Positions 1 to 64,000 of a stretch of 64,000 nt of DNA are shown in pieces. The translations under genes and the position numbers were made by a program. The notes below the pieces were generated by a model. The model was not told where the DNA came from, made no database searches, and saw only the letters and a program-made list of their open reading frames with translations. Source of the stretch: Solimonas variicoloris DSM 15731 (GTDB lineage Bacteria; Pseudomonadota; Gammaproteobacteria; Nevskiales; Nevskiaceae); contig NZ_KB907927.1 in NCBI RefSeq assembly GCF_000382285.1, forward strand, positions 1 through 64,000, written 5' to 3'. The stretch's first letter is position 1, and each line of letters begins with the position of its first letter.

Positions 1-228
1 CAGCTGCTTGAGCCGGTCCTGCTCGGCCGTCGTCACGCCGGGCCGCAGCCCGTGGTCCCGCTCATGCCGGCGAACCCACAGCCGCAGCGTCTCGGCCTCG
101 CAGCCGATCTTCGCCGCAATCGACTGGATCGCCGCCCACTGCGATCCGTGCTCGCCACGGTGCTCGAATACCATCCGCACCGCGCGCTCCCTGACCTCCG
201 GTGAATACCGCGTCTGCTTCTTGCTCAT
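1..228 (-). CDS. IS3-family transposase OrfA, 3' end outside window
   Basis: This is the N-terminal 76 residues of an IS3-family OrfA, the DNA-binding helix-turn-helix protein that is fused to OrfB by programmed frameshifting to give the active transposase. The visible sequence starts [20 protein letters not shown] and continues through the characteristic stretches [25 protein letters not shown] and [13 protein letters not shown], which are the HTH_Tnp_1 type fold. The start is the ATG ending at 228, close behind the terminal repeat, as in other members. The reading frame is open to the window edge, so whether the element is intact is unknown. Confidence 0.9.
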
Positions 229-278
229 AGCTCCATCCTCTCAAAGAGTGGAGCCTCCGAGATAGTCGGGGCGGTTCA
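1..278 (-). mobile_element. IS3-family insertion sequence, left end only
   Basis: The right boundary at 278 is the outer end of the element. Read on the minus strand it begins TGAACCGCCCC, typical of IS3-group terminal repeats, and is followed 50 bases later by the orfA start. The remainder of the element (rest of orfA, orfB transposase, other terminal repeat) lies outside the window. It sits inside the OLD-family gene that runs up to position 279, so it is an insertion that broke that gene. The 3-bp target duplication usual for this group cannot be checked from one end. Confidence 0.85.
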
Positions 279-1315
279 GTTCGCGTCGCCGCCGGCTCCG
301 GTGCAGCCTTCGCGCGTTCAGCTTTCAAATTATCTGAGATGACCTTGATTAGTGCGAATGTGAGCGCGCGCTGAAGCCCATGCCCCTTTCGTCGAATATC
401 TGTTCTTACGCCGTCATTGATCCAGACTTGCGTATTGGCCCTGAATACGTCGTCGATATTGGGCGGAATAACTTCAACATCAATCTCTGCTCCCCACGAG
501 TTCAGTTCGGCGCTGAGCGCCTTCTCAAAATTAACTAGTTCTTCAGGGCGATGGGGATTGTCGTGACCCTCGTCATTCAGTCGATTGAGCGTACTGAACA
601 ATGAAGAGAGCTTGGCCTTCGTGTCTTTCCAGTCTGGATTGTTCGCAGACATCGACTCAATAATGCTGGAATACAACTTCCCGAATGCGCTTGCCTCTTT
701 TGACGAGAAGTCGTCCGTGGCATCTTTGACCGCTGGGATGAAATAGATGTCTCCAAAAATGCCTTTTGCAACTGACTTCAGACCGAGAAAGTTTGTTTCC
801 TCGATTTCGAAATTGAATGCAATGGCGCCTTGGTTCTGCTCAATGTACTTCGTCTGAGCATCCACGATGTCTTGCTTTGTTAGTCTCCCAGTGGCGGGAA
901 GTAATGGGTGAAACGGCAAGCTTTCAGCAACCTCTCTCTTCGATAGAGTGGAGGCGTTCGCTTCGCGTAGCCATTCCTCAGTCGGGTTCTGAATGTAGCC
1001 GCGATATTCAAAGCTGCCGCCAACATATGCAAACTTGCGAACCCTTATTGATCCCCCCGCCGTCAGGTATTTCTTGAAGGTCGTCTTGTCTGTTTGGTCG
1101 AGATCGCCGAATGTGATTTCAACGAACAGTTCCTGCGCCCCTCTGTTGAAATCCAGGTCTTGGGGCTTGATCTCTCCGAAGAAGAACAGCAAAGCAGAAA
1201 GGACGTTCGATTTACCGTGATTGTTCTGGCCGATGAAGATCATCAGATCCTGGAACGCAATTTCGAGATACTTGATCGAGCGCCAATTGGAAATGGCAAG
1301 GGATTCAATCTTCAT
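279..1315 (-). pseudogene. OLD-family ATPase/nuclease, truncated by the IS element
   Basis: This is the N-terminal part (about 345 residues) of an overcoming-lysogenization-defect (OLD) family protein. These proteins combine an ABC-type ATPase with a TOPRIM nuclease and often act in phage defence. The start MKIESLAISNWRSIKYLEI is the usual RecF/SMC-like strand, and the Walker A is GQNNHGKS near residue 35. The signature-like GHGLQRALTFAL lies close to the break. Walker B and the TOPRIM domain are absent: at position 279 the frame enters the IS3 element, giving a nonsense tail that stops at 62. The rest of the gene may continue beyond the element. Base composition by eye is close to half G+C, against roughly two thirds in the neighbours, which suggests recent acquisition. 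The exact OLD subclass (stand-alone or Gabija-like) cannot be told. Confidence 0.85.
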
Positions 1316-1470
1316 GGACGATCCTCAAGAAGCCCAACAGCTAATAGCCGGACGCCGGGGTCAGCGTATTCACTCCGCACATAACGGCGGATAATTCGGA
1401 TAAGCGATTGATCCCTATAACCCGTTTCCTCGCGAGGCCTTATAAGCACGCTGAGCAATCCCCGCCTCAT
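1312..1470 (-). CDS. Short hypothetical ORF coupled to the OLD-family gene
   Basis: This is a 52-codon frame ending with a TGA that overlaps the ATG of the OLD-family gene (ATGA), an arrangement typical of translational coupling. The product contains RRYVRSEYADPGVRLLAVG, and I recognise no family. The frame stays open a further 38 codons upstream to 1584, but that part reads like GC-rich noise. It may be the C-terminus of a partner gene whose 5' part was lost when the low-G+C segment joined the chromosome, or chance. Composition matches the OLD gene, not the tolB-like gene to its right. Confidence 0.3.
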   Translation of the reverse strand: MRRGLLSVLIRPREETGYRDQSLIRIIRRYVRSEYADPGVRLLAVGLLEDRP

Positions 1471-1597
1471 GATGCCGTATCGATCAGTGCTCTGTCCCGT
1501 GAGATGGTGAGGCAGACGCACGCAACAGCCCGACCGAACGATTCGGCGCGACCGTCCGCTTTGGGCTGAATGCAGCCTATCCAACCCGGCCGCACTC

Positions 1598-2494
1598 TTA
1601 TCGCGCCCAATCCGTTTCCTGCACTTCCATCGCCGTGCTCGTCATCACCCGCGGTACGCCGTCGAACGTCAGCATGGCGAGATGGCCGCTTTGCGAATAG
1701 AGCAGCGCATCGCCGGTCGGCGAGAAGCTGGGGCCGCTGTCGCGGGGGCCTTGGGTCAGCAACTCGGTCTGGCCGGTCGAGATGCGGACGCGGGCGATGC
1801 GCAGTAGGCCTTCGCTGTTGCTGACGTAAGCGATCGATTTTCCGTCCGGCGACCAGCGCGGGCGCATGTTCTGGCCTTCGCGGGTCAGCATGCGTGGCTC
1901 GCTGCCGTCGGCGTTCATCAGCCAGATCTGCGGCGTGCCGCTGCGGTCGGAGGTGAAGGCGATGCGGCGGCCGTCCGGCGACCACGAGGCTTCGGTGTCG
2001 ATGGCCGGCGAGTCGGTCAGCTTGCGGACGTCGTCGAAGGTTTTGGTTTCCTTGTGCGGGTCGATCAGGGCGATGTCGGTGTTGCCTTTGCCGTCGCTGA
2101 TCGTCATTGCCAGCGTATTGCCGTCGGGCGACCACGCAGGCGAGCCGTTGATGCCGGGCAGGAACGTGATGCGCCGGAGGGCGCCGCTCGCCAGCTCGTA
2201 GAGGTAGAGGCCGGCCTGGCCGCGGTCGTAGGCGACGAGGGCGATGCGCCGCCGGTCCGGCGACCAGGCCGGCGACATCAGCAGGGCATCGGAGCGCATG
2301 ACGGCGCGCGGTTCGCTGCCGTCGGCCTCGGCGATCACCAGCTGCCAGCGCCGTGTCTGGCCGTGATCGACGGCGTCGATGTAGGCAATCTTGCTGCCGG
2401 GCGTGATGTCGGCGTCATCTCCGGCCGTGGCCGGCAGTGCCCCGAGACTCAGTGCCGCCAGCAGGGTTTTCAGCAGCGTCTTCGTCTTCGGCAC
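1598..2494 (-). CDS. TolB-like WD40/PD40 beta-propeller protein, exported
   Basis: The protein is about 298 residues, predicted periplasmic. The start chosen is GTG at 2494, giving a compact signal peptide (KTKTLLKTLLAALSLGALPATAG). An ATG at 2527 would add 11 residues in front. The mature part is made of repeated PD40 blades with the hallmark W-S-P-D-G/R (for example PAWSPDRRRIALV, ASWSPDGRRIAFTSD, PRWSPDGKSIAYVSN), five to six in number. It resembles the propeller of TolB but lacks TolB's N-terminal domain, and there is no tol-pal operon next to it. A role as an envelope protein-interaction platform is inference. It stands alone, with a cytochrome gene upstream on the same strand. Confidence 0.75.
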   Translation of the reverse strand: MPKTKTLLKTLLAALSLGALPATAGDDADITPGSKIAYIDAVDHGQTRRWQLVIAEADGSEPRAVMRSDALLMSPAWSPDRRRIALVAYDRGQAGLYLYELASGALRRITFLPGINGSPAWSPDGNTLAMTISDGKGNTDIALIDPHKETKTFDDVRKLTDSPAIDTEASWSPDGRRIAFTSDRSGTPQIWLMNADGSEPRMLTREGQNMRPRWSPDGKSIAYVSNSEGLLRIARVRISTGQTELLTQGPRDSGPSFSPTGDALLYSQSGHLAMLTFDGVPRVMTSTAMEVQETDWAR

Positions 2495-2668
2495 GGCGTC
2501 ACCGTCAGTCAATTGGGTGACCGGCATTATGTGAGGCCACACCGAACCCGTCATGCCTCCGGCGGCATGATTTGCGAGCGGGCGGCGGGCTGCTCGCCTG
2601 CGGTGTGCGTCGCGCAAGAAAAAGCCGGACGGCGCCGTTCGGCGTCCGCCCGGCTGGCGGGGAAAGAC

Positions 2669-3040
2669 TTACTTCAGACTCAGGATCCAGTCGACCAGCT
2701 GCTTGACGTCCTCGTCCGAGAGCTTGACGCCGCGCACCGCCGGTGCCGGCATCTGGCCGGGCCAGGGGCCGCTCTTCCAGTGCATCTCGGTGCCGTGCGC
2801 GACCGCGTCGCGCAGGAAGATGTCGCCGTTCTTGCGCGAACGGTTGCGGCGCGAGATTTCGAGGAACGACGGACCGATCACTTCGTGACGTACGCCGTGG
2901 CAGCGCAGGCAGTCCTTCTCGTTGGCCAGCGCCTCGCCCGGGCTCATCGGCTCGGACGGCTTTTCGGTCGACTTGTCGGCCGCGAACGCGGGGCCGGCGG
3001 CTGCCAGCATCAGCAGTGCAGATGAAACCAGAATCCGCAT
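2669..3040 (-). CDS. Small periplasmic cytochrome c (class I, c551-like)
   Basis: The product is 123 residues, with a signal peptide (MRILVSSALLMLAAAGPAFA) and one haem-attachment motif CLRCH at residues 44-48. A likely distal methionine ligand is Met97 in the GQMPAP segment, and a C-terminal amphipathic helix is present (DVKQLVDWILSLK), so the layout matches class I cytochromes of the c551/c552 type. It would be a periplasmic electron carrier. The start is supported by a strong ribosome-binding site (GGGAGGAG) just upstream of the ATG at 3040. No oxidase or reductase gene is adjacent, so its redox partner cannot be inferred from context. Confidence 0.9.
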   Translation of the reverse strand: MRILVSSALLMLAAAGPAFAADKSTEKPSEPMSPGEALANEKDCLRCHGVRHEVIGPSFLEISRRNRSRKNGDIFLRDAVAHGTEMHWKSGPWPGQMPAPAVRGVKLSDEDVKQLVDWILSLK

Positions 3041-3325
3041 GGTTGCTCCTCCCAGTGTTATTTTGCCTTTTGGCTTTTCTATCATAACCCTCGCCATCGG
3101 CGACGCCATGACGGCGGTCAATCCCGGGCCGTGGCGGCGGCGCCTGCCGCGATTGCTGCGCCCACGGCCTTGCGGCGAGAATGCCGCGGCGCCCCTCCTG
3201 CGCTCACTTTTTCGCAACCGCATGCACCCAGGTTCCGCTGCTCCGGCCCGCCGGCCGCTCCCCGAGGCCGGCCCTGAGTTGCCGCAGCGCCATGCCCGGC
3301 CGCCGGCCTGCGGCGGCACCCGGCG

Positions 3326-5026
3326 ATGAACGGCAACGGCGAACGCTTCGGCCGCGAGGCCTGGCTGCGCGTCGCGCGCTACCTGCGGCTGTTCGTGGCG
3401 ACGCCGGAGGGCCTCAAGGCACTGGCGATGCTGGGCCTGCTGGTCGCCTCGCTGATCTCGTTCAACGCGCTCAATGTGTTGAACAGCTATGTCGGCCGCG
3501 ACTTCATGTCGGCGATCGAGCGTCGCGATTTCGCCGCCTTCATCCGCGAGGCCTGGCTGTACGTGGCGGTGTTCGCCGCCTCGACGGTGGTCGCCGTGAC
3601 CTGGCGCTATCTGGAGGAACGGCTGGCGCTGTTGTGGCGCACCTGGCAGACGCGGCAGCTGCTCGACCGTTACCTCGCGCAGCGTCGCTATTTCCGCATC
3701 GAGGAGAACGGCCAGCTGCTGAACCCGGACCAGCGCATCGCCGAGGACGTGCGCTCGTTCACGACGACTTCGCTGTCGTTCCTGCTGCTGGTACTCAACG
3801 CCTCGTTCACGATCATCGCCTTCTCCGGCGTGCTGTGGTCGATCAGTCCGCAGCTGTTCATCGTCGCCGTCACCTACGCGCTGGCGGGCTCGCTGATCGC
3901 GGTGCTGCTCGGCCGGCGCCTGATCGGCCTCAACAGCGCGCAGCTCGACAAGGAAGCGAACTTCCGCACCGAGCTGATCCTGGTCCGCGACAACGCCGCG
4001 CCGCTGGCGCTGACGCACGGCGAGGAGCACGAGCACCGGCGGCTGTTGCAGCGGCTCGGCGCGATCGTCGACAACACGCGGCGGATGATCTCGATCAACC
4101 GCAATCTCAACGGCTTCACCAACGGCTACAACTACCTCGTGCAGATCATCCCGACGCTGATCGTCGCGCCGATGTTCATCCGCGGCGAGGTGCAGTTCGG
4201 CGTCGTCACGCAGGCGGCGATGGCGTTCTCGACGCTGATGGGCGCGTTCTCGATCGCCATCACTCAGTTCCAGTCGATCTCGACCTACGCGGCGGTGGTC
4301 GGCCGTCTCGGCAAGCTGGCGGAAGCGCTGGAGCAAGCCGGTCCGCATCCGACCGCGCTTGAGATCCGCGAAGAGGATGGCCGGCTGGCTTACGAAGGCC
4401 TGAGCCTGCGTCGTCCCGACGGCCGCCTGCTGCTCGACCAGCTGACGCTGGCGATCGACGCCGGCGCGCGCGTGCTCGTCACCGGCACCTACGGCCACGC
4501 CAAGGTCGCGCTGTTCAAGGCCACCGCCGGGCTGCTGGCCGAAGGCGAGGGCGAGGGCCGCATCGTGCGGCCCGGCGCCGAGGGCATTCTGTTCGTGCCC
4601 GACATGCCGTTTCTGCCGCGCGGCAGCGTGCGCGAGCTGCTGCGCCGTGACGACGGCCGCGACGCCGGCGTCGACAGCGAGATCTGGGCGGCCCTCGAGC
4701 AGATGCATCTCGACGCCGCGGTCCGGCAGGCCGGCGGCCTCGACGCCGAGCACGACTGGAGTGGCCTGCTCGGTGCCGGCGAGCAGCTGTCGATGGCGGT
4801 CGTGCGCGTGCTGCTCGACCGCCCGCAGTTCGTGTTCTTCGACCGCATGAGCCTGGCGTTCCATCCCGACCAGGTCGCGCGCGTGCTGCAGGCGGTCGCC
4901 GCCAGCGGCATCGGCTACCTCGTGCTCGGCAAGCCCGAGGACGTGGCCGGCGGCTACTTCAACGCGCTGCTCGACATCGACGGCGAGGGCCGCTGGACCT
5001 GGCGGCCGCTGAGCGCCGTCAGGTAG
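3326..5026 (+). CDS. YddA/SbmA-BacA-type ABC transporter with degenerate ATPase domain
   Basis: This is a 566-residue fused permease-ATPase protein. Residues 1-330 form the SbmA/BacA-like membrane domain with about six hydrophobic segments. It includes the family block around LLNPDQRIAEDVRSFT and the long helix EANFRTELILVRDNAAPLAL. Residues 350-560 align with an ABC domain, but its motifs are worn: the Walker A position reads GTYGHAKVA instead of GxxGxGKS/T, the signature is LGAGEQLS, and the Walker B (FVFFDRMSL) lacks the catalytic glutamate. Family members with intact motifs (YddA) are thought to move peptides or vitamin-B12-like molecules. This one may bind but not efficiently hydrolyse ATP, or may work like SbmA, which lacks an ATPase domain. 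Its 3' end overlaps the converging GH94 gene by 8 bases. Confidence 0.85.
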   Translation: MNGNGERFGREAWLRVARYLRLFVATPEGLKALAMLGLLVASLISFNALNVLNSYVGRDFMSAIERRDFAAFIREAWLYVAVFAASTVVAVTWRYLEERLALLWRTWQTRQLLDRYLAQRRYFRIEENGQLLNPDQRIAEDVRSFTTTSLSFLLLVLNASFTIIAFSGVLWSISPQLFIVAVTYALAGSLIAVLLGRRLIGLNSAQLDKEANFRTELILVRDNAAPLALTHGEEHEHRRLLQRLGAIVDNTRRMISINRNLNGFTNGYNYLVQIIPTLIVAPMFIRGEVQFGVVTQAAMAFSTLMGAFSIAITQFQSISTYAAVVGRLGKLAEALEQAGPHPTALEIREEDGRLAYEGLSLRRPDGRLLLDQLTLAIDAGARVLVTGTYGHAKVALFKATAGLLAEGEGEGRIVRPGAEGILFVPDMPFLPRGSVRELLRRDDGRDAGVDSEIWAALEQMHLDAAVRQAGGLDAEHDWSGLLGAGEQLSMAVVRVLLDRPQFVFFDRMSLAFHPDQVARVLQAVAASGIGYLVLGKPEDVAGGYFNALLDIDGEGRWTWRPLSAVR

Positions 5027-8000
5027 GCGGCGCGCGTCCCTCGGCGGCGCCGAGGTCGAGCGTGACGCGGTGTGTGCCGCCATCGTCGCGCAGCGGCACG
5101 CGGGCGACGCCGTTCTCGATCGTCAGCGCGGCGCCGTCGAGCGTCGCTGCGATCACCGCCTCGGCGCAGTGCTGCGGGTTGCGGACCTCGATCGCGTAGC
5201 GCGTAGCGCGGCCGGGAATGCGGTAGTCGATGCGGTAGCCCGGCCAGTCGTCCGGCACGCAGGGCTGCAGGCGCAACGTGCGGCCGCTTTCGAGCGCGAG
5301 GCCGAGCACCGATTCGATCGCGACCCGGTAGGCCCAACCGGCCGAGCCGGTGTACCAGGTCCAGCCGCCGCGGCCGGCATGCGGGGCGACGCTGTAGATA
5401 TCGGCGGCGATCACGTAGGGCTCGACCTGATAGCGGGCGATCGCCTCGGCGTCGCGCGTGTGCCACAGCGGTCCGAGCCGCGCGAGCAGCGCGGCGGCGC
5501 GCTCGCGGCGGCCGAGCGCGGCAAAGGCGGCGACCGCCCAGCAGGCCGCGTGCGTGTACTGGCCGCCGTTTTCGCGCACGCCGGCGACGTAGCCCTTGAT
5601 GTAGCCGGGATCCTCGGCGGCGTCGACGAAGGCCGGCGTCAGCAAGCGGATCAGGCCGTGTTCGTCGTCGACGAGCTGCGCCTCGACGGCGTCCATCGCC
5701 TGCGCGGCGCGGGCCGGCGGCGCGATGCCGGACAGCACCGCCCAGGCCTGCGCGAGGCCGTCGATGCGGCATTCCGATGCGCTGTGCGTGCCGAGCGGCG
5801 TGCCGTCGTCGTAGTAGGCGCGGCGATACCAGGCGCCGTCCCAGCCGCTGTCGTTGAGCGCCAGCGCGAGCCGTTCGCGGTAGGCGGCACAGCGCTGCGC
5901 GCGGGCGACGTCGCCGCGCGCCTGCGCGAGCGGGATGAAGCCGGCGAGGATCTCGCAGAGGAAGAAGCCGAGCCACACGCTCTCGCCATGACCCTCGCGG
6001 CCGACGCGGTTCATGCCGTCATTCCAGTCGCCGGTGCCCATCAGCGGCAGGCCGTGCGCGCCGGTGCTCAGCGAGCGCTCGATGGCGCGCGCGCAATGTT
6101 CGTAGACGCTCGCGCTTTCGGCGCCGCTCGCGAACGCCGCGTAGCGCTCGTCCTCGCCGGCGGCGAGCGGGGCACCGCTGAGAAACGGCACCAGCTCGTC
6201 GAACACGGTGGCGTCGCCGGTTTCGCGCACGTAGCGCAGGGCCACGAACGGCAGCCACAGCAGATCGTCGGAGAAGCGCGTGCGCACGCCGCGCGGCGGC
6301 GTTTCCTCGTGCCACCAGTGCAGCACGTCGCCCTCGGCGAACTGGCGGCTGGCGTGCAGCAGGATCTGCGCGCGCGTCAGCTGCGGCCACAGCAGGCTCA
6401 GGTTGCCGGCGTCCTGCAGCTGGTCGCGAAAGCCGTAGGCGCCGCTCGACTGATACAGCGCGCTGCGCCCGTGGATGCGGCAGGACAGCGCCTGGTACGG
6501 CAGCCAGCCGTTGAGCATCGCGTCGATCTCCGGCGACGGCGTCTGCACGCGCAGGCCGTCGAGCCCGTCGCGCCACGCGGCGCAGGCCGCAGTGTAGGCG
6601 GCGTCGACCGCGCCGGGTCGCCGGTACGCAGCGAGCAGACGTTCGAGTTCATCGGCGTCGGCGGCGGCGCCGAGGGCGATGCAGCAGTCGATGCTGCCGC
6701 CGGGCGGCAGACGCAGTTCGATCTGCTGCGCGAAGCAGGGATCGAGCCCGGCGCCGAACGGGCCGTCGAGGCGCGCATCGCCGAGCGCGCGCGGCGCGCG
6801 CGGGCTGCCGCCGATGCCGAGGAAGTGCGCGCGGTCGGCGCCGCTGCCGAGCGTTTCGCCGTCGCCGAGAGTCAGCGCGAAGGCGATCGGGCCGCCGTCG
6901 CGTTGTGCGCAGAGCACGCCGTCGGCGTGCCAGCTGCGCACGCCGGCGGCGTCCGGCAGCGTGCCGAGCACGAGGCGCTGGTAGGCGAACAGCGACAGGC
7001 GGCGCGGTCGCGCGCCGTCGTTGCGCAGGCGCAGTCGCACCAGCTTGAGCGGGTCCTGCGCGGCGACGAAGACGGTGGTCTCGTGGTGCAGGTCGTCGGC
7101 CCGCAGTTCGTAGCGCGAGTAGCCGAAGCCGTGGTGGACCTCGTAGGGCTGTGCGGCCGGCACCGGTCCCGGCAGCGGCGACCAGCGGTGGCCGTCGTCC
7201 TCGTCGCGCAGGTAGAGGGCCTCGTCGTGCGGATCGCCGACCGGGTCGTTGGCCCAGGGCGTCAGGCGCCCGGCCTGGCTGTTGCCGGCCCAGGTGCAGG
7301 CCGCACCGGTTTCGCTGAGCATCGTGCCGAAGCGCGGATTGGCGATGACGTTGATCCACGGCATCGGCGGCAGGCGCAGACCGTCGGCGCCGGCTTCGAG
7401 CGTGATGTGGTATTCGCGGCCGTCGGCGCTGAAGCCGGAGCGGATCGCGCAGGACGCGACGCCGGGCTCGGCGAGCGGCGCGGCGGCGCTGGCATCCGCG
7501 GCGTGACGCTGCAGCAGCAGGCGCGCGCCGTCGGGGTCGGCGGCGGCGCCGAGCAGGAAGTCCAGCGTGCGCGTCTCGCCGGGCGCGAGCTCGACCTGCG
7601 TGCGCAGGCAGAACGCGGCGTCGAGCACGTTGCCGACCGTGCCGCGCAGATCGAGCGCCGGCTGCGCGACGCCGCGGCCGCGGCCGATGCAGCGCGCGCG
7701 GTCGGTCTCCCACTGCAGGATCGGCGCGCCGCGCAGCGTGTGGAACAAGGTCGGCCAGTGCTCGCCGGCGGCGCGCGGCCGGCGCTGCGCGAACAGGGCG
7801 GCGGGCGCAGCTTGCCACGCGGTCTGCACGAACAGCTTGAGGAACGCGGGATGGCCGAGGTCGGCCTGCGGCGGTGCCAGTGCGACTTCGAGCAGGCTGG
7901 TCAGCTCGATGCGGCGACGGCGTGGCGAGTCGTTGCGCAGCTGTAGGCGGCGGCGTTCGACGCTGTCGTCGATCAGCTCGACGTCGAGCGTCGTCGCGAT

Positions 8001-8282
8001 GCCGGCGCCGCGGCGCACGATGCGCAGGCGCTGCGGCTGGGCGTCGAAGGCGTAGTGCTCGGGCACGGTCGCCGTCGGCCGCTGCGCCGCCGACCAGAGG
8101 CGGCCGTCGTCGAGATCGCGCAGATAGATGAAGAAGCCGTGCGCGTCCTCGACCGGGTCCGCGGCCCAGCGGTTCAGCGCCAGGCCGTTCCACAGCGAGC
8201 CGCCGCCGCCGGCCTCGCCGAGGTGGACGCGGTACTCGCCGCGCGCGAGTTCGTGCAGCGGGGTCGTGGAGGAAGCATTCAT
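5019..8282 (-). CDS. GH94-type glycoside phosphorylase-like protein (NdvB C-terminal module type)
   Basis: The product is 1087 residues and probably cytoplasmic (no signal peptide). It has two copies of the beta-sandwich domain found in cyclic beta-1,2-glucan synthase NdvB. They are recognisable by the paired segments EYRVHLGEAGGGGSLWNG near residue 15 and EYHITLEAG near residue 330, each followed by a D-P-V-x-D and YLRD block. An (alpha/alpha)6 catalytic domain follows. The GH94 catalytic region GTGDWNDGMNRVG is present with the general-acid aspartate, as are ESVWLGFFL and the later GGQYTHAACW and GGWTWYTGSAGW motifs. The glucosyltransferase (GT84) domain of NdvB is missing, so it resembles stand-alone oligosaccharide phosphorylases. 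The substrate could be a beta-1,2- or beta-1,3-glucan but is not determined by sequence reading. It lies 2 bases downstream of the discoidin/glycosidase gene, so the two are co-transcribed. Confidence 0.8.
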   Translation of the reverse strand: MNASSTTPLHELARGEYRVHLGEAGGGGSLWNGLALNRWAADPVEDAHGFFIYLRDLDDGRLWSAAQRPTATVPEHYAFDAQPQRLRIVRRGAGIATTLDVELIDDSVERRRLQLRNDSPRRRRIELTSLLEVALAPPQADLGHPAFLKLFVQTAWQAAPAALFAQRRPRAAGEHWPTLFHTLRGAPILQWETDRARCIGRGRGVAQPALDLRGTVGNVLDAAFCLRTQVELAPGETRTLDFLLGAAADPDGARLLLQRHAADASAAAPLAEPGVASCAIRSGFSADGREYHITLEAGADGLRLPPMPWINVIANPRFGTMLSETGAACTWAGNSQAGRLTPWANDPVGDPHDEALYLRDEDDGHRWSPLPGPVPAAQPYEVHHGFGYSRYELRADDLHHETTVFVAAQDPLKLVRLRLRNDGARPRRLSLFAYQRLVLGTLPDAAGVRSWHADGVLCAQRDGGPIAFALTLGDGETLGSGADRAHFLGIGGSPRAPRALGDARLDGPFGAGLDPCFAQQIELRLPPGGSIDCCIALGAAADADELERLLAAYRRPGAVDAAYTAACAAWRDGLDGLRVQTPSPEIDAMLNGWLPYQALSCRIHGRSALYQSSGAYGFRDQLQDAGNLSLLWPQLTRAQILLHASRQFAEGDVLHWWHEETPPRGVRTRFSDDLLWLPFVALRYVRETGDATVFDELVPFLSGAPLAAGEDERYAAFASGAESASVYEHCARAIERSLSTGAHGLPLMGTGDWNDGMNRVGREGHGESVWLGFFLCEILAGFIPLAQARGDVARAQRCAAYRERLALALNDSGWDGAWYRRAYYDDGTPLGTHSASECRIDGLAQAWAVLSGIAPPARAAQAMDAVEAQLVDDEHGLIRLLTPAFVDAAEDPGYIKGYVAGVRENGGQYTHAACWAVAAFAALGRRERAAALLARLGPLWHTRDAEAIARYQVEPYVIAADIYSVAPHAGRGGWTWYTGSAGWAYRVAIESVLGLALESGRTLRLQPCVPDDWPGYRIDYRIPGRATRYAIEVRNPQHCAEAVIAATLDGAALTIENGVARVPLRDDGGTHRVTLDLGAAEGRAPPT

Positions 8283-8284
8283 GG

Positions 8285-11269
8285 TCAGTCGGTCTTCGTG
8301 AGATGGAGGCGCAGGCGCGCCGGCGCCGAGGTCAGCGTCACGGACTGCGCGTCGAAGTGGAATTGGCCGCCGTCTTCGCTTTCGACGGCGGCGATCGCCG
8401 CGCCGCCGAGCGGCGGCCGCAGGACCAGCGCGCCGTGCACGCCGCCGCCGATCTCGCAGTGCAGGCTGCCGTCGCCGAGGCGGCGCAGGGCGTAGCGCAG
8501 CGGGCCGGCGCCGGTCGGCACGTCGCGGACCTGCACGCCGTCGCCGTCGATCCATTCGGGCGCGAGGCCGGCGCCGAGTATCAGCGCCTGTTCGAGATCG
8601 CTTTCGTAGACGAACAGCGCGCGCAGCGCGAGCACGTATTCGGCGGCGATCCAGGTATGCGGCAGGTCGCCGAGATGCGCCGGTGCGCCGCGCTCGCGCC
8701 AGACGATCTCGGGCCACTGGTTCCACGCCGGCGGATCGCGTTCGTCGAGGAAGTAGCGCAGCAGATCGAGTGCGTCGCCGCGACGGCCGAGGCGCACGAG
8801 GGCGCCGATGATGCGGATCTCGTACGGCGTGTAGTTGGACCAGGCCAGCGTGCCGTCGCGGCGCGCGCGCCAGTTTTCGAGGTAGCGGTCGAAGGTGTGG
8901 TTGATGGCGGTGCGGTCGAGGCCCGGCGGTACTTCGAGCCGCGAGATGCCGTCGGCGGTCGCAGTCGGGTCGAGGTCGTGGTTCTCGACGCTGCCGGGCA
9001 CGTAGTCGATGCCGTTGTCGGCGCAGGTCTTGCGGATCGATGCCAACGTCGCCGTCGCCAGCCGTTCATAGAGGGCTTGCCAGTGACGGGCGAGGTCGGC
9101 GCAGCCGCGCAGCGTCGCCAGATGCGCGCCGTCGCGCAGTCCGCGCAGCGCCCAGAAATCGTCCCAGTACGAATGCGAGGGGTTGCCGAGATAGCCTTCG
9201 TGGCTCGCCGAGCGCGGCAGCAGGCCGCTGTCGTCGAGCAGCTTCTCGATGCAGGCGAGCGCGCGTTCCAGATGCGGCCAGTGGCGGTCGAGCGCGGCGC
9301 GGTCGCCGCCGAAGCGGTAGAGATCGGCGATCAGGGCGACGAGCTGGCCGTGGCTGTCGTGCTCGACCAGCCAGTCCGGGCCATTCTGGTCGATGCAGCA
9401 GGGCACGAAACCGTCGTCGCGCTGGTACGGCGCATACCAGTCGACGAACTCGCGTACCGGCGCGTCGATGCCCATGCGCAGCAAGGCGCCGCCCATCGTC
9501 GCGCCGTCGCGGATCCACGCGCGCGTGTAGCGGCGCGGCCCCGGCTGCAGCGCCGCGCCGCTGCGCGTGACGAGGATGTGCGCGGCGGCCGTGTGCATGC
9601 AGCGCAGCGCGTCGCCGCCCCAGCCGGGCGCCGACCAGCGCGAGGTGTCGAACAGCGTGCTCCAGTCGTAGGCCGGGCGCATGACGGCGGCATCGCTCCA
9701 TTCGGCGGTCTCGCCGGGGCAGTACAGCGTCACTTCGGCGGTCTCGCCGGCGGCCGGTGCGAGATCGAAGCGCAGCGCGCCGCAGGCGAAGTTGAACGGG
9801 TCCTCGGCTTGCGCGGCGGCCGGCACGTCGCCGGCGGCGAGATGCGCGGCGATCGGGCCTTCGGCGAAGCGCTGCGCGCCGAAGCGGGTCGGCGCCTGCC
9901 GGGGCCATACGCGCGCCCGGCCGTCGATCTCGACGGCGCCGTCGCGCCAGGCCAGCGTGCGGATCGGCCGCACGCCGCCGATCTGGTCGAAGTGCTGCCA
10001 CGGCGGCGTGACCTGGAACGGGCGCAGCACGATGAACAGCCGCGCCGCGAGCGGGCTGGCGCCGTCGTGCGCGAACCGGTAGTGCACGCGTGGCGTGCCC
10101 TGCGCGTCGACGTCGAGTTCGATCTGCAGGCGCCAGCGCTCGTGCTCCCAGTTCACGCTCGGCTGCGGCATCCAGCCGGCTTTCAGCGCCGGACGGGACG
10201 GAATGTCGGCCCAGGTGTGCAGATGGCCGCCGATCCACAGCATCGGCTCCAGCGTGTAGGCGCCACGCTGCGGTTCGACGCTGCCGTCGGCCGACAGCAG
10301 TGCGCAGTCGTGGCCGTGCGCACTGCCGGTCGGTGTCCACGGCCGCTGCTCGCGATGCAGCCAGCGCGGATGCCAGCCGCGCGGCTCATGCTGCGCGATG
10401 TGTTGCCAGAATGATTCGAGCGAGCGTGCGAATTCGAAGTCCTGCAGCTGCAGGCGCGCGCCGGGCGACGGCTCGCGCAGTTCGATGCGCAGATGCCGTG
10501 TGCGCAGACCCGGCAGGAACACATAACTGCGCTCGCCGCCGGCGCGATCGGTGTCGTAGACGGTCTGCCAGCGCCGGCCGCCGGCCGAGGTGCGCACGCG
10601 CAAGCCGCGCGCCGGCGCGCCGCCGTGCCAGTCGAGTTGCAGGCCGCCGAGTTCGCGCGGCGCGTGCAGATCGAGCGCGAGCCAGGGCGCGGCATCGGCG
10701 CTGTCCGGGTGCCAGTCGAGTGTCAGCGGCGTGGCGCCGTCGAGCGGCGTGTGCCCGCTCGACGTGACGGCCTTCGGCGCCGTGCGCACCGTCTCGTCGA
10801 TCAGTTCGACGTCGGCGATGCTGAGCGTGCCGCGTCCGCCTTCACCGGCGACCACGGCGAACTCGATCGAGCCGAGTTCTTCGAGCCGTCCGCCGCTGGC
10901 CGGGCCCCAGGCGAACGGGATCGCGCTGCTCGGAATGCGGATGCGATGCCAGCGCGCCGGCAACTGCAGATCGTGCAGCACGTGGCGCCAGACATTGAGG
11001 CCGCTCGGGTCGGCGAACTTGATTTCGAGATGGTTCAGCGGGCCCTGACCGCGCAGGCGCAGCACCAGGGTGTAAGTCTCCGGCATGCGGCGACGCCAGT
11101 CGCGATGGGCGATGACGTAGCCGCTGCCATCGAGGAAGTCGAAGTCGAGGCGCAGGGCGGGGCGTGCGGCGACACGGGTCTGCGTCAGCGCGAGCTGGCC
11201 GGTGCCTGGTGTGATGCAGCGCCAGCTGGCGACGTCGAGCAGATCGGCGGGGGCGATGTTGTGGGACAT
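8285..11269 (-). CDS. Discoidin-domain plus six-hairpin glycosidase-like protein
   Basis: The product is 994 residues. The start MSHNIAPADLLD at 11269 gives no signal peptide. Residues 20-150 form a carbohydrate-binding-like beta-sandwich. Residues 160-290 look like an F5/8 type C (discoidin) domain (APWLALDLHAPRELGGLQLDW, RTRHLRIELREPS). The C-terminal half is an (alpha/alpha)6 six-hairpin glycosidase-like domain with YTRAWIRDGATMGGALLRMG and GYLGNPSHSYWDDFWALRGL. It is the first gene of a tight pair with the GH94-like gene, so it probably feeds a trimmed oligosaccharide to that phosphorylase, or the two act on the same polysaccharide. No transporter or regulator is attached to the pair. The exact hydrolase family is not recognisable to me. 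Confidence 0.75.
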   Translation of the reverse strand: MSHNIAPADLLDVASWRCITPGTGQLALTQTRVAARPALRLDFDFLDGSGYVIAHRDWRRRMPETYTLVLRLRGQGPLNHLEIKFADPSGLNVWRHVLHDLQLPARWHRIRIPSSAIPFAWGPASGGRLEELGSIEFAVVAGEGGRGTLSIADVELIDETVRTAPKAVTSSGHTPLDGATPLTLDWHPDSADAAPWLALDLHAPRELGGLQLDWHGGAPARGLRVRTSAGGRRWQTVYDTDRAGGERSYVFLPGLRTRHLRIELREPSPGARLQLQDFEFARSLESFWQHIAQHEPRGWHPRWLHREQRPWTPTGSAHGHDCALLSADGSVEPQRGAYTLEPMLWIGGHLHTWADIPSRPALKAGWMPQPSVNWEHERWRLQIELDVDAQGTPRVHYRFAHDGASPLAARLFIVLRPFQVTPPWQHFDQIGGVRPIRTLAWRDGAVEIDGRARVWPRQAPTRFGAQRFAEGPIAAHLAAGDVPAAAQAEDPFNFACGALRFDLAPAAGETAEVTLYCPGETAEWSDAAVMRPAYDWSTLFDTSRWSAPGWGGDALRCMHTAAAHILVTRSGAALQPGPRRYTRAWIRDGATMGGALLRMGIDAPVREFVDWYAPYQRDDGFVPCCIDQNGPDWLVEHDSHGQLVALIADLYRFGGDRAALDRHWPHLERALACIEKLLDDSGLLPRSASHEGYLGNPSHSYWDDFWALRGLRDGAHLATLRGCADLARHWQALYERLATATLASIRKTCADNGIDYVPGSVENHDLDPTATADGISRLEVPPGLDRTAINHTFDRYLENWRARRDGTLAWSNYTPYEIRIIGALVRLGRRGDALDLLRYFLDERDPPAWNQWPEIVWRERGAPAHLGDLPHTWIAAEYVLALRALFVYESDLEQALILGAGLAPEWIDGDGVQVRDVPTGAGPLRYALRRLGDGSLHCEIGGGVHGALVLRPPLGGAAIAAVESEDGGQFHFDAQSVTLTSAPARLRLHLTKTD

Positions 11270-11380
11270 GACGCCGCAGATTAGCGGCCGGCAGCGGGTC
11301 GCGCATGGATCGTCGTCAAGCCGGAATGGCGGGCGCGGCCAGCGCCGAAAAAATTCTTGAAGCGAAGATGAAAAATGGGC

Positions 11381-11408
11381 TTCCCAAGGCGCTTTCATTG
11401 GGTATAAT
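11381..11408 (+). promoter_or_regulatory. Sigma-70 promoter for the tRNA pair
   Basis: A perfect -10 hexamer TATAAT lies at 11403-11408. It is preceded after 16 bases by TTCCCA at 11381-11386 (4 of 6 matches to TTGACA). A GC-rich discriminator (GCGCGCCCC) follows, the kind seen at stringently controlled stable-RNA promoters. The tRNA-Ala gene begins 16 bases after the -10. Confidence 0.75.
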
Positions 11409-11423
11409 GCGCGCCCCTGTTGT

Positions 11424-11499
<76 letters not shown>

Positions 11500-11514
11500 T
11501 TTCAGGATTGCCTC

Positions 11515-11590
11515 GTCCCCATCGTCTAGAGGCCTAGGACATTACCCTTTCACGGTAAGTACCGGGGTTCGAATCCCCGTGGGGACGCCA
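11515..11590 (+). tRNA. tRNA-Glu (anticodon TTC)
   Basis: This is a 76-base cloverleaf with CCA encoded. The acceptor GTCCCC pairs with GGGGAC, the anticodon loop carries TTC within CCCTTTCACGG, and the T arm is GGGGTTCGAATCCCC. It is the second gene of the tRNA pair. No integrase or duplicated 3' end is visible nearby, so there is no sign that it serves as an attachment site. Confidence 0.97.
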
Positions 11591-11704
11591 TCATGGCCGC
11601 GCGACGCGGCATCCGGCGATCCGTTTCGAACGTTTCCTTTCTGCTTGTTGGTACCGTGTGCCGCGCCGTTTCGCGCGCGCCCTTGCTTGCGTTGGCGACG
11701 CTGT

Positions 11705-12100
11705 TCAGCGCGCGGCGAGCGCCTCGGGCTGAACGGCGTCGTGCAATGCCGAGAATAGCGCGCTGTCCGTGACCGGCTTGAACAGCACGCGATAAGCGCC
11801 GGCCTCGCGCGCGTGCGCGACGGCACGGCTGTCGGGCCAGTGCGCGGTGAGCACGATCACCGGAATGTCGGCATGCTGCCCGCCGAGCGCGGTGATGAGT
11901 TCGACGCCACCGCCGGCCGGCATGCTGAGATCGGTGAGGATGCAGGCCGGTGTCTCGCTGTGCGTGGCGGCGATGCAACTGGCGATCGAGTCGAACTCGC
12001 GGACCCGCCACGCATCGAACTTGAGCAGGCTCGCGAGCGAGTTGCGCACCGGTCCGTCGTCGTCGACGACATAAATCAAACGCTGCGGATCGGTATACAT
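11705..12100 (-). CDS. Single-domain response regulator (FixJ/NtrC-type receiver)
   Basis: The product is 131 residues made only of a CheY-like receiver. The acidic cluster is VVDDD at 11-15, the phosphoacceptor is Asp57 in ILTDLSMP, Thr85 sits in VLTAH, and the conserved Lys108 in FKPV is present, so it should be phosphorylatable. There is no DNA-binding or enzymatic output domain. It would act through protein contacts or as a phosphate sink for a kinase encoded elsewhere. No histidine kinase gene is adjacent. The start ATG at 12100 is the only one giving a full receiver. Confidence 0.85.
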   Translation of the reverse strand: MYTDPQRLIYVVDDDGPVRNSLASLLKFDAWRVREFDSIASCIAATHSETPACILTDLSMPAGGGVELITALGGQHADIPVIVLTAHWPDSRAVAHAREAGAYRVLFKPVTDSALFSALHDAVQPEALAAR

Positions 12101-12272
12101 GACGGCGGTTCCTCACGATGCGCAGGCAGTGTGAGGGCGGCGGTCGATGACGGAACTGACGCAGGTCAAGTCGCGCCGGACGCGCCATAGAGATTTCGTA
12201 CCGGCACTCGGCGGGCGGCCACCGCTGCTGGCTTCGAGGTCGCGCACGATCGGTGCGCGTGACAGCGGTCTT

Positions 12273-12893
12273 CTAGCGGTTCGGCCGCAGCACGACCTGG
12301 GCGCGGCAGCGATCGTCGAGATCGGTGCCACAGGCGCGCGGATTCAGCGCGGTGTCGAAGCACAGCCGCACCTCGCGCAGCCAGCGGCCGCGGCATTGCA
12401 CGGCGATGCCGTCGGCGTCGAACCCGTGATTCTCGCGCGCGAAGCTGCGCTCGATGTCGGTCACGCTGGTGCTGAGGTAATCGTCCGGACCCTGGTAGGC
12501 GATCGGGATCGCGACCTTGCGGCGCACGCGCTCGACGAGCGTGAAGTACTCGTCCTGGCTGAGGCCCGAGCAGGTGCCGTGCGTGTCCCATTCATGCTGG
12601 ATGAGCTTTTCGCTCGGCATCGTCGGCAGTAGGCGCGTGACGAGATCCTTCGGCACGCGCCCGCGACCGCCGCAGCGCGAGGGATAGCCGCGCTCGTACT
12701 GCGGCCACAGGCCGTGCACGACGAAGCCGTAACGCTGCCGGCACTGCTCGTCACCGACGTTGAGCTCGCAATACTCGGGCGACCAGGACAGCGCCAGCAC
12801 CCAGTAATCGAAACGCCCGGGCTGGCCGTCGGCGGCCGCCCGGGCGCTGCACAGCAGGAACAGCAGCGCCGCCAGGAATCCGCTGCGCCGCAT
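12273..12893 (-). CDS. Ribonuclease T2 family protein, exported
   Basis: The product is 206 residues with a signal peptide (FLAALLFLLCSARAAA). Both T2 active-site blocks are intact: CAS-1 FVVHGLWPQ with His60, and CAS-2 HEWDTHGTC with His100, Glu101 and His105. Several cysteines (42, 51, 74, 108) fit the disulfides of the fold. It should be a periplasmic or secreted endoribonuclease cutting RNA through a 2',3'-cyclic phosphate, like Escherichia coli RNase I. It lies downstream of ppsA on the same strand but is separated from it by two strong hairpins, so it is probably a separate transcript. Confidence 0.92.
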   Translation of the reverse strand: MRRSGFLAALLFLLCSARAAADGQPGRFDYWVLALSWSPEYCELNVGDEQCRQRYGFVVHGLWPQYERGYPSRCGGRGRVPKDLVTRLLPTMPSEKLIQHEWDTHGTCSGLSQDEYFTLVERVRRKVAIPIAYQGPDDYLSTSVTDIERSFARENHGFDADGIAVQCRGRWLREVRLCFDTALNPRACGTDLDDRCRAQVVLRPNR

Positions 12894-12936
12894 GCGCCCT
12901 CAGGCCTTCTGGCCGGCCGAGGTGAGCGGGAACCAG

Positions 12937-12991
12937 GAAAACGTCCGGCGGACGTTTTCCCCCGCGTACGCTCCGCCATCGATGGCGGAGC
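12937..12991 (-). terminator. Tandem hairpins after ppsA
   Basis: Two perfect inverted repeats stand back to back. At 12937-12959 the arms are GAAAACGTCC and GGACGTTTTC with a 3-base loop. At 12970-12991 the arms are GCTCCGCCAT and ATGGCGGAGC with a 2-base centre. They lie between the ppsA stop and the RNase T2 start. On the minus strand the second arm of the inner hairpin ends in TTTTCC, so it can act as an intrinsic terminator or attenuator for ppsA. The GC-rich outer one would rather protect the 3' end. Confidence 0.55.
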
Positions 12992-13018
12992 AGGTCACGG
13001 CGCCGTGGATGGCTCCAC

Positions 13019-15391
13019 TCATTTGGCTTGCTGCGAGAGATAGAGCCAGGTTTCCACCACGGTGTCCGGGTTCAGCGACATCGACTCGATGCCTTCGTCG
13101 AGCAGCCAGCGCGCGAGGTCCGGATGGTCGGAGGGGCCCTGGCCGCAGATGCCGACGTACTTGCCGTGCTTGCGGCAGGCTTCGATCGCCATGTGCAGCA
13201 TGCGCTTGACCGCCTCGTCGCGCTCGTCGAACAGGTGCGCGACCAGACCCGAGTCGCGGTCCAGGCCGAGCGTCAGCTGGGTCATGTCGTTCGAGCCGAT
13301 CGAGAAGCCGTCGAAGTATTCGAGGAATTTGTCGGCGAGCACGGCGTTGCTCGGCAGCTCGCACATCATGATCAGCTGCAGGCCGTTGTCGCCGCGCTTG
13401 AGGCCGTTGGCGGCGAGGATCTCGTTGACCTGACGGGCCTCGTCGAGCGTGCGCACGAACGGGATCATGATCTTGATGTTGGTCAGGCCCATCTCGTCGC
13501 GCACGTACTTGAGCGCTTTGCACTCGAGCTCGAAGCACGGACGGAACGACGGCGCGATGTAGCGCGAGGCGCCGCGGAAGCCGATCATCGGGTTCTCTTC
13601 GTGCGGCTCGTAGCGCTTGCCGCCGATGAGGTTGGCGTACTCGTTCGACTTGAAGTCGGACATGCGCACGATCACCGGCTCCGGCGCGAAGGCCGCGGCG
13701 ATCGTCGCCACGCCTTCGGCGAGGCGCTTGACGAAGTAGTCCACCGGGCTGCCGTACGGCGCGATCATCGGGTCAATGATGCGGCGCAGGTCAGCCGGCT
13801 GCTGGTCGAGTTCGAGCAGCGCCTGCGGGTGGATGCCGATCTGGCGGTTGATGATGAATTCGAGGCGGGCGAGGCCGACGCCCTTGTTCGGCAGCGCGGC
13901 GAAGCCGAAGGCCTGCTCCGGCGTGCCGACGTTCATCATGATCTTGACCGGGATGTCCGGCATCTTGTCGAGCGCGATCTCGTCGACCGCGAAGTCGATG
14001 TTGCCGTCGTAGACGAAGCCGGTGTCGCCTTCGGCGCAGGAGACCGTGACCTTGGCGCCGTCCTTCAGCACTTCGGTCGCGTTACCACAGCCGACGACCG
14101 CCGGGATGCCGAGTTCGCGGGCGATGATCGCCGCGTGGCAGGTGCGGCCACCGCGGTTGGTGACGATCGCGCTGGCGCGCTTCATGATCGGCTCCCAGTC
14201 CGGGTCGGTCATGTCGGTGACGAGCACGTCGCCGGCCTGCACGCGGTGCATCTCGCTGATCGAGCTCAGCAGGCGCACGGTGCCGGCGCCGATCTTCTGG
14301 CCGATGGCGCGGCCTTCGGTCAGCTTCGGACCCTTGCCCTTGAGCTTGTAGCGGCGCAGCACGTTGGCACTGGCGCGCGACTGCACGGGTTCCGGGCGGG
14401 CCTGCAGAATGTAGAGCTGGCCGTCGACGCCGTCCTTGCCCCACTCGATGTCCATCGGCCGGCCGTAGTGCTCCTCGATCGTCAGGGCCTGCACGGCGAG
14501 GGCTTCGACTTCGGCGTCGTTCAGCGAGAAGCGAATGCGGTCTTCGACCGCCACCGGCGCAAATTCGATGGTCTTGCCGACCGACTTGTCGGCCGAGTAG
14601 ACCAGCTTCTTGGCCTTCTCGCCGAGGCCGCGCTTGAGGATCGCCGGGCGCTTGGCGCGGATGTTCGGCTTGTAGACGTAGAACTCGTCCGGATTGACCG
14701 AACCCTGCACGACGGCTTCGCCGAGGCCGTAGCTGGAGGTGACGAACACGGCGTCGCGGAAGCCCGACTCGGTGTCCATCGTGAACATGACGCCCGAGGC
14801 GCCGAGGTCCGAACGGACCATGCGCTGCACGCCGGCCGACAGGGCGACGGCGGCGTGGTCGAAGTGATGGTGGACGCGGTAGGCGATCGCGCGATCGTTG
14901 TACAGCGACGCGAACACTTCCTTGATCGCGTGCAGGACGTTGTCGATGCCGTGCACGTTGAGGAAGGTTTCCTGCTGGCCGGCGAAGGAGGCGTCCGGCA
15001 GGTCCTCGGCGGTGGCCGACGAGCGCACGGCGACCGAGATCTCGGCGCCCGATTCGGCGACCAGCTGCGTGTAGTGCTCGCGGATTTCCTGCTCGAGCGC
15101 GGCCGGGAACGGCGCCTTCAGCACCGCCTCGCGGATCGCCTTGCCGGTCTGCGCCAGCGCCGTGACGTCCTCGATGTCGAGCTTGGCCAGCATCTCGTTG
15201 ATGCGCTGGGCGAGGCCCTCGTGCGCCAGGAAGTGGCGGTACGCCTCGGCCGTGGTCGCGAATCCGTTCGGCACGCGCACGCCGGACTGCGCGAGGTTGC
15301 GGATCATTTCGCCGAGCGAGGCATTCTTGCCGCCGACGATCTCGACGTCGTGCATGCCAAGTTCGGAGTACCAGAGGACGTTGCGGGTCAC
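13019..15391 (-). CDS. ppsA: Phosphoenolpyruvate synthase
   Basis: This gluconeogenic enzyme converts pyruvate, ATP and water to phosphoenolpyruvate, AMP and phosphate in the cytoplasm. From the GTG at 15391 it has 790 residues, close to the 792 of the E. coli enzyme, and starts [25 protein letters not shown] just as that enzyme does; a GTG at 15424 would add 11 residues. Domains in order: the N-terminal ATP-grasp pyruvate/ATP-binding domain ([20 protein letters not shown]), the phosphohistidine swivelling domain with [20 protein letters not shown] carrying the catalytic histidine, and the C-terminal PEP-utilising TIM barrel ([25 protein letters not shown]). It is divergent from ppsR, its post-translational regulator. 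Confidence 0.97.
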
Positions 15392-15646
15392 GATCAAATC
15401 TCGATGATGTACAGGGTTACGCACGTCATGGCTCTTGGCCGAGAACGCAAACGTGCGGACTATCGGGTGGCAAAGCTGTCTTGAGGCTGAAGGCTGCGCA
15501 CGCGGCGACCGGAACGCGCTGGCCGCTGTCGCGGCACATTTCCTCCGGGTGAGTCGCGGGCGGCAGCTGCCGGCCTCGAAGGTCTTTATTTTCCCTCGCC
15601 GCGGACCGGACTGGAAAGCCCGACGAAAAAAATCGAAACTGCATCA

Positions 15647-16459
15647 ATGACACAACGCACGGTTTTCTTCGTTTCGGACGGCACGGGCATCACCGCCGAA
15701 ACCCTCGGCAACACGCTCCTGACGCAATTCGACGGCCTTGGTGTCGAAAAGACCACCCTGCCGTTCATCAACTCCGTCGAGCGGGCGCGAAGCATAGTCG
15801 ACTATATCAATTTCGTCGCTACCCAAAGCGGGGTGAGGCCGCTTGTCTTCAGCACCACGGTCAACGACGAAGTCCGTGAAATCCTTCGCAGCGTCAATGG
15901 CTTGTTCCTCGATCTGTTCGATCACTTCATCCATCTGCTGGAAGCCGAGATCGGCCTGGCCTCGTCGCACGCGGCCGGCCGCGCGCACGGCGGCGCCAAT
16001 ACCGCCCGCTACAACGCCCGCATCGCGGCGATGAACTACTCGATGGAGCACGACGACGGCGCCTCGACGCGCGACCTCGGCCGTGCCGACGTGATCCTCA
16101 TCGCCCCGTCGCGCTGCGGCAAAACGCCGACCTCCCTGTACCTGGCGCTGCAACAGGGGCTGTTCGCCGCCAATTTCCCGCTGACCGAGGACGACCTCGA
16201 GCACCTGCGCCTGCCGAACGCGCTGCAGGGCCTGGAATCGCGCTGCTTTGGCCTGATCATCGACGCCGAGCGCCTGATGCAGATCCGCAACGAGCGCCGG
16301 CCCGGCTCGCGCTACGCCTCGCTGGCGCAGTGCTCGTACGAGCTGCGCCAGGCGCAGCAGCTCTATGCCCGCTACAACATTCCGTATGTCGATTCGACGA
16401 ACATGTCGGTCGAGGAGATCGCGGCCACCGTCATGCAGGAGAAACAGTTGCGTCACTGA
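15647..16459 (+). CDS. ppsR: PEP synthase regulatory kinase/phosphorylase
   Basis: This DUF299-family protein inactivates PpsA by ADP-dependent phosphorylation of a threonine next to its catalytic histidine, and reactivates it by phosphate-dependent dephosphorylation. It has 270 residues and starts TVFFVSDGTGITAETLG, the standard N-terminus. The P-loop-like motif is APSRCGKTPTSLYLA near residues 153-167, and the family block LRLPNALQGLESRCFGLIIDAERL precedes the C-terminal ARYNIPYVDSTNMSVEEIA. It faces ppsA across a 255-base intergenic region that must hold both promoters. That arrangement is the usual one in gammaproteobacteria. Confidence 0.95.
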   Translation: MTQRTVFFVSDGTGITAETLGNTLLTQFDGLGVEKTTLPFINSVERARSIVDYINFVATQSGVRPLVFSTTVNDEVREILRSVNGLFLDLFDHFIHLLEAEIGLASSHAAGRAHGGANTARYNARIAAMNYSMEHDDGASTRDLGRADVILIAPSRCGKTPTSLYLALQQGLFAANFPLTEDDLEHLRLPNALQGLESRCFGLIIDAERLMQIRNERRPGSRYASLAQCSYELRQAQQLYARYNIPYVDSTNMSVEEIAATVMQEKQLRH

Positions 16460-16574
16460 AGCCGGCGGCGCGGCGGAAACTGTCAAGCCGCCGCAACATC
16501 GCCGTCATATGCTGGGCCTTTCGTGAAGCAGAGCGGTGGCGCGATGCGCCGCCGCCGGGGAATCGGGGGTTTCG

Positions 16575-18266
16575 ATGTCGGGTCCACGCAAGCCGCGCCG
16601 CCGCGGCCTCAGCCGTCGTTCGTTTCTGAAAAGGGCCGGCCTGTCGTCGGCCGCGGTCGGTCTGATGCCGATCCTGCCGGGCTGCGGCAGCAGTTCGCCC
16701 GGCGGCCGCGGCGATGCCGGGCCGGTCGAGTTCCGCCACGGCGTCGCCAGCGGCGACCCGTTGCCGGACCGCGTGATCCTGTGGACCCGCGTCAGCGGCG
16801 CGACGCGCGCGGTCGACGTGCACTACGTGATCGCCCGCGACCCGGCGCTGACCGAGGTCGTCCAGCGTGGCTCGGCGCGCGCGGAAAGCGCCAGCGACTA
16901 CACCGTCAAGGTCGATCCGACCGGGCTCGCGCCGGCAACGACCTATTACTACCGTTTCAGCGCCGGCGGCGCGCAATCGCCGGTCGGCCGCACGCGGACC
17001 GCGCCGGAAGGCAGCGTCGCGCGCCTGCGCGTCGGCGTGGTCTCCTGCGCCAGCCTCGCGCACGGCTACTTCAATGCCTACAGCCGCCTGGCCGAGCGCG
17101 CCGACCTCGATGTCGTGCTGCATCTCGGCGACTACATCTATGAATATGGCAGCGGCGAGTACGGCGATGTGCGCGCGTATGAGCCGGCGCACGAGATTCT
17201 CACGCTCGAGGACTACCGCACCCGCCACGGCCAGTACAAGGGCGACGGCGATGTCCAGGCCCTGCATCGCCAGCATCCGATGATCGCGGTTTGGGACGAC
17301 CACGAGACCGCCGACAACTCGTGGCGCGACGGCGCCAACAACCATACCGAAGGCGTCGAGGGCGCCTGGGTCGACCGCAAGGCGGCCGCGATCCAGGCCT
17401 ACTACGAGTGGATGCCGATCCGCCAGATCGACGCCAACACGCGCGAGCGCATCTTCCGCCGCTTCCGCTACGGCGATCTGGCCGATTTCATCATGCTCGA
17501 CACGCGCCTCTACGACCGCGATCTGCAGGCCAGCCTCGTCGACGCCGGTGCCGTCAACGACGACAACCGCCGCCTGATCGGCGACACGCAGATGGCCTTC
17601 CTCGGCGAGCAGCTCGCGGCGCCGGGCGTGACCTGGAAGATCATCGGCCAGCAGGTGATGTTCGGGCAGCTGCGCATCCCGAGCCTGCCGGAGCTGTCGC
17701 TGCTGACCAATATCCCGGTCGAGCAGCTGCAGGCGCTGCTGCAGGGGCTGCCGATCGTCAGCACCGGCGGCCTGGTCATCAACACCGACCAGTGGGACGG
17801 CTACCGCGCCGAACGGACCCGCGTGTTCGATCTGCTCGAGGCCTACAGCGTGGCCAATCCGGTCGTGCTGACCGGCGACATCCACACGTCGTGGGCGATG
17901 GATCTGTCGCGCGATCCGGGCAATCCGCTGGTCTACAACGCGCTGACCGGCGAGGGCTCGGTCGGCGTCGAGTTCGTCGCCACCTCGGTGACCTCGCCGG
18001 GCCTCGAGGCGGCGGCGCCGCTGGCGCCGGTGCTGCAGCTGCTCAATCCGCACATGAAGTACGTCGACCTCGCCAGGAAGGGCTATCTGCTGCTCGACAT
18101 CACGCCGGAGCGCACGCAGGGCGAGTGGTGGTACGTCGATGCCATCGACGCGCCGGGCGCCGGCGAGCGCTACGGCGCCGGCTACCGGGTCGCGGCCGGC
18201 AGCCGGCATCTGGTCGCCGCCGACGCGCCGTCCGAAGCCGCCGAGGCGCCGGCACCGGCCCCGTAA
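16575..18266 (+). CDS. PhoD-family alkaline phosphatase, Tat-exported
   Basis: The product is 563 residues. A twin-arginine signal (RRRGLSRRSFLKRAGLSSAA) followed by a Gly/Cys segment (LPGCG) directs a folded metalloenzyme to the periplasm. The PhoD N-terminal domain (FRHGVASGDPLPDRVILWTRV) precedes the metallophosphatase core: GVVSCASLAHGYFNAY, LHLGDYIYEYG, AVWDDHETADN and LTGDIHTSW supply the Fe/Ca ligands. It probably releases phosphate from mono- or diesters. The start at 16575 is preferred because it directly follows GGGGG and gives a standard Tat signal; an in-frame ATG at 16536 would add 13 residues. No phosphate-regulation genes are near. Confidence 0.92.
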   Translation: MSGPRKPRRRGLSRRSFLKRAGLSSAAVGLMPILPGCGSSSPGGRGDAGPVEFRHGVASGDPLPDRVILWTRVSGATRAVDVHYVIARDPALTEVVQRGSARAESASDYTVKVDPTGLAPATTYYYRFSAGGAQSPVGRTRTAPEGSVARLRVGVVSCASLAHGYFNAYSRLAERADLDVVLHLGDYIYEYGSGEYGDVRAYEPAHEILTLEDYRTRHGQYKGDGDVQALHRQHPMIAVWDDHETADNSWRDGANNHTEGVEGAWVDRKAAAIQAYYEWMPIRQIDANTRERIFRRFRYGDLADFIMLDTRLYDRDLQASLVDAGAVNDDNRRLIGDTQMAFLGEQLAAPGVTWKIIGQQVMFGQLRIPSLPELSLLTNIPVEQLQALLQGLPIVSTGGLVINTDQWDGYRAERTRVFDLLEAYSVANPVVLTGDIHTSWAMDLSRDPGNPLVYNALTGEGSVGVEFVATSVTSPGLEAAAPLAPVLQLLNPHMKYVDLARKGYLLLDITPERTQGEWWYVDAIDAPGAGERYGAGYRVAAGSRHLVAADAPSEAAEAPAPAP

Positions 18267-18358
18267 AGGTTCGCGGGCGCCCCGGTTCGCCGCGCGCCGC
18301 GCTATTCTTGCCGCCTTGCGCCCGGCTGCGGGCGCCGTGCCATCGTTCTTCGCGCCCC

Positions 18359-18958
18359 GTGAGCCTGTACAGTCCCCGCCTCAACCGCCTGATCGAGGCC
18401 CTGCGCCGCCTGCCCGGCGTCGGCCCGAAATCCGCACAGCGCATGGCCTTCCACCTGCTCGACCGCGACCGCGAGGCGGCCGCGCAGCTGGCCGCCAGTC
18501 TCGGCGATGCGCTCGCCGGCATCGGTCGCTGCCCGAAATGCCGCATGTTCTGCGAGGACGAAGCCTGTCGCTACTGCACGGACGCGCGCGCCGGACACGG
18601 CCAGCTCTGCATCGTCGAGGGCCCGGCCGATCTGATGGCGATCGAGCAGGGGACATCGTATCGCGGGCGCTATTTCGTGCTGATGGGGCGCCTGTCGCCG
18701 CTCGACGGCATCGGCCCCGACGAACTCGGCCTGCCGCAGCTCGGCGCCTTGCTCGATGAGGGCTGGGTGCAGGAGCTCATCATCGCCACCAACCCCACGG
18801 TCGAGGGCGAGGCGACGGCCTACTACCTGGCGGAAATGGCGAAGACCCGCAGCCTGCGCGTCACCCGCATCGCGCACGGCGTGCCGATGGGCGGCGAGCT
18901 CGAATACATCGACGGTGGCACGCTCGCGCATGCGCTGAGTGATCGCCGCGCGGTGTGA
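18359..18958 (+). CDS. recR: Recombination mediator RecR
   Basis: RecR forms a ring with RecO and RecF to load RecA on gapped DNA. The product is 199 residues, the normal length, read from GTG at 18359 (VSLYSPRLNRLIEALRRLPGVG). It has the N-terminal helix-hairpin-helix (LPGVGPKSAQRMAFHLL), the cysteine zinc finger (CPKCRMFCEDEACRYC), the Toprim domain (IVEGPADLMAIE) and the C-terminal GGELEYIDGGTLAHAL. Its frequent partners dnaX and ybaB are not in front of it here; the PhoD-type gene is. Confidence 0.96.
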   Translation: MSLYSPRLNRLIEALRRLPGVGPKSAQRMAFHLLDRDREAAAQLAASLGDALAGIGRCPKCRMFCEDEACRYCTDARAGHGQLCIVEGPADLMAIEQGTSYRGRYFVLMGRLSPLDGIGPDELGLPQLGALLDEGWVQELIIATNPTVEGEATAYYLAEMAKTRSLRVTRIAHGVPMGGELEYIDGGTLAHALSDRRAV

Positions 18959-19016
18959 TCCGCCCGCGCGTCGAATCGGCCCGCGCGCGGGCCCGAACCG
19001 GGTCGTGGCGCCGACG

Positions 19017-19352
19017 CTAGTCGAGCAGCGCGTCGATCTTCGCGGCGCAGATGAAATCGTTTTCGGTGAGTCCGTCGACGGCGTGCGTCCAGTAGGCGAC
19101 GCTGCACTTGTTGTAGCCGAAGCTGATGTCCGGGTGATGGTCGGTGGTATGCGCGATCCACGCGACCGCGTTCACGAAAGCGGTGGTCTGCCAGTAGTTG
19201 TCGAACTCGAACGCGGCTTCGATCGCCTTGCCGTCGCGCGCCCACTTCCAGCGTTTGGCCAGCTGCTCCTTGAGCTTGGTCGCCGCGGCGAGATCGAGCG
19301 CGGGCACGCCGCCCTCGCAGGGCTTGCAGCGTCGTTCGGCCAGTTTTTCCAT
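19017..19352 (-). CDS. phhB: Pterin-4a-carbinolamine dehydratase
   Basis: The enzyme recycles the tetrahydropterin cofactor of phenylalanine hydroxylase by dehydrating 4a-hydroxytetrahydropterin. It has 111 residues from MEKLAERRCKPCEGGVPAL. The active-site histidines are in the block HTTDHHPDISFGYNKC (His68, His72, His73), followed by the end of the fold VDGLTENDFICAAKID. The phenylalanine hydroxylase gene is not in the window. The two N-terminal cysteines (CKPC) are common in bacterial members. Confidence 0.95.
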   Translation of the reverse strand: MEKLAERRCKPCEGGVPALDLAAATKLKEQLAKRWKWARDGKAIEAAFEFDNYWQTTAFVNAVAWIAHTTDHHPDISFGYNKCSVAYWTHAVDGLTENDFICAAKIDALLD

Positions 19353-19489
19353 CGTCGTGCTCCGGTTCGCCTGCGGGGGCGGGATTCTAGCCCGCGTCGG
19401 CCGCGACCGTCCGGCGGCGCGTTCGTGCGCGCCGGCGCGGCACGATAACATCGGCTCCGAATTCGCCGACCGAAACGAGCAGAGAGACC

Positions 19490-20047
19490 GTGACCGAGCC
19501 GAACCCGCTGAACCTGATCTGGATCGACCTCGAAATGACCGGGCTGATCCCGGAGCATCATCGCATCATCGAGATCGCCACCATCGTCACCGATCTGCAT
19601 CTCAACATTCTCGCCGAAGGCCCGGTGCTGGCGATCCGCCGCAGCAGCGAGGAGCTGGCGATCATGGACGACTGGAACGTCGCGCAGCACGGCAAGTCCG
19701 GGCTGATCAAGCGCGTGCACGAGAGCCAGACTGACGATGCCGAAGCCGAGCGCCAGACGATCGCCTTCCTCGAGAAATGGGTGCCGCCGGGCAAGTCGCC
19801 GATGTGCGGCAACTCGATCTGCCAGGACCGCCGCTTCCTGGCGCGCTGGATGCCGAAGCTCGAGCACTTCTTCCACTACCGCAATCTCGACGTCAGCACC
19901 CTCAAGGAGCTGTGTGTGCGCTGGGCGCCGGACATCGCGCGCGGCTACAGCAAGCAGTCCCGGCACCTCGCGCTCGACGACATCAAGGAGTCGATCGAGG
20001 AACTGCGCTACTACCGCAACCACTTCCTGCGCTTTCCGGCGATCTGA
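19490..20047 (+). CDS. orn: Oligoribonuclease
   Basis: This DEDDh 3'-5' exoribonuclease finishes RNA decay by degrading di- to pentaribonucleotides, including pGpG from cyclic-di-GMP turnover. The product is 185 residues from GTG at 19490. The acidic motifs are present: Exo [10 protein letters not shown] (Asp13, Glu15), Exo [14 protein letters not shown] and Exo [12 protein letters not shown] with the catalytic His and Asp. It converges on the phoQ-like gene with 21 bases between the stops. Confidence 0.97.
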
Positions 20048-20068
20048 GCGCCGCCGGCGCGGCGGGGC

Positions 20069-21448
20069 TCAGCGCAGCGGCAGCACGACGCCGACGCGGG
20101 CGCCGCCGAGCGGCGAGCGTTCGAGCAGCAGGCGGCCGCCGTAGGCCTGCACGATCTCGCTGACCGAGGCCAGGCCGATGCCCTGGCCGGGCTGGCGCGT
20201 ATCGGCGCGCGCGCCGCGCTCCAGCAATTGCTCCGGAGCTTCGGGAAAGCCGGGGCCGTCGTCGTCGATGTCGAGCCGGCAGAATTTTTTGTCGACCTGC
20301 GCCGACAGGCGCACCTGGCGGTGGCCGTACTTGGCAGCGTTGTCGAGCAGATTGCCGAGCAGTTCGTAGAGGTCGCCCTGATCGGCGCGCAGCTTCAGCG
20401 TCGTGTCGAGCGCATTGTCGAAGCGGATCTGGCGATCGCCGTAGACCTTGGCGAGCGCCGCGATCAGCTTGTCGGCGAGCGGCTTGAGCTGGACCGGCTC
20501 GGTCAGCGTGCGGCTGCCGGCGGCGGCGGCGCGCCGCAGCTGGTGATCGACGATGTGCTGCATGCGGCCGACCTGCTCGTGCAGCTGCTGGCGCTGCGCA
20601 ACCGGGATCTCGGCCTCGCTGCTGATGCCGCGCAGCACCGCCAGCGGCGTCTTCAGTGTATGCGCGAGGTCGCCGAGCGCATTGCGGTAGCGCGTCTGCT
20701 GGCTGCGCTCGCTGACGATCATCGCGTTGAGGTCGCGCGTCAGCGGCTTGAGTTCGTCCGGGTAGGACCCTTCGATCTCCGTCTGCACGCCCGATTCGAT
20801 GCGATGCAGCTCGCGACCGAGGCGGCGCAGCGGCGCTAGGCTCCAGCGCAGGATCAGCAGCAGGATCGCCACCAGGGTGAGCGCCGTGCCGCCGAGCCAG
20901 GCCCACAGCGTGCGCCGGAAGATCTGCAGCTGGCGGTCGAAGGCGCTGGTGTCGTCGATCACGCTGACCGTGTACTGGCGCGGCTCGTCGCTTTCGGAAT
21001 CGATCCAGCGCAGACCGAAGCTCAGGCGGAACGCGTCCGGTTTGGCCAGGCGCTGGAAATGCCACTCGCCGACCTTGAGATGCGCCGGCGGCGGCACGTC
21101 GAGCGAGCGCGACGAGCTCCAGACCATGACGCCGATCTCGTTGAAAAGCGCTGCCTGCAGGCCGGACAGCGGTTCGCGCAGCCGGCGATCGGGAACCGCG
21201 TCGAGGGCGATCGTCAGCTCGCCGTCGGCGGTCGTCGAGGCGGCGCCGAGCAGGGCGTAGATCAAGCCTTCGAGCTTGTCCTGCTGGGCCTGCAGCAGCG
21301 AGCTCTCGAACGCTTTCTCGAGCGCCAGGCCGCCGAGGCCGACGAACGCGAACAGCACGATCGCCGTCGACAGCAGCAGCCGCGCCCGCAGCGAGGTGAC
21401 ATGCGGGCGACGCACGGCTCGGGCTTTCAGGCGCGCGGCAGGTCCCAC
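20069..21448 (-). CDS. phoQ: PhoQ-like sensor histidine kinase
   Basis: The product is a 459-residue membrane kinase. TM1 is at about residues 22-42 and TM2 at about 182-201, bracketing a roughly 140-residue periplasmic sensor domain. HAMP and dimerisation domains follow, with the phosphoacceptor His263 in GDLAHTLKTPLAVL and an ATPase domain with N-box Asn370 (LGNLLDNAAKYG), DDDGPGF and GQGIGLASV. The LAHTLKTPL form of the H-box is typical of the PhoQ branch. It overlaps the response-regulator gene by 22 bases; the start at 21448 is uncertain, since a GTG at 21400 would avoid the overlap and shorten the cytoplasmic head. The signal sensed (Mg2+, acid, peptides) is family knowledge, not shown here. 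Confidence 0.85.
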   Translation of the reverse strand: MGPAARLKARAVRRPHVTSLRARLLLSTAIVLFAFVGLGGLALEKAFESSLLQAQQDKLEGLIYALLGAASTTADGELTIALDAVPDRRLREPLSGLQAALFNEIGVMVWSSSRSLDVPPPAHLKVGEWHFQRLAKPDAFRLSFGLRWIDSESDEPRQYTVSVIDDTSAFDRQLQIFRRTLWAWLGGTALTLVAILLLILRWSLAPLRRLGRELHRIESGVQTEIEGSYPDELKPLTRDLNAMIVSERSQQTRYRNALGDLAHTLKTPLAVLRGISSEAEIPVAQRQQLHEQVGRMQHIVDHQLRRAAAAGSRTLTEPVQLKPLADKLIAALAKVYGDRQIRFDNALDTTLKLRADQGDLYELLGNLLDNAAKYGHRQVRLSAQVDKKFCRLDIDDDGPGFPEAPEQLLERGARADTRQPGQGIGLASVSEIVQAYGGRLLLERSPLGGARVGVVLPLR

Positions 21449-22104
21449 CGGTAGCCTGCGCCGCGCAGCGTCGTGATCGGGTTGTACTGGCTGTCCGGAT
21501 CCAGCTTGGCGCGCAGGCGACGGATGAAGACCTCGATGACGTTGCTGTCGCGCTCCTCGTCCTCGGTGTAGAGGTGCTCGGTCAGCTCGCTCTTGGAGAT
21601 CACCTTGCCGGCGTGCGTCAGCAGATATTCGAGCACGCGGAACTCGTAGCTGGTTAGATCGACCGGCTTGCCGTCGACCAGCACCGACTTGGCGCTGGTA
21701 TCGACCGCGTACGGGCCGGAGTTCAGCGTTGCCTGTGCCCAGCCGCCGACGCGGCGCACCAGCGCGCGCACGCGCGCGATCAGCTCTTCCTTGTGGAACG
21801 GCTTGACGAGGTAGTCGTCGGCACCGGCCTCCAGGCCTTCGACCTTGCTTTGCCAGCCGTCGCGCGCGGTCAGGATCAGGATCGGATACTTGCGGCCGGC
21901 CTTGCGCACGCGGCGGATCAGCTCGATGCCGGGCAGGCCGGGCAGGCCGAGGTCGATGATGGCGACGTCGGCCGGATATTCCTCGGCCATGTAGGCGCCG
22001 TTGTCGCCGTCGGCGGCAACGTCGACGGCGAAGCCTTCGTCGCCGAGAAAGCGGGCGACCTGCTCGCGCAGATCCGGATCATCTTCAATCACGAGGGCAC
22101 GCAT
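21427..22104 (-). CDS. phoP: PhoP-like OmpR-family response regulator
   Basis: The product is 225 residues: an N-terminal receiver with acidic pair VIEDD, phosphoacceptor Asp51 (AIIDLGLPG), LTARDGWQSK and DYLVKPF, then a C-terminal winged helix (TSYEFRVLEYLLTHAGKVISKSELTEHLY, SNVIEVFIRRLRAKLDP, GAGYRWDLP). It is the cognate regulator of the downstream kinase. The ARDGWQSKVEGLEAGADDY segment is PhoP/QseB-like. A small PepSY protein gene lies 54 bases upstream on the same strand and is probably in the same operon. Confidence 0.9.
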   Translation of the reverse strand: MRALVIEDDPDLREQVARFLGDEGFAVDVAADGDNGAYMAEEYPADVAIIDLGLPGLPGIELIRRVRKAGRKYPILILTARDGWQSKVEGLEAGADDYLVKPFHKEELIARVRALVRRVGGWAQATLNSGPYAVDTSAKSVLVDGKPVDLTSYEFRVLEYLLTHAGKVISKSELTEHLYTEDEERDSNVIEVFIRRLRAKLDPDSQYNPITTLRGAGYRWDLPRA

Positions 22105-22158
22105 GCCATTTCTCCCTGCTGCTGCATGTGTTCGAGGTGGGGCGGGCGGCGGCGCCGC

Positions 22159-22452
22159 TCACGGGTCGACCTGGTAGATCCGCACTTCGCCGTCCCGCAG
22201 GAGCTTGACGCGGTAGCCGGCGCCGTCCGGCTGCACCGCGAGCACGCGGCCACCATGGCGGCGCTGGATCTCGCGCGCGGCTTCGTCCGGCGTGAACGAC
22301 GGTCGCGCGTCGCGCTGGCTCGGCAGCAGCGACGTCGGCGGCGCCAGTTCCGGACGCTCCCGTTCCGCGCCCGCCGGGCGCGCACCAGCGGCACCGGCGT
22401 GCAGCAGCACACCGCTGAGCACGCAGGCGGCGAGGGTCCGGGAGAAGTGCAT
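22159..22452 (-). CDS. Small exported PepSY-domain protein
   Basis: The product is 97 residues with a signal peptide (LAACVLSGVLLHAGAAGA) and a single C-terminal PepSY-like domain: SFTPDEAAREIQRRHGGRVLAVQPDGAGYRVKLLRDGEVRIYQVDP read from about residue 52. The pattern is helix, then a strand pair ending V-R-I-Y-x-V. Such proteins often precede two-component genes and may modulate the sensor or a protease in the periplasm. The co-operon position with the phoPQ-like pair supports a sensor-accessory role, which is inference. The first gene's promoter should lie in the 247-base gap to its right, where I see no recognisable operator. Confidence 0.75.
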   Translation of the reverse strand: MHFSRTLAACVLSGVLLHAGAAGARPAGAERERPELAPPTSLLPSQRDARPSFTPDEAAREIQRRHGGRVLAVQPDGAGYRVKLLRDGEVRIYQVDP

Positions 22453-22699
22453 CGCGGGAATTTACTGATCGGCGTCCGGCACGTCCACGCGGGCGGCGCC
22501 GGGCGCCCGCGCGGCGCCGCCGCGGCGCTGCCGCCGCGGGCCTGTCCGGCAGCCGCTGGCGGCGATCGACGACTGATCCATGGACGTGCCTCCGCTGAGG
22601 CCAGGGAGCCCGTCATTGCGGGCCGATGCGCGAAGCCTAGCCGGAGAAACTGAATTCGCCCTTAATTTTTCGCGTTATTTCAGCGACTTCTTGCGCGTT

Positions 22700-24046
22700 C
22701 TACTGTTGTGCGGTGGTCGCGAAGCGCTTCAGCGTGGCCGGCGAGAAGTAGGCCGGCTCCGCCTCCCAGTCGTACTCGATCAGCTTGCGCTCCTCGTTCG
22801 TCATGTTGATGACGACGTAGCGTCGCGACTGCAGGTCGTAATGGACCTGCACGCCGTTGACGACGACCGGCACGTTGGCGAACGCGATCGAATGCGACTC
22901 CGCGGTGCGCCAGAACTGGTCGCGTTCGTCGTAGATGTCCTGCGCGTGGACGATCCACGAATCCTCGTCGAGATAGAACACGCGCTTCTTGTAGCGATGC
23001 GCGAAGCCCGGCTTGACGCTGGCCTCGATGACCCACACGCGGTGCAGCTCGTAGCGCGCGAGGTCCTGATTGATGTGGCCGCGGGTGACGATGTCCTTGT
23101 ACTTCAGTTTGGGGTCGTAGAGCTTGTAGCTGTTGTACGGAATCAGCATTTCCTTCTTGCCGAGCAGCTTGATCGTGTAGCGGTCGAGCGGACCGTTGAA
23201 CATGTCGAGCTGGTCATGCGTCATCAGGCCGTCGAACAGCGGGTTGTCGTAGCCGACTTCGCCGATGCGGCGCGCGCGGCCGACGGTGTTGTTGTAGACC
23301 CAGACGTTGGTCTGGTTGGCGATGCGGTCGATCGGCACGTGCAGCAGGTGCGCTTCGCCGGCCAGGTTCGGCGGCGCGATCGTCTTCTGGAACGCATACA
23401 GGTTCATGCCCTTGATCGAATCCGGCGTCGCCGTCGGGTCGTTGTACATGAACGCCAGCTCGACGTAGTCGCGCTGCACCACGAAGCTGCCGTCGGCAGC
23501 AGTCGCCGCGGAATTCAGATAGCCGCGGAAGCCGCGCGTGTTGTAGCGCATGATGTGGTTCCACATCACTTCCGTGCCGTTCTTCGGGATCGGGAACGGA
23601 TAGCCCTGTGCCGCGCAGCAGAAGCCGTAGCCGCTGTCGGTCAGTTCGACGGCGCTCGCATTCTTCTTCGTCGCGTCGTAGAACCATTGCGGATACGAGG
23701 CGCTGCGATGCGTCGGGTAGACGATCATCTTGTAGTCGGGGAAGGTCTTGAACAGCGCCTTGTAGCCTTCCGTAAGCATTCCCTCGTACTGCGCGGCGTT
23801 CTGCGCCGTGATCGTGTACAGCGGCTTGTCCGACGCATAAGGATTGCTGCCGCGCGGCATGTCGGCCTTCGGCAGGCCGCCGCTCCATTTCGGAATCGTG
23901 CCCTGGGCGTTGCCGGCGGTCTCGGCGCCGAGCGGCGTCAGCTCGTGGCCGAGCCGGGCCGCCTCGTCGGCACCGACCTTGGCCGGCGCAGGGCCGGCCA
24001 GCAGGATGCAGAGCGCAGCGGCGAGCGGGGCAATGCCTTTTTTCAT
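22700..24046 (-). CDS. DUF1329 outer-membrane-lipoprotein-sorting-like protein
   Basis: The product is a 448-residue exported protein (signal MKKGIAPLAAALCILLAGPAPA). The family blocks include the N-terminal region LGHELTPLGAETAGNAQGTIPKW, IVYPTHRSASYP, YNNTVGRARRIGEVGYDNP, and MLIPYNSYKLYDPKLKY. The fold is related to the LolA/LolB lipoprotein carriers. It lies 52 bases downstream of the RND exporter gene, the standard pairing of DUF1329 with MMPL-type RND proteins. That suggests it accepts or hands on a hydrophobic substrate in the periplasm. The substrate is unknown. Confidence 0.88.
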   Translation of the reverse strand: MKKGIAPLAAALCILLAGPAPAKVGADEAARLGHELTPLGAETAGNAQGTIPKWSGGLPKADMPRGSNPYASDKPLYTITAQNAAQYEGMLTEGYKALFKTFPDYKMIVYPTHRSASYPQWFYDATKKNASAVELTDSGYGFCCAAQGYPFPIPKNGTEVMWNHIMRYNTRGFRGYLNSAATAADGSFVVQRDYVELAFMYNDPTATPDSIKGMNLYAFQKTIAPPNLAGEAHLLHVPIDRIANQTNVWVYNNTVGRARRIGEVGYDNPLFDGLMTHDQLDMFNGPLDRYTIKLLGKKEMLIPYNSYKLYDPKLKYKDIVTRGHINQDLARYELHRVWVIEASVKPGFAHRYKKRVFYLDEDSWIVHAQDIYDERDQFWRTAESHSIAFANVPVVVNGVQVHYDLQSRRYVVINMTNEERKLIEYDWEAEPAYFSPATLKRFATTAQQ

Positions 24047-24098
24047 TTTGCTTTCCTCGCCGCGCCTGCGGCGGTCTCCTGGCTCGATCGTAGGGCTT

Positions 24099-26465
24099 TC
24101 AGGCTTGGACCGCCGCCGGCGGTGCCGGGTTCTGGCGCCGGCCGAGCGCCAGCCAGGCGAGCGCCGGCAGCAGCAGAATGGCGCCGAGCAGATTGGTGCT
24201 GAACATGAACAGCAGCAGCAGGCCCATGTCAGCCTGGAACTGCAGCCCCGAGAACAGCCAGGTGAAGACGCTCAGCAGTAGCGAGGCCGAAGTGAACACC
24301 ACGGCCTTGCCGGTATGGCGCAAGGCCTCGTAGTACGCATCGCGCAGCGCGGTGCCGGCTTCGAGATGACGTGCGAACACGCTCCACAGGTAGATGCTGT
24401 AGTCGACGCCGATGCCGACGCCGAATGCCGCGACCGGCAGCGTCGCCGGCTTCATGCCGATGCCGAGCATCGCCATCAGGCCGTAGGTCAGCAGCGAACA
24501 CAGCACCAGCGGCGTGAGGATGCACAGTACGGCGACGCCGCTGCGGAAGCTCAGCCAGGCGAACAGCGCCAGCGTGGCGTGGACCCAGATGATGACGAGC
24601 AGTTCGCGCGCGCGGATTTCCTCGTTGGTCGCCGCCCACACGCCGACGTTGCCGGACGCCAGCTGGAAGTCGACGCCGCTGCCGGCGTTGGCCTTGTTGA
24701 ACGCGTTCACGGCATCGACGACGCGATCGATGGTTTCGGCGCGATGGTCGCGCGTGAACACCAGCACCGGCATGACGCTGCAGTCCGGATTGGCGAGGCC
24801 GAGCTGGCTCGGGATCGGCGAGACCAGCTGCGACAGATCCTGGTTGCGCGGCAGCACGCGCCATTTCGGCGCGCCCTCGAACCAGCCGGCGCGCACCTGC
24901 TTGGCGATCTGCGGCAGCGACAGCACCGACTGCACGCTGTCGGTGTTCTGCAGATGCCAGGCGAGGCGGTCGACGACTTCCATCTTGTGCGGATCGACGC
25001 AGCCGTACGGGCCGGCCACCGACAGCACCTTGAGCACGTCGACGCCGATCGCGAAGTTGTGGCCGATTTCCCGCGAATCGACGTTGTAGCGGCTGTCCGG
25101 GCGCAGCTCCGGCACGCCGGCCTGGCGGTCGCCGACGATCAGCTTCGGGTACATCCACAGCGCCCAGGCCAGCGCGGCGAGGGCGAGCAGCAGGGCCGGT
25201 ACCGCGGCGCGCGCGGTCGCGAAGACCGACAGGCGCTGCCAGAGGTGGTCGGAGACCGCGACCCGGGCCCGCTGCCGGGCACGGAAGCGGGCGACGTCGT
25301 CGACACGCACCCAGGACAGCACGATCGGCAGCATGAACTTGTTGGTGACGATCACCGCCGCCATGCCCATCGCCGCGTTGAGCGCCATCTCGCGCACGAT
25401 CTCGATCTGGATGAAGGCCAGCGTCGCGAAGCCGATCACGTCGGTCAGGATCGCGACGGTGCCGGGAATGAACAGCTGGCGGAAGGTCGCGACCGAGGCG
25501 TGGTAGGAGTCGAGGCCGTTGACGGCGACCTCGAAACGCCAGGCGTTGACGTACTGCACGCCGTGCGAGACGCCGATCGCCAGGATCAGGAACGGCACCA
25601 GGATCGCGAACGGATCGAGGCCGAAGCCGGCGAAGTGCAGCAGGCCCAGCTCCCAGATCACCGCGGTCAGCGCCGCGAACAGCGGCAGCAGCGCCAGTCG
25701 CCAGCTGCCGCAGAAGATCCACAGCAGGAAGAAGGTCGCCAGCAGCGCGACCGCGAAGAAGGCGATGACCTCGTAGCTGGCGTCGCCGACGTCGCCGACC
25801 ACCTTGGCGAAGCCGATGATGCGGATGTCGACGGCATCGCTCTGGTAGCGCGCGCGGATCGCTTCGAGCTGGCGGGCGACCTCGCGGTAATCGAGCTTGG
25901 CGCCGCTCGAAGGATCGTGCTCGAGCAGTTCGGCGACGACCAGCGCGCCGCGCTGGTCGAGCGACACCAGACGGCCGATCAGGCCGGCCTTGCCGACGTT
26001 GGCGCGAATGCGCGCCAGCATCGCCGGCGTCGGCTGGTAGTCGCGCGGCACCACGTCGCCGGATTCGAAGCCGCCCTCGACGTTCTCCAGGTAGCGCACG
26101 CCGGGCGTGAACAGCGAGGTGACGCGCGAGCGGTCGACGCCCGGCAGGAAGAAGACGTCGTCGGTGACCTTGCGCAGGGTGTCGAGAAAGCCGGGCTCGT
26201 AGATGTCGCCCGCCGCGCCGGGCTTGCGCATCACGGCGATCGACACGAGATTGGCGCCGCCGAAGGCCTGCTCGTAGCGCTTGAACACCTGCATGTACGG
26301 GTGGTCGAGCGGAATCTGCTTCTCGAAGCCGGCGTCCGGCTGCAGCTGCAGCGCCAGCCACGCCATCCAGATCGTGAAGCCGAGCAGCACGCCGAATGTC
26401 AGCCAGCGCCGCGCATAGATGAGCGGTTCGACGAAGCGCAGTACGCGTCCGGCGTATTGACCCAC
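24099..26465 (-). CDS. RND superfamily (MMPL-type) exporter
   Basis: The product is 788 residues. It has an internal duplication: TM1 near residue 20, a periplasmic loop of about 200 residues, a bundle of five helices (about 225-400), then TM7 near 430, a second periplasmic loop and a second bundle (about 620-780). Sterol-sensing/MMPL-like signatures include LILAIGVSHGVQYVNAWR and FGVGIGVDYSIYLW, where the Asp is in the proton-relay position. It is a single-protein exporter without a membrane-fusion partner, of the type paired with DUF1329 proteins for lipid-like or hydrophobic substrates. The next gene upstream on the same strand is a TetR regulator, the likely controller. Confidence 0.9.
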   Translation of the reverse strand: MGQYAGRVLRFVEPLIYARRWLTFGVLLGFTIWMAWLALQLQPDAGFEKQIPLDHPYMQVFKRYEQAFGGANLVSIAVMRKPGAAGDIYEPGFLDTLRKVTDDVFFLPGVDRSRVTSLFTPGVRYLENVEGGFESGDVVPRDYQPTPAMLARIRANVGKAGLIGRLVSLDQRGALVVAELLEHDPSSGAKLDYREVARQLEAIRARYQSDAVDIRIIGFAKVVGDVGDASYEVIAFFAVALLATFFLLWIFCGSWRLALLPLFAALTAVIWELGLLHFAGFGLDPFAILVPFLILAIGVSHGVQYVNAWRFEVAVNGLDSYHASVATFRQLFIPGTVAILTDVIGFATLAFIQIEIVREMALNAAMGMAAVIVTNKFMLPIVLSWVRVDDVARFRARQRARVAVSDHLWQRLSVFATARAAVPALLLALAALAWALWMYPKLIVGDRQAGVPELRPDSRYNVDSREIGHNFAIGVDVLKVLSVAGPYGCVDPHKMEVVDRLAWHLQNTDSVQSVLSLPQIAKQVRAGWFEGAPKWRVLPRNQDLSQLVSPIPSQLGLANPDCSVMPVLVFTRDHRAETIDRVVDAVNAFNKANAGSGVDFQLASGNVGVWAATNEEIRARELLVIIWVHATLALFAWLSFRSGVAVLCILTPLVLCSLLTYGLMAMLGIGMKPATLPVAAFGVGIGVDYSIYLWSVFARHLEAGTALRDAYYEALRHTGKAVVFTSASLLLSVFTWLFSGLQFQADMGLLLLFMFSTNLLGAILLLPALAWLALGRRQNPAPPAAVQA

Positions 26466-26600
26466 CGTGCTCCTCCCGACGTTCTTGGTTTGACGCGGCG
26501 ATCCTGTCCGCGTGCGCTCGATTGTCGGCGCGCGCCGCCCGCGCCGACAAGCGCCGTGCCGGCAGCCGGCTGTGGCGACGGCGTCAGCCGCCGCGGCGGC

Positions 26601-27236
26601 TCAGATGCTGCGCGCGAGCTGCAGCAGCTCGTCGGACTTGGCGTAGGCGCGAAACAGGGTGCGCGCGAGCACGGCGAGGATGCCGCGCATCTCCTCGCTG
26701 CTGTAATGCCGCAGCGGCACCACGCAGGCTTCGATCAGGGCGATCACGGCGCGCGCCATCTCGTCGGCGTCGCCGCCGAGTTCCAGCAGCTTGCGCTCGC
26801 TGGCCTGCGCCAGGGCCTGGCGCAGCGTGTCGACCGAGGCGGCTTCGAACGCGCGCTGCGCGGCGGTCAGCGCCGCGGTTTCCGGGCGCGACGGGATCAG
26901 CCAGTAGCCGGCGACGCCCTTGTCGACGCGCGGATCCTGCAGCAACTTCTGCAGGCCGCTGAAGATATGCAGGATCGCGCGCACCGGATCGGTTTCGGTG
27001 CGCATCGGCGTGAACACGTACTGGTCGAAGATCGCGTGCAGGCGCTTCAGGCAGTCGAGGTACAGCGCTTCCTTGCCCTTGAAGTGCCAGTACAGCGCGC
27101 CTTTCGACAGCTTGGCAGCCTTGGCGATATCGCCGATCGAGACGCCCTCGTAGCCGTAGCGGCCGAACAGCTCGAAGGCGTGTTCTTCGATGGCTTTCAG
27201 CGTGTCGAACTGTTCGTGGGCGGGTTTGCGCGGCAT
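26601..27236 (-). CDS. TetR/AcrR-family transcriptional repressor
   Basis: The product is 211 residues from MPRKPAHEQFDTLKAIEEHA. The N-terminal helix-turn-helix is clear (YGYEGVSIGDIAKAAKLSKGALYWHFKGKEALYLDCL, about residues 28-64), and a variable all-helical ligand domain follows. It lies 135 bases upstream of the RND exporter gene in the same direction, so it probably controls that transporter and itself in response to a hydrophobic ligand. No convincing operator palindrome was found in the 135 bases. Confidence 0.92.
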   Translation of the reverse strand: MPRKPAHEQFDTLKAIEEHAFELFGRYGYEGVSIGDIAKAAKLSKGALYWHFKGKEALYLDCLKRLHAIFDQYVFTPMRTETDPVRAILHIFSGLQKLLQDPRVDKGVAGYWLIPSRPETAALTAAQRAFEAASVDTLRQALAQASERKLLELGGDADEMARAVIALIEACVVPLRHYSSEEMRGILAVLARTLFRAYAKSDELLQLARSI

Positions 27237-27331
27237 GGCGGTGGATCTGGGGCGCGCGGATTGTCGGCGAAACCGCCATCGCATGCCAGCGCCGCCACCG
27301 CGACCGCACGCGGCGGCGGCCGTTCGCAACC

Positions 27332-27541
27332 TCAGGCCGTGCGCCGGTAACCGAGCAGACGAGCCGGCAGGAACAGCAGCGCGCCGATCAGCGCGAACGT
27401 CGCGCCGACACCGATGCCGAGCAGGCGCAGCGGCAGCGAGATCAGCCAGACCAGCGGCGCCAGCAGCAGCGCAAGCAGGGCCAGCGGCCAGCACAGCGCC
27501 AGCAGCAGGCACCAGCCGACGAACAGGAGCAGGGCGTTCAT
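27332..27541 (-). CDS. Small membrane protein at the end of the psp operon
   Basis: The product is 69 residues and almost wholly hydrophobic, with two likely membrane segments (LLFVGWCLLLALCWPLALLALL and LGIGVGATFALIGALLFLPA) and a basic tail LLGYRRTA. It starts 14 bases after the pspC stop, so it belongs to the psp operon, in the position of PspD in enterobacteria. It shows no clear PspD similarity to my reading. A role in envelope-stress response is inferred from position only. Confidence 0.7.
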   Translation of the reverse strand: MNALLLFVGWCLLLALCWPLALLALLLAPLVWLISLPLRLLGIGVGATFALIGALLFLPARLLGYRRTA

Positions 27542-27555
27542 GGTGCGCTCCGGAT

Positions 27556-27993
27556 TCAGGCTTCGAGATTCTTGAACTGGCGGCGCAGCTCGAGCTCTTC
27601 CTGCGTCACGCAGGCTTCGATCTGTTGCAGGCGCCGCTCCAGTTTCTCGAAGCGGGCTTTGGCTTCGTTCGCCGAGACCCCGGCGCCGTTGCGGTCGCCG
27701 CCGGAGCCCGACGGCGCCGGACGGTCGCCGCCGTCGGCCGGGCGCGGGCGGCCGTAGTCGGCCGGCGCGTCGGCGGGGTCCATCAGGTACCACAGCGCCA
27801 GATAGACGATGCCGACCGGGAAGAAGCCGCTGAACAGCAGTGCGAGGATCACCAGCACGCGGATCAGCTTGACGCTCCAGCCGAAGTAGTCGGCGATGCC
27901 GGCGCAGACGCCGGCGACCCAGCCTTCGCCGGGATAGCGGCGCATCGACGCCAGCATGCCGTCGGAGTTGCGCGGGGCTTTAGTGTTGGTCAT
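27556..27993 (-). CDS. pspC: Phage shock protein C
   Basis: The product is 145 residues. The PspC domain is at the N-terminus: RRYPGEGWVAGVCAGIADYFGW, then a membrane helix (IRVLVILALLFSGFFPVGIVYLALWYLM). The C-terminal cytoplasmic part has a Gly/Pro-rich linker and a coiled coil (EAKARFEKLERRLQQIEACV). With PspB it senses inner-membrane damage and draws PspA away from PspF. It overlaps pspB by 14 bases. Confidence 0.93.
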   Translation of the reverse strand: MTNTKAPRNSDGMLASMRRYPGEGWVAGVCAGIADYFGWSVKLIRVLVILALLFSGFFPVGIVYLALWYLMDPADAPADYGRPRPADGGDRPAPSGSGGDRNGAGVSANEAKARFEKLERRLQQIEACVTQEELELRRQFKNLEA

Positions 27994-28222
27994 GGTGCTT
28001 CTGTCTCCAGCCGGGTGCCTCCACGTCGAGCAGGCGCTCGAGCGTGTCGATGCGTTTTTCCAGTCGGTCCGCCAGCTCGACGAGTTCCCCGCCGGCGACC
28101 GTCTTGTGCTGCAGTTCGAGTTCGCGGCGCCGCGAGATGGCGCGGAACACCAGCAGCGGGATGACGATGAAGATGCCCGTGACGGCGATCAGCGGGATCA
28201 AGTTCTCGAAGAAAGTTTCCAC
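27980..28222 (-). CDS. pspB: Phage shock protein B
   Basis: The product is 80 residues: an N-terminal membrane helix (LIPLIAVTGIFIVIPLLVFRAI) and a short cytoplasmic coiled coil (GGELVELADRLEKRIDTLERLLD). That is the expected PspB architecture and length. It is the membrane partner of PspC, encoded 3 bases after pspA and overlapping pspC. Confidence 0.9.
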   Translation of the reverse strand: METFFENLIPLIAVTGIFIVIPLLVFRAISRRRELELQHKTVAGGELVELADRLEKRIDTLERLLDVEAPGWRQKHHDQH

Positions 28223-28225
28223 CCC

Positions 28226-28912
28226 TTACTCCTGCGCGTTGTCTTTGTTCGCCGGCGCGTTCTGGCCGACCTTGGCGCGCAATCTTGCCAGCTCGTCATC
28301 GAGCTTGTCGTCGGCGAGACGGGCGAATTCGTCACGCAGGCGATCGGCGCCCAGATCGTAGGCGTCGACGCGCGATTCGAGCTCGTCGGCGGCGCGCTCG
28401 GCCTGATCGAGCGCGGCCCGGGTCGCCGCCGAGCGTTTGTCGTCCATCTGCTCGCGCAGCTTGATGCGCGAACTGGCCGACTGGCTGCGCAGATTGATGT
28501 TCTTCTGCCGCTGGCGGGCTTCCGAGAGCTTGCCGCGCAGCTTGCCGATGTCTTCGTCGAGCTTGCCGATCTCGGTCTCGACGTGCGCGAGCTCGCGGCC
28601 CGCCTCGTCGAGGCGTTCGCCGGCGCGGCGCTTGGCGGTGAGCGCGCCGCGCGCCAGATCCTCGCGCTCCTTGCGGATCGCCAGTTCGGCCTTGGCCTCC
28701 CAGTCGGCGGCTTCCGCGCGCAGCGTGTCGATTGCCCGCTGCAGCTCTTTCTTGCGCGCCAGGAAGCGCACCGCGGTCGAGCGGACTTCCACGAGCGTGT
28801 CCTCCATCTCCTGGATGATCAGACGCGCCATCTTTTCCGGATCCTCGGCCTTGTTGAGCAAGGCGCCCAGATTCGAATCAATGACGTCCCGTGTTCTGGA
28901 AAAAATTCCCAT
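28226..28912 (-). CDS. pspA: Phage shock protein A (ESCRT-III/IM30-like)
   Basis: The product is 228 residues, the usual length, and almost entirely helical coiled coil. The N-terminal amphipathic helix (MGIFSRTRDVIDSNLGALLNKAEDPEKM) binds stressed membrane, and ARLIIQEMEDTLVEVRSTAVRFLA begins the hairpin. It has a dual role known for the family: it inhibits the activator PspF in resting cells and assembles on the damaged inner membrane to keep it sealed. It is the second gene of the operon here, 53 bases after the 91-residue gene. Confidence 0.96.
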   Translation of the reverse strand: MGIFSRTRDVIDSNLGALLNKAEDPEKMARLIIQEMEDTLVEVRSTAVRFLARKKELQRAIDTLRAEAADWEAKAELAIRKEREDLARGALTAKRRAGERLDEAGRELAHVETEIGKLDEDIGKLRGKLSEARQRQKNINLRSQSASSRIKLREQMDDKRSAATRAALDQAERAADELESRVDAYDLGADRLRDEFARLADDKLDDELARLRAKVGQNAPANKDNAQE

Positions 28913-28965
28913 CCATCAATCCTCGAAAACCGCCGTGCTCCGGCAGCGTATCGTGTCGCAGGGCC

Positions 28966-29241
28966 TCAGCGGCGCGCGATCACCATCAGCGTCGGCACTT
29001 CGATCGACACTGGCGGCAGCATGGCCTGCAGGTTGGTCAGTACATTGTCCCGCACTTCGCGCCGGCTTTGGCGCAGGCTGCGCTGCAGCTGCGCGTCGAC
29101 GCTGTCGGCGGCGACGTGCTGCGACGCGGCGGCGACTTCGACGTGCTTGACGTGCGCGGCATAGCCATTGATGCCGCCGAAAGTGGCGACGGTCATGGCG
29201 ATGGCGGCAGCGGCGCCGGCGAGATGCATTTGAATGTTCAT
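28966..29241 (-). CDS. Hypothetical exported small protein, first gene of the psp operon
   Basis: The product is 91 residues with a hydrophobic N-terminus that fits a signal peptide or anchor (MHLAGAAAAIAMTVATFGGINGYAA). The mature part is short and helical (VDAQLQRSLRQSRREVRDNVLTNLQAML) and ends PPVSIEVPTLMVIARR. I know no family for it. It directly follows the sigma-54 promoter and precedes pspA by 53 bases, so it would be the first gene induced by PspF. The standard enterobacterial operon has no gene in this place. Confidence 0.65.
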   Translation of the reverse strand: MNIQMHLAGAAAAIAMTVATFGGINGYAAHVKHVEVAAASQHVAADSVDAQLQRSLRQSRREVRDNVLTNLQAMLPPVSIEVPTLMVIARR

Positions 29242-29283
29242 GTCAGTTCCCCTTGGGTTTGGTGTTGGCGACGGGAGAAATAA

Positions 29284-29299
29284 CGCCAGCTCCGTGCCA
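29284..29299 (-). promoter_or_regulatory. Sigma-54 promoter of the psp operon
   Basis: Read on the minus strand the sequence is TGGCACG-GAGC-TGGCG. The -24 element is perfect, the -12 GC doublet has the correct spacing, and there is one mismatch in the TTGC box. Transcription would start near 29272, about 30 bases before the first gene. PspF, the sigma-54 activator, is encoded divergently 130 bases away, which fits exactly. Confidence 0.7.
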
Positions 29300-29393
29300 T
29301 CTCGTTGTCGATATTCAAGCTATTGATATTTAATAGATTAAAATCGGAAGGTCGGCGCGATGCGGATCGTCTGTTGGCATCTGGCGCCGCCAG

Positions 29394-29410
29394 TTGGCGA
29401 TATTCGCCAA
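29394..29410. repeat. Inverted repeat in the pspF promoter region
   Basis: This is a perfect palindrome, TTGGCGA-TAT-TCGCCAA, 20 bases before the pspF start codon. It could be an operator for pspF or an upstream activator site for the divergent psp promoter. It does not resemble a PspF site I can recall, so its protein is unknown. Confidence 0.45.
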
Positions 29411-29429
29411 CATCGAGCACAATGGCGCA

Positions 29430-30488
<1,059 letters not shown>

Positions 30489-30533
30489 GAATTTGCCGAC
30501 ATCGCGCGCGGCGGGCTTGCCGGCCGGCGATGC

Positions 30534-30549
30534 TGGCACGGAATTGGCA
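30534..30549 (+). promoter_or_regulatory. Sigma-54 promoter upstream of nasT-nasS
   Basis: The sequence TGGCACG-GAAT-TGGCA has a perfect -24 box and the -12 GC doublet at the right spacing (one mismatch in TTGC). The predicted start is near 30560, just ahead of the first hairpin of the leader. Nitrate-assimilation genes in related bacteria use sigma-54 with NtrC, so nitrogen limitation is the likely signal. I saw no clear NtrC site in the short space after pspF. Confidence 0.65.
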
Positions 30550-30568
30550 CACGAAAATCCCAGGGATT

Positions 30569-30646
30569 GCGGCAACGACGCCGCGCCGGTGCCTCCGGCT
30601 CCAGATCCCTGATCCGTTGGGTTTCGATCGCAGGACAAGGGCGTCC
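30569..30646 (+). ncRNA. ANTAR-responsive dual-hexaloop leader RNA before nasT
   Basis: There are two hairpins with six-base loops. P1 at 30569-30584 has stem GCGGC/GCCGC and loop AACGAC. P2 at 30633-30646 has stem GGAC/GTCC and loop AAGGGC, extended below a small bulge by GCAG/CTGC pairing (30630-30651). Both loops have A at position 1 and G at position 4, the pattern recognised by ANTAR antiterminators such as EutV and NasR/NasT. The 3' half of P2 is also the 5' half of the terminator at 30640-30675, so the two folds exclude each other. The gene behind the leader encodes an ANTAR protein, so the circuit would be autoregulatory. Confidence 0.75.
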
Positions 30647-30675
30647 GCTGCGCAACAGGCAGCCGACGCCTTTTT
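30640..30675 (+). terminator. Intrinsic terminator (attenuator) in the nasT leader
   Basis: The stem is GGCGTC-C-GCTGC paired with GCAGC-C-GACGCC (one C-C mismatch), the loop is GCAACAG (30652-30658), and TTTTT follows at 30671-30675. It ends 52 bases before the nasT start codon and overlaps P2 of the ANTAR leader, as expected for antitermination control. Confidence 0.8.
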
Positions 30676-30727
30676 CGTTTGCGGGCAGGCGTCGGTCGGA
30701 TGCAGGGAAGGACAGACACCGGGGAAG

Positions 30728-31423
30728 ATGGAGATGCGTACGCTGGATGAAGCCGAACCGTCGTGGGACAAGCGAGCTGCCGCCATGAACCGGCCGGCCG
30801 CCAGCCTGCGCGTGGTGCTCGTCGACGACGACGGCGCGCGCGCCGCGTTCGTGACGCAGGCGCTGCGCGCCGCCGGCCACGATGTGGTGGCACGCCTCTC
30901 CGCCAACGAGGACCTGCTCGCCGCCGTGCGGCGCGTGCGTCCGGACGTGATCCTCGTCGACATGGACAACCCGGCGCGCGACGTGCTCGATAACTGTGCG
31001 GCAGTGACCCAACAAGTGCCGCGTCCGATCATTTTCTTCGCCCGCGACTCCGATCCGGACACGATCTCGCGCGCGGTGCGCGCCGGCGTCTCCGCCTACA
31101 TCGTCGACGGCATGGCGGCACATCGACTGAAGCCGATCCTCGATGTCGCGATCGCGCGTTTCCACGAACACCAGAAGCTGCGCAACGAACTCGACGAAAT
31201 GCGCACGCGTCTGGCCGACCGCCGCGACGTCGAGCGTGCCAAGGCGCTGCTGGTGCGCCTGCGCAAGCTCGACGAAGCGCAGGCCTACACGCTGCTGCGC
31301 AAGAGCGCGATGGCGCGCCGCATCACCATCGGCGAGGCCGCACGCACCGTGCTCGCCGCCGCCGAACTGCTCGATGCCGGCCAGGAACCGCTGGGCGGTG
31401 CCGCGCCGGAGGAGTCTTCATGA
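30728..31423 (+). CDS. nasT: Nitrate-responsive ANTAR antiterminator NasT
   Basis: The product is 231 residues. The N-terminal receiver domain (LRVVLVDDDGARAAFVTQAL, VILVDMDNPARD, IIFFARDSD) is followed by an RNA-binding ANTAR domain (RRDVERAKALLVRLRKLDEAQAYTLLRKSAMARRITIGEAARTVL). In the absence of nitrate it is held by NasS; when freed it binds paired hexaloop hairpins and prevents termination. ATGs at 30728, 30734 and 30785 are possible starts. The first is listed, but the GGGGAAG directly before it better suits 30734. The stop overlaps the nasS start (ATGA), so the pair is translationally coupled. Confidence 0.9.
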   Translation: MEMRTLDEAEPSWDKRAAAMNRPAASLRVVLVDDDGARAAFVTQALRAAGHDVVARLSANEDLLAAVRRVRPDVILVDMDNPARDVLDNCAAVTQQVPRPIIFFARDSDPDTISRAVRAGVSAYIVDGMAAHRLKPILDVAIARFHEHQKLRNELDEMRTRLADRRDVERAKALLVRLRKLDEAQAYTLLRKSAMARRITIGEAARTVLAAAELLDAGQEPLGGAAPEESS

Positions 31424-32634
31424 ATCTGGTTCTGCCGTTTCGTCCCGAGATCAGCCACCTCACGGTCGGCTACATGCCGCTGCTCGATTCGGCGCCGCTG
31501 CTGTGGGCGGCGCACCGCGGCTATTTCCGCGCCGCCGGCCTCGACGTCGAACTGGTCCGCGAGGTTTCGTGGGCGAGCCTGCGCGACCGCCTCGCGTACG
31601 GTGCGCTCGACGCCGCACAGTGCCTGGCGCCGATGCCGGTCGCGGCGACGCTCGGCGCCGACGGCGTCGGCGTGCCGATGGTCACCGGCCTGTGCCTTTC
31701 GCAGGGCGGCTCGGCGATCACTTTCTCGCGCACGATGGCCGATCGCATCGGCCTGCGCAGCGGCATGAGCGTGGTCGACAGCGCTGCCGCCGTCGCCCAG
31801 TACGTGCGTGGCGGCGGGCGCCTGCGTCTCGCGCACGTGTTCGCGTTCTCGATGCACCACTACCTGCTGCGCGACTGGCTCGCGCTCGGCGGTCTCGACA
31901 GCGACGTGCCCGGCATCGAATTCACCGTCGCGCCGCCGCCGCAGATGGTGCGCCTGCTCGAAAGCGGCGCGGTCGACGGCTTCTGCGTCGGCGAGCCGTG
32001 GAACACGGCTGCGGTCAAGGGCGGGCTCGGCTTCGTGGTGACGCCGACCAGCAACATCTGGGACGGCGGCGCCGAGAAAGTGCTCGGCGTCACCCGCGAG
32101 TGGGCGCAGCAGTTCCCGCACACGCATCGTGCGCTGCTGGCCGCGGTGATGGCAGCGCTGCAGGAACTGTCCAGCCGCGACGTCACCCGCGAGCTCGCCG
32201 CGCTGCTGCACCGCCTGCAGGTGCTGGCGGTGCCGGATTCCTGGGTCGAGGCGGTGCTGCGCGGCCAGGGCGTCGGCGCCGCGCCGCGCTTCACCAGCGG
32301 CCTGCAGGCATTTCCGCGCCGCTCGCAGCTGATGTGGTGCGCGCTGCAGATGCTGCGCTGGCGGCAGTGGAGCCGGCCGCTGAGCCTCGCCCAGCTGACC
32401 GCGTCGGTCTGTGACGTCGCCGCGTTCTGCGACGCCGCGGCGACGCTCGATCTGCCGCTGCCGCTCGTCGATTCGATCCGCGAGGGAGCCGGTGCGGTCG
32501 CGCTCGGCGCCGACGGCGCGACCGTCGAATCGCGCTTCATCGACGGCGGCGAACTCGACCCGGCCGACCCGGCCGCGTATCTGGCCGCGCGCGGCTGGAA
32601 CCGCGAGGCGGCGCGCGCCGCGGTCGCCGGTTGA
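31420..32634 (+). CDS. nasS: Nitrate sensor NasS (NrtA/CmpA-like, cytoplasmic)
   Basis: The product is 404 residues and related to the nitrate/bicarbonate-binding proteins NrtA/CmpA, but it has no signal peptide, as expected for the cytoplasmic sensor NasS. Binding-fold segments include LTVGYMPLLDSAPLLWAAHRGYF, YGALDAAQCLAPMPVAATLG and GAVDGFCVGEPWNTAAVK. By family knowledge it sequesters NasT and releases it on binding nitrate or nitrite. Coupled to nasT by a 4-base overlap. Confidence 0.92.
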   Translation: MNLVLPFRPEISHLTVGYMPLLDSAPLLWAAHRGYFRAAGLDVELVREVSWASLRDRLAYGALDAAQCLAPMPVAATLGADGVGVPMVTGLCLSQGGSAITFSRTMADRIGLRSGMSVVDSAAAVAQYVRGGGRLRLAHVFAFSMHHYLLRDWLALGGLDSDVPGIEFTVAPPPQMVRLLESGAVDGFCVGEPWNTAAVKGGLGFVVTPTSNIWDGGAEKVLGVTREWAQQFPHTHRALLAAVMAALQELSSRDVTRELAALLHRLQVLAVPDSWVEAVLRGQGVGAAPRFTSGLQAFPRRSQLMWCALQMLRWRQWSRPLSLAQLTASVCDVAAFCDAAATLDLPLPLVDSIREGAGAVALGADGATVESRFIDGGELDPADPAAYLAARGWNREAARAAVAG

Positions 32635-32772
32635 GGTGCGGGCGCCGGATGCGCGGCGCCCGTCGTGATGCAGCGGTTGAAGTACCGGCGGATCGCAGCT
32701 GATCCGCCCGCCAATGATGCGGCCAACGCTGTCCGCGACTGTCCCAGCTCTCGTTCGCCAGGAGTCGTCGTC

Positions 32773-32982
32773 ATGCCGGAAGCCGCCCTGTTCCCGTTCA
32801 TCGATCCCGCCGTGCAGGTCATCGTCGTCTGCGCCGGCGGATTCGTCCTGCTGTTCTTCTGTTTCTCGCTGAGCGACGCCTGGCGCGCCCGCGAACGCCG
32901 CGCACGGCGGACGCAGGCACCGAGGCGCGCCGATCCGGTATCCCATGCCCAGGACTCCACCTCCGAACGCGAGCCGCGCTGA
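32773..32982 (+). CDS. Small single-span membrane protein
   Basis: The product is 69 residues: one hydrophobic helix (PAVQVIVVCAGGFVLLFFCFSLS) and an Arg-rich tail (DAWRARERRARRTQAPRRADP), so probably an inner-membrane protein with the tail inside. It overlaps the next gene by 38 bases in another frame, marking it as the first gene of the TPR operon. No family recognised. Confidence 0.55.
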   Translation: MPEAALFPFIDPAVQVIVVCAGGFVLLFFCFSLSDAWRARERRARRTQAPRRADPVSHAQDSTSEREPR

Positions 32983-34621
32983 AGCGCGCCGGCCGCGCTG
33001 GCTGGCCGCGGCCGTCGCCGGCGCGCTGAGCCTGTGCGCCGGTCCCGCCGCCGCTGCCGACACCCTGCCGGCGCTGACCGGCACCACGCTGGAGCTGGCC
33101 GCCGAGGCCGGACGCCGCAGCGCCGAGCCGCAACCGGCGCTGTACGCCGCCGTCGTCGCCGACGGTGTGCTGCTGCGCGAGCTGCGCGTGCAGCTCGACG
33201 ATGACGCGGCGCTGCGCTACCAGTTCAGCGAGGACGAGGCACGGGCGCTCGCCGCCGGTGCGCTCAAGCCCTTGCTGCCGCTGGCGCCGGGCGCGCACCG
33301 GCTGCGCGCCGAATTCGTCGCCCGCGCCGCCGGCGGCAAGCCCGGCGCGACTCGCTACGCCGCCCAGCTCGATCGCCGCTTCACGGCCGACGGTGCGCCG
33401 CTCGAACTGCGCTTCAGCGCCGGCAGCCTGCTGGCCGGCGCCAGCCTCGAACTGCAGGCCGCGGCCGGCGACGTCGCGCTGCGCGAAGTCGACTACCTGC
33501 TCGGCAGCGAGCGGCCGTTCGAGGCGGCGCTGCGCCTCGCCGTCAGCGGCCGCGATGATGCGCCGCGCCGCGACGCCGCCTGGCAAGCGCTCGGGCTGTC
33601 GGCCGCGGCGAGCGACGCGGCGGCGCCGGCCGAGCGCTACCGCCAGGCGCTCGCCGCGGCCGACGGCGACGCGGCGCTGCGCGCGCTCGGCGACGCCGGC
33701 GCGCTGTCGCCGCAGGGGCTGCGTCTGCGCGATCTGGCCAACGTCACGCTCGGCTATCGCGAGCTGCGCGCCGGTCGCGGCGCGGCGGCGATCGAGCATT
33801 TCCAGCGCGTGCGCAGTCCGGGTCCGTACTCGAACGCGGCGATGCTCGGTCTCGGCTGGTGCTATCTGTGGCCGAGCGCCGAGGGCGCGCGCCCGGGCGA
33901 CGCGCCGCTGCGGCCGGCCTCGGCCGACGCGCTGGCCGCGGCGCGGCGCCAGTCGCCGTTCCGCTACCTGCAGGCGGTGGCGAGCGGTGCGCGCGCCGAC
34001 GACCTGCGCCGCGCGCTGATTCCGTGGGCCGAGCTGCTCGGTCGCGATCCACTCGACCCGGCGGTGCAGGAAGGCATGCTGGCGATCCCGTACGCGCTCG
34101 ATCATCTCGGCGCGCACGAGCAGGCCGAGCGCCACTACGCGCGCGCGATCACCGCGCTCGAAGGCGCCCGCGCCACGCTCGTCGCGGCGCGCGCCGAGAT
34201 CGCCGACGGCCGCCTGCTCGCGGCGCTCGACGCGCGCGACGCCGACCCCGCGAGCGGCTGGCCGCGCCTGCTGGTCGAACAGCGCGACGATGCCGAGGCG
34301 GTGCCGCTGCGGGTGTTCGCCGCCGCCGACGAGGCTGCCGCGCCGCTGCGCGAGTACCGCCAGCTGCGCACCCTGACGCGCGCGCTCGACGCCGCCGCCG
34401 CGCAGCTCGCCGCGCACGACGGCGACGCCGCGCTGGCGGCGCGCGTCGACGCGCAGCGCGCGCGGCTGGCGCGGGCCGGCGATGAGGCGGCGGCGCGCCT
34501 GCGCGCGGCGCTGCAGGTGGTGCTGCTGCGTCTCGACCGGCAGACCACGCGCGCGCTCGCCGAAGCCGAGTTCGCGCTTGCCCGCGTCTACGACCGCGAC
34601 CCGCACGGAGACGGCTCATGA
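32945..34621 (+). CDS. Exported helical-repeat (TPR-like) protein
   Basis: The product is 558 residues with a signal peptide (LAAAVAGALSLCAGPAAAAD) and a mature part rich in alanine-rich helical repeats. Recognisable TPR-like units include RELRAGRGAAAIEHFQRV, NAAMLGLGWCYLW and ALDHLGAHEQAERHYARAI. The start at 32945 follows the stop region of the preceding small gene by overlap. Its own stop overlaps the next gene (ATGA). It probably acts in the periplasm as a scaffold, working with the next two TPR proteins. Specific function unknown. Confidence 0.7.
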   Translation: MPRTPPPNASRAEARRPRWLAAAVAGALSLCAGPAAAADTLPALTGTTLELAAEAGRRSAEPQPALYAAVVADGVLLRELRVQLDDDAALRYQFSEDEARALAAGALKPLLPLAPGAHRLRAEFVARAAGGKPGATRYAAQLDRRFTADGAPLELRFSAGSLLAGASLELQAAAGDVALREVDYLLGSERPFEAALRLAVSGRDDAPRRDAAWQALGLSAAASDAAAPAERYRQALAAADGDAALRALGDAGALSPQGLRLRDLANVTLGYRELRAGRGAAAIEHFQRVRSPGPYSNAAMLGLGWCYLWPSAEGARPGDAPLRPASADALAAARRQSPFRYLQAVASGARADDLRRALIPWAELLGRDPLDPAVQEGMLAIPYALDHLGAHEQAERHYARAITALEGARATLVAARAEIADGRLLAALDARDADPASGWPRLLVEQRDDAEAVPLRVFAAADEAAAPLREYRQLRTLTRALDAAAAQLAAHDGDAALAARVDAQRARLARAGDEAAARLRAALQVVLLRLDRQTTRALAEAEFALARVYDRDPHGDGS

Positions 34622-37443
34622 TTCGCCGCATCGGCCTGGCCCTGCTGTGCCTGACGGCCGCGCTGCCGGCGCGCGGCGACGAGCCGCCGACGGTCGGCTC
34701 GGTGACGCGCAACAACGGCCTGCAGGAAAACGGCCGCTTCATCGTGCGCACGCCGGGCATCCTGCGCGTCGAGACCTCGGCGCCGGTCGCGCCCGATGCG
34801 GTGCGCGCGATCGCGCACTACGACCGCCTGATCGCGCTCGACGGCGTCGATCCGGCGCTGCGCGCCGAGGCGATGCGCCGCGCCGCCTATCTGCGCGTGC
34901 GCCGCGTCGACCAAGGGCAGGCCGACGCCACCGAACTGCAGCAGGCGATCGCGCTCTACCGGCGCCTGCTCGCCGAGCATCCGCAGGACGCGGCCAACGA
35001 TCTGGCGCTGTACCAGCTGGCGCGTGCCGAGCAGATCGCCGGCGACAGCGAAGCGGCGATCGCGGCGCTGCGCACGCTCGGTGCCGAGCATCCGCAATCG
35101 ACGCTGGTCGCCGACGCGCGCTTTCGCGCCGCCGAGCTGCTCTATCTGGCGCGCCGCTACGACGAGGCCGAACCGCTCTACGCTGCGGTCGTCGCGCAGG
35201 GCAGCGGCACGCCGTACTTCGTGCCGGCGCGCGGCAAGTACGGCTGGACGCTGTATCAGCAGGGCCGCTACGAGGCGGCGCTGCCGGTGCTGCTGGCGAT
35301 TCTCGACAGCGACCTGCCGCCCGGCACGCTGGAGGATCCGAAGACCGCGCTGGCCGCCGTCGACCGGCGCAAGGGCGATTTCGCCGCCGACGCGCTGAAC
35401 CTCGCCGGCCGCTCGTTCGCGGCGCTTGGCGGTGGCGCAGCGATGAACGCCTACTTCGCGCAGCGCGGCGAGCCGCGCTTCTCGACGCTGCTCTACGCCG
35501 CGCTCGGCGGCGCGCTGCTCGAACAGCGCCGCTATCACGACGCCGCGCGCGTCTACGCCGCGTTCATCGAACGCCATCCGCAGCACCGCCTGGCGCCGGA
35601 CTTCCAGCAGCGTGTGATCGCCGCCTACGAGGCGGGCGGCTTCGCCGAGCCGACGATCGCCGCGCAGGAGACTTACGTAGAGCGCTACAGCCCCGGCGCG
35701 CCGTACTGGAACGGCGCCGCGCCGCCCGCGGCCGTGCTCGACGCGCTGCGCGCCGATCTCGACGATCTCGGGCGCTGGCATCAGGCGCGCGCGCAGCGTC
35801 TGCCGGCGTCCGACGTGGCGGCGCGGCAGGCCGGCTTTCTGGCCGCCGCCGAGTGGTATCGGCGCCGGCTCGCGCTGGAGGCGCCGGGTGAGACGGCCGC
35901 CGCCATCGCCCTGCTGCGCGCCGATGCGCTCTACGACGGCGGGCGCACGCGCGAGGCGGCGCAGGCCTACGAGCAGGTCGCCTATGAACGGCCGAACGCG
36001 CATTCGGCCGAGGCCGCGTATGCGGCCGTGCAGGCCTGGCAGCGCCTCGGCAGCGAACTGTCGCCGGCGCAGCGGCCGGAGGCGCTGCGCGCGTCGATCG
36101 CCGCGACGCTGCGCTTCGCCGACGCCTACGCCGAGCACCCGCAGTGGAGCGCGGCGCTGACGCGCGGCGCGCAGGATCTCTACGAGATCGGCGACGAGGC
36201 GCAGGCGGTCGCGGTCGCGCAGCGCACGCTCGCCGCCGGCCGCGCGACGCCGGCGCAGCGGGTCGAGCTCTACGGCGTGCTCGCCGCAGCGCAGTTCGCA
36301 CGGCGCGACTACGCGCAGGCCGAGACCGCCTATGGGGCGCTGCTGCGCGAGAGCGCGCTGCCGGCCGAGGCGCGCAGTGCGGCGTCCGAGCAGCTCGCCG
36401 CCGCCGTCTACCGCCAGGGCGAGGCGGCGCGCGCCGGCGGCGACCTGCGCGGTGCGGCGCGCCATTTCCAGCGCGTCGGCGCGCTGGTGCCGGATGCGCG
36501 CATCCGCGCCACCGCCGAATACGACGCCGCCGCGGCGCTGATGGGCCTGCAGGACTGGCACGCCGCGGCGGCGGCGCTGGAGACTTTCCGCTCGCGCTAT
36601 CCGCAGCACGCCTTGAGCGCCGAGGCCGACAAGAAACTCGCCTACGCCTACGAGCAGGACGCGCAGCCGGCCGCCGCCGCCGAGGTCTATCGCCGCGTCG
36701 CCGCGCGCGACGGCGAGACGCCGGCACTGCGCCGCGACGCCGCCTGGCAGGCGGCACTGCTCTACGACCGCGCGCAAGCGACGGCCGCCGCGGTGCAGGC
36801 CTACGAGGCCTGCCTCGACGTCTATCCGCAGCCGCTCGAACGCAGTCTGCAGGCGCGCCGCCGGCTCGCCGATCTGGCCCGCGACGCGCAGGACGACGAG
36901 GGTCGCTACCGCCACTGGCTGCAGACGCTGGTCGCGGTCGATGCCGGCGCCGCGCACAACGCGCAGACCGCGCTGATGGCGGCGCAGGCCAATCTCGAGC
37001 TCGGCCGGCTCGACGCCGATGCGGCGCGCCGCATCGCGCTGGCCGCGCCGATCAACAAGAACCTGTCGCGCCGCAAGCAGGCCAGCGAGACGGCGATCGC
37101 CGCGCTGCTGCGCGCTGCCGGCAGCGGCGACGCCGAGATCACGACGGCGGCGACCTACGAGATCGGCGCGGTCTATCGCGATTTCGGCAGCGCGCTGCTC
37201 GACTCCGAGCGCCCGGCCAAGCTGCAGGGCGACGCGCTCGAGCAATACCAGATCCTGCTCGAGGAGCAGGCCGATCCGTTCGAACAGAAATCGATCGAGG
37301 CGCATGCGGCCAATCTGCAGCGCGCGCGCCAGGGTCTGTGGAACGAGTGGATCCGGCGCAGCGCCGCGTCGCTGACCGAACTGGCGCCGGCCCGCTACGG
37401 CAAACACGAACTGCGCGAGGATCGCTATGAAGCGCTGCCCTGA
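34618..37443 (+). CDS. Large exported tetratricopeptide-repeat protein
   Basis: The product is 941 residues, with a signal peptide (IGLALLCLTAALPARG) and many TPR/Sel1-like helix pairs through its length. Examples are AIALYRRLLAEHPQDAANDLALYQLAR, LLYLARRYDEAEPLYAAVV, AARVYAAFIERHPQHRLAPDF and AAAALETFRSRYPQHALSAEADKKLAYAYEQD. The repeat register x-Y/F-P-Q/x-H resembles the BamD/YbgF/outer-membrane-assembly type of TPR. It overlaps the previous gene by 4 bases and the next by 17, so the three are one operon. Similar trios in other proteobacteria accompany an ExbB/ExbD/TonB-like motor (my recollection), but none is present here. Confidence 0.75.
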   Translation: MIRRIGLALLCLTAALPARGDEPPTVGSVTRNNGLQENGRFIVRTPGILRVETSAPVAPDAVRAIAHYDRLIALDGVDPALRAEAMRRAAYLRVRRVDQGQADATELQQAIALYRRLLAEHPQDAANDLALYQLARAEQIAGDSEAAIAALRTLGAEHPQSTLVADARFRAAELLYLARRYDEAEPLYAAVVAQGSGTPYFVPARGKYGWTLYQQGRYEAALPVLLAILDSDLPPGTLEDPKTALAAVDRRKGDFAADALNLAGRSFAALGGGAAMNAYFAQRGEPRFSTLLYAALGGALLEQRRYHDAARVYAAFIERHPQHRLAPDFQQRVIAAYEAGGFAEPTIAAQETYVERYSPGAPYWNGAAPPAAVLDALRADLDDLGRWHQARAQRLPASDVAARQAGFLAAAEWYRRRLALEAPGETAAAIALLRADALYDGGRTREAAQAYEQVAYERPNAHSAEAAYAAVQAWQRLGSELSPAQRPEALRASIAATLRFADAYAEHPQWSAALTRGAQDLYEIGDEAQAVAVAQRTLAAGRATPAQRVELYGVLAAAQFARRDYAQAETAYGALLRESALPAEARSAASEQLAAAVYRQGEAARAGGDLRGAARHFQRVGALVPDARIRATAEYDAAAALMGLQDWHAAAAALETFRSRYPQHALSAEADKKLAYAYEQDAQPAAAAEVYRRVAARDGETPALRRDAAWQAALLYDRAQATAAAVQAYEACLDVYPQPLERSLQARRRLADLARDAQDDEGRYRHWLQTLVAVDAGAAHNAQTALMAAQANLELGRLDADAARRIALAAPINKNLSRRKQASETAIAALLRAAGSGDAEITTAATYEIGAVYRDFGSALLDSERPAKLQGDALEQYQILLEEQADPFEQKSIEAHAANLQRARQGLWNEWIRRSAASLTELAPARYGKHELREDRYEALP

Positions 37444-38086
37444 TGCCACTGCCGGCCTTGCCGCCCTGCTGACGGGCGCGCTGCTCGCCGCTTGCGCGAG
37501 CCAGAGTCCGGTCCCGACGCCAACGCGCGCGCGCGCGCTGCCGCCGTCGGCGGCGACCGCGCCGGCCGATCCCGACAAGGCCGATCCGCAGCAGCGCTTC
37601 GCCGCCGCGCTGCAGCTGATGCGGGAAGGGCGGCGCGACGAGGCGATCACCGTCCTGCAGGTGCTGACCAGCGATTTCCCGCAGTACTCGGGGCCGTGGA
37701 CCGATCTCGGCATCCTCTATGCGCAGCTGCGCCGGCCGCGCGAGGCCGGCGACGCCTTCGACAGGGCGGTGCGCGCCAATCCAGACAACGCCGTCGCCTG
37801 GAACGCGCGCGGCGTGCTCTACCGCGAAGGCGGTGACGCCGCGCGCGCCGAGCAGTGCTACCGGCGCGCGCTGGCCGCTCAGCCGGACTACGCCAAGGCG
37901 CACTACAACCTCGCGATCCTCTATGACCTGACGCTGCGCCGGCCGCAGGACGCGCTGGCGCATTACCGGCAGTACCAGCAGCTCGCCGGCGACGCGGCGC
38001 AGCCGATGGTCGCCGTGTGGATACGCGAACTCGAATCGCGCACCGTCGCCGCCGCCGGCGGCACGCCGGCCGGAGCGCAGAAATGA
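37427..38086 (+). CDS. TPR lipoprotein
   Basis: The product is 219 residues. It has a lipoprotein signal with lipobox LLAAC (about residues 19-23), so it should be lipid-anchored, probably in the outer membrane. A low-complexity linker is followed by three TPR units (EAITVLQVLTSDFPQYSGPWTDLGILYAQ, EAGDAFDRAVRANPDNAVAWNARGVLY, RAEQCYRRALAAQPDYAKAHYNLAILYD), close to the TPR consensus. It is part of the TPR operon and overlaps its neighbours on both sides. Confidence 0.85.
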   Translation: MKRCPDATAGLAALLTGALLAACASQSPVPTPTRARALPPSAATAPADPDKADPQQRFAAALQLMREGRRDEAITVLQVLTSDFPQYSGPWTDLGILYAQLRRPREAGDAFDRAVRANPDNAVAWNARGVLYREGGDAARAEQCYRRALAAQPDYAKAHYNLAILYDLTLRRPQDALAHYRQYQQLAGDAAQPMVAVWIRELESRTVAAAGGTPAGAQK

Positions 38087-38370
38087 AGCGGCTCTTCAAC
38101 CTCGTACTGTTCGCAACGGCGATCGCGGCGCCGGCGTTCGCCGAACCGCCGCCGGCGGACGGCAGCGGCACCACCATCGTCGGCGAACGCGAGACCGCGG
38201 TCGGTCTCTATCTGCTGCCCTGGCAGGAGGAAGCGCCGAGCGACATCGATCGCCCGCCGGCGCACTTCGAGATGCCGGCGCAGGCGCCGGACGGCGAACG
38301 GCTGCGCGCGCTGAGCGCGGCCGACGAGGCCGGCGCCGCCTATCGGCGCGTGCGCACCGAGCCGCGCTGA
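38083..38370 (+). CDS. Small exported hypothetical protein, last gene of the TPR operon
   Basis: The product is 95 residues with a signal peptide (LFNLVLFATAIAAPAFAE). The mature part contains GSGTTIVGERETAVGLYLLPWQEEAPS. Such a G-L-Y-L-L-P-W core recalls small proteins found at the end of similar TPR operons, but I cannot name the family. The ATGA overlap with the TPR lipoprotein supports a shared transcript. Confidence 0.65.
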   Translation: MKRLFNLVLFATAIAAPAFAEPPPADGSGTTIVGERETAVGLYLLPWQEEAPSDIDRPPAHFEMPAQAPDGERLRALSAADEAGAAYRRVRTEPR

Positions 38371-38428
38371 GCGTCCAGGGCCGGCTCGCCCCGGCGCGGC
38401 GTGCCGCGTCGAGGCGGCGGTGCGCGCG

Positions 38429-39430
38429 TCAGCGGGCGATGGCGCGGATGCGCACGCCGGGCTGTGCGCGCAGCCGCGGCGCCAGCGCCGGCGTCGCCAG
38501 CAGTTCGCCGTCGTCGGTGAGCGCGAGCGCCTGACTGACGCCGAGGCGCGCGGCGAGCGCCCGCCAGCCGGCGGCGCCGGCGACGAACAGCGCGCCGCCG
38601 GCGGCATCGGCGAACGCGGCATCGGCGTGCACGACGGTCAGGCTGCGCAGGCCGCGGCACGGCCAGCCGCTGCGCGGATCGAGCAGGTGCGCGTAGCGCG
38701 TGCCGCGATGTTCGAAATAGCGCTGGTCGTCGCCATGGGTGATGACCGCTTCGTCGCAGGCGTCCATCGTCGCCAGCAGGCGCGGCGCGTCGGGGTTGCG
38801 CGGATCGCGGATGCCGATGCGCCAGGCGCGCTCGTTGCGACGGCCGCGCACGGCGAGGTTGCCGCCGGCGTCGATGCTGACATTGGCGTAGCCGCGCGAC
38901 TGCAGACGTTCGAGCATGCAGTCGACGATGTAACCCTTGCCGATGCCGCCGAAATCCCAGGCGGTGTCCGGTGCCGGGCCGTAGTGCTCGCCGCCGTCGT
39001 AGGCTGGCGCCGCGCGCAGCGCCGCCAGCAGCGCGTCGATCTGCGCCGTGGTCGGCGGCTCGGCGCGCAGCCGGGCGATGTCGTCGAAGCCCCAGAGGCG
39101 CACGAGCGCGCCGATGCGCGGCTCGAACAGGCCGCCGCTGTGTTCGTGGATCTGCCAGGCGCGGCGGAACAGCGGGCGCAGTTCGAGCGGCACCGCGACG
39201 CGCTCGCCGGCGGCGACGCGGCGGTTGAATTGCGCCAGCGCGCCCTGGCCCCAGGCCCAGGCATCGCGGCCGAAATCGTCGATCTCGCGCTCGATCGCGC
39301 TGATCGCCGCATCGGCCGCGACCCGGCCGCGCGGCTCGGTCATCACGGTGACGGTAACGAATGTGCCCATCGCCATGAAGCGACGCTGCAGCGGCGATGG
39401 CCGGCGTAGCCAGCCCATGGTCGGAATCAT
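38429..39430 (-). CDS. apbE: FAD:protein FMN transferase (ApbE)
   Basis: The enzyme attaches FMN from FAD through a phosphoester bond to a Thr/Ser of periplasmic FMN-binding proteins, using Mg2+. It has 333 residues. Conserved parts: the N-terminal MGTFVTVTV, FDDIARLR, the FAD-binding WDFGGIGKGYIVD, SIDAGGNLAVRG, HLLDPRSGWPCRG, and the acidic metal site HADAAFADAAGGALFV. No clear signal peptide or lipobox is seen with the start at 39430 (alternative 39418), so the mode of export is unclear. Its likely substrate is the FMN-binding protein at 40810-41442 in the same cluster. Confidence 0.92.
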   Translation of the reverse strand: MIPTMGWLRRPSPLQRRFMAMGTFVTVTVMTEPRGRVAADAAISAIEREIDDFGRDAWAWGQGALAQFNRRVAAGERVAVPLELRPLFRRAWQIHEHSGGLFEPRIGALVRLWGFDDIARLRAEPPTTAQIDALLAALRAAPAYDGGEHYGPAPDTAWDFGGIGKGYIVDCMLERLQSRGYANVSIDAGGNLAVRGRRNERAWRIGIRDPRNPDAPRLLATMDACDEAVITHGDDQRYFEHRGTRYAHLLDPRSGWPCRGLRSLTVVHADAAFADAAGGALFVAGAAGWRALAARLGVSQALALTDDGELLATPALAPRLRAQPGVRIRAIAR

Positions 39431-39502
39431 GTTGAGCGGGAAGCGGGCAGGGCCGGCGGGCGGCCGCGATCCGGCCGCCCGCTGCCGCACCGCTTCATCC
39501 GC

Positions 39503-39790
39503 TCATTTCGGCGGAAAGTATTCGTCCTGGGTGAGCTGGCCGTCATGATTGGTATCGCGGCGCTCGAAGCGCTTGTCGAGTTGCGAGCCCGGCACGACTT
39601 CGTCGCGCTGGATGATGCCGTCGCCGTTCTTGTCGACCCACAGCTCGCTGGCGGCAGCGGTGCCGCCGGGCGCGCCGACCGAGGCCGAACCCGGCGCGTC
39701 GGTGCTGTGCCCGGGCAGCGTGCCGGTTCCCGCCGAGGCGGCGCCGGCAACGGCGAACATTGCAATGAACAGCAGGTGTGACCGATCCAT
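39503..39790 (-). CDS. Exported EF-hand calcium-binding protein
   Basis: The product is 95 residues: signal peptide (LLFIAMFAVAGAASAG), a Gly/Ser-rich linker, then two EF-hand loops, DKNGDGIIQRDE and DTNHDGQLTQDE, both with the acidic ligands at positions 1, 3, 5 and 12. It is predicted to bind Ca2+ in the periplasm. It sits between apbE and the PepSY membrane protein gene on the same strand, so it may tune the redox proteins of the cluster; that is inference. Confidence 0.85.
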   Translation of the reverse strand: MDRSHLLFIAMFAVAGAASAGTGTLPGHSTDAPGSASVGAPGGTAAASELWVDKNGDGIIQRDEVVPGSQLDKRFERRDTNHDGQLTQDEYFPPK

Positions 39791-39913
39791 GTCTATCTCC
39801 CTGTCGAATCCATGAGTCCCGCGTAGTCGCCGACGCGGCGCCGCGCGGCCCGTCCTTGGGCCGTGCGACGCCGCCATGCGCGCGAGGCGGCGGCGAATCC
39901 GCCTCGCGTCGTT

Positions 39914-40804
39914 TCAGCGCGGCGCCAGACGCTTGCGGTTCTGGCGGATGCGCCACCACATCCAGATGCCGCTGACCGCCAGCACCATCGCGACCAGGCC
40001 GATCAGCGTGATCAGCCAGGCTCCGACCGGTCCGAACAGACGGCCGCTGTGCAGGTCGATCAGCACCTGCTCGACGATCACGCGCGGCTTGGCATACGGC
40101 AGCGCCTTCTCGCGCTCGGCGTCGGGCAGGGCCTGCGCCTGCGACCAGTCGACCTCGGTCGGCGAGACCGGCGCCCAGCTGTTGCCCTCGTCGGCGCTCT
40201 GATAGGCGTCGAGATCCTGCACGGCGATGATCTGCGGATCGCGCTTGAGCACGCCGACGCGGCGGATCGTCGACACCGGCAGGATCGGCGGCGTCAGCTC
40301 GTCGACGCGCTCGCCGTCCGCGCGCAGCAGCACCAGGCTCGCCGGTCCGGCGACGTACAGCAGCGGACTGCTCTGGCCGGCGACGACGAAACCGAGCGGC
40401 GCGGCGATCTGCGTGGCCAGCGGCTTGCCGTCGATCAGCGTGTAGTCGTTGGTCGCACTGAGCCAGTGCCCGCCGGCGCTGAAGCCGCTCTGCGGCGGCT
40501 CGGCGTGCAGGCCGTACATCTGCATCAGCCACGGCCAGTCGACGCGCGCGGTGTCGAGGCCGAGCTCGACGCTGCGCGTCAGCAGCACGCCGGTGCAGGC
40601 CAGCCAGATCAGGAACGCGAAGGCGACGAGGCCGGCGCGCGAATGCCACTCGCGCAGCAGCGCGATGATGTTGCGCTTGGGCTTCGCCGCCTTGTGCGGC
40701 GGGCGCGTGCCGCGCCAGGCGCGCAGACGCGGCAGCAGCTTCTGCCGCGCCGGCGCCGGATGCGGGGACAAGGGCTCCTTCATCGCCACGTGTGCCGGGT
40801 TCAT
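39914..40804 (-). CDS. PepSY-associated membrane protein
   Basis: The product is 296 residues: a cytoplasmic basic N-terminus, TM1 at about 58-78 (LVAFAFLIWLACTGVLLTRSV), a periplasmic domain of about 185 residues with PepSY-like strands (TLIDGKPLATQIAAP, VEQVLIDLHSGRLFG) and TM2 at about 262-284 (WLITLIGLVAMVLAVSGIWMWW). The HSRAGL motif near residue 54 and the LHSGRLFG block are typical. Relatives occur with flavinylated proteins and may pass electrons across the membrane, although haem-binding histidines are not obvious here. It ends 110 bases upstream of the EF-hand gene and starts 5 bases after the FMN-binding gene. Confidence 0.8.
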   Translation of the reverse strand: MNPAHVAMKEPLSPHPAPARQKLLPRLRAWRGTRPPHKAAKPKRNIIALLREWHSRAGLVAFAFLIWLACTGVLLTRSVELGLDTARVDWPWLMQMYGLHAEPPQSGFSAGGHWLSATNDYTLIDGKPLATQIAAPLGFVVAGQSSPLLYVAGPASLVLLRADGERVDELTPPILPVSTIRRVGVLKRDPQIIAVQDLDAYQSADEGNSWAPVSPTEVDWSQAQALPDAEREKALPYAKPRVIVEQVLIDLHSGRLFGPVGAWLITLIGLVAMVLAVSGIWMWWRIRQNRKRLAPR

Positions 40805-40809
40805 GGCGT

Positions 40810-41442
40810 TCAGGCGGTCAGCGAATCGAACACCAGCGCGGTGCGGGCCATGCGCTGCATCATCTTCACCGACAGCGTCGCGCCGGAGATGTTGTCGACC
40901 TTCTTGTCGAGGCTGCCGCCGGCGGCCTTGGCGCCGATCAGCTGCTGCAGGAAGCTCGGCTGCGCGACCTGCTCGCCGCGCGATTCGCGGTAGATCAGTA
41001 CGCGCGCGTGCTCGATCGCGCCGCCGGCGACGACGAAACCGCAGGTGGTCGGCACGTAACCCTCCTTGCCGATGTCGTCGAAGATCCAGGCACTGCGGCC
41101 GTCGGCCTTCCAGTAGCGCAGGCGCGCCTGCGGATACGGACGGCCGAACACGGCGCTGATCTGCGCCTGCTTGGCGGCGTCGAGATCGAGGACGGTGGGC
41201 GAGGGCGGCGTGCCGGGGGCGAACGCCTCGGCGATGAAGGCGTCGGGCGTCTGGAAAGTCTTGTAGATGTCGATCGCCTCGGCCTTGCGCGAGGCCAGGC
41301 CGAGCAGCGGCAGCGCGGCCAGCGCCTGCAGCAGGCGGCGGCGATCGAAAAGAGCCCCGGCGGACGAAGCCGCGCGGGGATTTGGGAAGTCGGGGGAGGC
41401 AGTCGTGAGGCGGGCGGGACGCTTTGCTTTATGAATTGTCAC
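40810..41442 (-). CDS. FMN-binding (flavinylated) exported protein
   Basis: The product is 210 residues. The N-terminus has a twin-arginine-like export signal (FDRRRLLQALAALPLLGLA). The C-terminal FMN_bind domain ends with the flavinylation motif, here NISGATLSVKMM, where ApbE would attach FMN. The acceptor position is Ser, not the commoner Thr of NqrC-type proteins. The RAWIFDDIGKEGY-like segment (SAWIFDDIGKEGYVPTTCG) is the usual strand pair of the domain. It is co-directional with apbE, which lies about 2 kb downstream. Likely a periplasmic one- or two-electron carrier. Confidence 0.85.
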   Translation of the reverse strand: MTIHKAKRPARLTTASPDFPNPRAASSAGALFDRRRLLQALAALPLLGLASRKAEAIDIYKTFQTPDAFIAEAFAPGTPPSPTVLDLDAAKQAQISAVFGRPYPQARLRYWKADGRSAWIFDDIGKEGYVPTTCGFVVAGGAIEHARVLIYRESRGEQVAQPSFLQQLIGAKAAGGSLDKKVDNISGATLSVKMMQRMARTALVFDSLTA

Positions 41443-41571
41443 GGCGGTTCTCGAAACGGGAAGAGGGCGGCCGGGATACGGAAAGGCGGAACACGCCGCG
41501 CCGGACGTTGGCGCGTGCCGGGGCGGCGTGCTCCGCTTCCGGATCTCCTCCAGGCCGGTGCGCGGCGCTCC

Positions 41572-42042
41572 TTACTTGGTGACGATCACGCGCGTGAACG
41601 GCGCCAGCGCGGCGATCAGGTGGTTGCAGCTGTAGTACGGGATCTGGTTGCGCTCGCAGGCGTTGTACGCGGCTTCGACGACGGCGTTGAACTGCGTCAT
41701 CGTGATGCCGAGATCGGCGTGCGCGGCGCTCATGCTGGCGCCCTGGTACTCGACCTTGGCGCCGAGCACCATCTGCTCCAGCTGCGTGTTCAGCGCGATC
41801 TGGCGCTCGACGTTGCCGAACTCCTTGAAGATGTAGTTGATGCGGTTGTCGAGCATGATGTAGTAGAACAGCGACTCGACCCAGTTGTGGACGCCGTACT
41901 CGCCGCCGAAGCTGGCGACTGCCGAGCTCGGGATGCCGAGGATCGGTTTGGTTTTCTGCTCGGCGGCGAAGGCCGGCTGCAGGGAGGCGACCATCAGCGC
42001 CGTGCCGGCCGCGATCGCGAGTTTTGCCTTGCTGACTTTCAT
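41572..42042 (-). CDS. Exported group-1-type truncated haemoglobin-like protein
   Basis: The product is 156 residues with a signal peptide (LAIAAGTALMVASLQPAFAA). The mature part follows the truncated-globin pattern: LFYYIMLDNRINYIFKEF (helices B-C), LEQMVLGAKVEYQGASM (E region), and AAHADLGITMTQFNAVVEAAY with the proximal haem-ligand histidine. It probably binds haem in the periplasm and could carry or detoxify O2 or NO or pass electrons. Most truncated haemoglobins are cytoplasmic, so the signal is notable. It has three cysteines, unusual for the family. It is next to the FMN-binding protein and DUF3034 genes on the same strand. Confidence 0.75.
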   Translation of the reverse strand: MKVSKAKLAIAAGTALMVASLQPAFAAEQKTKPILGIPSSAVASFGGEYGVHNWVESLFYYIMLDNRINYIFKEFGNVERQIALNTQLEQMVLGAKVEYQGASMSAAHADLGITMTQFNAVVEAAYNACERNQIPYYSCNHLIAALAPFTRVIVTK

Positions 42043-42067
42043 CGAAGATCTCCTGTTGCGGTCCGGA

Positions 42068-43120
42068 TCAGAACGTCAGGTGGGTGGAGAAGTAGAAGCC
42101 GTTGTTGTCCTGCGACACCGAGATGTTGCCGAGCATCAGGTAGGCGACGACGAACGAGATGTTCTTGTTCGGCGCGTAGGCCATGAAGATGTCGTACCAG
42201 TCGCCTTCCTTCTTCTGCTGCAGCGTGTTCGACAGGCCGCCGAGGCCGATGCTGCCGAGGATGTCGGTGATGCTGGTCAGATCGAGACCGGCAACCTTGA
42301 CGCTCTTGCCGTCGAGATTGTTGCCGTGCTGCTGCCATTCGGCGCCGATCGCCGTGTTCTTGGCCACCAGGTGCGCGATCGACACTTCCCAGCGCACTTC
42401 CTTCTTCGAGTCGCAGTCACCCTGGGTGAGCAGGCCGCTATCGCAGGAGCCGAAGCCGGTCAGGCCGATCTCGTTGGCGGCGGTGTAGCGCGCCGCGACG
42501 TTGACCAGCGTGCTGATCGGGAAGAAGACCTTGGTCGCCGCGATGTAGGCTTCCCAGTCCTTGGTCTTGTCGGCGCCGAGCGTGTGGACCAGCGCCTCGC
42601 TGTGGTTCTTCTTGTACAGGCCGCCGATCGAGACCTGCGGAATCCAGCTGTCCGAGGTGTAGACCGCGTCGCCGAACAGGCGCAGCTTGGCGCCGAAGAC
42701 GTCCATCTGCAGCGTCGAATTCCACGGATCGGTGCCGCCGCCGACGCCGAGCGTGTTGAGCAGCAGCGCCACGGTGTCGAGGTTCGACAGATTCAGCGAC
42801 AGCTTGTGCGAGGCATACGACAGTTCGAGGCGATCGTAGAAACCGATGTTCACGCCGAACACCGAGTCCTGCAGCGCCGGCACGTTGGCATAGGTGAAGC
42901 CGGCGCTGGCGTTGATGCCGTCGCGCGTTTCATAGCCGCTGATCGTCGCCCACGGCACCGCACCGCCACCGCCGGCGCCGTCGACCGTGAACACGCCGCC
43001 GGTCAGCAGCACCTTGCCGTTGTTGTACCAGTCGGCGTGCGCGGCACCGCTGGCCAATCCCGCCAGCAGCAGCGCTACGCCACGCAGGCCCCGCCATTTG
43101 TTCGTGTGTGCCCGATTCAT
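42068..43120 (-). CDS. DUF3034 family probable outer-membrane beta-barrel protein
   Basis: The product is 350 residues, with a signal peptide (LRGVALLLAGLASGAAHA) and then the family start DWYNNGKVLLTGGVFTVDGAGGGG..PWATISGYETRDG. The rest shows alternating beta strands ending in aromatic residues and finishes with a terminal Phe (NNGFYFSTHLTF), as outer-membrane barrels do. The start at 43120 is supported by AAAGGAG ahead of it. The function of DUF3034 is unknown. It ends 25 bases before the truncated-haemoglobin gene and is probably the first gene of that operon. Confidence 0.85.
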   Translation of the reverse strand: MNRAHTNKWRGLRGVALLLAGLASGAAHADWYNNGKVLLTGGVFTVDGAGGGGAVPWATISGYETRDGINASAGFTYANVPALQDSVFGVNIGFYDRLELSYASHKLSLNLSNLDTVALLLNTLGVGGGTDPWNSTLQMDVFGAKLRLFGDAVYTSDSWIPQVSIGGLYKKNHSEALVHTLGADKTKDWEAYIAATKVFFPISTLVNVAARYTAANEIGLTGFGSCDSGLLTQGDCDSKKEVRWEVSIAHLVAKNTAIGAEWQQHGNNLDGKSVKVAGLDLTSITDILGSIGLGGLSNTLQQKKEGDWYDIFMAYAPNKNISFVVAYLMLGNISVSQDNNGFYFSTHLTF

Positions 43121-43233
43121 TTGCCCCAACTCCTTTTGTTTGAATGAAAAGCAAAGCCTGAAATGACCGCGCCCATGCCGGGCGCGTGAGTCAGCCGACG
43201 TGCTCCGTCGGTACCGCCGCGGACATCGCGAGC

Positions 43234-43277
43234 AAAAAAAAACGTCCACGTGCTGGGGTCTCCAGCGACGTGGACGT
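43234..43277 (-). terminator. Strong intrinsic terminator, minus strand
   Basis: The arms ACGTCCACGT and ACGTGGACGT (43242-43251 and 43268-43277) are extended inward by GCTGG/CCAGC, and a run of A at 43234-43242 gives a U-tract on the minus strand. It would end a leftward transcript coming from 43278 or beyond and insulate the DUF3034 gene, which starts 114 bases further on. Confidence 0.8.
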
Positions 43278-43922
43278 CGATGTCCGGTTTGAAATCGAGC
43301 GGCTTTGCCCGACTCCCTTTGACGCGTCTCGTGTGCCTATCCGTGGCGCACGGTGGAACGAAACGCAAAGCCTGTGCCAATCATTGCCGAACGATGGCAG
43401 CCGAAGGCCGGAGAAGACCGCGGAGCGTCGCCGTCACGCCGCGCTGAAACGCAGTTCTGCGTAGGAGAAATCGACATGCGTCGTGATGCCGGACGACAGC
43501 GTGCGTGCACGTCTTGATCGCGGCGCACGCGCGCATGGCGCGCTGCGGCCGGCGGCGCGCGCCGCATGGTGCGTTGCCGCATGCTGGCGCAGAAATGTTT
43601 CGTACTGGGGCGCCGCGCACCGCGCTGTGGCGCTGCGCGCGCGGCCGCGCATCGTGCTCGTCGGCGCGGTGGCAGGCCGGCGTGTCGGCGAGCGGGATGA
43701 CGCGCGGCGCCTGCTCGCGCGTTCCTTAAATGGAATGGCGAGCGATGGCGACGCGAAGCCAGGGCGCGTGCGCGGATCGCGGGCGCCAGGCGTCGCGGCG
43801 ATGCGTCGCGCGATCGCTGCGACGCCGCGCCTCGCCTTGTGGCACAACGCTTGCTGCGCATTTCGCGCGCGTGATTAGGAATCAGCGCACGAGCAGGCAT
43901 CGTCGCCCGTTCACGGACATCG
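43278..43922. other. 645 bases between two outward-facing terminators, no assignable gene
   Basis: The segment is rich in GCGC/CGCG runs and has long open frames on both strands (for example 43483-43878 on plus and 43434-43847 on minus), but all translate to Arg/Ala-rich sequence with no recognisable domain, so I treat them as compositional. A good ribosome-binding site (AGGAG) precedes an ATG at 43475 on the plus strand, but that frame stops after 13 codons. A small RNA, a very short peptide or a decayed gene are possible. Confidence 0.4.
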
Positions 43923-43960
43923 AAGTCCACGCCGGTCCCCCGACCGGCGTGGACTTTTTT
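43923..43960 (+). terminator. Strong intrinsic terminator, plus strand
   Basis: A perfect 15-base stem AAGTCCACGCCGGTC / GACCGGCGTGGACTT with loop CCCC (43938-43941) is followed by a T run to 43960. It would end a rightward transcript from the preceding 645 bases and stands 105 bases before the OmpA-like gene. Its flank shares 17 of 18 bases, in inverted orientation, with the flank of the terminator at 43234-43277. Confidence 0.85.
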
Positions 43961-44065
43961 GTTGCGCCAACGAAAAGCGTGCGGTGCGTGGCTCGCGCAT
44001 CGTCGGCTCGCGCGGCGCGGCCGCGGCGTCGCTCGTCCACCACAAGAGCGCTGCAAGGGGATTGC

Positions 44066-45529
44066 ATGAAGACGTTGAGAAAAGGATTTCGACGCGGCCT
44101 GGTGCCGATGGCGGTGCTGACCGCGTTCGCGGCGCCGGCCGCGCAGGCGCAGGACAGCTGGCTCGACGACACCTACGTCGCGCCGATGGCGTCGTACTCG
44201 ATCGCCGACAGCGATCGCCATACCGACGATGCGTTCGGCGGCACGCTGGGTCTCGGCTGGCGCCTGTCCGATCGCGTCGAAATCGAGTTGCTCGGCACCT
44301 ACCTGCAGTACAAGGCCGACGACGGCAATTCCAACGAACCCTGCGGTTTGCTGCGGCGCTGCACGCCTTACGAGGATCAGGAAGTGTCCGGCGGCGGCGT
44401 CGGCACCAACCTGTTCCTGACGCCGTACACCTTCGGCGGCCTGTTCCTGCACCTCGACGTGATGGCGGCCAGCAATGCGGTCTACCACGCCGGTCTCGGC
44501 CTCGACCTGCCGCTCAACGATCGCGGCTTCGCGGTCCGCGCCGAGGCGCTGTGGCAGTCGAACTACGACTGGGATCTGAAGGAACCGGTCTTCAACCTCG
44601 GCCTGCGCATTCCGCTCGGTTCGCATCGCGAGCCCAAGGTCTACCAGCCGGCCGAGCCGGTGCAGGTCGTCGAACCGGTCGCGCCGCCGCCACCGCCGCC
44701 GCCGCCACCGGCGCCGTGCACCATGGGCGCCGACGGCAGCGTCGACCTCAGCGGCTGCAAGACCGGCGACACGGTCGTGCTGCGCGGCGTGAACTTCGAG
44801 TTCGACAAGTGGAATCTCACGCTCAACGCCAAGGGTCTGCTCGACCTGGTCGTCGATGCGCTGCAGAAGCGTGCCGACATCAAGGTCGAAATCGACGGCC
44901 ACACCGACAGCAAGGGCTCCGACAGCTACAACCTGAAGCTCTCGGACCGCCGCGCCAAATCGGTGATGGACTATCTGCTCGCCAAGGGCATCGCGCCGTC
45001 GCGGCTGGCGTCGAAGGGCTTCGGCGAATCGATGCCGATCGCCGACAACGCGAGCGACGAGGGACGCGCGATCAACCGCCGCGTCGAGCTCAAGGTCGTC
45101 GAATCGAGTCAGGGCGCGGTGACGGTCGAGCAGGCCGGGCAGCCGGCGCAGACCTATGCCCCGGCCGTCGCGCCGGCGCCAGCGCCGGCCGCAGTGCCGG
45201 CCGCGATGCACGAGCACGAGACGCCGATGCCGATGCCGATGGCGACACCGGCTCCGGCGCCGGCCCCGGTCGCGGCGGCCACCGGCGGCACGACGGTGAC
45301 GATCGAGAACATGGCGTTCGGTCCCGGCGTGCTGACGGTCGCCGCCGGCAGCACCGTGACGTTCCTGAACAACGACGGCTCGAATCACATCGTGCGCTTC
45401 GCCGACGGTCAGCAGAGTCCGCGCCTGCCGATGGGCCGCACGTGGACGCGGACCTTCACGACGCCGGGTGAATATCCGTACGTGTGCATGATTCACCCGA
45501 CGATGAGCGGCAAGATCATCGTGCAGTAA
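44066..45529 (+). CDS. OmpA-family protein fused to a C-terminal cupredoxin
   Basis: The product is 487 residues. It has a signal peptide ending AAPAAQAQ (about 28) and an N-terminal beta-barrel of about 160 residues (YVAPMASYSIADSDRHTDD... to FNLGLRIPLG). A polyproline linker precedes the OmpA/Pal peptidoglycan-binding domain (VNFEFDKWNLTLNAKG, VEIDGHTDSKGSDSYN, LSDRRAKSVMDYLL, GRAINRRVELKV). A second linker rich in Met and His (MHEHETPMPMPMATP) leads to a C-terminal cupredoxin of about 80 residues with all type-1 copper ligands: His in SNHIV, and Cys, His and Met in YVCMIHPTM. It is thus an outer-membrane porin-like anchor carrying a copper site. AAGGGG precedes the start. Confidence 0.88.
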   Translation: MKTLRKGFRRGLVPMAVLTAFAAPAAQAQDSWLDDTYVAPMASYSIADSDRHTDDAFGGTLGLGWRLSDRVEIELLGTYLQYKADDGNSNEPCGLLRRCTPYEDQEVSGGGVGTNLFLTPYTFGGLFLHLDVMAASNAVYHAGLGLDLPLNDRGFAVRAEALWQSNYDWDLKEPVFNLGLRIPLGSHREPKVYQPAEPVQVVEPVAPPPPPPPPPAPCTMGADGSVDLSGCKTGDTVVLRGVNFEFDKWNLTLNAKGLLDLVVDALQKRADIKVEIDGHTDSKGSDSYNLKLSDRRAKSVMDYLLAKGIAPSRLASKGFGESMPIADNASDEGRAINRRVELKVVESSQGAVTVEQAGQPAQTYAPAVAPAPAPAAVPAAMHEHETPMPMPMATPAPAPAPVAAATGGTTVTIENMAFGPGVLTVAAGSTVTFLNNDGSNHIVRFADGQQSPRLPMGRTWTRTFTTPGEYPYVCMIHPTMSGKIIVQ

Positions 45530-45532
45530 ACG

Positions 45533-45562
45533 CCGTTGCCCGGGCACGCCGGCCGGCAACGG
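45533..45562 (+). terminator. Possible hairpin after the OmpA-cupredoxin gene
   Basis: Arms CCGTTGCC and GGCAACGG enclose a GC-rich 14-base loop, 3 bases after the stop codon. There is no U-tract, so it may only stabilise the 3' end. The rest of the gap up to 45748 shows nothing else I can assign. Confidence 0.35.
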
Positions 45563-45748
45563 CCGGCGCGCTCCGGGCGAGGCGGTGCGGAGATTTTTGT
45601 GGTGCGGCTTGCGCCCTCTGGCGGAGCAGCATGCGCGGATGCAGTGCGCAGAGGACCGACGGCAGCGCGTCGCCGTCGCCCGCGTGTTCCGTTGCGAGGC
45701 AGGCGGAGCCCGGATCTGCACCGTTTTTAGTAGAGCTGTCACATTTTC

Positions 45749-45763
45749 TGGCATACGGTTTGC
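45749..45763 (+). promoter_or_regulatory. Sigma-54 promoter of the nitrate assimilation operon
   Basis: TGGCAT-ACGGT-TTGC is a full match to the -24/-12 core with correct spacing. Transcription should start near 45774, exactly at the base of the first leader hairpin. The genes behind it (transporter, nirB, nasA) are classic NtrC/sigma-54 targets. A clear NtrC palindrome was not found upstream. Confidence 0.8.
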
Positions 45764-45773
45764 GATATGCCAG

Positions 45774-45823
45774 GCAGGATCAGCGACGATCTTGCATAAC
45801 CGTCTGCGGTCAACGACGCCCGC
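45774..45823 (+). ncRNA. ANTAR-type hexaloop leader of the nitrate operon
   Basis: P1 (45774-45795) is an 8-bp stem GCAGGATC/GATCTTGC with one G-U pair and loop AGCGAC. P2 (45806-45823) has GCGG/CCGC plus one mismatch and a C-G closing pair around loop AACGAC. Both loops carry A1 and G4, the ANTAR recognition bases. P2 is followed by a U-rich stretch (TTTCTTCTTTT, 45830-45840), but I see no strong competing terminator stem, unlike the nasT leader. The probable regulator is NasT, encoded 14 kb upstream. Confidence 0.65.
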
Positions 45824-45852
45824 GCCCCGTTTCTTCTTTTGGGAGCACGAGC

Positions 45853-47208
45853 ATGTCGAAGGCCACATCCATTCAGCTGTTCAGTTTGTCCAGCCCGCAG
45901 ATGCGGGCGTTCCATCTTTCCTGGCTGGCGTTTTTCGTCTGCTTCTTCGCCTGGTTCGCGGTCGCCCCGCTGATGCCGGTCATCAAGGGCGAGTTCGGCC
46001 TGAGCAAGGATCAGATCGCCAACATCAACATCGCGGCGGTCGCGATCACCATTCTCACGCGACTGATCATCGGCCCTTTGTGCGACAAGTACGGGCCGCG
46101 CAAGATCTACACCGCGCTGCTCGTGTTCGGCGCGATCCCGGTGCTCGGCATCGCCCTGATGAAGAGCTATGAAGGCTTCCTCTTCTTCCGCCTGCTGATC
46201 GGCGCGATCGGCGCGAGCTTCGTCATCACCCAGTACCACACCTCGGTGATGTTCGCGCCGAACGTGGTCGGTACCGCCAACGCGGCGGCGGCCGGCTGGG
46301 GCAATGCCGGCGGCGGCGTCACGCAGACGGTCATGCCGCTGGTGCTCGCGGCGATCATCAGCTTCGGTGTCGACAAGGCCTTCGGCTGGCGCGTGTCGAT
46401 GATCGTGCCGGGCGTGCTGATGCTGATCGTCGCGCTGCTGTACTGGCGCTACACCCAAGACTGCCCGGACGGCAACTATCAGGAATTGCGCGCGCGCGGC
46501 GTCGAGATCGAGAGCGGCAAGAAGGGCGGCTGGGCGGTGTTCAAGGCGGCTTCGGCGAACTACCGCGTGTGGATGCTGTTCGTCACCTACGGCGCCTGCT
46601 TCGGTCTCGAACTGTTCGTCCACAACGTCGCGGCGAGCTACTACGTCGACCGGTTCGACCTCGACCTCAAGACCGCGGGCCTGGCGGCCGGCAGCTTCGG
46701 CCTGCTCGCATTGTTCGCGCGCGCGCTCGGCGGCTGGATCTCCGACCGCGTTGCCAGCCGCAAGGGCCTCGATGCGCGCACGCTGCTGCTGTTCGCGCTG
46801 ATGCTCGGCGAGGGTATCGGCCTGCTGTGGTTCTCGACGACCACGTCGGTGACGATGGCGGTGGTCGCGATGCTGGCCTTCGGCCTCTGCACGCACATGG
46901 CCTGCGGCGCGACCTATGCGCTGGTGCCGTTCATCGACCGCGCTTCGCTCGGTGGCGTCGCCGGCATCATCGGCGCGGGCGGCAACGTCGGCGCGGTCGC
47001 GGCCGGCTTCGTGATGAAGGGCGTCGGCGATGTGCAGCAGACCTTCGCCTGGCTCGGCGGTTTCGTCGTGCTGTCGTCGCTGTGCGCGATCGCGGTGCGC
47101 TTCAGCGCCGCGCACAAGGCGCGCGAGAACGCGCTCTACGAGGAAGCGCTGGCGCAGCGTCTGGCGCTGCGGCAGTCGACGGCGGGAGCGGTGCCGGAAG
47201 CGGCGTGA
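45853..47208 (+). CDS. Nitrate/nitrite transporter (MFS, NarK/NasA type)
   Basis: The product is a 451-residue major-facilitator protein with about twelve membrane segments. The nitrate-porter signatures are present: RLLIGPLCDKYGPRK after TM2, and the glycine-rich nitrate motif GWGNAGGGVTQTVMP near residue 150 with its counterpart GIIGAGGNVGAVAAGF in the second half. The arginines of the substrate site are found around FRLLIGAIGASFVITQY. It brings in nitrate (and possibly exchanges nitrite) for the reductases encoded just downstream. It is first in the operon, behind the sigma-54 promoter and leader; the ribosome-binding site is GGGAG. Confidence 0.95.
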   Translation: MSKATSIQLFSLSSPQMRAFHLSWLAFFVCFFAWFAVAPLMPVIKGEFGLSKDQIANINIAAVAITILTRLIIGPLCDKYGPRKIYTALLVFGAIPVLGIALMKSYEGFLFFRLLIGAIGASFVITQYHTSVMFAPNVVGTANAAAAGWGNAGGGVTQTVMPLVLAAIISFGVDKAFGWRVSMIVPGVLMLIVALLYWRYTQDCPDGNYQELRARGVEIESGKKGGWAVFKAASANYRVWMLFVTYGACFGLELFVHNVAASYYVDRFDLDLKTAGLAAGSFGLLALFARALGGWISDRVASRKGLDARTLLLFALMLGEGIGLLWFSTTTSVTMAVVAMLAFGLCTHMACGATYALVPFIDRASLGGVAGIIGAGGNVGAVAAGFVMKGVGDVQQTFAWLGGFVVLSSLCAIAVRFSAAHKARENALYEEALAQRLALRQSTAGAVPEAA

Positions 47209-47245
47209 AGGCGCCCGCGATCCATTCGTCACGACAAAAATCAAA

Positions 47246-49813
47246 ATGAATCACCGCAAGATTGTCGTCGTCGGCCATGGCATGGTCGGCCACAAGCTGC
47301 TCGAGGCGCTCGTCGAGCGCCCCGAGCTTTCCCTGACCGTGCTCGCGGAGGAGCCGCGTCCCGCGTATGACCGGGTCCATCTGACCGACTTCTTCTCCGG
47401 CCGCAGCGCCGACGACCTGCTGCTGGCGCGGCCGGACTTCGCCGAGGCCTACGGCGTCGACCTGCGGCTGTCGGCGAAGGCCACCGCGATCGATCGCGCC
47501 GCGAAGCGCGTGACGCTCGCCGACGGCGCGAGCGTGCCGTACGACATGCTGGTGCTGGCGACGGGCTCGTTTCCGTTCGTGCCGCCGATCCCGGGCAAGG
47601 AGCGTCCGGGATGCTTCGTCTATCGCACGATCGAGGATCTCGAAGCGATGCGCGCGGCGGCGGCGAGCGCGAAGATCGGCGTCGTCATCGGCGGCGGCCT
47701 GCTCGGCCTCGAGGCGGCGAAGGCGCTGAAGGATCTGGGCCTGACGACGCACGTCGTCGAGTTCGCGCCGCGCCTGATGGCGGTGCAGGTCGACGACGGC
47801 GGCGGCCGGCTGCTGCGCCGGAAGATCGAGGAACTCGGCGTCACCGTGCACACGCAGAAGAGCACGACCGAGATCGTCGACGGCGAGAAGGCGAGACACA
47901 AGCTCAAGTTCGCCGACGGCAGCGAGCTCGAGACCGACATGATCGTGTTCTCGGCCGGCATCCGGCCGCGCGACGAACTCGCGCGCCAGGCCGGCCTCGA
48001 AGTCGGCCCGCGTGGCGGCATCGTCGTCGACAACGCCTGCCGCACCTCCGATCCGGACATCTACGCGATCGGCGAATGCGCGCTGTGGGACGGCAAGATC
48101 TTCGGTCTGGTCGCGCCCGGCTACGAGATGGCACGCGTCGCCGCCGATCACATCGCCGGCAATGCGGCGCTGGCGTTCGCCGGCGCCGACATGAGCACCA
48201 AGCTGAAGCTGATGGGCGTCGACGTGGCGTCGATCGGCGACGCCCACGGCGCCACCGCGGGCGCGCTGTCGTACCAGTTCGCCGACGAGGTCCGGCAGGT
48301 CTACAAGAAGCTGGTCATCTCCGCGGACCGCCAGCGCCTGCTCGGTGCGGTGCTGGTCGGCGACGCGGCCGAATACGGCGATCTGCTGCAGATGATGCTC
48401 AACGGCCTGGTGCTGCCCGAGCAGCCGGAGGCGCTGATCCTGCCGCTCGCGGCGGGCGCCGGTGCGGCGAAGGCGTCGGGTGTCGGTGTCGACGCGCTGC
48501 CGGCGAGCGCGCAGATCTGCTCGTGCAACAACGTTTCCAAGCAGGCGCTGTGCGAGTCGATCGCCAGCGGCTGCACGACGCTGGCGGCGCTGAAGAAGAG
48601 CACCAAGGCGGCGACCACCTGCGGTGGGTGCGCGCCGCTCGTCACGCAGGTGCTGAAGGCGGAGCTGAAGCGCCAGGGCGTCACCGTCAACAACCACCTC
48701 TGCGAGCACTTCCCGTACTCGCGCCAGGAGCTGTATCACCTGGTGCGCGTCGGCAAGCTCGAAACCTTCGAGCAGGTGCTGCACAAGCACGGCCGCGGCC
48801 TCGGCTGCGACATCTGCAAACCGACCGTCGGCTCGATCCTCGCCAGCTGCTGGAACGCCTTCGTGCTGCAGAAGGAGCACGCCGCGCTGCAGGATTCCAA
48901 CGATTACTACCTCGCCAACGTGCAGAAGGACGGTACGTACTCGGTCGTGCCGCGCGTGCCGGGCGGCGAAATCACGCCGGACAAGCTGATCGCGATCGGT
49001 GCGGTCGCCAAGAAGTACGGCCTCTACACCAAGATCACCGGTGGCCAGCGCATCGACCTGTTCGGCGCGCAGGTGCATCAGCTGCCGGCGATCTGGCGCG
49101 AGCTGATCGACGCCGGCTTCGAGTCCGGCCACGCCTACGGCAAGGCGCTGCGCACGGTGAAGTCCTGCGTCGGCAGCACCTGGTGCCGCTACGGCGTGCA
49201 GGACTCGGTCGGTTTCGCGATCGATCTCGAAAACCGCTACAAGGGCCTGCGCTCGCCGCACAAGATCAAGTTCGCGGTGTCCGGCTGCACACGCGAGTGC
49301 GCCGAGGCCCAGGGCAAGGACGTCGGCATCATCGCCACCGAGAAGGGCTGGAATCTCTACGTCTGCGGCAACGGCGGCATGAAGCCGCGCCACGCCGAGT
49401 TGCTCGCTGCCGATCTCGACAGCGCGACGCTGATCCGCTACGTCGACCGCTTCCTGATGTTCTACATCCGCACCGCCGACCGCCTGCAGCGCACCAGCGT
49501 GTGGCGCGACAACCTCGAAGGCGGTCTCGACTATCTGAAGGATGTCATCGTCAACGACAGCCTCGGCATCGGCGCGGAGCTGGAAGCCGAGATGGCACTG
49601 GTCGTCGCCACCTACCAGGACGAGTGGAAGACGGCGATCGAGGACGAGCAGACGCTCAAGCGCTTCCGCACCTTCGTCAACAGCGACGCGGCCGACGATC
49701 ACGTGGTCTTCGTCGAGGAGCGCGGCCAGATCCGGCCGGCGCGCGCCGAGGAGCGCGCGACGTTCAAGGGCATCCCGGTGACGGCGGCCGCCGGCGCGGA
49801 GGAGGTCCGATGA
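47246..49813 (+). CDS. nirB: Assimilatory NAD(P)H nitrite reductase large subunit
   Basis: The product is 855 residues, the normal length, reducing nitrite to ammonium in the cytoplasm. Domains in order: the FAD/NAD(P)H-binding reductase part (VVVGHGMVGHKLLE, VVIGGGLLGLEAA, DIYAIGECA), a BFD-type [2Fe-2S] domain (ICSCNNVSK ... TTCGGCAPL), and two nitrite/sulfite reductase halves with the sirohaem-[4Fe-4S] cysteines in SCVGSTWCRYG and SGCTRECAEAQGKD. It overlaps the next gene by 4 bases (ATGA), whose N-terminal domain supplies the small subunit. Confidence 0.97.
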   Translation: MNHRKIVVVGHGMVGHKLLEALVERPELSLTVLAEEPRPAYDRVHLTDFFSGRSADDLLLARPDFAEAYGVDLRLSAKATAIDRAAKRVTLADGASVPYDMLVLATGSFPFVPPIPGKERPGCFVYRTIEDLEAMRAAAASAKIGVVIGGGLLGLEAAKALKDLGLTTHVVEFAPRLMAVQVDDGGGRLLRRKIEELGVTVHTQKSTTEIVDGEKARHKLKFADGSELETDMIVFSAGIRPRDELARQAGLEVGPRGGIVVDNACRTSDPDIYAIGECALWDGKIFGLVAPGYEMARVAADHIAGNAALAFAGADMSTKLKLMGVDVASIGDAHGATAGALSYQFADEVRQVYKKLVISADRQRLLGAVLVGDAAEYGDLLQMMLNGLVLPEQPEALILPLAAGAGAAKASGVGVDALPASAQICSCNNVSKQALCESIASGCTTLAALKKSTKAATTCGGCAPLVTQVLKAELKRQGVTVNNHLCEHFPYSRQELYHLVRVGKLETFEQVLHKHGRGLGCDICKPTVGSILASCWNAFVLQKEHAALQDSNDYYLANVQKDGTYSVVPRVPGGEITPDKLIAIGAVAKKYGLYTKITGGQRIDLFGAQVHQLPAIWRELIDAGFESGHAYGKALRTVKSCVGSTWCRYGVQDSVGFAIDLENRYKGLRSPHKIKFAVSGCTRECAEAQGKDVGIIATEKGWNLYVCGNGGMKPRHAELLAADLDSATLIRYVDRFLMFYIRTADRLQRTSVWRDNLEGGLDYLKDVIVNDSLGIGAELEAEMALVVATYQDEWKTAIEDEQTLKRFRTFVNSDAADDHVVFVEERGQIRPARAEERATFKGIPVTAAAGAEEVR

Positions 49814-51405
49814 ACGTCTCCGCAAGCTGGCAGCCGGTCTGCGCGATCGACGACATCGTGCCGGACACCGGCGTCGCGGCGCTCGTCGGCGGCCGCCAGA
49901 TCGCCGTGTTCCGCATGCGCGCCGACGATCGCGTCTACGCGATCGACAATCGCGATCCGTTCTCCGGCGCCAATGTGCTGGCGCGCGGCCTGGTCGGCGA
50001 TCTGCAGGGCGAGCGCGTGGTCGCCTCGCCGATCTACAAGCAGCACTTCAGCCTCGCCACCGGCCGCTGCCTCGAGGACGCCGCCCACAACGTGCAGGCC
50101 TACGCGACGCGCGTCGGCGACGGCATGATCTGGGTCGATCCGGCGCCGCTGCGCAGCTACGTGCCGGCGCCGAAGCCGCGCGAGCGCATGCGCCTGGTCG
50201 TGGTCGGCAACGGCATGGCCGGCATGCGCGTCGTCGAGGAGCTGATCGAGGCGGCGCCCGAGCTCTACGACATCGAAGTGTTCGGCGCCGAGACGCACGG
50301 CAACTACAACCGCATCCTGCTGTCGCCGGTGCTCGCCGGCGAGAAGAAGGCGGCGGACATCATGCTGCACGCGCCGTCGTGGTACGCCGAGCGCGGCATC
50401 ACCTTCCACGCCGGCGATCCGGTCGTGGCGATCGACCGCCCGCGCCGCACCGTGCGTTCGCAATCCGGCCAGACCACGAGCTACGACCGCCTGCTGCTGG
50501 CGACCGGCTCGAAGCCGATCGTGCTGCCGCTGCCGGGCCGCGATCTCGAAGGCGTGACGACCTTCCGCGGTCTCGACGACGTCGACACCATGCTGGCGAT
50601 CGCCAGCACGCACCGGCGCGCCGTCGTCATCGGCGGCGGCCTGCTCGGACTCGAAGCCGCGCATGGTCTGGCCAAGCGCGGCATGCAGGTCGAGATCGTG
50701 CATCTGGTCGACCGCCTGATGGAGCGCCAGCTCGACGCGCCGGCGGCGGCGCTGCTCAAGGCCAAGCTCGAAGCGCGCGGCATGAAGATCCACCTCGGTG
50801 CCAAGACCGAGGCCATCCTCGGCGGACCGGAGTCTTCCGGGCGTGTCAGCGGCGTGCGTCTCGCCGATGGCCGGGTGCTCGACGCCGACCTCGTGGTCAT
50901 GGCCGTCGGCATCCGGCCGAACATCGAGCTCGCGCAGAGCAGCGGCTTGCGCTGCGATCGCGGCGTGCTGGTCGACGACACCATGCAGACCTTCGATCCG
51001 CGCATCTACGCGGTCGGCGAATGCGTGCAGCACCGCGGCCGCACTTACGGCCTGGTCGATCCGCTGTGGGGCCAGGCCTACGTCTGCGCCGCGCAGCTCG
51101 CCGAGCGCGGCCACATGCGCTACCGCGGTTCGCAGGTCTCGACGCAGCTCAAGGTCGCCGGCATCGAGGTGTTCTCGGCCGGCGACTTCGAGGGCGGCGA
51201 GGGCACCGAGGATCTGGTGCTGCACGACGCGCAGCGCGGCGTCTACAAGCGGCTGATCCTGCGCGAGCACCGCGTCGTCGGCGCGGTGCTGTACGGCGAC
51301 ACGCGCGACGGCGCCTGGTACTTCGAACTGATCAGCGATGGCAGCGACGTCGGCCGCTATCGCAACCGGCTGCTGTTCGGCCGCGAGTTCGCCCTGCGCA
51401 GCTGA
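49810..51405 (+). CDS. NirD domain fused to an FAD/NAD(P)H oxidoreductase
   Basis: The product is 531 residues. Residues 1-112 are a NirD-like small subunit (VCAIDDIVPDTGVAALVGGRQIAVFR, VVASPIYKQHFSLATGRCLED, YATRVGDGMIWV). The remaining 420 residues are a pyridine-nucleotide-disulfide-type reductase (MRLVVVGNGMAGMRVVEELIE, AVVIGGGLLGLEAAHGLAKRG, DPRIYAVGECVQH) like the N-terminal half of NirB or the NasC/NasB electron-donor subunit. The fusion could serve both as NirD for nitrite reductase and as the NAD(P)H electron donor of nitrate reductase NasA, encoded next. It is coupled to nirB by ATGA. Confidence 0.9.
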   Translation: MNVSASWQPVCAIDDIVPDTGVAALVGGRQIAVFRMRADDRVYAIDNRDPFSGANVLARGLVGDLQGERVVASPIYKQHFSLATGRCLEDAAHNVQAYATRVGDGMIWVDPAPLRSYVPAPKPRERMRLVVVGNGMAGMRVVEELIEAAPELYDIEVFGAETHGNYNRILLSPVLAGEKKAADIMLHAPSWYAERGITFHAGDPVVAIDRPRRTVRSQSGQTTSYDRLLLATGSKPIVLPLPGRDLEGVTTFRGLDDVDTMLAIASTHRRAVVIGGGLLGLEAAHGLAKRGMQVEIVHLVDRLMERQLDAPAAALLKAKLEARGMKIHLGAKTEAILGGPESSGRVSGVRLADGRVLDADLVVMAVGIRPNIELAQSSGLRCDRGVLVDDTMQTFDPRIYAVGECVQHRGRTYGLVDPLWGQAYVCAAQLAERGHMRYRGSQVSTQLKVAGIEVFSAGDFEGGEGTEDLVLHDAQRGVYKRLILREHRVVGAVLYGDTRDGAWYFELISDGSDVGRYRNRLLFGREFALRS

Positions 51406-51478
51406 TTCCCGCGATGGCCATTCCGAAAAGAATCATGCTCCGCCGCCGCTGCGGCGGGGCGTTTGCAGGAGCGCGGGC

Positions 51479-54181
51479 ATGAGCGGCGCGGATGCTGGCG
51501 TGCTGACCACCTGTCCTTACTGCGGCGTCGGCTGCGGCGTGCGCGTGCCGGCCGCCGACGCCGCGGTGCAGGGCGACGTCACGCATCCGGCCAACGGCGG
51601 GCGATTGTGCGTGAAAGGCAGCACGCTGCACGAGACGCTGGTGCCGCAGGGCCGCCTGCTGCAACCGCTGCAGCGCGTCGCCGAAAGCGGCCCGGACACG
51701 CTGCAGCCGCTGGCCTGGGATGCGGCGCTGGATCGGATCGCCGCTCGCTTCGCGCGCACGATCGCCGAGCACGGCCCCGACAGCGTCGCGTTCTACGTCT
51801 CCGGCCAGCTGCTGACCGAGGACTACTACGTCGCCAACAAGCTGATGAAGGGCTACATCGGCTCCGGCAACATCGACACCAATTCTCGGTTGTGCATGTC
51901 CTCGGCGGTCGCCGGCCACAAGCGCGCGTTCGGCGAGGACGTGGTGCCCGGCTGCTACGAGGACTTCGAGGTCGCCGATCTGATCGTGCTGGTCGGCTCG
52001 AACACCGCCTGGTGCCACCCGGTGCTGTACCAGCGCATCGTCGCCGCCAAGGAGCGGCGCCCGGCGCTGAAGCTGGTCGTCGTCGACCCGCGGCGCACGC
52101 CGACCTGCGATCTCGCCGATCTGCATCTGCCGCTGCTGCCGGGCAGCGACGTGCCGCTGTTCAATGGCCTGCTGGTCTGGCTCGCCGCGCACGGTGCCGT
52201 CGACCGCGACTTCGTCGACGGCCACACGCGCGGCCTCGACGCGGCGCTGGCCGTGGCCCGCGACAGCGCCGGCGACCTCGACGCGCTGGCACGCCAGTGC
52301 GGCGTGCAGCGCGAGCGCCTCGAAGCGTTCTACGCGCTGTTCGCGGCCACCGAAAAGACCGTCACGCTGTTCTCGCAGGGCGTCAACCAGTCGGGGCAGG
52401 GCACCGACAAGGTCAACAGCATCATCAACTGCCATCTGCTCAGCGGCCGCATCGGCCGGCCCGGCATGGGGCCGTTCTCGATGACCGGCCAGCCGAACGC
52501 GATGGGCGGGCGCGAGGTCGGCGGCCTCGCCAACACGCTGGCCGCGCACCTCGATTTCGCCGAGCCGGCGCAGCGCGCGCTGGTGCAGCGCTTCTGGGCG
52601 AGCCCGCGCATCGCCGAGCGGCCGGGCCTGAAGGCCGTCGACCTGTTCGAGGCCGTGCACGCCGGGCGCATCAAGGCGATCTGGATCGTCGCCACCAATC
52701 CGGTCGTCAGCCTGCCCGACGCCGATCGCGTGCGCGAGGCGCTGCGCCGCTGCGAGTTCGTCGTCGTCTCCGACGTCGTGCAGCACACCGACACCGCGCA
52801 GCTCGCGCACCTGCTGCTGCCGGCGCTGGCCTGGGGCGAAAAGGACGGCACCGTCACCAACTCCGAACGCTGCATCTCGCGCCAGCGCGCCTTCCGGCCG
52901 GCACCTGGCGAGGCGCGGCCGGACTGGTGGGCGTTCGCCGGCGTCGCCGCGCGCATGGGCTGGGCCGAGGCCTTCGCCTACGACACGCCGGCGGCGATCT
53001 TCGACGAGCACGCGCGCCTGTCGGCGTTCGAGAACGACGGCGCCCGCCGCTTCGACCTGCGCGGCCTGGCCGGTCTGACGCGCGCCGAATACGACGCGCT
53101 CGCGCCGATCCGCTGGCCGGTGCTCGAACGCGGGCAGGGCACCGACCGGCTCTACGGCGACGGCCGCTTCTCGCACGCCGACGGCCGCGCCGTGTTCGTG
53201 CCGACCGCACCGGTGGCACCGGCGCATGCGCCGGACGCCGGCTATCCGCTGGTCCTCAACACCGGCCGCGTGCGCGACCAGTGGCACACGATGACGCGCA
53301 CCGGCCTGGCGCCGACGCTCGGCGCCCACCTGCCGGAACCGTACGTCGATCTGCATCCGGCCGACGCCCTGGCCTGCGGCGTGCGCGACGGCGGCCTGGC
53401 GCGCGTGATCTCGCGCTGGGGCTCGCTGGTCGTGCGCGTGCGCAGCAGCGGCGAGCTGCGCCGCGGCCAGGTCTTCGTGCCGATCCACTGGAACGACCAG
53501 TTCGCGTCCGATGCGCGCGTCGGCGCGCTGGTCAATCCGGTCGTCGATCCGCTCAGCGGCGAGCCCGAGTTCAAGCACACGCCGGTGCGCGTCGAGGAGT
53601 TCCGCGCCGACTGGCATGGGCTGGCCTACACGCGCGGCACGGTCGATCTGCAGCGCCTCGCCTGGTGGGCGCGCGTGCAGACCACGGCGGCGCAGCGCTA
53701 CGAGTTCGCCGGCCGCGGCGTCATCGCCGACCGCGCGCAGTGGGCGCGCGCCTTCCTCGGCGTCGACGAGCCGGCGCCGGACTGGATCGAGTATCGTGAC
53801 GACGGCAGCGGCGTCTACCACGCCGCCTACATCCGGGACGGACGCCTGCAAGCCTGCCTTTACATCGCGCCGCGCGAGATGCTGCCGGCCCGCGACTGGT
53901 TCGCCGGGCTGTTCGAGCGCCTGCGCCTGTCGCTGCGCGACCGCGCCAGCCTGATGGCCGCCGAACCGTTCAGCGGCGGCGCCGACGCCGGGCCGCAGGT
54001 CTGTTCCTGCTACAAGGTCGGCCGCAACACCATTCTCAAGGCGATCCGCGAGCAGGGCCTGAGCACGCCCCGGCAGGTCACCGCCTGCCTCAAGGCCGGC
54101 GGCAACTGCGGCTCCTGCCTGCCGGAAATCCGCGGCCTGCTCGCCGAGTGCGCGCTCGTCGAGCGCGCCGAGCCGGCCTGA
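51479..54181 (+). CDS. nasA: Assimilatory nitrate reductase catalytic subunit
   Basis: The product is 900 residues and lacks a signal peptide, so the enzyme is cytoplasmic. The N-terminal [4Fe-4S] cysteines are CPYCGVGC and GRLCVKG. The bis-MGD molybdopterin core includes DTNSRLCMSSAV with the Cys expected to ligate Mo, GSNTAWCHPVLYQR and GQPNAMGGREVGGLANTL. The molydopterin-dinucleotide-binding domain (LNTGRVRDQWHTMTRTG) follows, and a C-terminal BFD-like [2Fe-2S] domain (QVCSCYKVGRNTILKAI, GGNCGSCLPEI) as in Klebsiella NasA. It reduces nitrate to nitrite. The cofactor-biosynthesis genes begin 3 bases after its stop. Confidence 0.96.
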   Translation: MSGADAGVLTTCPYCGVGCGVRVPAADAAVQGDVTHPANGGRLCVKGSTLHETLVPQGRLLQPLQRVAESGPDTLQPLAWDAALDRIAARFARTIAEHGPDSVAFYVSGQLLTEDYYVANKLMKGYIGSGNIDTNSRLCMSSAVAGHKRAFGEDVVPGCYEDFEVADLIVLVGSNTAWCHPVLYQRIVAAKERRPALKLVVVDPRRTPTCDLADLHLPLLPGSDVPLFNGLLVWLAAHGAVDRDFVDGHTRGLDAALAVARDSAGDLDALARQCGVQRERLEAFYALFAATEKTVTLFSQGVNQSGQGTDKVNSIINCHLLSGRIGRPGMGPFSMTGQPNAMGGREVGGLANTLAAHLDFAEPAQRALVQRFWASPRIAERPGLKAVDLFEAVHAGRIKAIWIVATNPVVSLPDADRVREALRRCEFVVVSDVVQHTDTAQLAHLLLPALAWGEKDGTVTNSERCISRQRAFRPAPGEARPDWWAFAGVAARMGWAEAFAYDTPAAIFDEHARLSAFENDGARRFDLRGLAGLTRAEYDALAPIRWPVLERGQGTDRLYGDGRFSHADGRAVFVPTAPVAPAHAPDAGYPLVLNTGRVRDQWHTMTRTGLAPTLGAHLPEPYVDLHPADALACGVRDGGLARVISRWGSLVVRVRSSGELRRGQVFVPIHWNDQFASDARVGALVNPVVDPLSGEPEFKHTPVRVEEFRADWHGLAYTRGTVDLQRLAWWARVQTTAAQRYEFAGRGVIADRAQWARAFLGVDEPAPDWIEYRDDGSGVYHAAYIRDGRLQACLYIAPREMLPARDWFAGLFERLRLSLRDRASLMAAEPFSGGADAGPQVCSCYKVGRNTILKAIREQGLSTPRQVTACLKAGGNCGSCLPEIRGLLAECALVERAEPA

Positions 54182-54184
54182 GCG

Positions 54185-54790
54185 ATGCGCGACGAGGCCC
54201 TGCGCGGGGCAGTCGCCGCCGTCGTGCTCGCCGGCGGACGCGGCACGCGCATGGGCGGCGTCGACAAGGGCCTGCAGGCGCTCGACGGGCGGCCGCTCGC
54301 GCAGCACGTGCTCGAGGCGCTGCGCCCGCAGGTCGCCGAGGTCTGCATCAGCGCCAACCGCCACGCCGAGGCCTACCGTGCGCTCGGCGCCGAGGTGATC
54401 GCCGATGCCTGGCCGGACTTCCGCGGACCGCTCGCCGGCCTGCACGCGGCGCTGGCGCGCGGCACGCACGACTGGTGGCTGGCCGCGCCCTGCGACACGC
54501 CGGGCCTGCCGGCCGATCTGGTCGCGCGCCTGCACGGCGCGGCGCGCGCGCGCGGCCGGCCGGCCGCCTACGCCGTGGTGCGCGGCGAGCCGGTCTATCC
54601 GCTGTGTCTGGTGCAGCAGGGGTGTTTCGACGACTTGCAGCGCGCCTTGCGGGACGGACAATATGCGGTCGGCCGCTGGCTGGCCGGGCAGGGCGCCGTC
54701 GCCGTCGCCATCGACGGCTGGGACGCGCGCCTGCCGCTGAACCTCAACACGCCGCAGCGGCTCGCCGCCGCCCAGAGTGCAAGGCCTTGA
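54185..54790 (+). CDS. mobA: Molybdenum cofactor guanylyltransferase
   Basis: MobA links GMP to molybdopterin, giving the MGD form that NasA needs. It has 201 residues. The nucleotide-binding start AAVVLAGGRGTRMGGVDKGLQAL matches the family G-G-x-x-x-R-M-G-x-x-K loop, and the metal-binding block is APCDTPGLPADL. The end PLNLNTPQRLAAAQ is the normal C-terminal motif. It is tightly coupled to nasA (3-base gap) and to moaA (TTGA overlap). Confidence 0.94.
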   Translation: MRDEALRGAVAAVVLAGGRGTRMGGVDKGLQALDGRPLAQHVLEALRPQVAEVCISANRHAEAYRALGAEVIADAWPDFRGPLAGLHAALARGTHDWWLAAPCDTPGLPADLVARLHGAARARGRPAAYAVVRGEPVYPLCLVQQGCFDDLQRALRDGQYAVGRWLAGQGAVAVAIDGWDARLPLNLNTPQRLAAAQSARP

Positions 54791-55785
54791 ACGCGGGACC
54801 GAACATACCGTCGCAACTGATCGACCAGCACGGACGCCGCAAGCGCAAGCTGCGCATCTCGCTGACCGACCGCTGCAACTTCCGCTGCCGCTACTGCATG
54901 CCGGACACGCCGCAGTGGCTGCCGAAGTCGCAGGTGCTGACGATCGAGGAGATCGTGCGCGTCGCGCGGCTGATGATCGGCGAGGGCATCAGCCACATCC
55001 GCCTGACCGGCGGCGAGCCGCTGCTGCGCCGCGGCCTGCTCGACGTGGTGCGCGCGCTCGACGCGCTGCGCCCGCTCGGCCTGACGCGCATCTCGATGAC
55101 CAGCAATGCCTCGCGGCTGGCGCCGCAGGCGGCGGCGCTGAAGGCGGCCGGTCTCGACGACCTCAACATCAGCCTCGACAGCGTCGATCCCGACACCTTC
55201 CGGCGCATGACCGGTCGCGAGCTGGCGCCGGTCGTCGACGGCATCGACGCGGCGCGCGCCGCCGGCCTGCCGCTCAAGCTCAACAGCGTGCTGCTGCGCG
55301 ACGACAACGGCGGGCAGATCGTCGCGCTCGCCGAATGGGCGCGGGCGCGCGGCCTGCCGCTGCGCTTCATCGAATACATGCCGCTCGACGAACCGGGCCG
55401 CTGGCAGCGCGCGCAGGTCGTCGCCGAAGCCGAGATCCTCGCCGCGCTGCGCGGCCGCTTCGGCGTCGAGCCGCTGCCGCGCAGCGCCGATCCGGCGACG
55501 CGCTACCGCCTCGACGGCGAATACGAAGTCGGCGTGATCTCGACCGTCAGCAACCCGTTCTGCGCGAGCTGCGACCGCCTGCGGCTGACCGCGACCGGCG
55601 AGCTCTACACCTGCCTGTTCGCGACCCAGGGCACGCCGCTGCGCGAACGCCTGCGCGGCGGCGACAGCGACGCGCAGCTGCTCGAACGGATTCGCGACGC
55701 GGTCTGGCACAAGCCGGCCGGCTATGCCGCGCAGCCGCGCGCGCCGGTCGAGCGCCCGATCACCATGCACGCGATGGGCGGCTGA
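54787..55785 (+). CDS. moaA: GTP 3',8-cyclase
   Basis: This radical-SAM enzyme makes the first molybdopterin intermediate from GTP. It has 332 residues from a TTG start at 54787 that overlaps the mobA stop. The N-terminal cluster is CNFRCRYC (preceded by LRISLTDR), GGEPLLR is the SAM-binding glycine motif, and NPFCASCDRLRLTATGELYTCLF supplies the second cluster's cysteines. The protein ends with the essential diglycine (MHAMGG). No other start gives the complete N-terminus. Confidence 0.95.
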   Translation: MNAGPNIPSQLIDQHGRRKRKLRISLTDRCNFRCRYCMPDTPQWLPKSQVLTIEEIVRVARLMIGEGISHIRLTGGEPLLRRGLLDVVRALDALRPLGLTRISMTSNASRLAPQAAALKAAGLDDLNISLDSVDPDTFRRMTGRELAPVVDGIDAARAAGLPLKLNSVLLRDDNGGQIVALAEWARARGLPLRFIEYMPLDEPGRWQRAQVVAEAEILAALRGRFGVEPLPRSADPATRYRLDGEYEVGVISTVSNPFCASCDRLRLTATGELYTCLFATQGTPLRERLRGGDSDAQLLERIRDAVWHKPAGYAAQPRAPVERPITMHAMGG

Positions 55786-55807
55786 AGCGCCCGCGAATCT
55801 GCCGACG

Positions 55808-56056
55808 ATGACGACCATCACCTTCGAATTCCACGGCCAGCTGCTGCGCCTCGCCGGCGCCACCACGCAGGCCGTCAGCGTGCCGGCGCCGGCAACGCTG
55901 GCCGCCGCGCTCGACGCGCTCGCCGTCGCGCGCCCCGAGCTGGGCACCGCGCTGGCGCGCTGCGCCTGCGCGATCGGCGACCGCCTGATCCTGCGCCGCG
56001 ACGCGCTGCAGGGCGGCGAGACGGTCGCGCTGCTGCCGCCGGTCGCCGGCGGCTGA
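55808..56056 (+). CDS. moaD: Molybdopterin synthase sulfur-carrier subunit
   Basis: The product is 82 residues with a ubiquitin-like fold. The C-terminus [10 protein letters not shown] ends with the Gly-Gly that is thiocarboxylated and donates sulfur to the precursor in the MoaE active site. It begins 22 bases after moaA. Its large partner moaE is two genes further down, separated by yjdM. Confidence 0.92.
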
Positions 56057-56148
56057 GTCGCCCGGCACGGCGCCCGTTTCCCTGCGCGGCGCTGCAAATG
56101 GGACAATGGCGATTCCAGCCACCAATCCCTGTTCGACGAAGAAACGGA

Positions 56149-56496
56149 ATGAACGAGTTGCCGAATTGCCCGAAGTGCGGTTCCACCTATACCTATCAGG
56201 ACGGCGAGCTGTACATCTGCCCCGAGTGCTCGCACGAGTGGTCGGCGCAAGCCGCCGCCGCCGAGGAGCCGGTCGAGACCGGTCTGGTCGTCAAGGACGC
56301 CAACGGCAATCTGCTGCAGGACGGCGACGCGGTGACGGTCATCAAGGACCTCAAGGTCAAGGGCTCGTCGGCCGTCGTCAAGGTCGGCACCAAGGTGCGC
56401 AACATCCGCCTCGTCGAAGGCGATCACAACATCGACTGCCGCATCGACGGCATCGGCGACATGAAGCTCAAGTCCGAGTTCGTGCGCAAGGCCTGA
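56149..56496 (+). CDS. yjdM: PhnA/YjdM-family zinc-ribbon protein
   Basis: The product is 115 residues, with an N-terminal zinc ribbon ([25 protein letters not shown]) and a C-terminal SH3-like domain ([47 protein letters not shown]), matching YjdM closely in length and sequence. Despite the old name PhnA, it is not a phosphonoacetate hydrolase in most bacteria, and its role is unclear. It sits between moaD and moaE, 92 bases from the former and 49 from the latter, so it may be a passenger in the cofactor operon. Confidence 0.92.
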
Positions 56497-56545
56497 GACG
56501 GCGCGCGGGCCGGCGCACGACCAACGCGAAGAGGTGGCAGGCGAG

Positions 56546-57064
56546 ATGAACGGCACTTCCGATCTTCCCCGCATCCAGGACCAGCCGCTGCAGCTCGAGC
56601 CGCTGCTGGCCTGGGGCACCCATCCGGAATGCGGCGGCCTGGCGCTGTTCGCCGGCACCGTGCGCGATCATCACGACGCCAAGCCGGTGCTGAGCCTGGC
56701 CTACACGGCCTACGCGCCGCTCGCCGAGAAACAGATCCGCGATATCGAGCGCGCCGTCGCCGCGAAGCACGGCGTGCCGTATCTGCGCGTCGTGCACCGC
56801 GTCGGCGCTCTGGCCATCGGCGAGGTCGCAATCTACTGCGTGGCGCGCGCGCCGCATCGTGCCGAGGCCTTCGCCGCGTGCAAGGAGGCGGTCGACCGCA
56901 CCAAGCACGAGGTGCCGATCTGGAAGGAAGAGTTCTACGCCGACGGCAGCAGCGCCTTCGTCGAGGGCTGCTGCATCCGTCCCGACGCCGAGGCCGAGGC
57001 GGCGCCGCATCCGCACGCACACGCGCATCACCATCAGGAAGCTCATGAGCACCGCCACGGCTGA
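56546..57064 (+). CDS. moaE: Molybdopterin synthase catalytic subunit with His-rich tail
   Basis: The product is 172 residues. The MoaE core is complete: GGLALFAGTVRDHHDAKPVLSLAYTAY, HRVGALAIGEVAIYCVARAPHRAEAF and the active-site VPIWKEEFYADGS with the conserved lysine. The last 20 residues are a histidine-rich extension (HPHAHAHHH, HEHRH) not seen in usual MoaE proteins (about 150 residues), which could bind metal. The start at 56546 is preferred over a GTG at 56534, whose ribosome-binding site would be too close. Confidence 0.93.
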   Translation: MNGTSDLPRIQDQPLQLEPLLAWGTHPECGGLALFAGTVRDHHDAKPVLSLAYTAYAPLAEKQIRDIERAVAAKHGVPYLRVVHRVGALAIGEVAIYCVARAPHRAEAFAACKEAVDRTKHEVPIWKEEFYADGSSAFVEGCCIRPDAEAEAAPHPHAHAHHHQEAHEHRHG

Positions 57065-57091
57065 GCGCCGCGGCCCGAGGAGAAGCCGTCC

Positions 57092-58015
57092 ATGAAAGAC
57101 GTGGGCATGAAGCCGGAGTCGCTGCGCCGCGCGCGCGCCTCGGCCGAGCTGCTGGCGCCGCCGCATTGCATCGAGCGCCTGCGCAGCGGCGACACCGAGA
57201 AGGGCGATCCGCTGAAGACGGCGCGCGTCGCCGGCATTCTCGCCGCCAAGCGCACCGACGAACTGATCCCGCTCTGCCATCCGCTGCCGATCCATCGCGC
57301 CGACGTCGACTTCGAGCTCGGCGAGGATCGCGTGAAGATCATCGCCAAGGTCGAGACCATCGGCCCGACCGGCGTCGAGATGGAGGCGCTGACCGCGGCC
57401 AGCCTCGCCGCGCTGACGATCTACGACATGCTCAAGCCGTACTGCGAGCCGGCCGAGCTGGTGATCCGCGAATGCCGGCTCGACGAGAAGCGCGGCGGCA
57501 AGTCGCATTACAAGCGCCGGCTGCCGGCGCCGGTCGCCGCCGCGGTGCTGGTGCTGTCGGACACGGTCGCCGCCGGCCGCAAGCCGGACACCGCCGGCCG
57601 CGCAGTGGAGGCCGAGCTTGCCGCCGCCGGCTTCGCGCCGATTCATTACGCGGTGCTGCCCGACGAGCCGGTGCTGCTGCTCGACACCGTGCAGCAGCTG
57701 CGCGCCGAGTACGCGCTGATCGTCACCGTCGGCGGCACCGGCATCGGCCGCCGCGACATCAGCGTCGATACGCTGCGGCCGCTGATCGACCGCGAGCTGC
57801 CGGGCCTGATGGAGGCGGCGCGCGCCTTCGGCCAGCGCCGCACGCCGTACGCGGCGCTGTCGCGCGGCATCGCCGGCTTTTCCGGCGACACGCTGCTGCT
57901 GACGCTGCCGGGCAGCCGCGGCGGCGCCAGCGAATCGCTGGCGGCGATCCTGCCGTCGCTCGTGCACATCTTCGAAGTGCGGCGCGACGTGCCGCACGCC
58001 GGCGGCTACCAGTGA
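57092..58015 (+). CDS. moaCB: Bifunctional MoaC/MoaB molybdenum cofactor protein
   Basis: The product is 307 residues joining two pathway enzymes. Residues 1-145 are MoaC, which makes cyclic pyranopterin phosphate (ERLRSGDTEKGDPLKTARVAGILAAKRT, LIPLCHPLPI, GVEMEALTAASLAALTIYDMLK). Residues 150-307 are a MoaB/MogA-type domain (VLVLSDTVAAGRKPDTAGRAVEAEL, IVTVGGTGIGRRDISVDTL, LPGSRGGASESLAAI) that adenylylates molybdopterin or helps metal insertion. The fusion is known in some proteobacteria. The MoaC start lacks some usual N-terminal residues, so a slightly upstream start is possible but not seen. Confidence 0.92.
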   Translation: MKDVGMKPESLRRARASAELLAPPHCIERLRSGDTEKGDPLKTARVAGILAAKRTDELIPLCHPLPIHRADVDFELGEDRVKIIAKVETIGPTGVEMEALTAASLAALTIYDMLKPYCEPAELVIRECRLDEKRGGKSHYKRRLPAPVAAAVLVLSDTVAAGRKPDTAGRAVEAELAAAGFAPIHYAVLPDEPVLLLDTVQQLRAEYALIVTVGGTGIGRRDISVDTLRPLIDRELPGLMEAARAFGQRRTPYAALSRGIAGFSGDTLLLTLPGSRGGASESLAAILPSLVHIFEVRRDVPHAGGYQ

Positions 58016-58022
58016 GCCGGCC

Positions 58023-59267
58023 GTGAGCCACGACGACCGCTGCGGCCACGGCGCGCTGCTGGCGCTCGACGACGCGCTCGCCGCCTACCACCGCGAGGTG
58101 CGGCCGCTGGCGGCGGAGACGCGGCCGCTCGGCGAGGCCCTGGGCCGCGTGCTCGCCGCGCCGGTCGCCGCGCGCGTCGATCTGCCGATGTACACGCAGA
58201 GCGCTGTCGATGGCTACGCGCTGCGCGCTGCGGACCTCGTCGGCGCCGCGCCCGGCGCGCCGCGGCGGCTGCCGCTGTGCGGCGAGGTGCGCGCCGGCGT
58301 GGCGCCGCAGGACGCGCTGCCGCCGGGCCAGGCGATGCGCATCTTCACCGGCGGCCGCCTGCCGGCCGGCGCCGACACGGTCGCGCGCCAGGAAATCGTC
58401 GAGCGCGACGGGGCCGCCGCGCTGCTGCGCGAGGCGCTGGCGCCCGGCACCGACGTGCGCGAGCGCGGCGAGGAACTGCGCGCGGGTGCCGAGCTGGCCG
58501 CGGCCGGCCAGCGCCTGCATGCCGGACTGATCGCGGCGCTGGCGATGGCCGGCGTCGATGCCGTGCGCGTGGTGCGCGCGCCGCGCGTCAGCCTGCTCGT
58601 TACCGGCGACGAGGTGGCCGCGTCGGCGCCCGGCGAGGCCGGCGTCTACGATGCCAACGGCCCGCTGCTGCGCAGCTGGTTCGCCGAACACGGCTACGAG
58701 CCGCCGCGCACCATCTACGTGCCGGACGAGCGCGCGCAGCTGAGCCGGGCGCTGGCCGATGCGCTCGCCGACAGCGATCTGGTGCTGAGCACCGGCGGCG
58801 TCTCGGTCGGCGATCACGATCTGGTGCGGCCGGTCGCCGCCGCGCTCGGTGTGCGCGAGGTGTTCTGGCAGGTCGCGCAGAAGCCGGGCAAGCCGCTGTA
58901 CTTCGGCGTGCGCGACGACGGCGACGCGCGCCGTCTGATCCTCGGCCTGCCGGGCAATCCGGGCGCGGTGCTGATCGGTCTGTACGTGCACGTCGCCGCG
59001 CTGCTCGCGCAGCTCGAAGCCGCTGCCGCGCCGGCGCCGGCCTGGCGCGCCGGCCGGCTCGCCGCGGCGGTGCGCGCCGACGCCCGCGAGCAGCTGCTGC
59101 GCATGGCCGTGCGCGTCGACGCCGACGGTTGCCTCGTGCTCGAACGCCTCGGCCGCCAGGCCTCGCACATGCTCAGCAATCTCGCCGCCGCCGGCGCGCT
59201 GGCCCGCGTGCCGGCCGGCCGGGCGCTCGACGCCGGCGCGATCGTGCAGTGGCTGCCGCTGCCGTGA
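58023..59267 (+). CDS. moeA: Molybdopterin molybdenumtransferase
   Basis: MoeA inserts molybdate into adenylylated molybdopterin. It has 414 residues from GTG at 58023. The conserved blocks are DLPMYTQSAVDGYALRAAD, RIFTGGRLPAGADTVARQE, VSLLVTGDEVA, VYDANGPLLRSWF, LVLSTGGVSVGDHDLV and the C-terminal ILGLPGNPGAVLIGLYV. It starts 7 bases after moaCB, continuing the operon. Confidence 0.95.
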   Translation: MSHDDRCGHGALLALDDALAAYHREVRPLAAETRPLGEALGRVLAAPVAARVDLPMYTQSAVDGYALRAADLVGAAPGAPRRLPLCGEVRAGVAPQDALPPGQAMRIFTGGRLPAGADTVARQEIVERDGAAALLREALAPGTDVRERGEELRAGAELAAAGQRLHAGLIAALAMAGVDAVRVVRAPRVSLLVTGDEVAASAPGEAGVYDANGPLLRSWFAEHGYEPPRTIYVPDERAQLSRALADALADSDLVLSTGGVSVGDHDLVRPVAAALGVREVFWQVAQKPGKPLYFGVRDDGDARRLILGLPGNPGAVLIGLYVHVAALLAQLEAAAAPAPAWRAGRLAAAVRADAREQLLRMAVRVDADGCLVLERLGRQASHMLSNLAAAGALARVPAGRALDAGAIVQWLPLP

Positions 59268-59325
59268 CGGCGACCGCTGGCGGCTCGCCGCCGTCGCGCG
59301 CAGCCGCGACGAGGAGGCGTGAACG

Positions 59326-60141
59326 ATGACGAAACGACGCAGTGCTCCGACGTTTCAGGCCGAACCCGGCCTGCAGTTCGGCGCCGGCCTGGCCGCCAAC
59401 GGTACGCGCATCGCGCTGCTCGAGCGCATCGGCGAGACCGGTTCGATCACGGCCGCGGCCAAGGCGGTCGGCCTGAGCTACAAGGCCGCCTGGGATGCGA
59501 TCGCGGCGATGAACAATCTCGCCGACCGGCCGCTGGTCGAGCGCAGTGCGGGCGGACGCGGCGGCGGTGGCACGCGGCTGACCGAGCGCGGCCAGGAGCT
59601 GGTGCAGAGCTTCCGGCGCATGGAGGCGCAGCACCGCCGCTTCATCGAATCCTTGAACGAGACGGGCGCGCAGGACGGCGACGACTGGCGCGTGCTGGGG
59701 AGGCTGGCGATGCAGACGAGCGCGCGCAATCAGTTCGCGGGCCGCGTCACCAAGCGCACGCGCGGCGTGGTCAACGACGAGATCGAGCTGCGCCTGTCGG
59801 GCGGCGAGACCCTGGTGGCGACGGTGACGCGCGAGAGCAGCGAGGCGCTGGGCCTGAAGCGCGGCGCCGAGGCGGTGGCGCTGGTCAAGGCTTCCTCGGT
59901 GATCGTCGCGGTCGACGACGGCGCGCCGCTGCGGCTGTCGGCGCGCAACCAGCTACGCGGCACGATCGAGGCCGTGCACAAGGGCGCGGTCAACAGCGAA
60001 GTGCTGATCGCGCTCGCCGGCGGCAACACGGTCGCCGCGATCATCACCAACGGCAGCGCCGAGGCGCTCGGCCTCGCCGTCGGCACGCCGGCGCTGGCGC
60101 TGTTCAAGTCCTCGAGCGTGATTCTCGCGGTCGCGCCGTAG
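59326..60141 (+). CDS. modE: Molybdate-responsive regulator ModE
   Basis: The product is 271 residues. The N-terminal winged helix (ERIGETGSITAAAKAVGLSYKAAWDAIAAMNNL, GGGGTRLTERGQELV) is followed by two C-terminal Mop/TOBE molybdate-binding domains (SARNQFAGRVTKRTRGVVNDEIEL and SARNQLRGTIEAVHKGAVNSEVLIAL). Molybdate-loaded ModE represses the molybdate transporter. A matching operator lies before modA 2.2 kb away, on the converging operon. It lies 58 bases after moeA, so it may be the last gene of the cofactor operon. Confidence 0.95.
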   Translation: MTKRRSAPTFQAEPGLQFGAGLAANGTRIALLERIGETGSITAAAKAVGLSYKAAWDAIAAMNNLADRPLVERSAGGRGGGGTRLTERGQELVQSFRRMEAQHRRFIESLNETGAQDGDDWRVLGRLAMQTSARNQFAGRVTKRTRGVVNDEIELRLSGGETLVATVTRESSEALGLKRGAEAVALVKASSVIVAVDDGAPLRLSARNQLRGTIEAVHKGAVNSEVLIALAGGNTVAAIITNGSAEALGLAVGTPALALFKSSSVILAVAP

Positions 60142-60156
60142 TTCCGGCCGGCGCTT

Positions 60157-60801
60157 CTACGCGGCCGCCGGCAGGCGGCCGGCCTCGATCTCGACGATGA
60201 CGCCGCCGAGCGCAGCGACTTCCTCGCGCGCGTGCGTCACGTACAGCATCGGGATGCGGGTCTCGTCGCGGATGCGCGCGAGGAACGGCAGGATCTGCGC
60301 CTTGAGCCGCGTGTCGAGCGCGGCGAGCGGCTCGTCGAGCAGCAGCAGGCGCGGCGCATAGAGCAGCGCGCGGCCGAGCGCGACGCGCTGGCGCTCGCCG
60401 CCGGACAGCTGGCCCGGCCGGCGTTCGAGCAGTGGCCCGATTTCCAGCAGTTCCAGCACGCTGGCCAGCTCGAAGCGGCGCTGCGCCGGCGGCAGGCCCT
60501 GCATGCCGTAGAGCAGATTGGCGCGCACCGACAGATGCGGGAACAGCTGGCCGTCCTGGAACACGAGTCCGAAGTGGCGGCGGTGCGCCGGCACGAACAG
60601 GCCGCGCGCGGCGTCGGCCAGGATCTCGCCGTCGAAGGCGACCGTGCCGTCCTGCGGGCGCAGCAGGCCGGCGATCAGCGCCAGCAGCGTGCTCTTGCCG
60701 GCGCCGGACGGACCGCAGATGCCGGTGACCGGCGCCGACAGCGTGGCGCGCGCGTCCAGGGTGAACGCGCCGCGGCGGTAGCGGCAGTCAAGCGTCAGCA
60801 C
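60157..60801 (-). CDS. modC: Molybdate ABC transporter ATPase, short form
   Basis: The product is 214 residues and contains a complete ABC core: Walker A GPSGAGKST, Q-loop FQDGQLF, signature LSGGERQR, Walker B LLLLDEPLAALD and switch H in VTHAREE. It lacks the C-terminal Mop/TOBE regulatory domain (about 120-140 residues) of the E. coli protein, so it cannot sense molybdate itself. It overlaps modB by 14 bases and converges on modE. Confidence 0.93.
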   Translation of the reverse strand: MLTLDCRYRRGAFTLDARATLSAPVTGICGPSGAGKSTLLALIAGLLRPQDGTVAFDGEILADAARGLFVPAHRRHFGLVFQDGQLFPHLSVRANLLYGMQGLPPAQRRFELASVLELLEIGPLLERRPGQLSGGERQRVALGRALLYAPRLLLLDEPLAALDTRLKAQILPFLARIRDETRIPMLYVTHAREEVAALGGVIVEIEAGRLPAAA

Positions 60802-61498
60802 GATGCCGCGATCCGAGGCGCCGCTCGCTGTAGCGTGTCAGCAGGTGGCTGGAGAACAGGGCGACGAAGGCAAGGGCGATCGACAGCGCGGCGAGCCGCG
60901 CCGCGCCGGCTTCGCCGCCGGGCACGTGCAGGTAGGAGTAGATCGCCAGCGGCACGGTGCGCGTCTCGCCGGGAATGTTGCCGACGAAGGCCATCGTCGC
61001 GCCGAACTCGCCGAGCGCACGCGAGAAGCACAGCAGCGCGCCGGCGAAGATGCCGGGCAGCGCCAGCGGCAGGCTGATCGTCGCGAACACGCGCCAGGGG
61101 CCGGCGCCGAGCGTGGCCGCCGCCTGTTCGAGGCGACTGTCGATCATCTGGAAGGCCAGGCGCACCGGCTGCACCATCAGCGGGAAAGCCATCGTCGCCG
61201 ACGCCAGCACCGCGCCTTTCCAGTTGAACGCGAACTCGAGGCCGAAATGCCGCGACAGCCAGCCGCCGAAGGCGCCCTGCGTGCCGAACAGCAGCAGCAG
61301 CAGATAGCCGGGCACGACCGGCGGCAACACCATCGGCAACTGCACCAGCGTCTCGACCAGCAGCTTGCCGCGGAAGCGGCGCCGCGCCAGCAGCCAGGCG
61401 ACGGCGATGCCGAGCGGCAGGCTGACGAGCATGCAGCACAGTGCGATCTTCGCCGAGAGCCACAGCGCGGTCAGCTCGTCGGCGTTCAGCATCGGCAT
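60788..61498 (-). CDS. modB: Molybdate ABC transporter permease
   Basis: The product is a 236-residue membrane protein with five to six helices. The cytoplasmic EAA loop, which docks to ModC, is seen as QAAATLGAGPWRVFATISLPLALPGIFAG. LPMVLPPVVPGYLLLLLFG is the usual ModB block before it. It follows modA by 34 bases and overlaps modC. Confidence 0.95.
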   Translation of the reverse strand: MPMLNADELTALWLSAKIALCCMLVSLPLGIAVAWLLARRRFRGKLLVETLVQLPMVLPPVVPGYLLLLLFGTQGAFGGWLSRHFGLEFAFNWKGAVLASATMAFPLMVQPVRLAFQMIDSRLEQAAATLGAGPWRVFATISLPLALPGIFAGALLCFSRALGEFGATMAFVGNIPGETRTVPLAIYSYLHVPGGEAGAARLAALSIALAFVALFSSHLLTRYSERRLGSRHRADA

Positions 61499-61532
61499 GG
61501 CGCCGGCGCCGCGCGCGCTGCGGGTTCCGGGG

Positions 61533-62288
61533 TCACGGCGCGCGCAGTGTTGTGAAGCCGTAGCGGGCGAACACTTCGGCCGCCGCCGGGGTGCGCAGGT
61601 AGTCGAGGAAGGCGCGCGCCGCCGGCGCGGCGCTGCCGACGGCGGCGGCCGGATAGACGACCGGCGCGTGCGTGGCCTCGGGGAAGGCGCCGATGATTTC
61701 GACGTCCGGACTGATCGCGGCGTCGCTGCGGTAGACGATGCCGGCCGGGCATTCGCCGCGGGCGACGAAGGCGAGCGCGGCGCGCACGTCGTCGGTGCCG
61801 ACGAGGCGCGGCCGGATGGCGTCCCACCAGCCGAGCCGGCTCAGCGCGTCCTGCGCGTAGATGCCGACCGGCACGACGCCGGGCTCGCCGGTGCAGAGCC
61901 GGCCCTTGAAGGCGTCGGCGAAGGCGAAGCCCGGCTCGAAACGCACGGCGAAGCCGCGTCCGCGTGGTGCGATCAGCACCAGCGCGTTGCCGAGCAGATC
62001 GAACGGCGCGTCGCGGGCGACGCGGCCGCGCTCGACCAGGTAGTCCATCCACTTGCGGTCGGCGGAGATGAAGACGTCGGCCGGCGCGCCGGCCTCGATC
62101 TGCTTGGCCAGCGTCGACGAGGCGGCGAACACCGGCTTGACGCTCGCGCCGTCGTAGCGCCGGGCGAGCTCGCCGATCGCGTCGGTGAGGCTGGCGGCGG
62201 CGTAGACGCGCAGCGCCTCGGCCTGTGCGTTCGCGGCAACGACGGACAGCAACAGCGCGGCGAGCGCGCGGGCAAGGCAACGGGGCAT
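61533..62288 (-). CDS. modA: Molybdate-binding periplasmic protein
   Basis: The product is 251 residues with a signal peptide (LARALAALLLSVVAANAQA). Segments LRVYAAASLTDAIGELARRYDG, VFAASSTLAKQIEAGAPADVFISADRKWMDYL and VARGECPAGIVYRSDA carry the oxyanion-binding Ser/Tyr/backbone sites of the family. It captures molybdate for ModB/ModC. It is first in the operon and starts 18 bases after the ModE operator. Confidence 0.95.
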   Translation of the reverse strand: MPRCLARALAALLLSVVAANAQAEALRVYAAASLTDAIGELARRYDGASVKPVFAASSTLAKQIEAGAPADVFISADRKWMDYLVERGRVARDAPFDLLGNALVLIAPRGRGFAVRFEPGFAFADAFKGRLCTGEPGVVPVGIYAQDALSRLGWWDAIRPRLVGTDDVRAALAFVARGECPAGIVYRSDAAISPDVEIIGAFPEATHAPVVYPAAAVGSAAPAARAFLDYLRTPAAAEVFARYGFTTLRAP

Positions 62289-62305
62289 GGCGGCAACCGG
62301 TGGAA

Positions 62306-62329
62306 CGTTATGTATGGTTCTACATAACG
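62306..62329 (-). promoter_or_regulatory. ModE operator upstream of modA
   Basis: A perfect inverted repeat CGTTATGTA-N6-TACATAACG closely fits the ModE consensus (CGTTATATA-N6-TATATAACG type). It sits 18 bases before the modA start codon, where bound ModE-molybdate would block the promoter or early transcript. It is also strikingly AT-rich for this genome. Confidence 0.9.
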
Positions 62330-62366
62330 AAGGCGAGCGTCAACCGCATGACGCCGCGCCGCACGG

Positions 62367-62501
62367 CTACGCCGCGAGCGCGCGCACGGCCTTGGCGGCC
62401 ACCGCGGCGCGGTTGTCGACGCCGAGCTGCTCGAGGATCTGTCCGAGATGCTTGTTCACCGTGCGCCGACTGAGGCCGACGAGCTCGCTGCGAAAGCGTC
62501 C
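62367..62501 (-). pseudogene. Remnant of a LuxR-type HTH regulator
   Basis: On the minus strand, 45 codons end in a stop at 62367. They encode the second half of a LuxR DNA-binding domain: VGLSRRTVNKHLGQILEQLGV followed by DNRAAVAAKAVRALAA, matching the recognition helix and dimer helix. The first half (LTPRE.EVL..) is absent, and the same frame is closed by a stop at 62544. Fragments in the other two frames up to about 62750 (for example DTVPVVVDAADSLDHAGV) suggest a frameshifted gene. The 570-base gap between modA and hupE otherwise holds only the ModE operator. Confidence 0.6.
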
Positions 62502-62860
62502 ATGCCCGGCGTCACGCCGTCGGTGGAATCGGCTCCGGCGCGATCAGCTCCACGTGGCCCGGCGCACGCTCGCCGTCGCTCGCGAGCAGTGCAGTGACGC
62601 CGGCGTGGTCGAGCGAGTCCGCCGCGTCGACGACGACCGGCACCGTATCGCGCTGCCGGTTCTGTCGATCTCCATTCTTCTCTCGATCCTGGCGATGCCG
62701 AGCCGACTTTCGAGGTGACGCGACGGGGCTCGGCGCTGCGGCGGCGCATGCACCTGTCCCGGCGCGACTCGCAGACGATGCGTTGGCGTTGGGGTTGGCA
62801 TCGCGCCGCCGCTGACGCTGCGCCTTGAGCTCGGCGCGCTCGCGCGGGGCTGCGTTCACC

Positions 62861-63447
62861 TCACGCCGCAAGTCCTCCGCCCAGCGCCAGCAGCAGGCCG
62901 CCGGCCGCGGCGGCGGCGCCGGCGGCGCGCGTCAGTGCCGGCCGGGCGTAGCGCGCAGCGACGAGATAGCCGACGCCATGCAGGACTGCGCTCGCCAGCA
63001 GCAGGCCGGCGACGTAGGCGAGCGGCAGCGCCGTGCCGGGCATCTCGCTGCCGTGCGCGGCACCGTGGAAGCACGCGAACGCGCCGCTCAGCGTCGCCGC
63101 CGCGGCCGTGGGCAGGCGACCGGCGAGCGCGACCAGCAGGCCGAGCACCAGCAGCGAGGCGGCGATGCCGCTTTCGATCGCCGGCGGCGCCCAGCCGGCG
63201 ACGGCGAGTGCGCTGCCGGTGCCGCTGAGCGCGACGAACGCGGCCGGCACCAGCCAGCGGCCGTGACCGCCGAGCTGCGCGGCCCAGACGCCGATCATCA
63301 GCATCGCCGCGAGGTGGTCGAGACCGAGCAGCGGATGCAGCAGACCGGCCGCGAGCCCGGCGTCGCCGGCATGGCCGGGATGTGCGAACGCGGCGGCCGG
63401 GGCGAGCAGGCCGAGCGTGGCGAGTGACTTGGCAGCGTGACGGTGCA

Positions 63448-63448
<1 letters not shown>
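62861..63448 (-). CDS. HupE/UreJ-family membrane protein
   Basis: The product is 195 residues with a signal-like N-terminus (LATLGLLAPAAAFA) followed by the family's metal-type motif HPGHAGDAGLAAGLLHPLLGLDHLAAML and about six membrane helices (e.g. FACFHGAAHGSEMPG between two of them). HupE/UreJ proteins are thought to import nickel or another metal for hydrogenase or urease. The adjacent, overlapping ureG points to urease. The start overlaps the ureG stop by one base. Confidence 0.92.

Positions 63449-64000
<552 letters not shown>

Follow-up and report, generated by a model that had tools for sequence, protein, structure and literature searches.

A probable nitrate-responsive ANTAR attenuator ahead of the nasT-nasS operon of Solimonas variicoloris

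Does NasT, a regulator that acts on leader RNAs, also act on the leader of its own operon? The question is raised by the DNA upstream of nasT-nasS in Solimonas variicoloris DSM 15731, which lies in a stretch of 64,000 nucleotides that was analysed as a whole (hereafter the window). The genome is that of a Solimonas close to S. flava (Nevskiaceae, Gammaproteobacteria). A sequence-only reading of the window had proposed that nasT-nasS possess their own sigma-54 promoter and ANTAR-type attenuator, through which NasT would control its own synthesis. Our analysis makes it fairly likely that positions 30534-30727 form an ANTAR attenuator that responds to nitrate and gives NasT control of its own operon, and positive autoregulation of nasTS, a known mechanism on an unusual target, is probable. 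If this is true, the amounts of NasT and NasS depend on nitrate through RNA, and the positive loop could lend nitrate assimilation a switch-like character or a memory. The features of the locus are collected in Table 1.

Table 1. Features of the nasTS leader, its operon, the two sister leaders in the window and the probable NasT targets.
Feature	Position	Strand	Basis or remark
Sigma-54-type promoter of nasTS, TGGCACGGAATTGGCA = TGGCACG-GAAT-TGGCA	30534-30549	+	expected start ~30560
Predicted three-way junction	30561-30611	+	minimum-energy folds; closing helix 30561-30568/30604-30611 (8 pairs), P1, second hairpin 30585-30599
P1 hexaloop hairpin GCGGC-AACGAC-GCCGC (A1, G4)	30569-30584	+	sequence, fold, covariance model
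P2 hexaloop hairpin GGAC-AAGGGC-GUCC (A1, G4), predicted antiterminator	30633-30646	+	sequence, fold, scan, covariance model
Intrinsic terminator (predicted), exclusive with P2, ends UUUUU	30640-30675	+	sequence, fold, scan; arms GGCGUC-C-GCUGC / GCAGC-C-GACGCC (30640-30651 / 30659-30670), then U5 (30671-30675)
nasT, receiver + ANTAR domain, 229 aa	30734-31423	+	PF00072, PF03861; start codon probable
nasS, nitrate-sensor-like protein	31420-32634	+	PF13379; start overlaps nasT stop
Second sigma-54/ANTAR leader, before ompA-cupredoxin, narK, nirB, nasA	43840-43960	+	promoter 43840-43855, P1 GGC-AUCGUC-GCC 43896-43907, P2 43915-43928, terminator to ~43960
Third sigma-54/ANTAR leader, before DUF3034, truncated globin, FMN_bind, PepSY	43379-43234	-	promoter 43379-43364, P1 43311-43296, P2 43285-43272, terminator with U-run 43242-43234
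Probable NasT target: OmpA/cupredoxin protein	44066-45529	+	Pfam
Probable NasT target: NarK-type transporter	45853-47208	+	Pfam
Probable NasT target: NirB	ending 49813	+	Pfam
Probable NasT target: NasA	51338-54181	+	Pfam

The promoter named in the sequence-only reading was present. It has one mismatch against TGGCACNNNNNTTGCW, its GG and GC doublets lie 10 bases apart within TGGCAC-N5-TTGCW, again with one mismatch, and a site of the same score was found at all nine orthologous nasT loci (six from Solimonas, the window included, and three from Panacagrimonas), 171-269 nt upstream of the aligned NasT start. By itself a sigma-54 motif is weak evidence: 1.37 sites were expected in the window, which held three, and 13 of 100 shuffles had as many or more. 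All three sites of the window precede ANTAR leaders. The promoter scan found no sigma-70-type promoter in 30300-30850, and no NtrC-like sites above chance were found upstream of the three sigma-54 promoters. Sigma-54 promoters before nasT genes were also among earlier predictions (PMC12316311). Given the probable nasT start, the leader would extend from about 30560 to 30733. Directly upstream and in the same direction lies pspF (29394-30488), a sigma-54 activator gene, which directly precedes nasT in four of the six Solimonas genomes (the window, S. flava, S. soli and S. marina).

Both A1/G4 hexaloop hairpins that had been described, with loops AACGAC (P1) and AAGGGC (P2), were recovered and formed in the predicted fold, and the overlap of the second with a terminator stem followed by TTTTT was confirmed in the sequence. 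When RNA 30560-30647 was folded, P1 and P2 formed (z -0.91); when RNA 30560-30680 was folded through the U-tract, P1 was kept and the terminator stood in place of P2 (z -2.85), the two structures being mutually exclusive in the folds. A generic terminator scan reported nothing at this leader, probably because a C-C mismatch interrupts the stem, and Rfam at gathering scores gave no match there, two tRNAs being its sole report for the window. P1 and P2 are 48 nt apart, which departs from the short spacing of eut-like leaders. As this distance ranged from 16 to 54 nt in other nasT-side leaders of the family and was 2-6 nt in several of the class, spacing was not treated as defining for NasT leaders.

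Chance was assessed with dinucleotide-shuffled windows. The window had three sites with P2 overlapping a terminator, whereas 60 shuffled windows averaged 0.1 and never had more than 2; with a sigma-54 site added, the three window sites compared with none in 60 shuffles and none in 40 shuffles under a stricter scan. Sites with P2, terminator and a P1 of at least four pairs numbered none in the 60 shuffles and one in the 40. All three window leaders have P1, that of the second having only three pairs. A search with an ANTAR covariance model, which the sequence-only reading had put forward as a check, came out in favour of the leader. The model, R1, was built from 14 ANTAR leaders near nasT genes of other species, and included no nasT leader of the orthologous clade; two of its rows came from G042, grouped in the same genus (one of them leading a porin-like gene and, after it, a nasT paralogue), and one from Panacagrimonas. 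Rows were hand-picked among leaders with P1, others, chiefly those with very short linkers, being left out, and pairing counts in the 14-row alignment are partly built in, as the scan behind their selection demanded pairing. The highest-scoring R1 match was 30569-30646, both in the window (23.8 bits and E 0.0011, with the runner-up at 14.9 bits) and in the 4.1 Mb genome (E 0.07, runner-up at 17.1 bits); the E-values are rough because calibration was short, and by this measure the nasTS leader fits the profile of other ANTAR leaders. The second match in the genome (17.1 bits) was rejected, as it lies in an open frame resembling a permease by eye and has no leader parts; the scan found no leader parts at three other, weaker matches. 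The third leader of the window scored 13.9 bits (E 0.14), below one unrelated match, and the second gave no match up to E 10.

The proteins encoded behind the leader agree with a NasT-NasS pair in domains and neighbourhood, a receiver-ANTAR protein lying beside an NrtA-like one. NasT matched PDB entries 1s8n, 6wsh, 1qo0 (AmiR) and 4akk, of which we take 6wsh to be EutV and 4akk to be NasR; NasS matched nitrate transporter parts (E 5.4e-57) and NrtA 2g29 (E 2.4e-38). From the alignment, nasT probably starts at the ATG at 30734. The N-terminus was common to five of the six Solimonas loci (MRTLDE in the window, S. flava and S. terrae, MQMLDE in S. soli, MLDE in S. marina) and differed in S. aquatica and Panacagrimonas. 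In the genome, estimated to be 99.35% complete, a search at E up to 0.001 detected a single ANTAR protein, NasT (E 2.2e-13), and NasT is thus the only known candidate reader of the leader.

We postulate that RNA polymerase with sigma-54 would start near 30560. Without nitrate, NasS would hold NasT, P2 would not persist and the transcript would end at about 30675. With nitrate, NasS would free NasT, a NasT dimer would hold P1 and P2, and the terminator could not form; the opened leader would then give more nasT-nasS, along with the two target operons behind leaders of the same design. We infer the binding of NasT to the nasTS leader and the positive loop, and the release of NasT by nitrate and the ensuing antitermination are presumed by analogy with other species. 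Nitrate is reported to dissociate NasS-NasT in Paracoccus, where NasT binds the nasA leader (PMC3795266). The leaders of Paracoccus denitrificans nasA and Bradyrhizobium diazoefficiens nosR resemble that of Solimonas in the involvement of NasT and NasS, in hairpins with a terminator and in reported NasT binding (PMC3795266, PMC6759348), but they precede nitrate or denitrification genes whereas the Solimonas leader precedes nasT-nasS itself. In Paracoccus, a nasT-lacZ fusion is described as rising only from 11000 to 15000 units when nitrate was added to glutamate (PMC5424462), and nasT as being under NtrBC control with little effect of nitrate (PMC5424462 Table 3), so the Solimonas arrangement differs. 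Autoregulation by an ANTAR protein as such is not new, since amiR of Pseudomonas aeruginosa is reported to lie within the amiECBRS operon behind the leader that AmiR opens (PMC3369936); there, however, the operon opens with the amidase gene and amiR is carried along with it, whereas in Solimonas the regulator pair follows the leader directly. The eut leaders of Enterococcus faecalis are likewise described with A1/G4 hexaloops in P1 and P2 and with P2 overlapping a terminator (PMC3369931, PMC8934654). EutV differs in being a phosphorylated regulator with a constrained P1-P2 distance, 20 extra nt between the hairpins having reportedly abolished its antitermination (PMC8934654), whereas in the Solimonas leader the spacing is 48 nt and P1 sits in a junction, according to the fold. 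The nasF leader of Klebsiella oxytoca is also reported to work by nitrate-responsive ANTAR antitermination, but NasR is a one-protein sensor and nasF leads structural genes (PMC5424462, PMC3369936). Our searches of open-licence papers gave no leader dedicated to nasTS, though a published list of ANTAR RNA matches (PMC3369931 Table S2) may include a nasT leader.

Two sister leaders elsewhere in the window bear on the probable regulon. They point away from each other, their promoters some 460 bases apart, and P2 with a terminator was found at both places in S. flava, S. soli, S. terrae and S. marina (8 of 8 sites), the scan reporting a promoter at seven of these eight and P1 at six. With two such leaders before other operons, NasT seems to be a member of its own regulon, and it probably serves three operons, its own included. 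The genes behind the second leader (44066-54181) were assumed to form one transcript. In the protein encoded by the first of them, an outer-membrane barrel and an OmpA domain are joined to a cupredoxin at the C-terminus. The DUF3034 operon behind the third leader (43379-38429, minus strand) holds a group 1 truncated haemoglobin (41572-42042), which by eye is apparently exported and which matched HbN-type PDB entries (best E 2.8e-6) with no Pfam match, together with genes for FMN_bind and PepSY_TM proteins and, farther downstream, for ApbE. This operon is possibly a NasT-controlled periplasmic module for nitric oxide or electron transfer.

Conservation of the leader among the nine orthologous loci was uneven. 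P1 with A1/G4 was found in eight (six by scan, S. marina and P. perspica from sequence and folds), with loop letters 2, 3, 5 and 6 varying. P2 was an A1/G4 hexaloop in five (the window, S. flava, S. soli, S. terrae and S. marina), and the Panacagrimonas counterparts had a 7-base loop in two cases and AACAGC, which lacks G4, in one. Only the window, S. flava and two Panacagrimonas had a U-tract terminator; in P. perspica and S. terrae the stem was left and the U-tract gone, and no exclusive terminator was seen in the S. soli and S. marina leaders. Canonical P2 and U-tract terminator occurred together in two loci, the window and S. flava; from its promoter onward the S. flava leader is the same as that of the window. 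Neither hairpin, and hence no leader, was found upstream of nasT in S. aquatica. That locus (L238) has an NtrC-like palindrome, TGCACTGAAGCAGTGCC, 81 nt before its sigma-54 site, the best among the NtrC-like sites scanned, with 3 of 100 shuffles as good. Two Panacagrimonas genomes (L239, L240) carry two divergent nasT-nasS pairs, of which the window-type nasT has the long leader; for the other type the scan reported no site in these two genomes and one at -55 in the third.

When P2 was held, a P1-bearing junction was predicted in six of seven distinct clade leaders (three-way in four, with an extra small hairpin in two), the exception being S. soli; without this constraint it was predicted in four of seven. 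In the free folds, P1 did not form in S. soli, and P2 was absent from S. marina, P. perspica and one other Panacagrimonas. R1 gave the sister nasT leaders low scores, namely 18.1 bits in S. soli, 13.0 in S. marina and 12.2 in both S. terrae and Panacagrimonas OFTM46, with unrelated matches reaching 11-12 bits, and as it fitted P2 in these four but not the P1 assigned here, it supports P2 only; the leaders of P. perspica and the third Panacagrimonas gave no match at E up to 1. The sequence-only reading had made covariation of both hairpins in relatives a test of its proposal, and the covariation seen within the clade was thin. One pair of P1 was changed on both sides, whereas P2 had a single pair changed on one side (G-U). 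In the clade alignment 97.1% of cells were paired, with 10 of 500 shuffles as high. This gives modest support for P1 and thin support for P2.

With the terminator lost or weak in four of the nine loci and the leader not found in a fifth, the clade does not keep termination control of nasTS as a constant trait. The earlier proposal that the attenuator lets NasT control its own synthesis therefore stands in part: an ANTAR attenuator with its own sigma-54-type promoter does precede nasT-nasS, and NasT was the sole ANTAR protein found, but the proposed control would not be general among the relatives. The case for an attenuator rests on the window's own leader, and is directly supported by its elements, the two exclusive predicted folds, recognition by R1, the single detected ANTAR gene and the promoter in the orthologues. 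Against a working attenuator count the weak or missing terminators, the S. aquatica locus, the deviations in the P2 loop, the free folds that lack P1 or P2, the weak R1 scores in sister leaders, the 48 nt between P1 and P2, the small nitrate effect on the Paracoccus nasT fusion, the thin covariation and the lack of an NtrC-like site above chance. A bolder version, which we regard as speculative and unlikely in full, would be a self-amplifying RNA switch in which NasT opens its own leader and the junction-borne P1 bridges the long distance to P2, and in which S. soli, S. terrae and S. marina turned the element into a terminator-less NasT site on the nasT mRNA, a self-made sponge or some other feedback.

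Somewhat less likely again, the short terminated leader, or the terminator-less leader of the sisters, might mainly soak up NasT and damp the response, in the way that EutX/Rli55, an EutV site without a terminator, is reported to sequester EutV (PMC5821096). The retention of A1/G4 P1 and P2 sequences in S. soli, S. terrae and S. marina, where the U-tract terminator is gone, is in keeping with such a role, but the window's P2 is merged into a terminator and stands in cis to nasT, and the predicted terminated RNA has no formed P2. We consider it slightly more doubtful still that the element is the decaying remnant of an attenuator in an ancestor of the clade, nasTS now being expressed mainly by basal read-through; the degraded terminators, the S. 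aquatica locus and a P2 that varies only by G-U at one pair would fit decay, but loop letters 1 and 4 of P1 and P2 were kept in five Solimonas leaders while the others vary, and every part is intact in the window and S. flava. That the terminator merely ends transcription of pspF, which stops just upstream at 30488 in the same direction, and that the hairpins before it arose by chance, is very improbable, since a sigma-54 site separates pspF from the terminator and is conserved in Panacagrimonas, two genomes of which were examined and showed no pspF match near this nasT, the combination of P2, terminator and sigma-54 site was absent from shuffles, and R1 picks out the nasTS leader.

An attenuator serving nasTS itself is the reading we retain, and its distribution was found to be narrow. 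The remark that ANTAR leaders usually stand before target genes rather than nasT-nasS holds: a strict scan of about 520 nt upstream found a leader at 6 of 74 nasT-type loci of the family, against 0.13 per shuffled set, and at none of 69 in the rest of the gammaproteobacterial sample (shuffles 0.03). The family sample of 74 places excluded the second G006 copy, G037:C7 and G010:C105, and also weaker matches (best E ~1e-10) assumed to be other receiver proteins; the class sample took 69 of 75 places, omitting the window's own locus, G109, G072, G164, G241 and G100. The six leaders (the window, S. flava, G014, G049, G050 and G008) all had a sigma-54 site, and three had P1 of at least four pairs. 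At 35 of the 74 family loci a sigma-54 site (score at least 8.3) lay within 100 nt of the aligned nasT start, leaving no room for such a leader. The scan did find leaders at other places within these nasT-centred loci: over 659,893 bases, with L001, L032-L034 and L080-L114 left out, it gave 28 rows that had P1 or a promoter, a count that includes nasT leaders and some loci twice. On a tree of 141 NasT proteins (of 143, two fragment translations being dropped), the label 'leader', hand-set on 12 rows and including terminator-less ones, required five changes, at least four of them forced by well supported branches, which suggests that the leader was gained or lost several times.

A P2-terminator leader was found in three other nasT lineages of the family. 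Among the six leaders of the strict scan, those of G014, G049 and G050 have P2, terminator and promoter and no P1 by scan; R1 fitted a P1 loop AACGGC closed by a mismatch in G014 (20.3 bits), gave 11.4 bits in G049 and had no match in G050 at E up to 1. The parts are of known kinds, their placement before nasT-nasS is unusual and the taxonomic reach is small. If the reading is true, the leader places a regulator in its own regulon, with nasT leaders in several lineages of one family, and the close relatives offer a natural series (intact, without terminator, without leader) for testing the benefit of autoregulation. Near the G014 nasT, another R1 match (21.7 bits) lies on the opposite strand (L011:2640-2693, plus strand). 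In G042 and G044, of the same genus, an ANTAR leader is followed by a porin-like gene and then a nasT paralogue (L225:341-2386 and L226:6315-8426, minus strand), which, from gene order, appears to be the same loop by another route.
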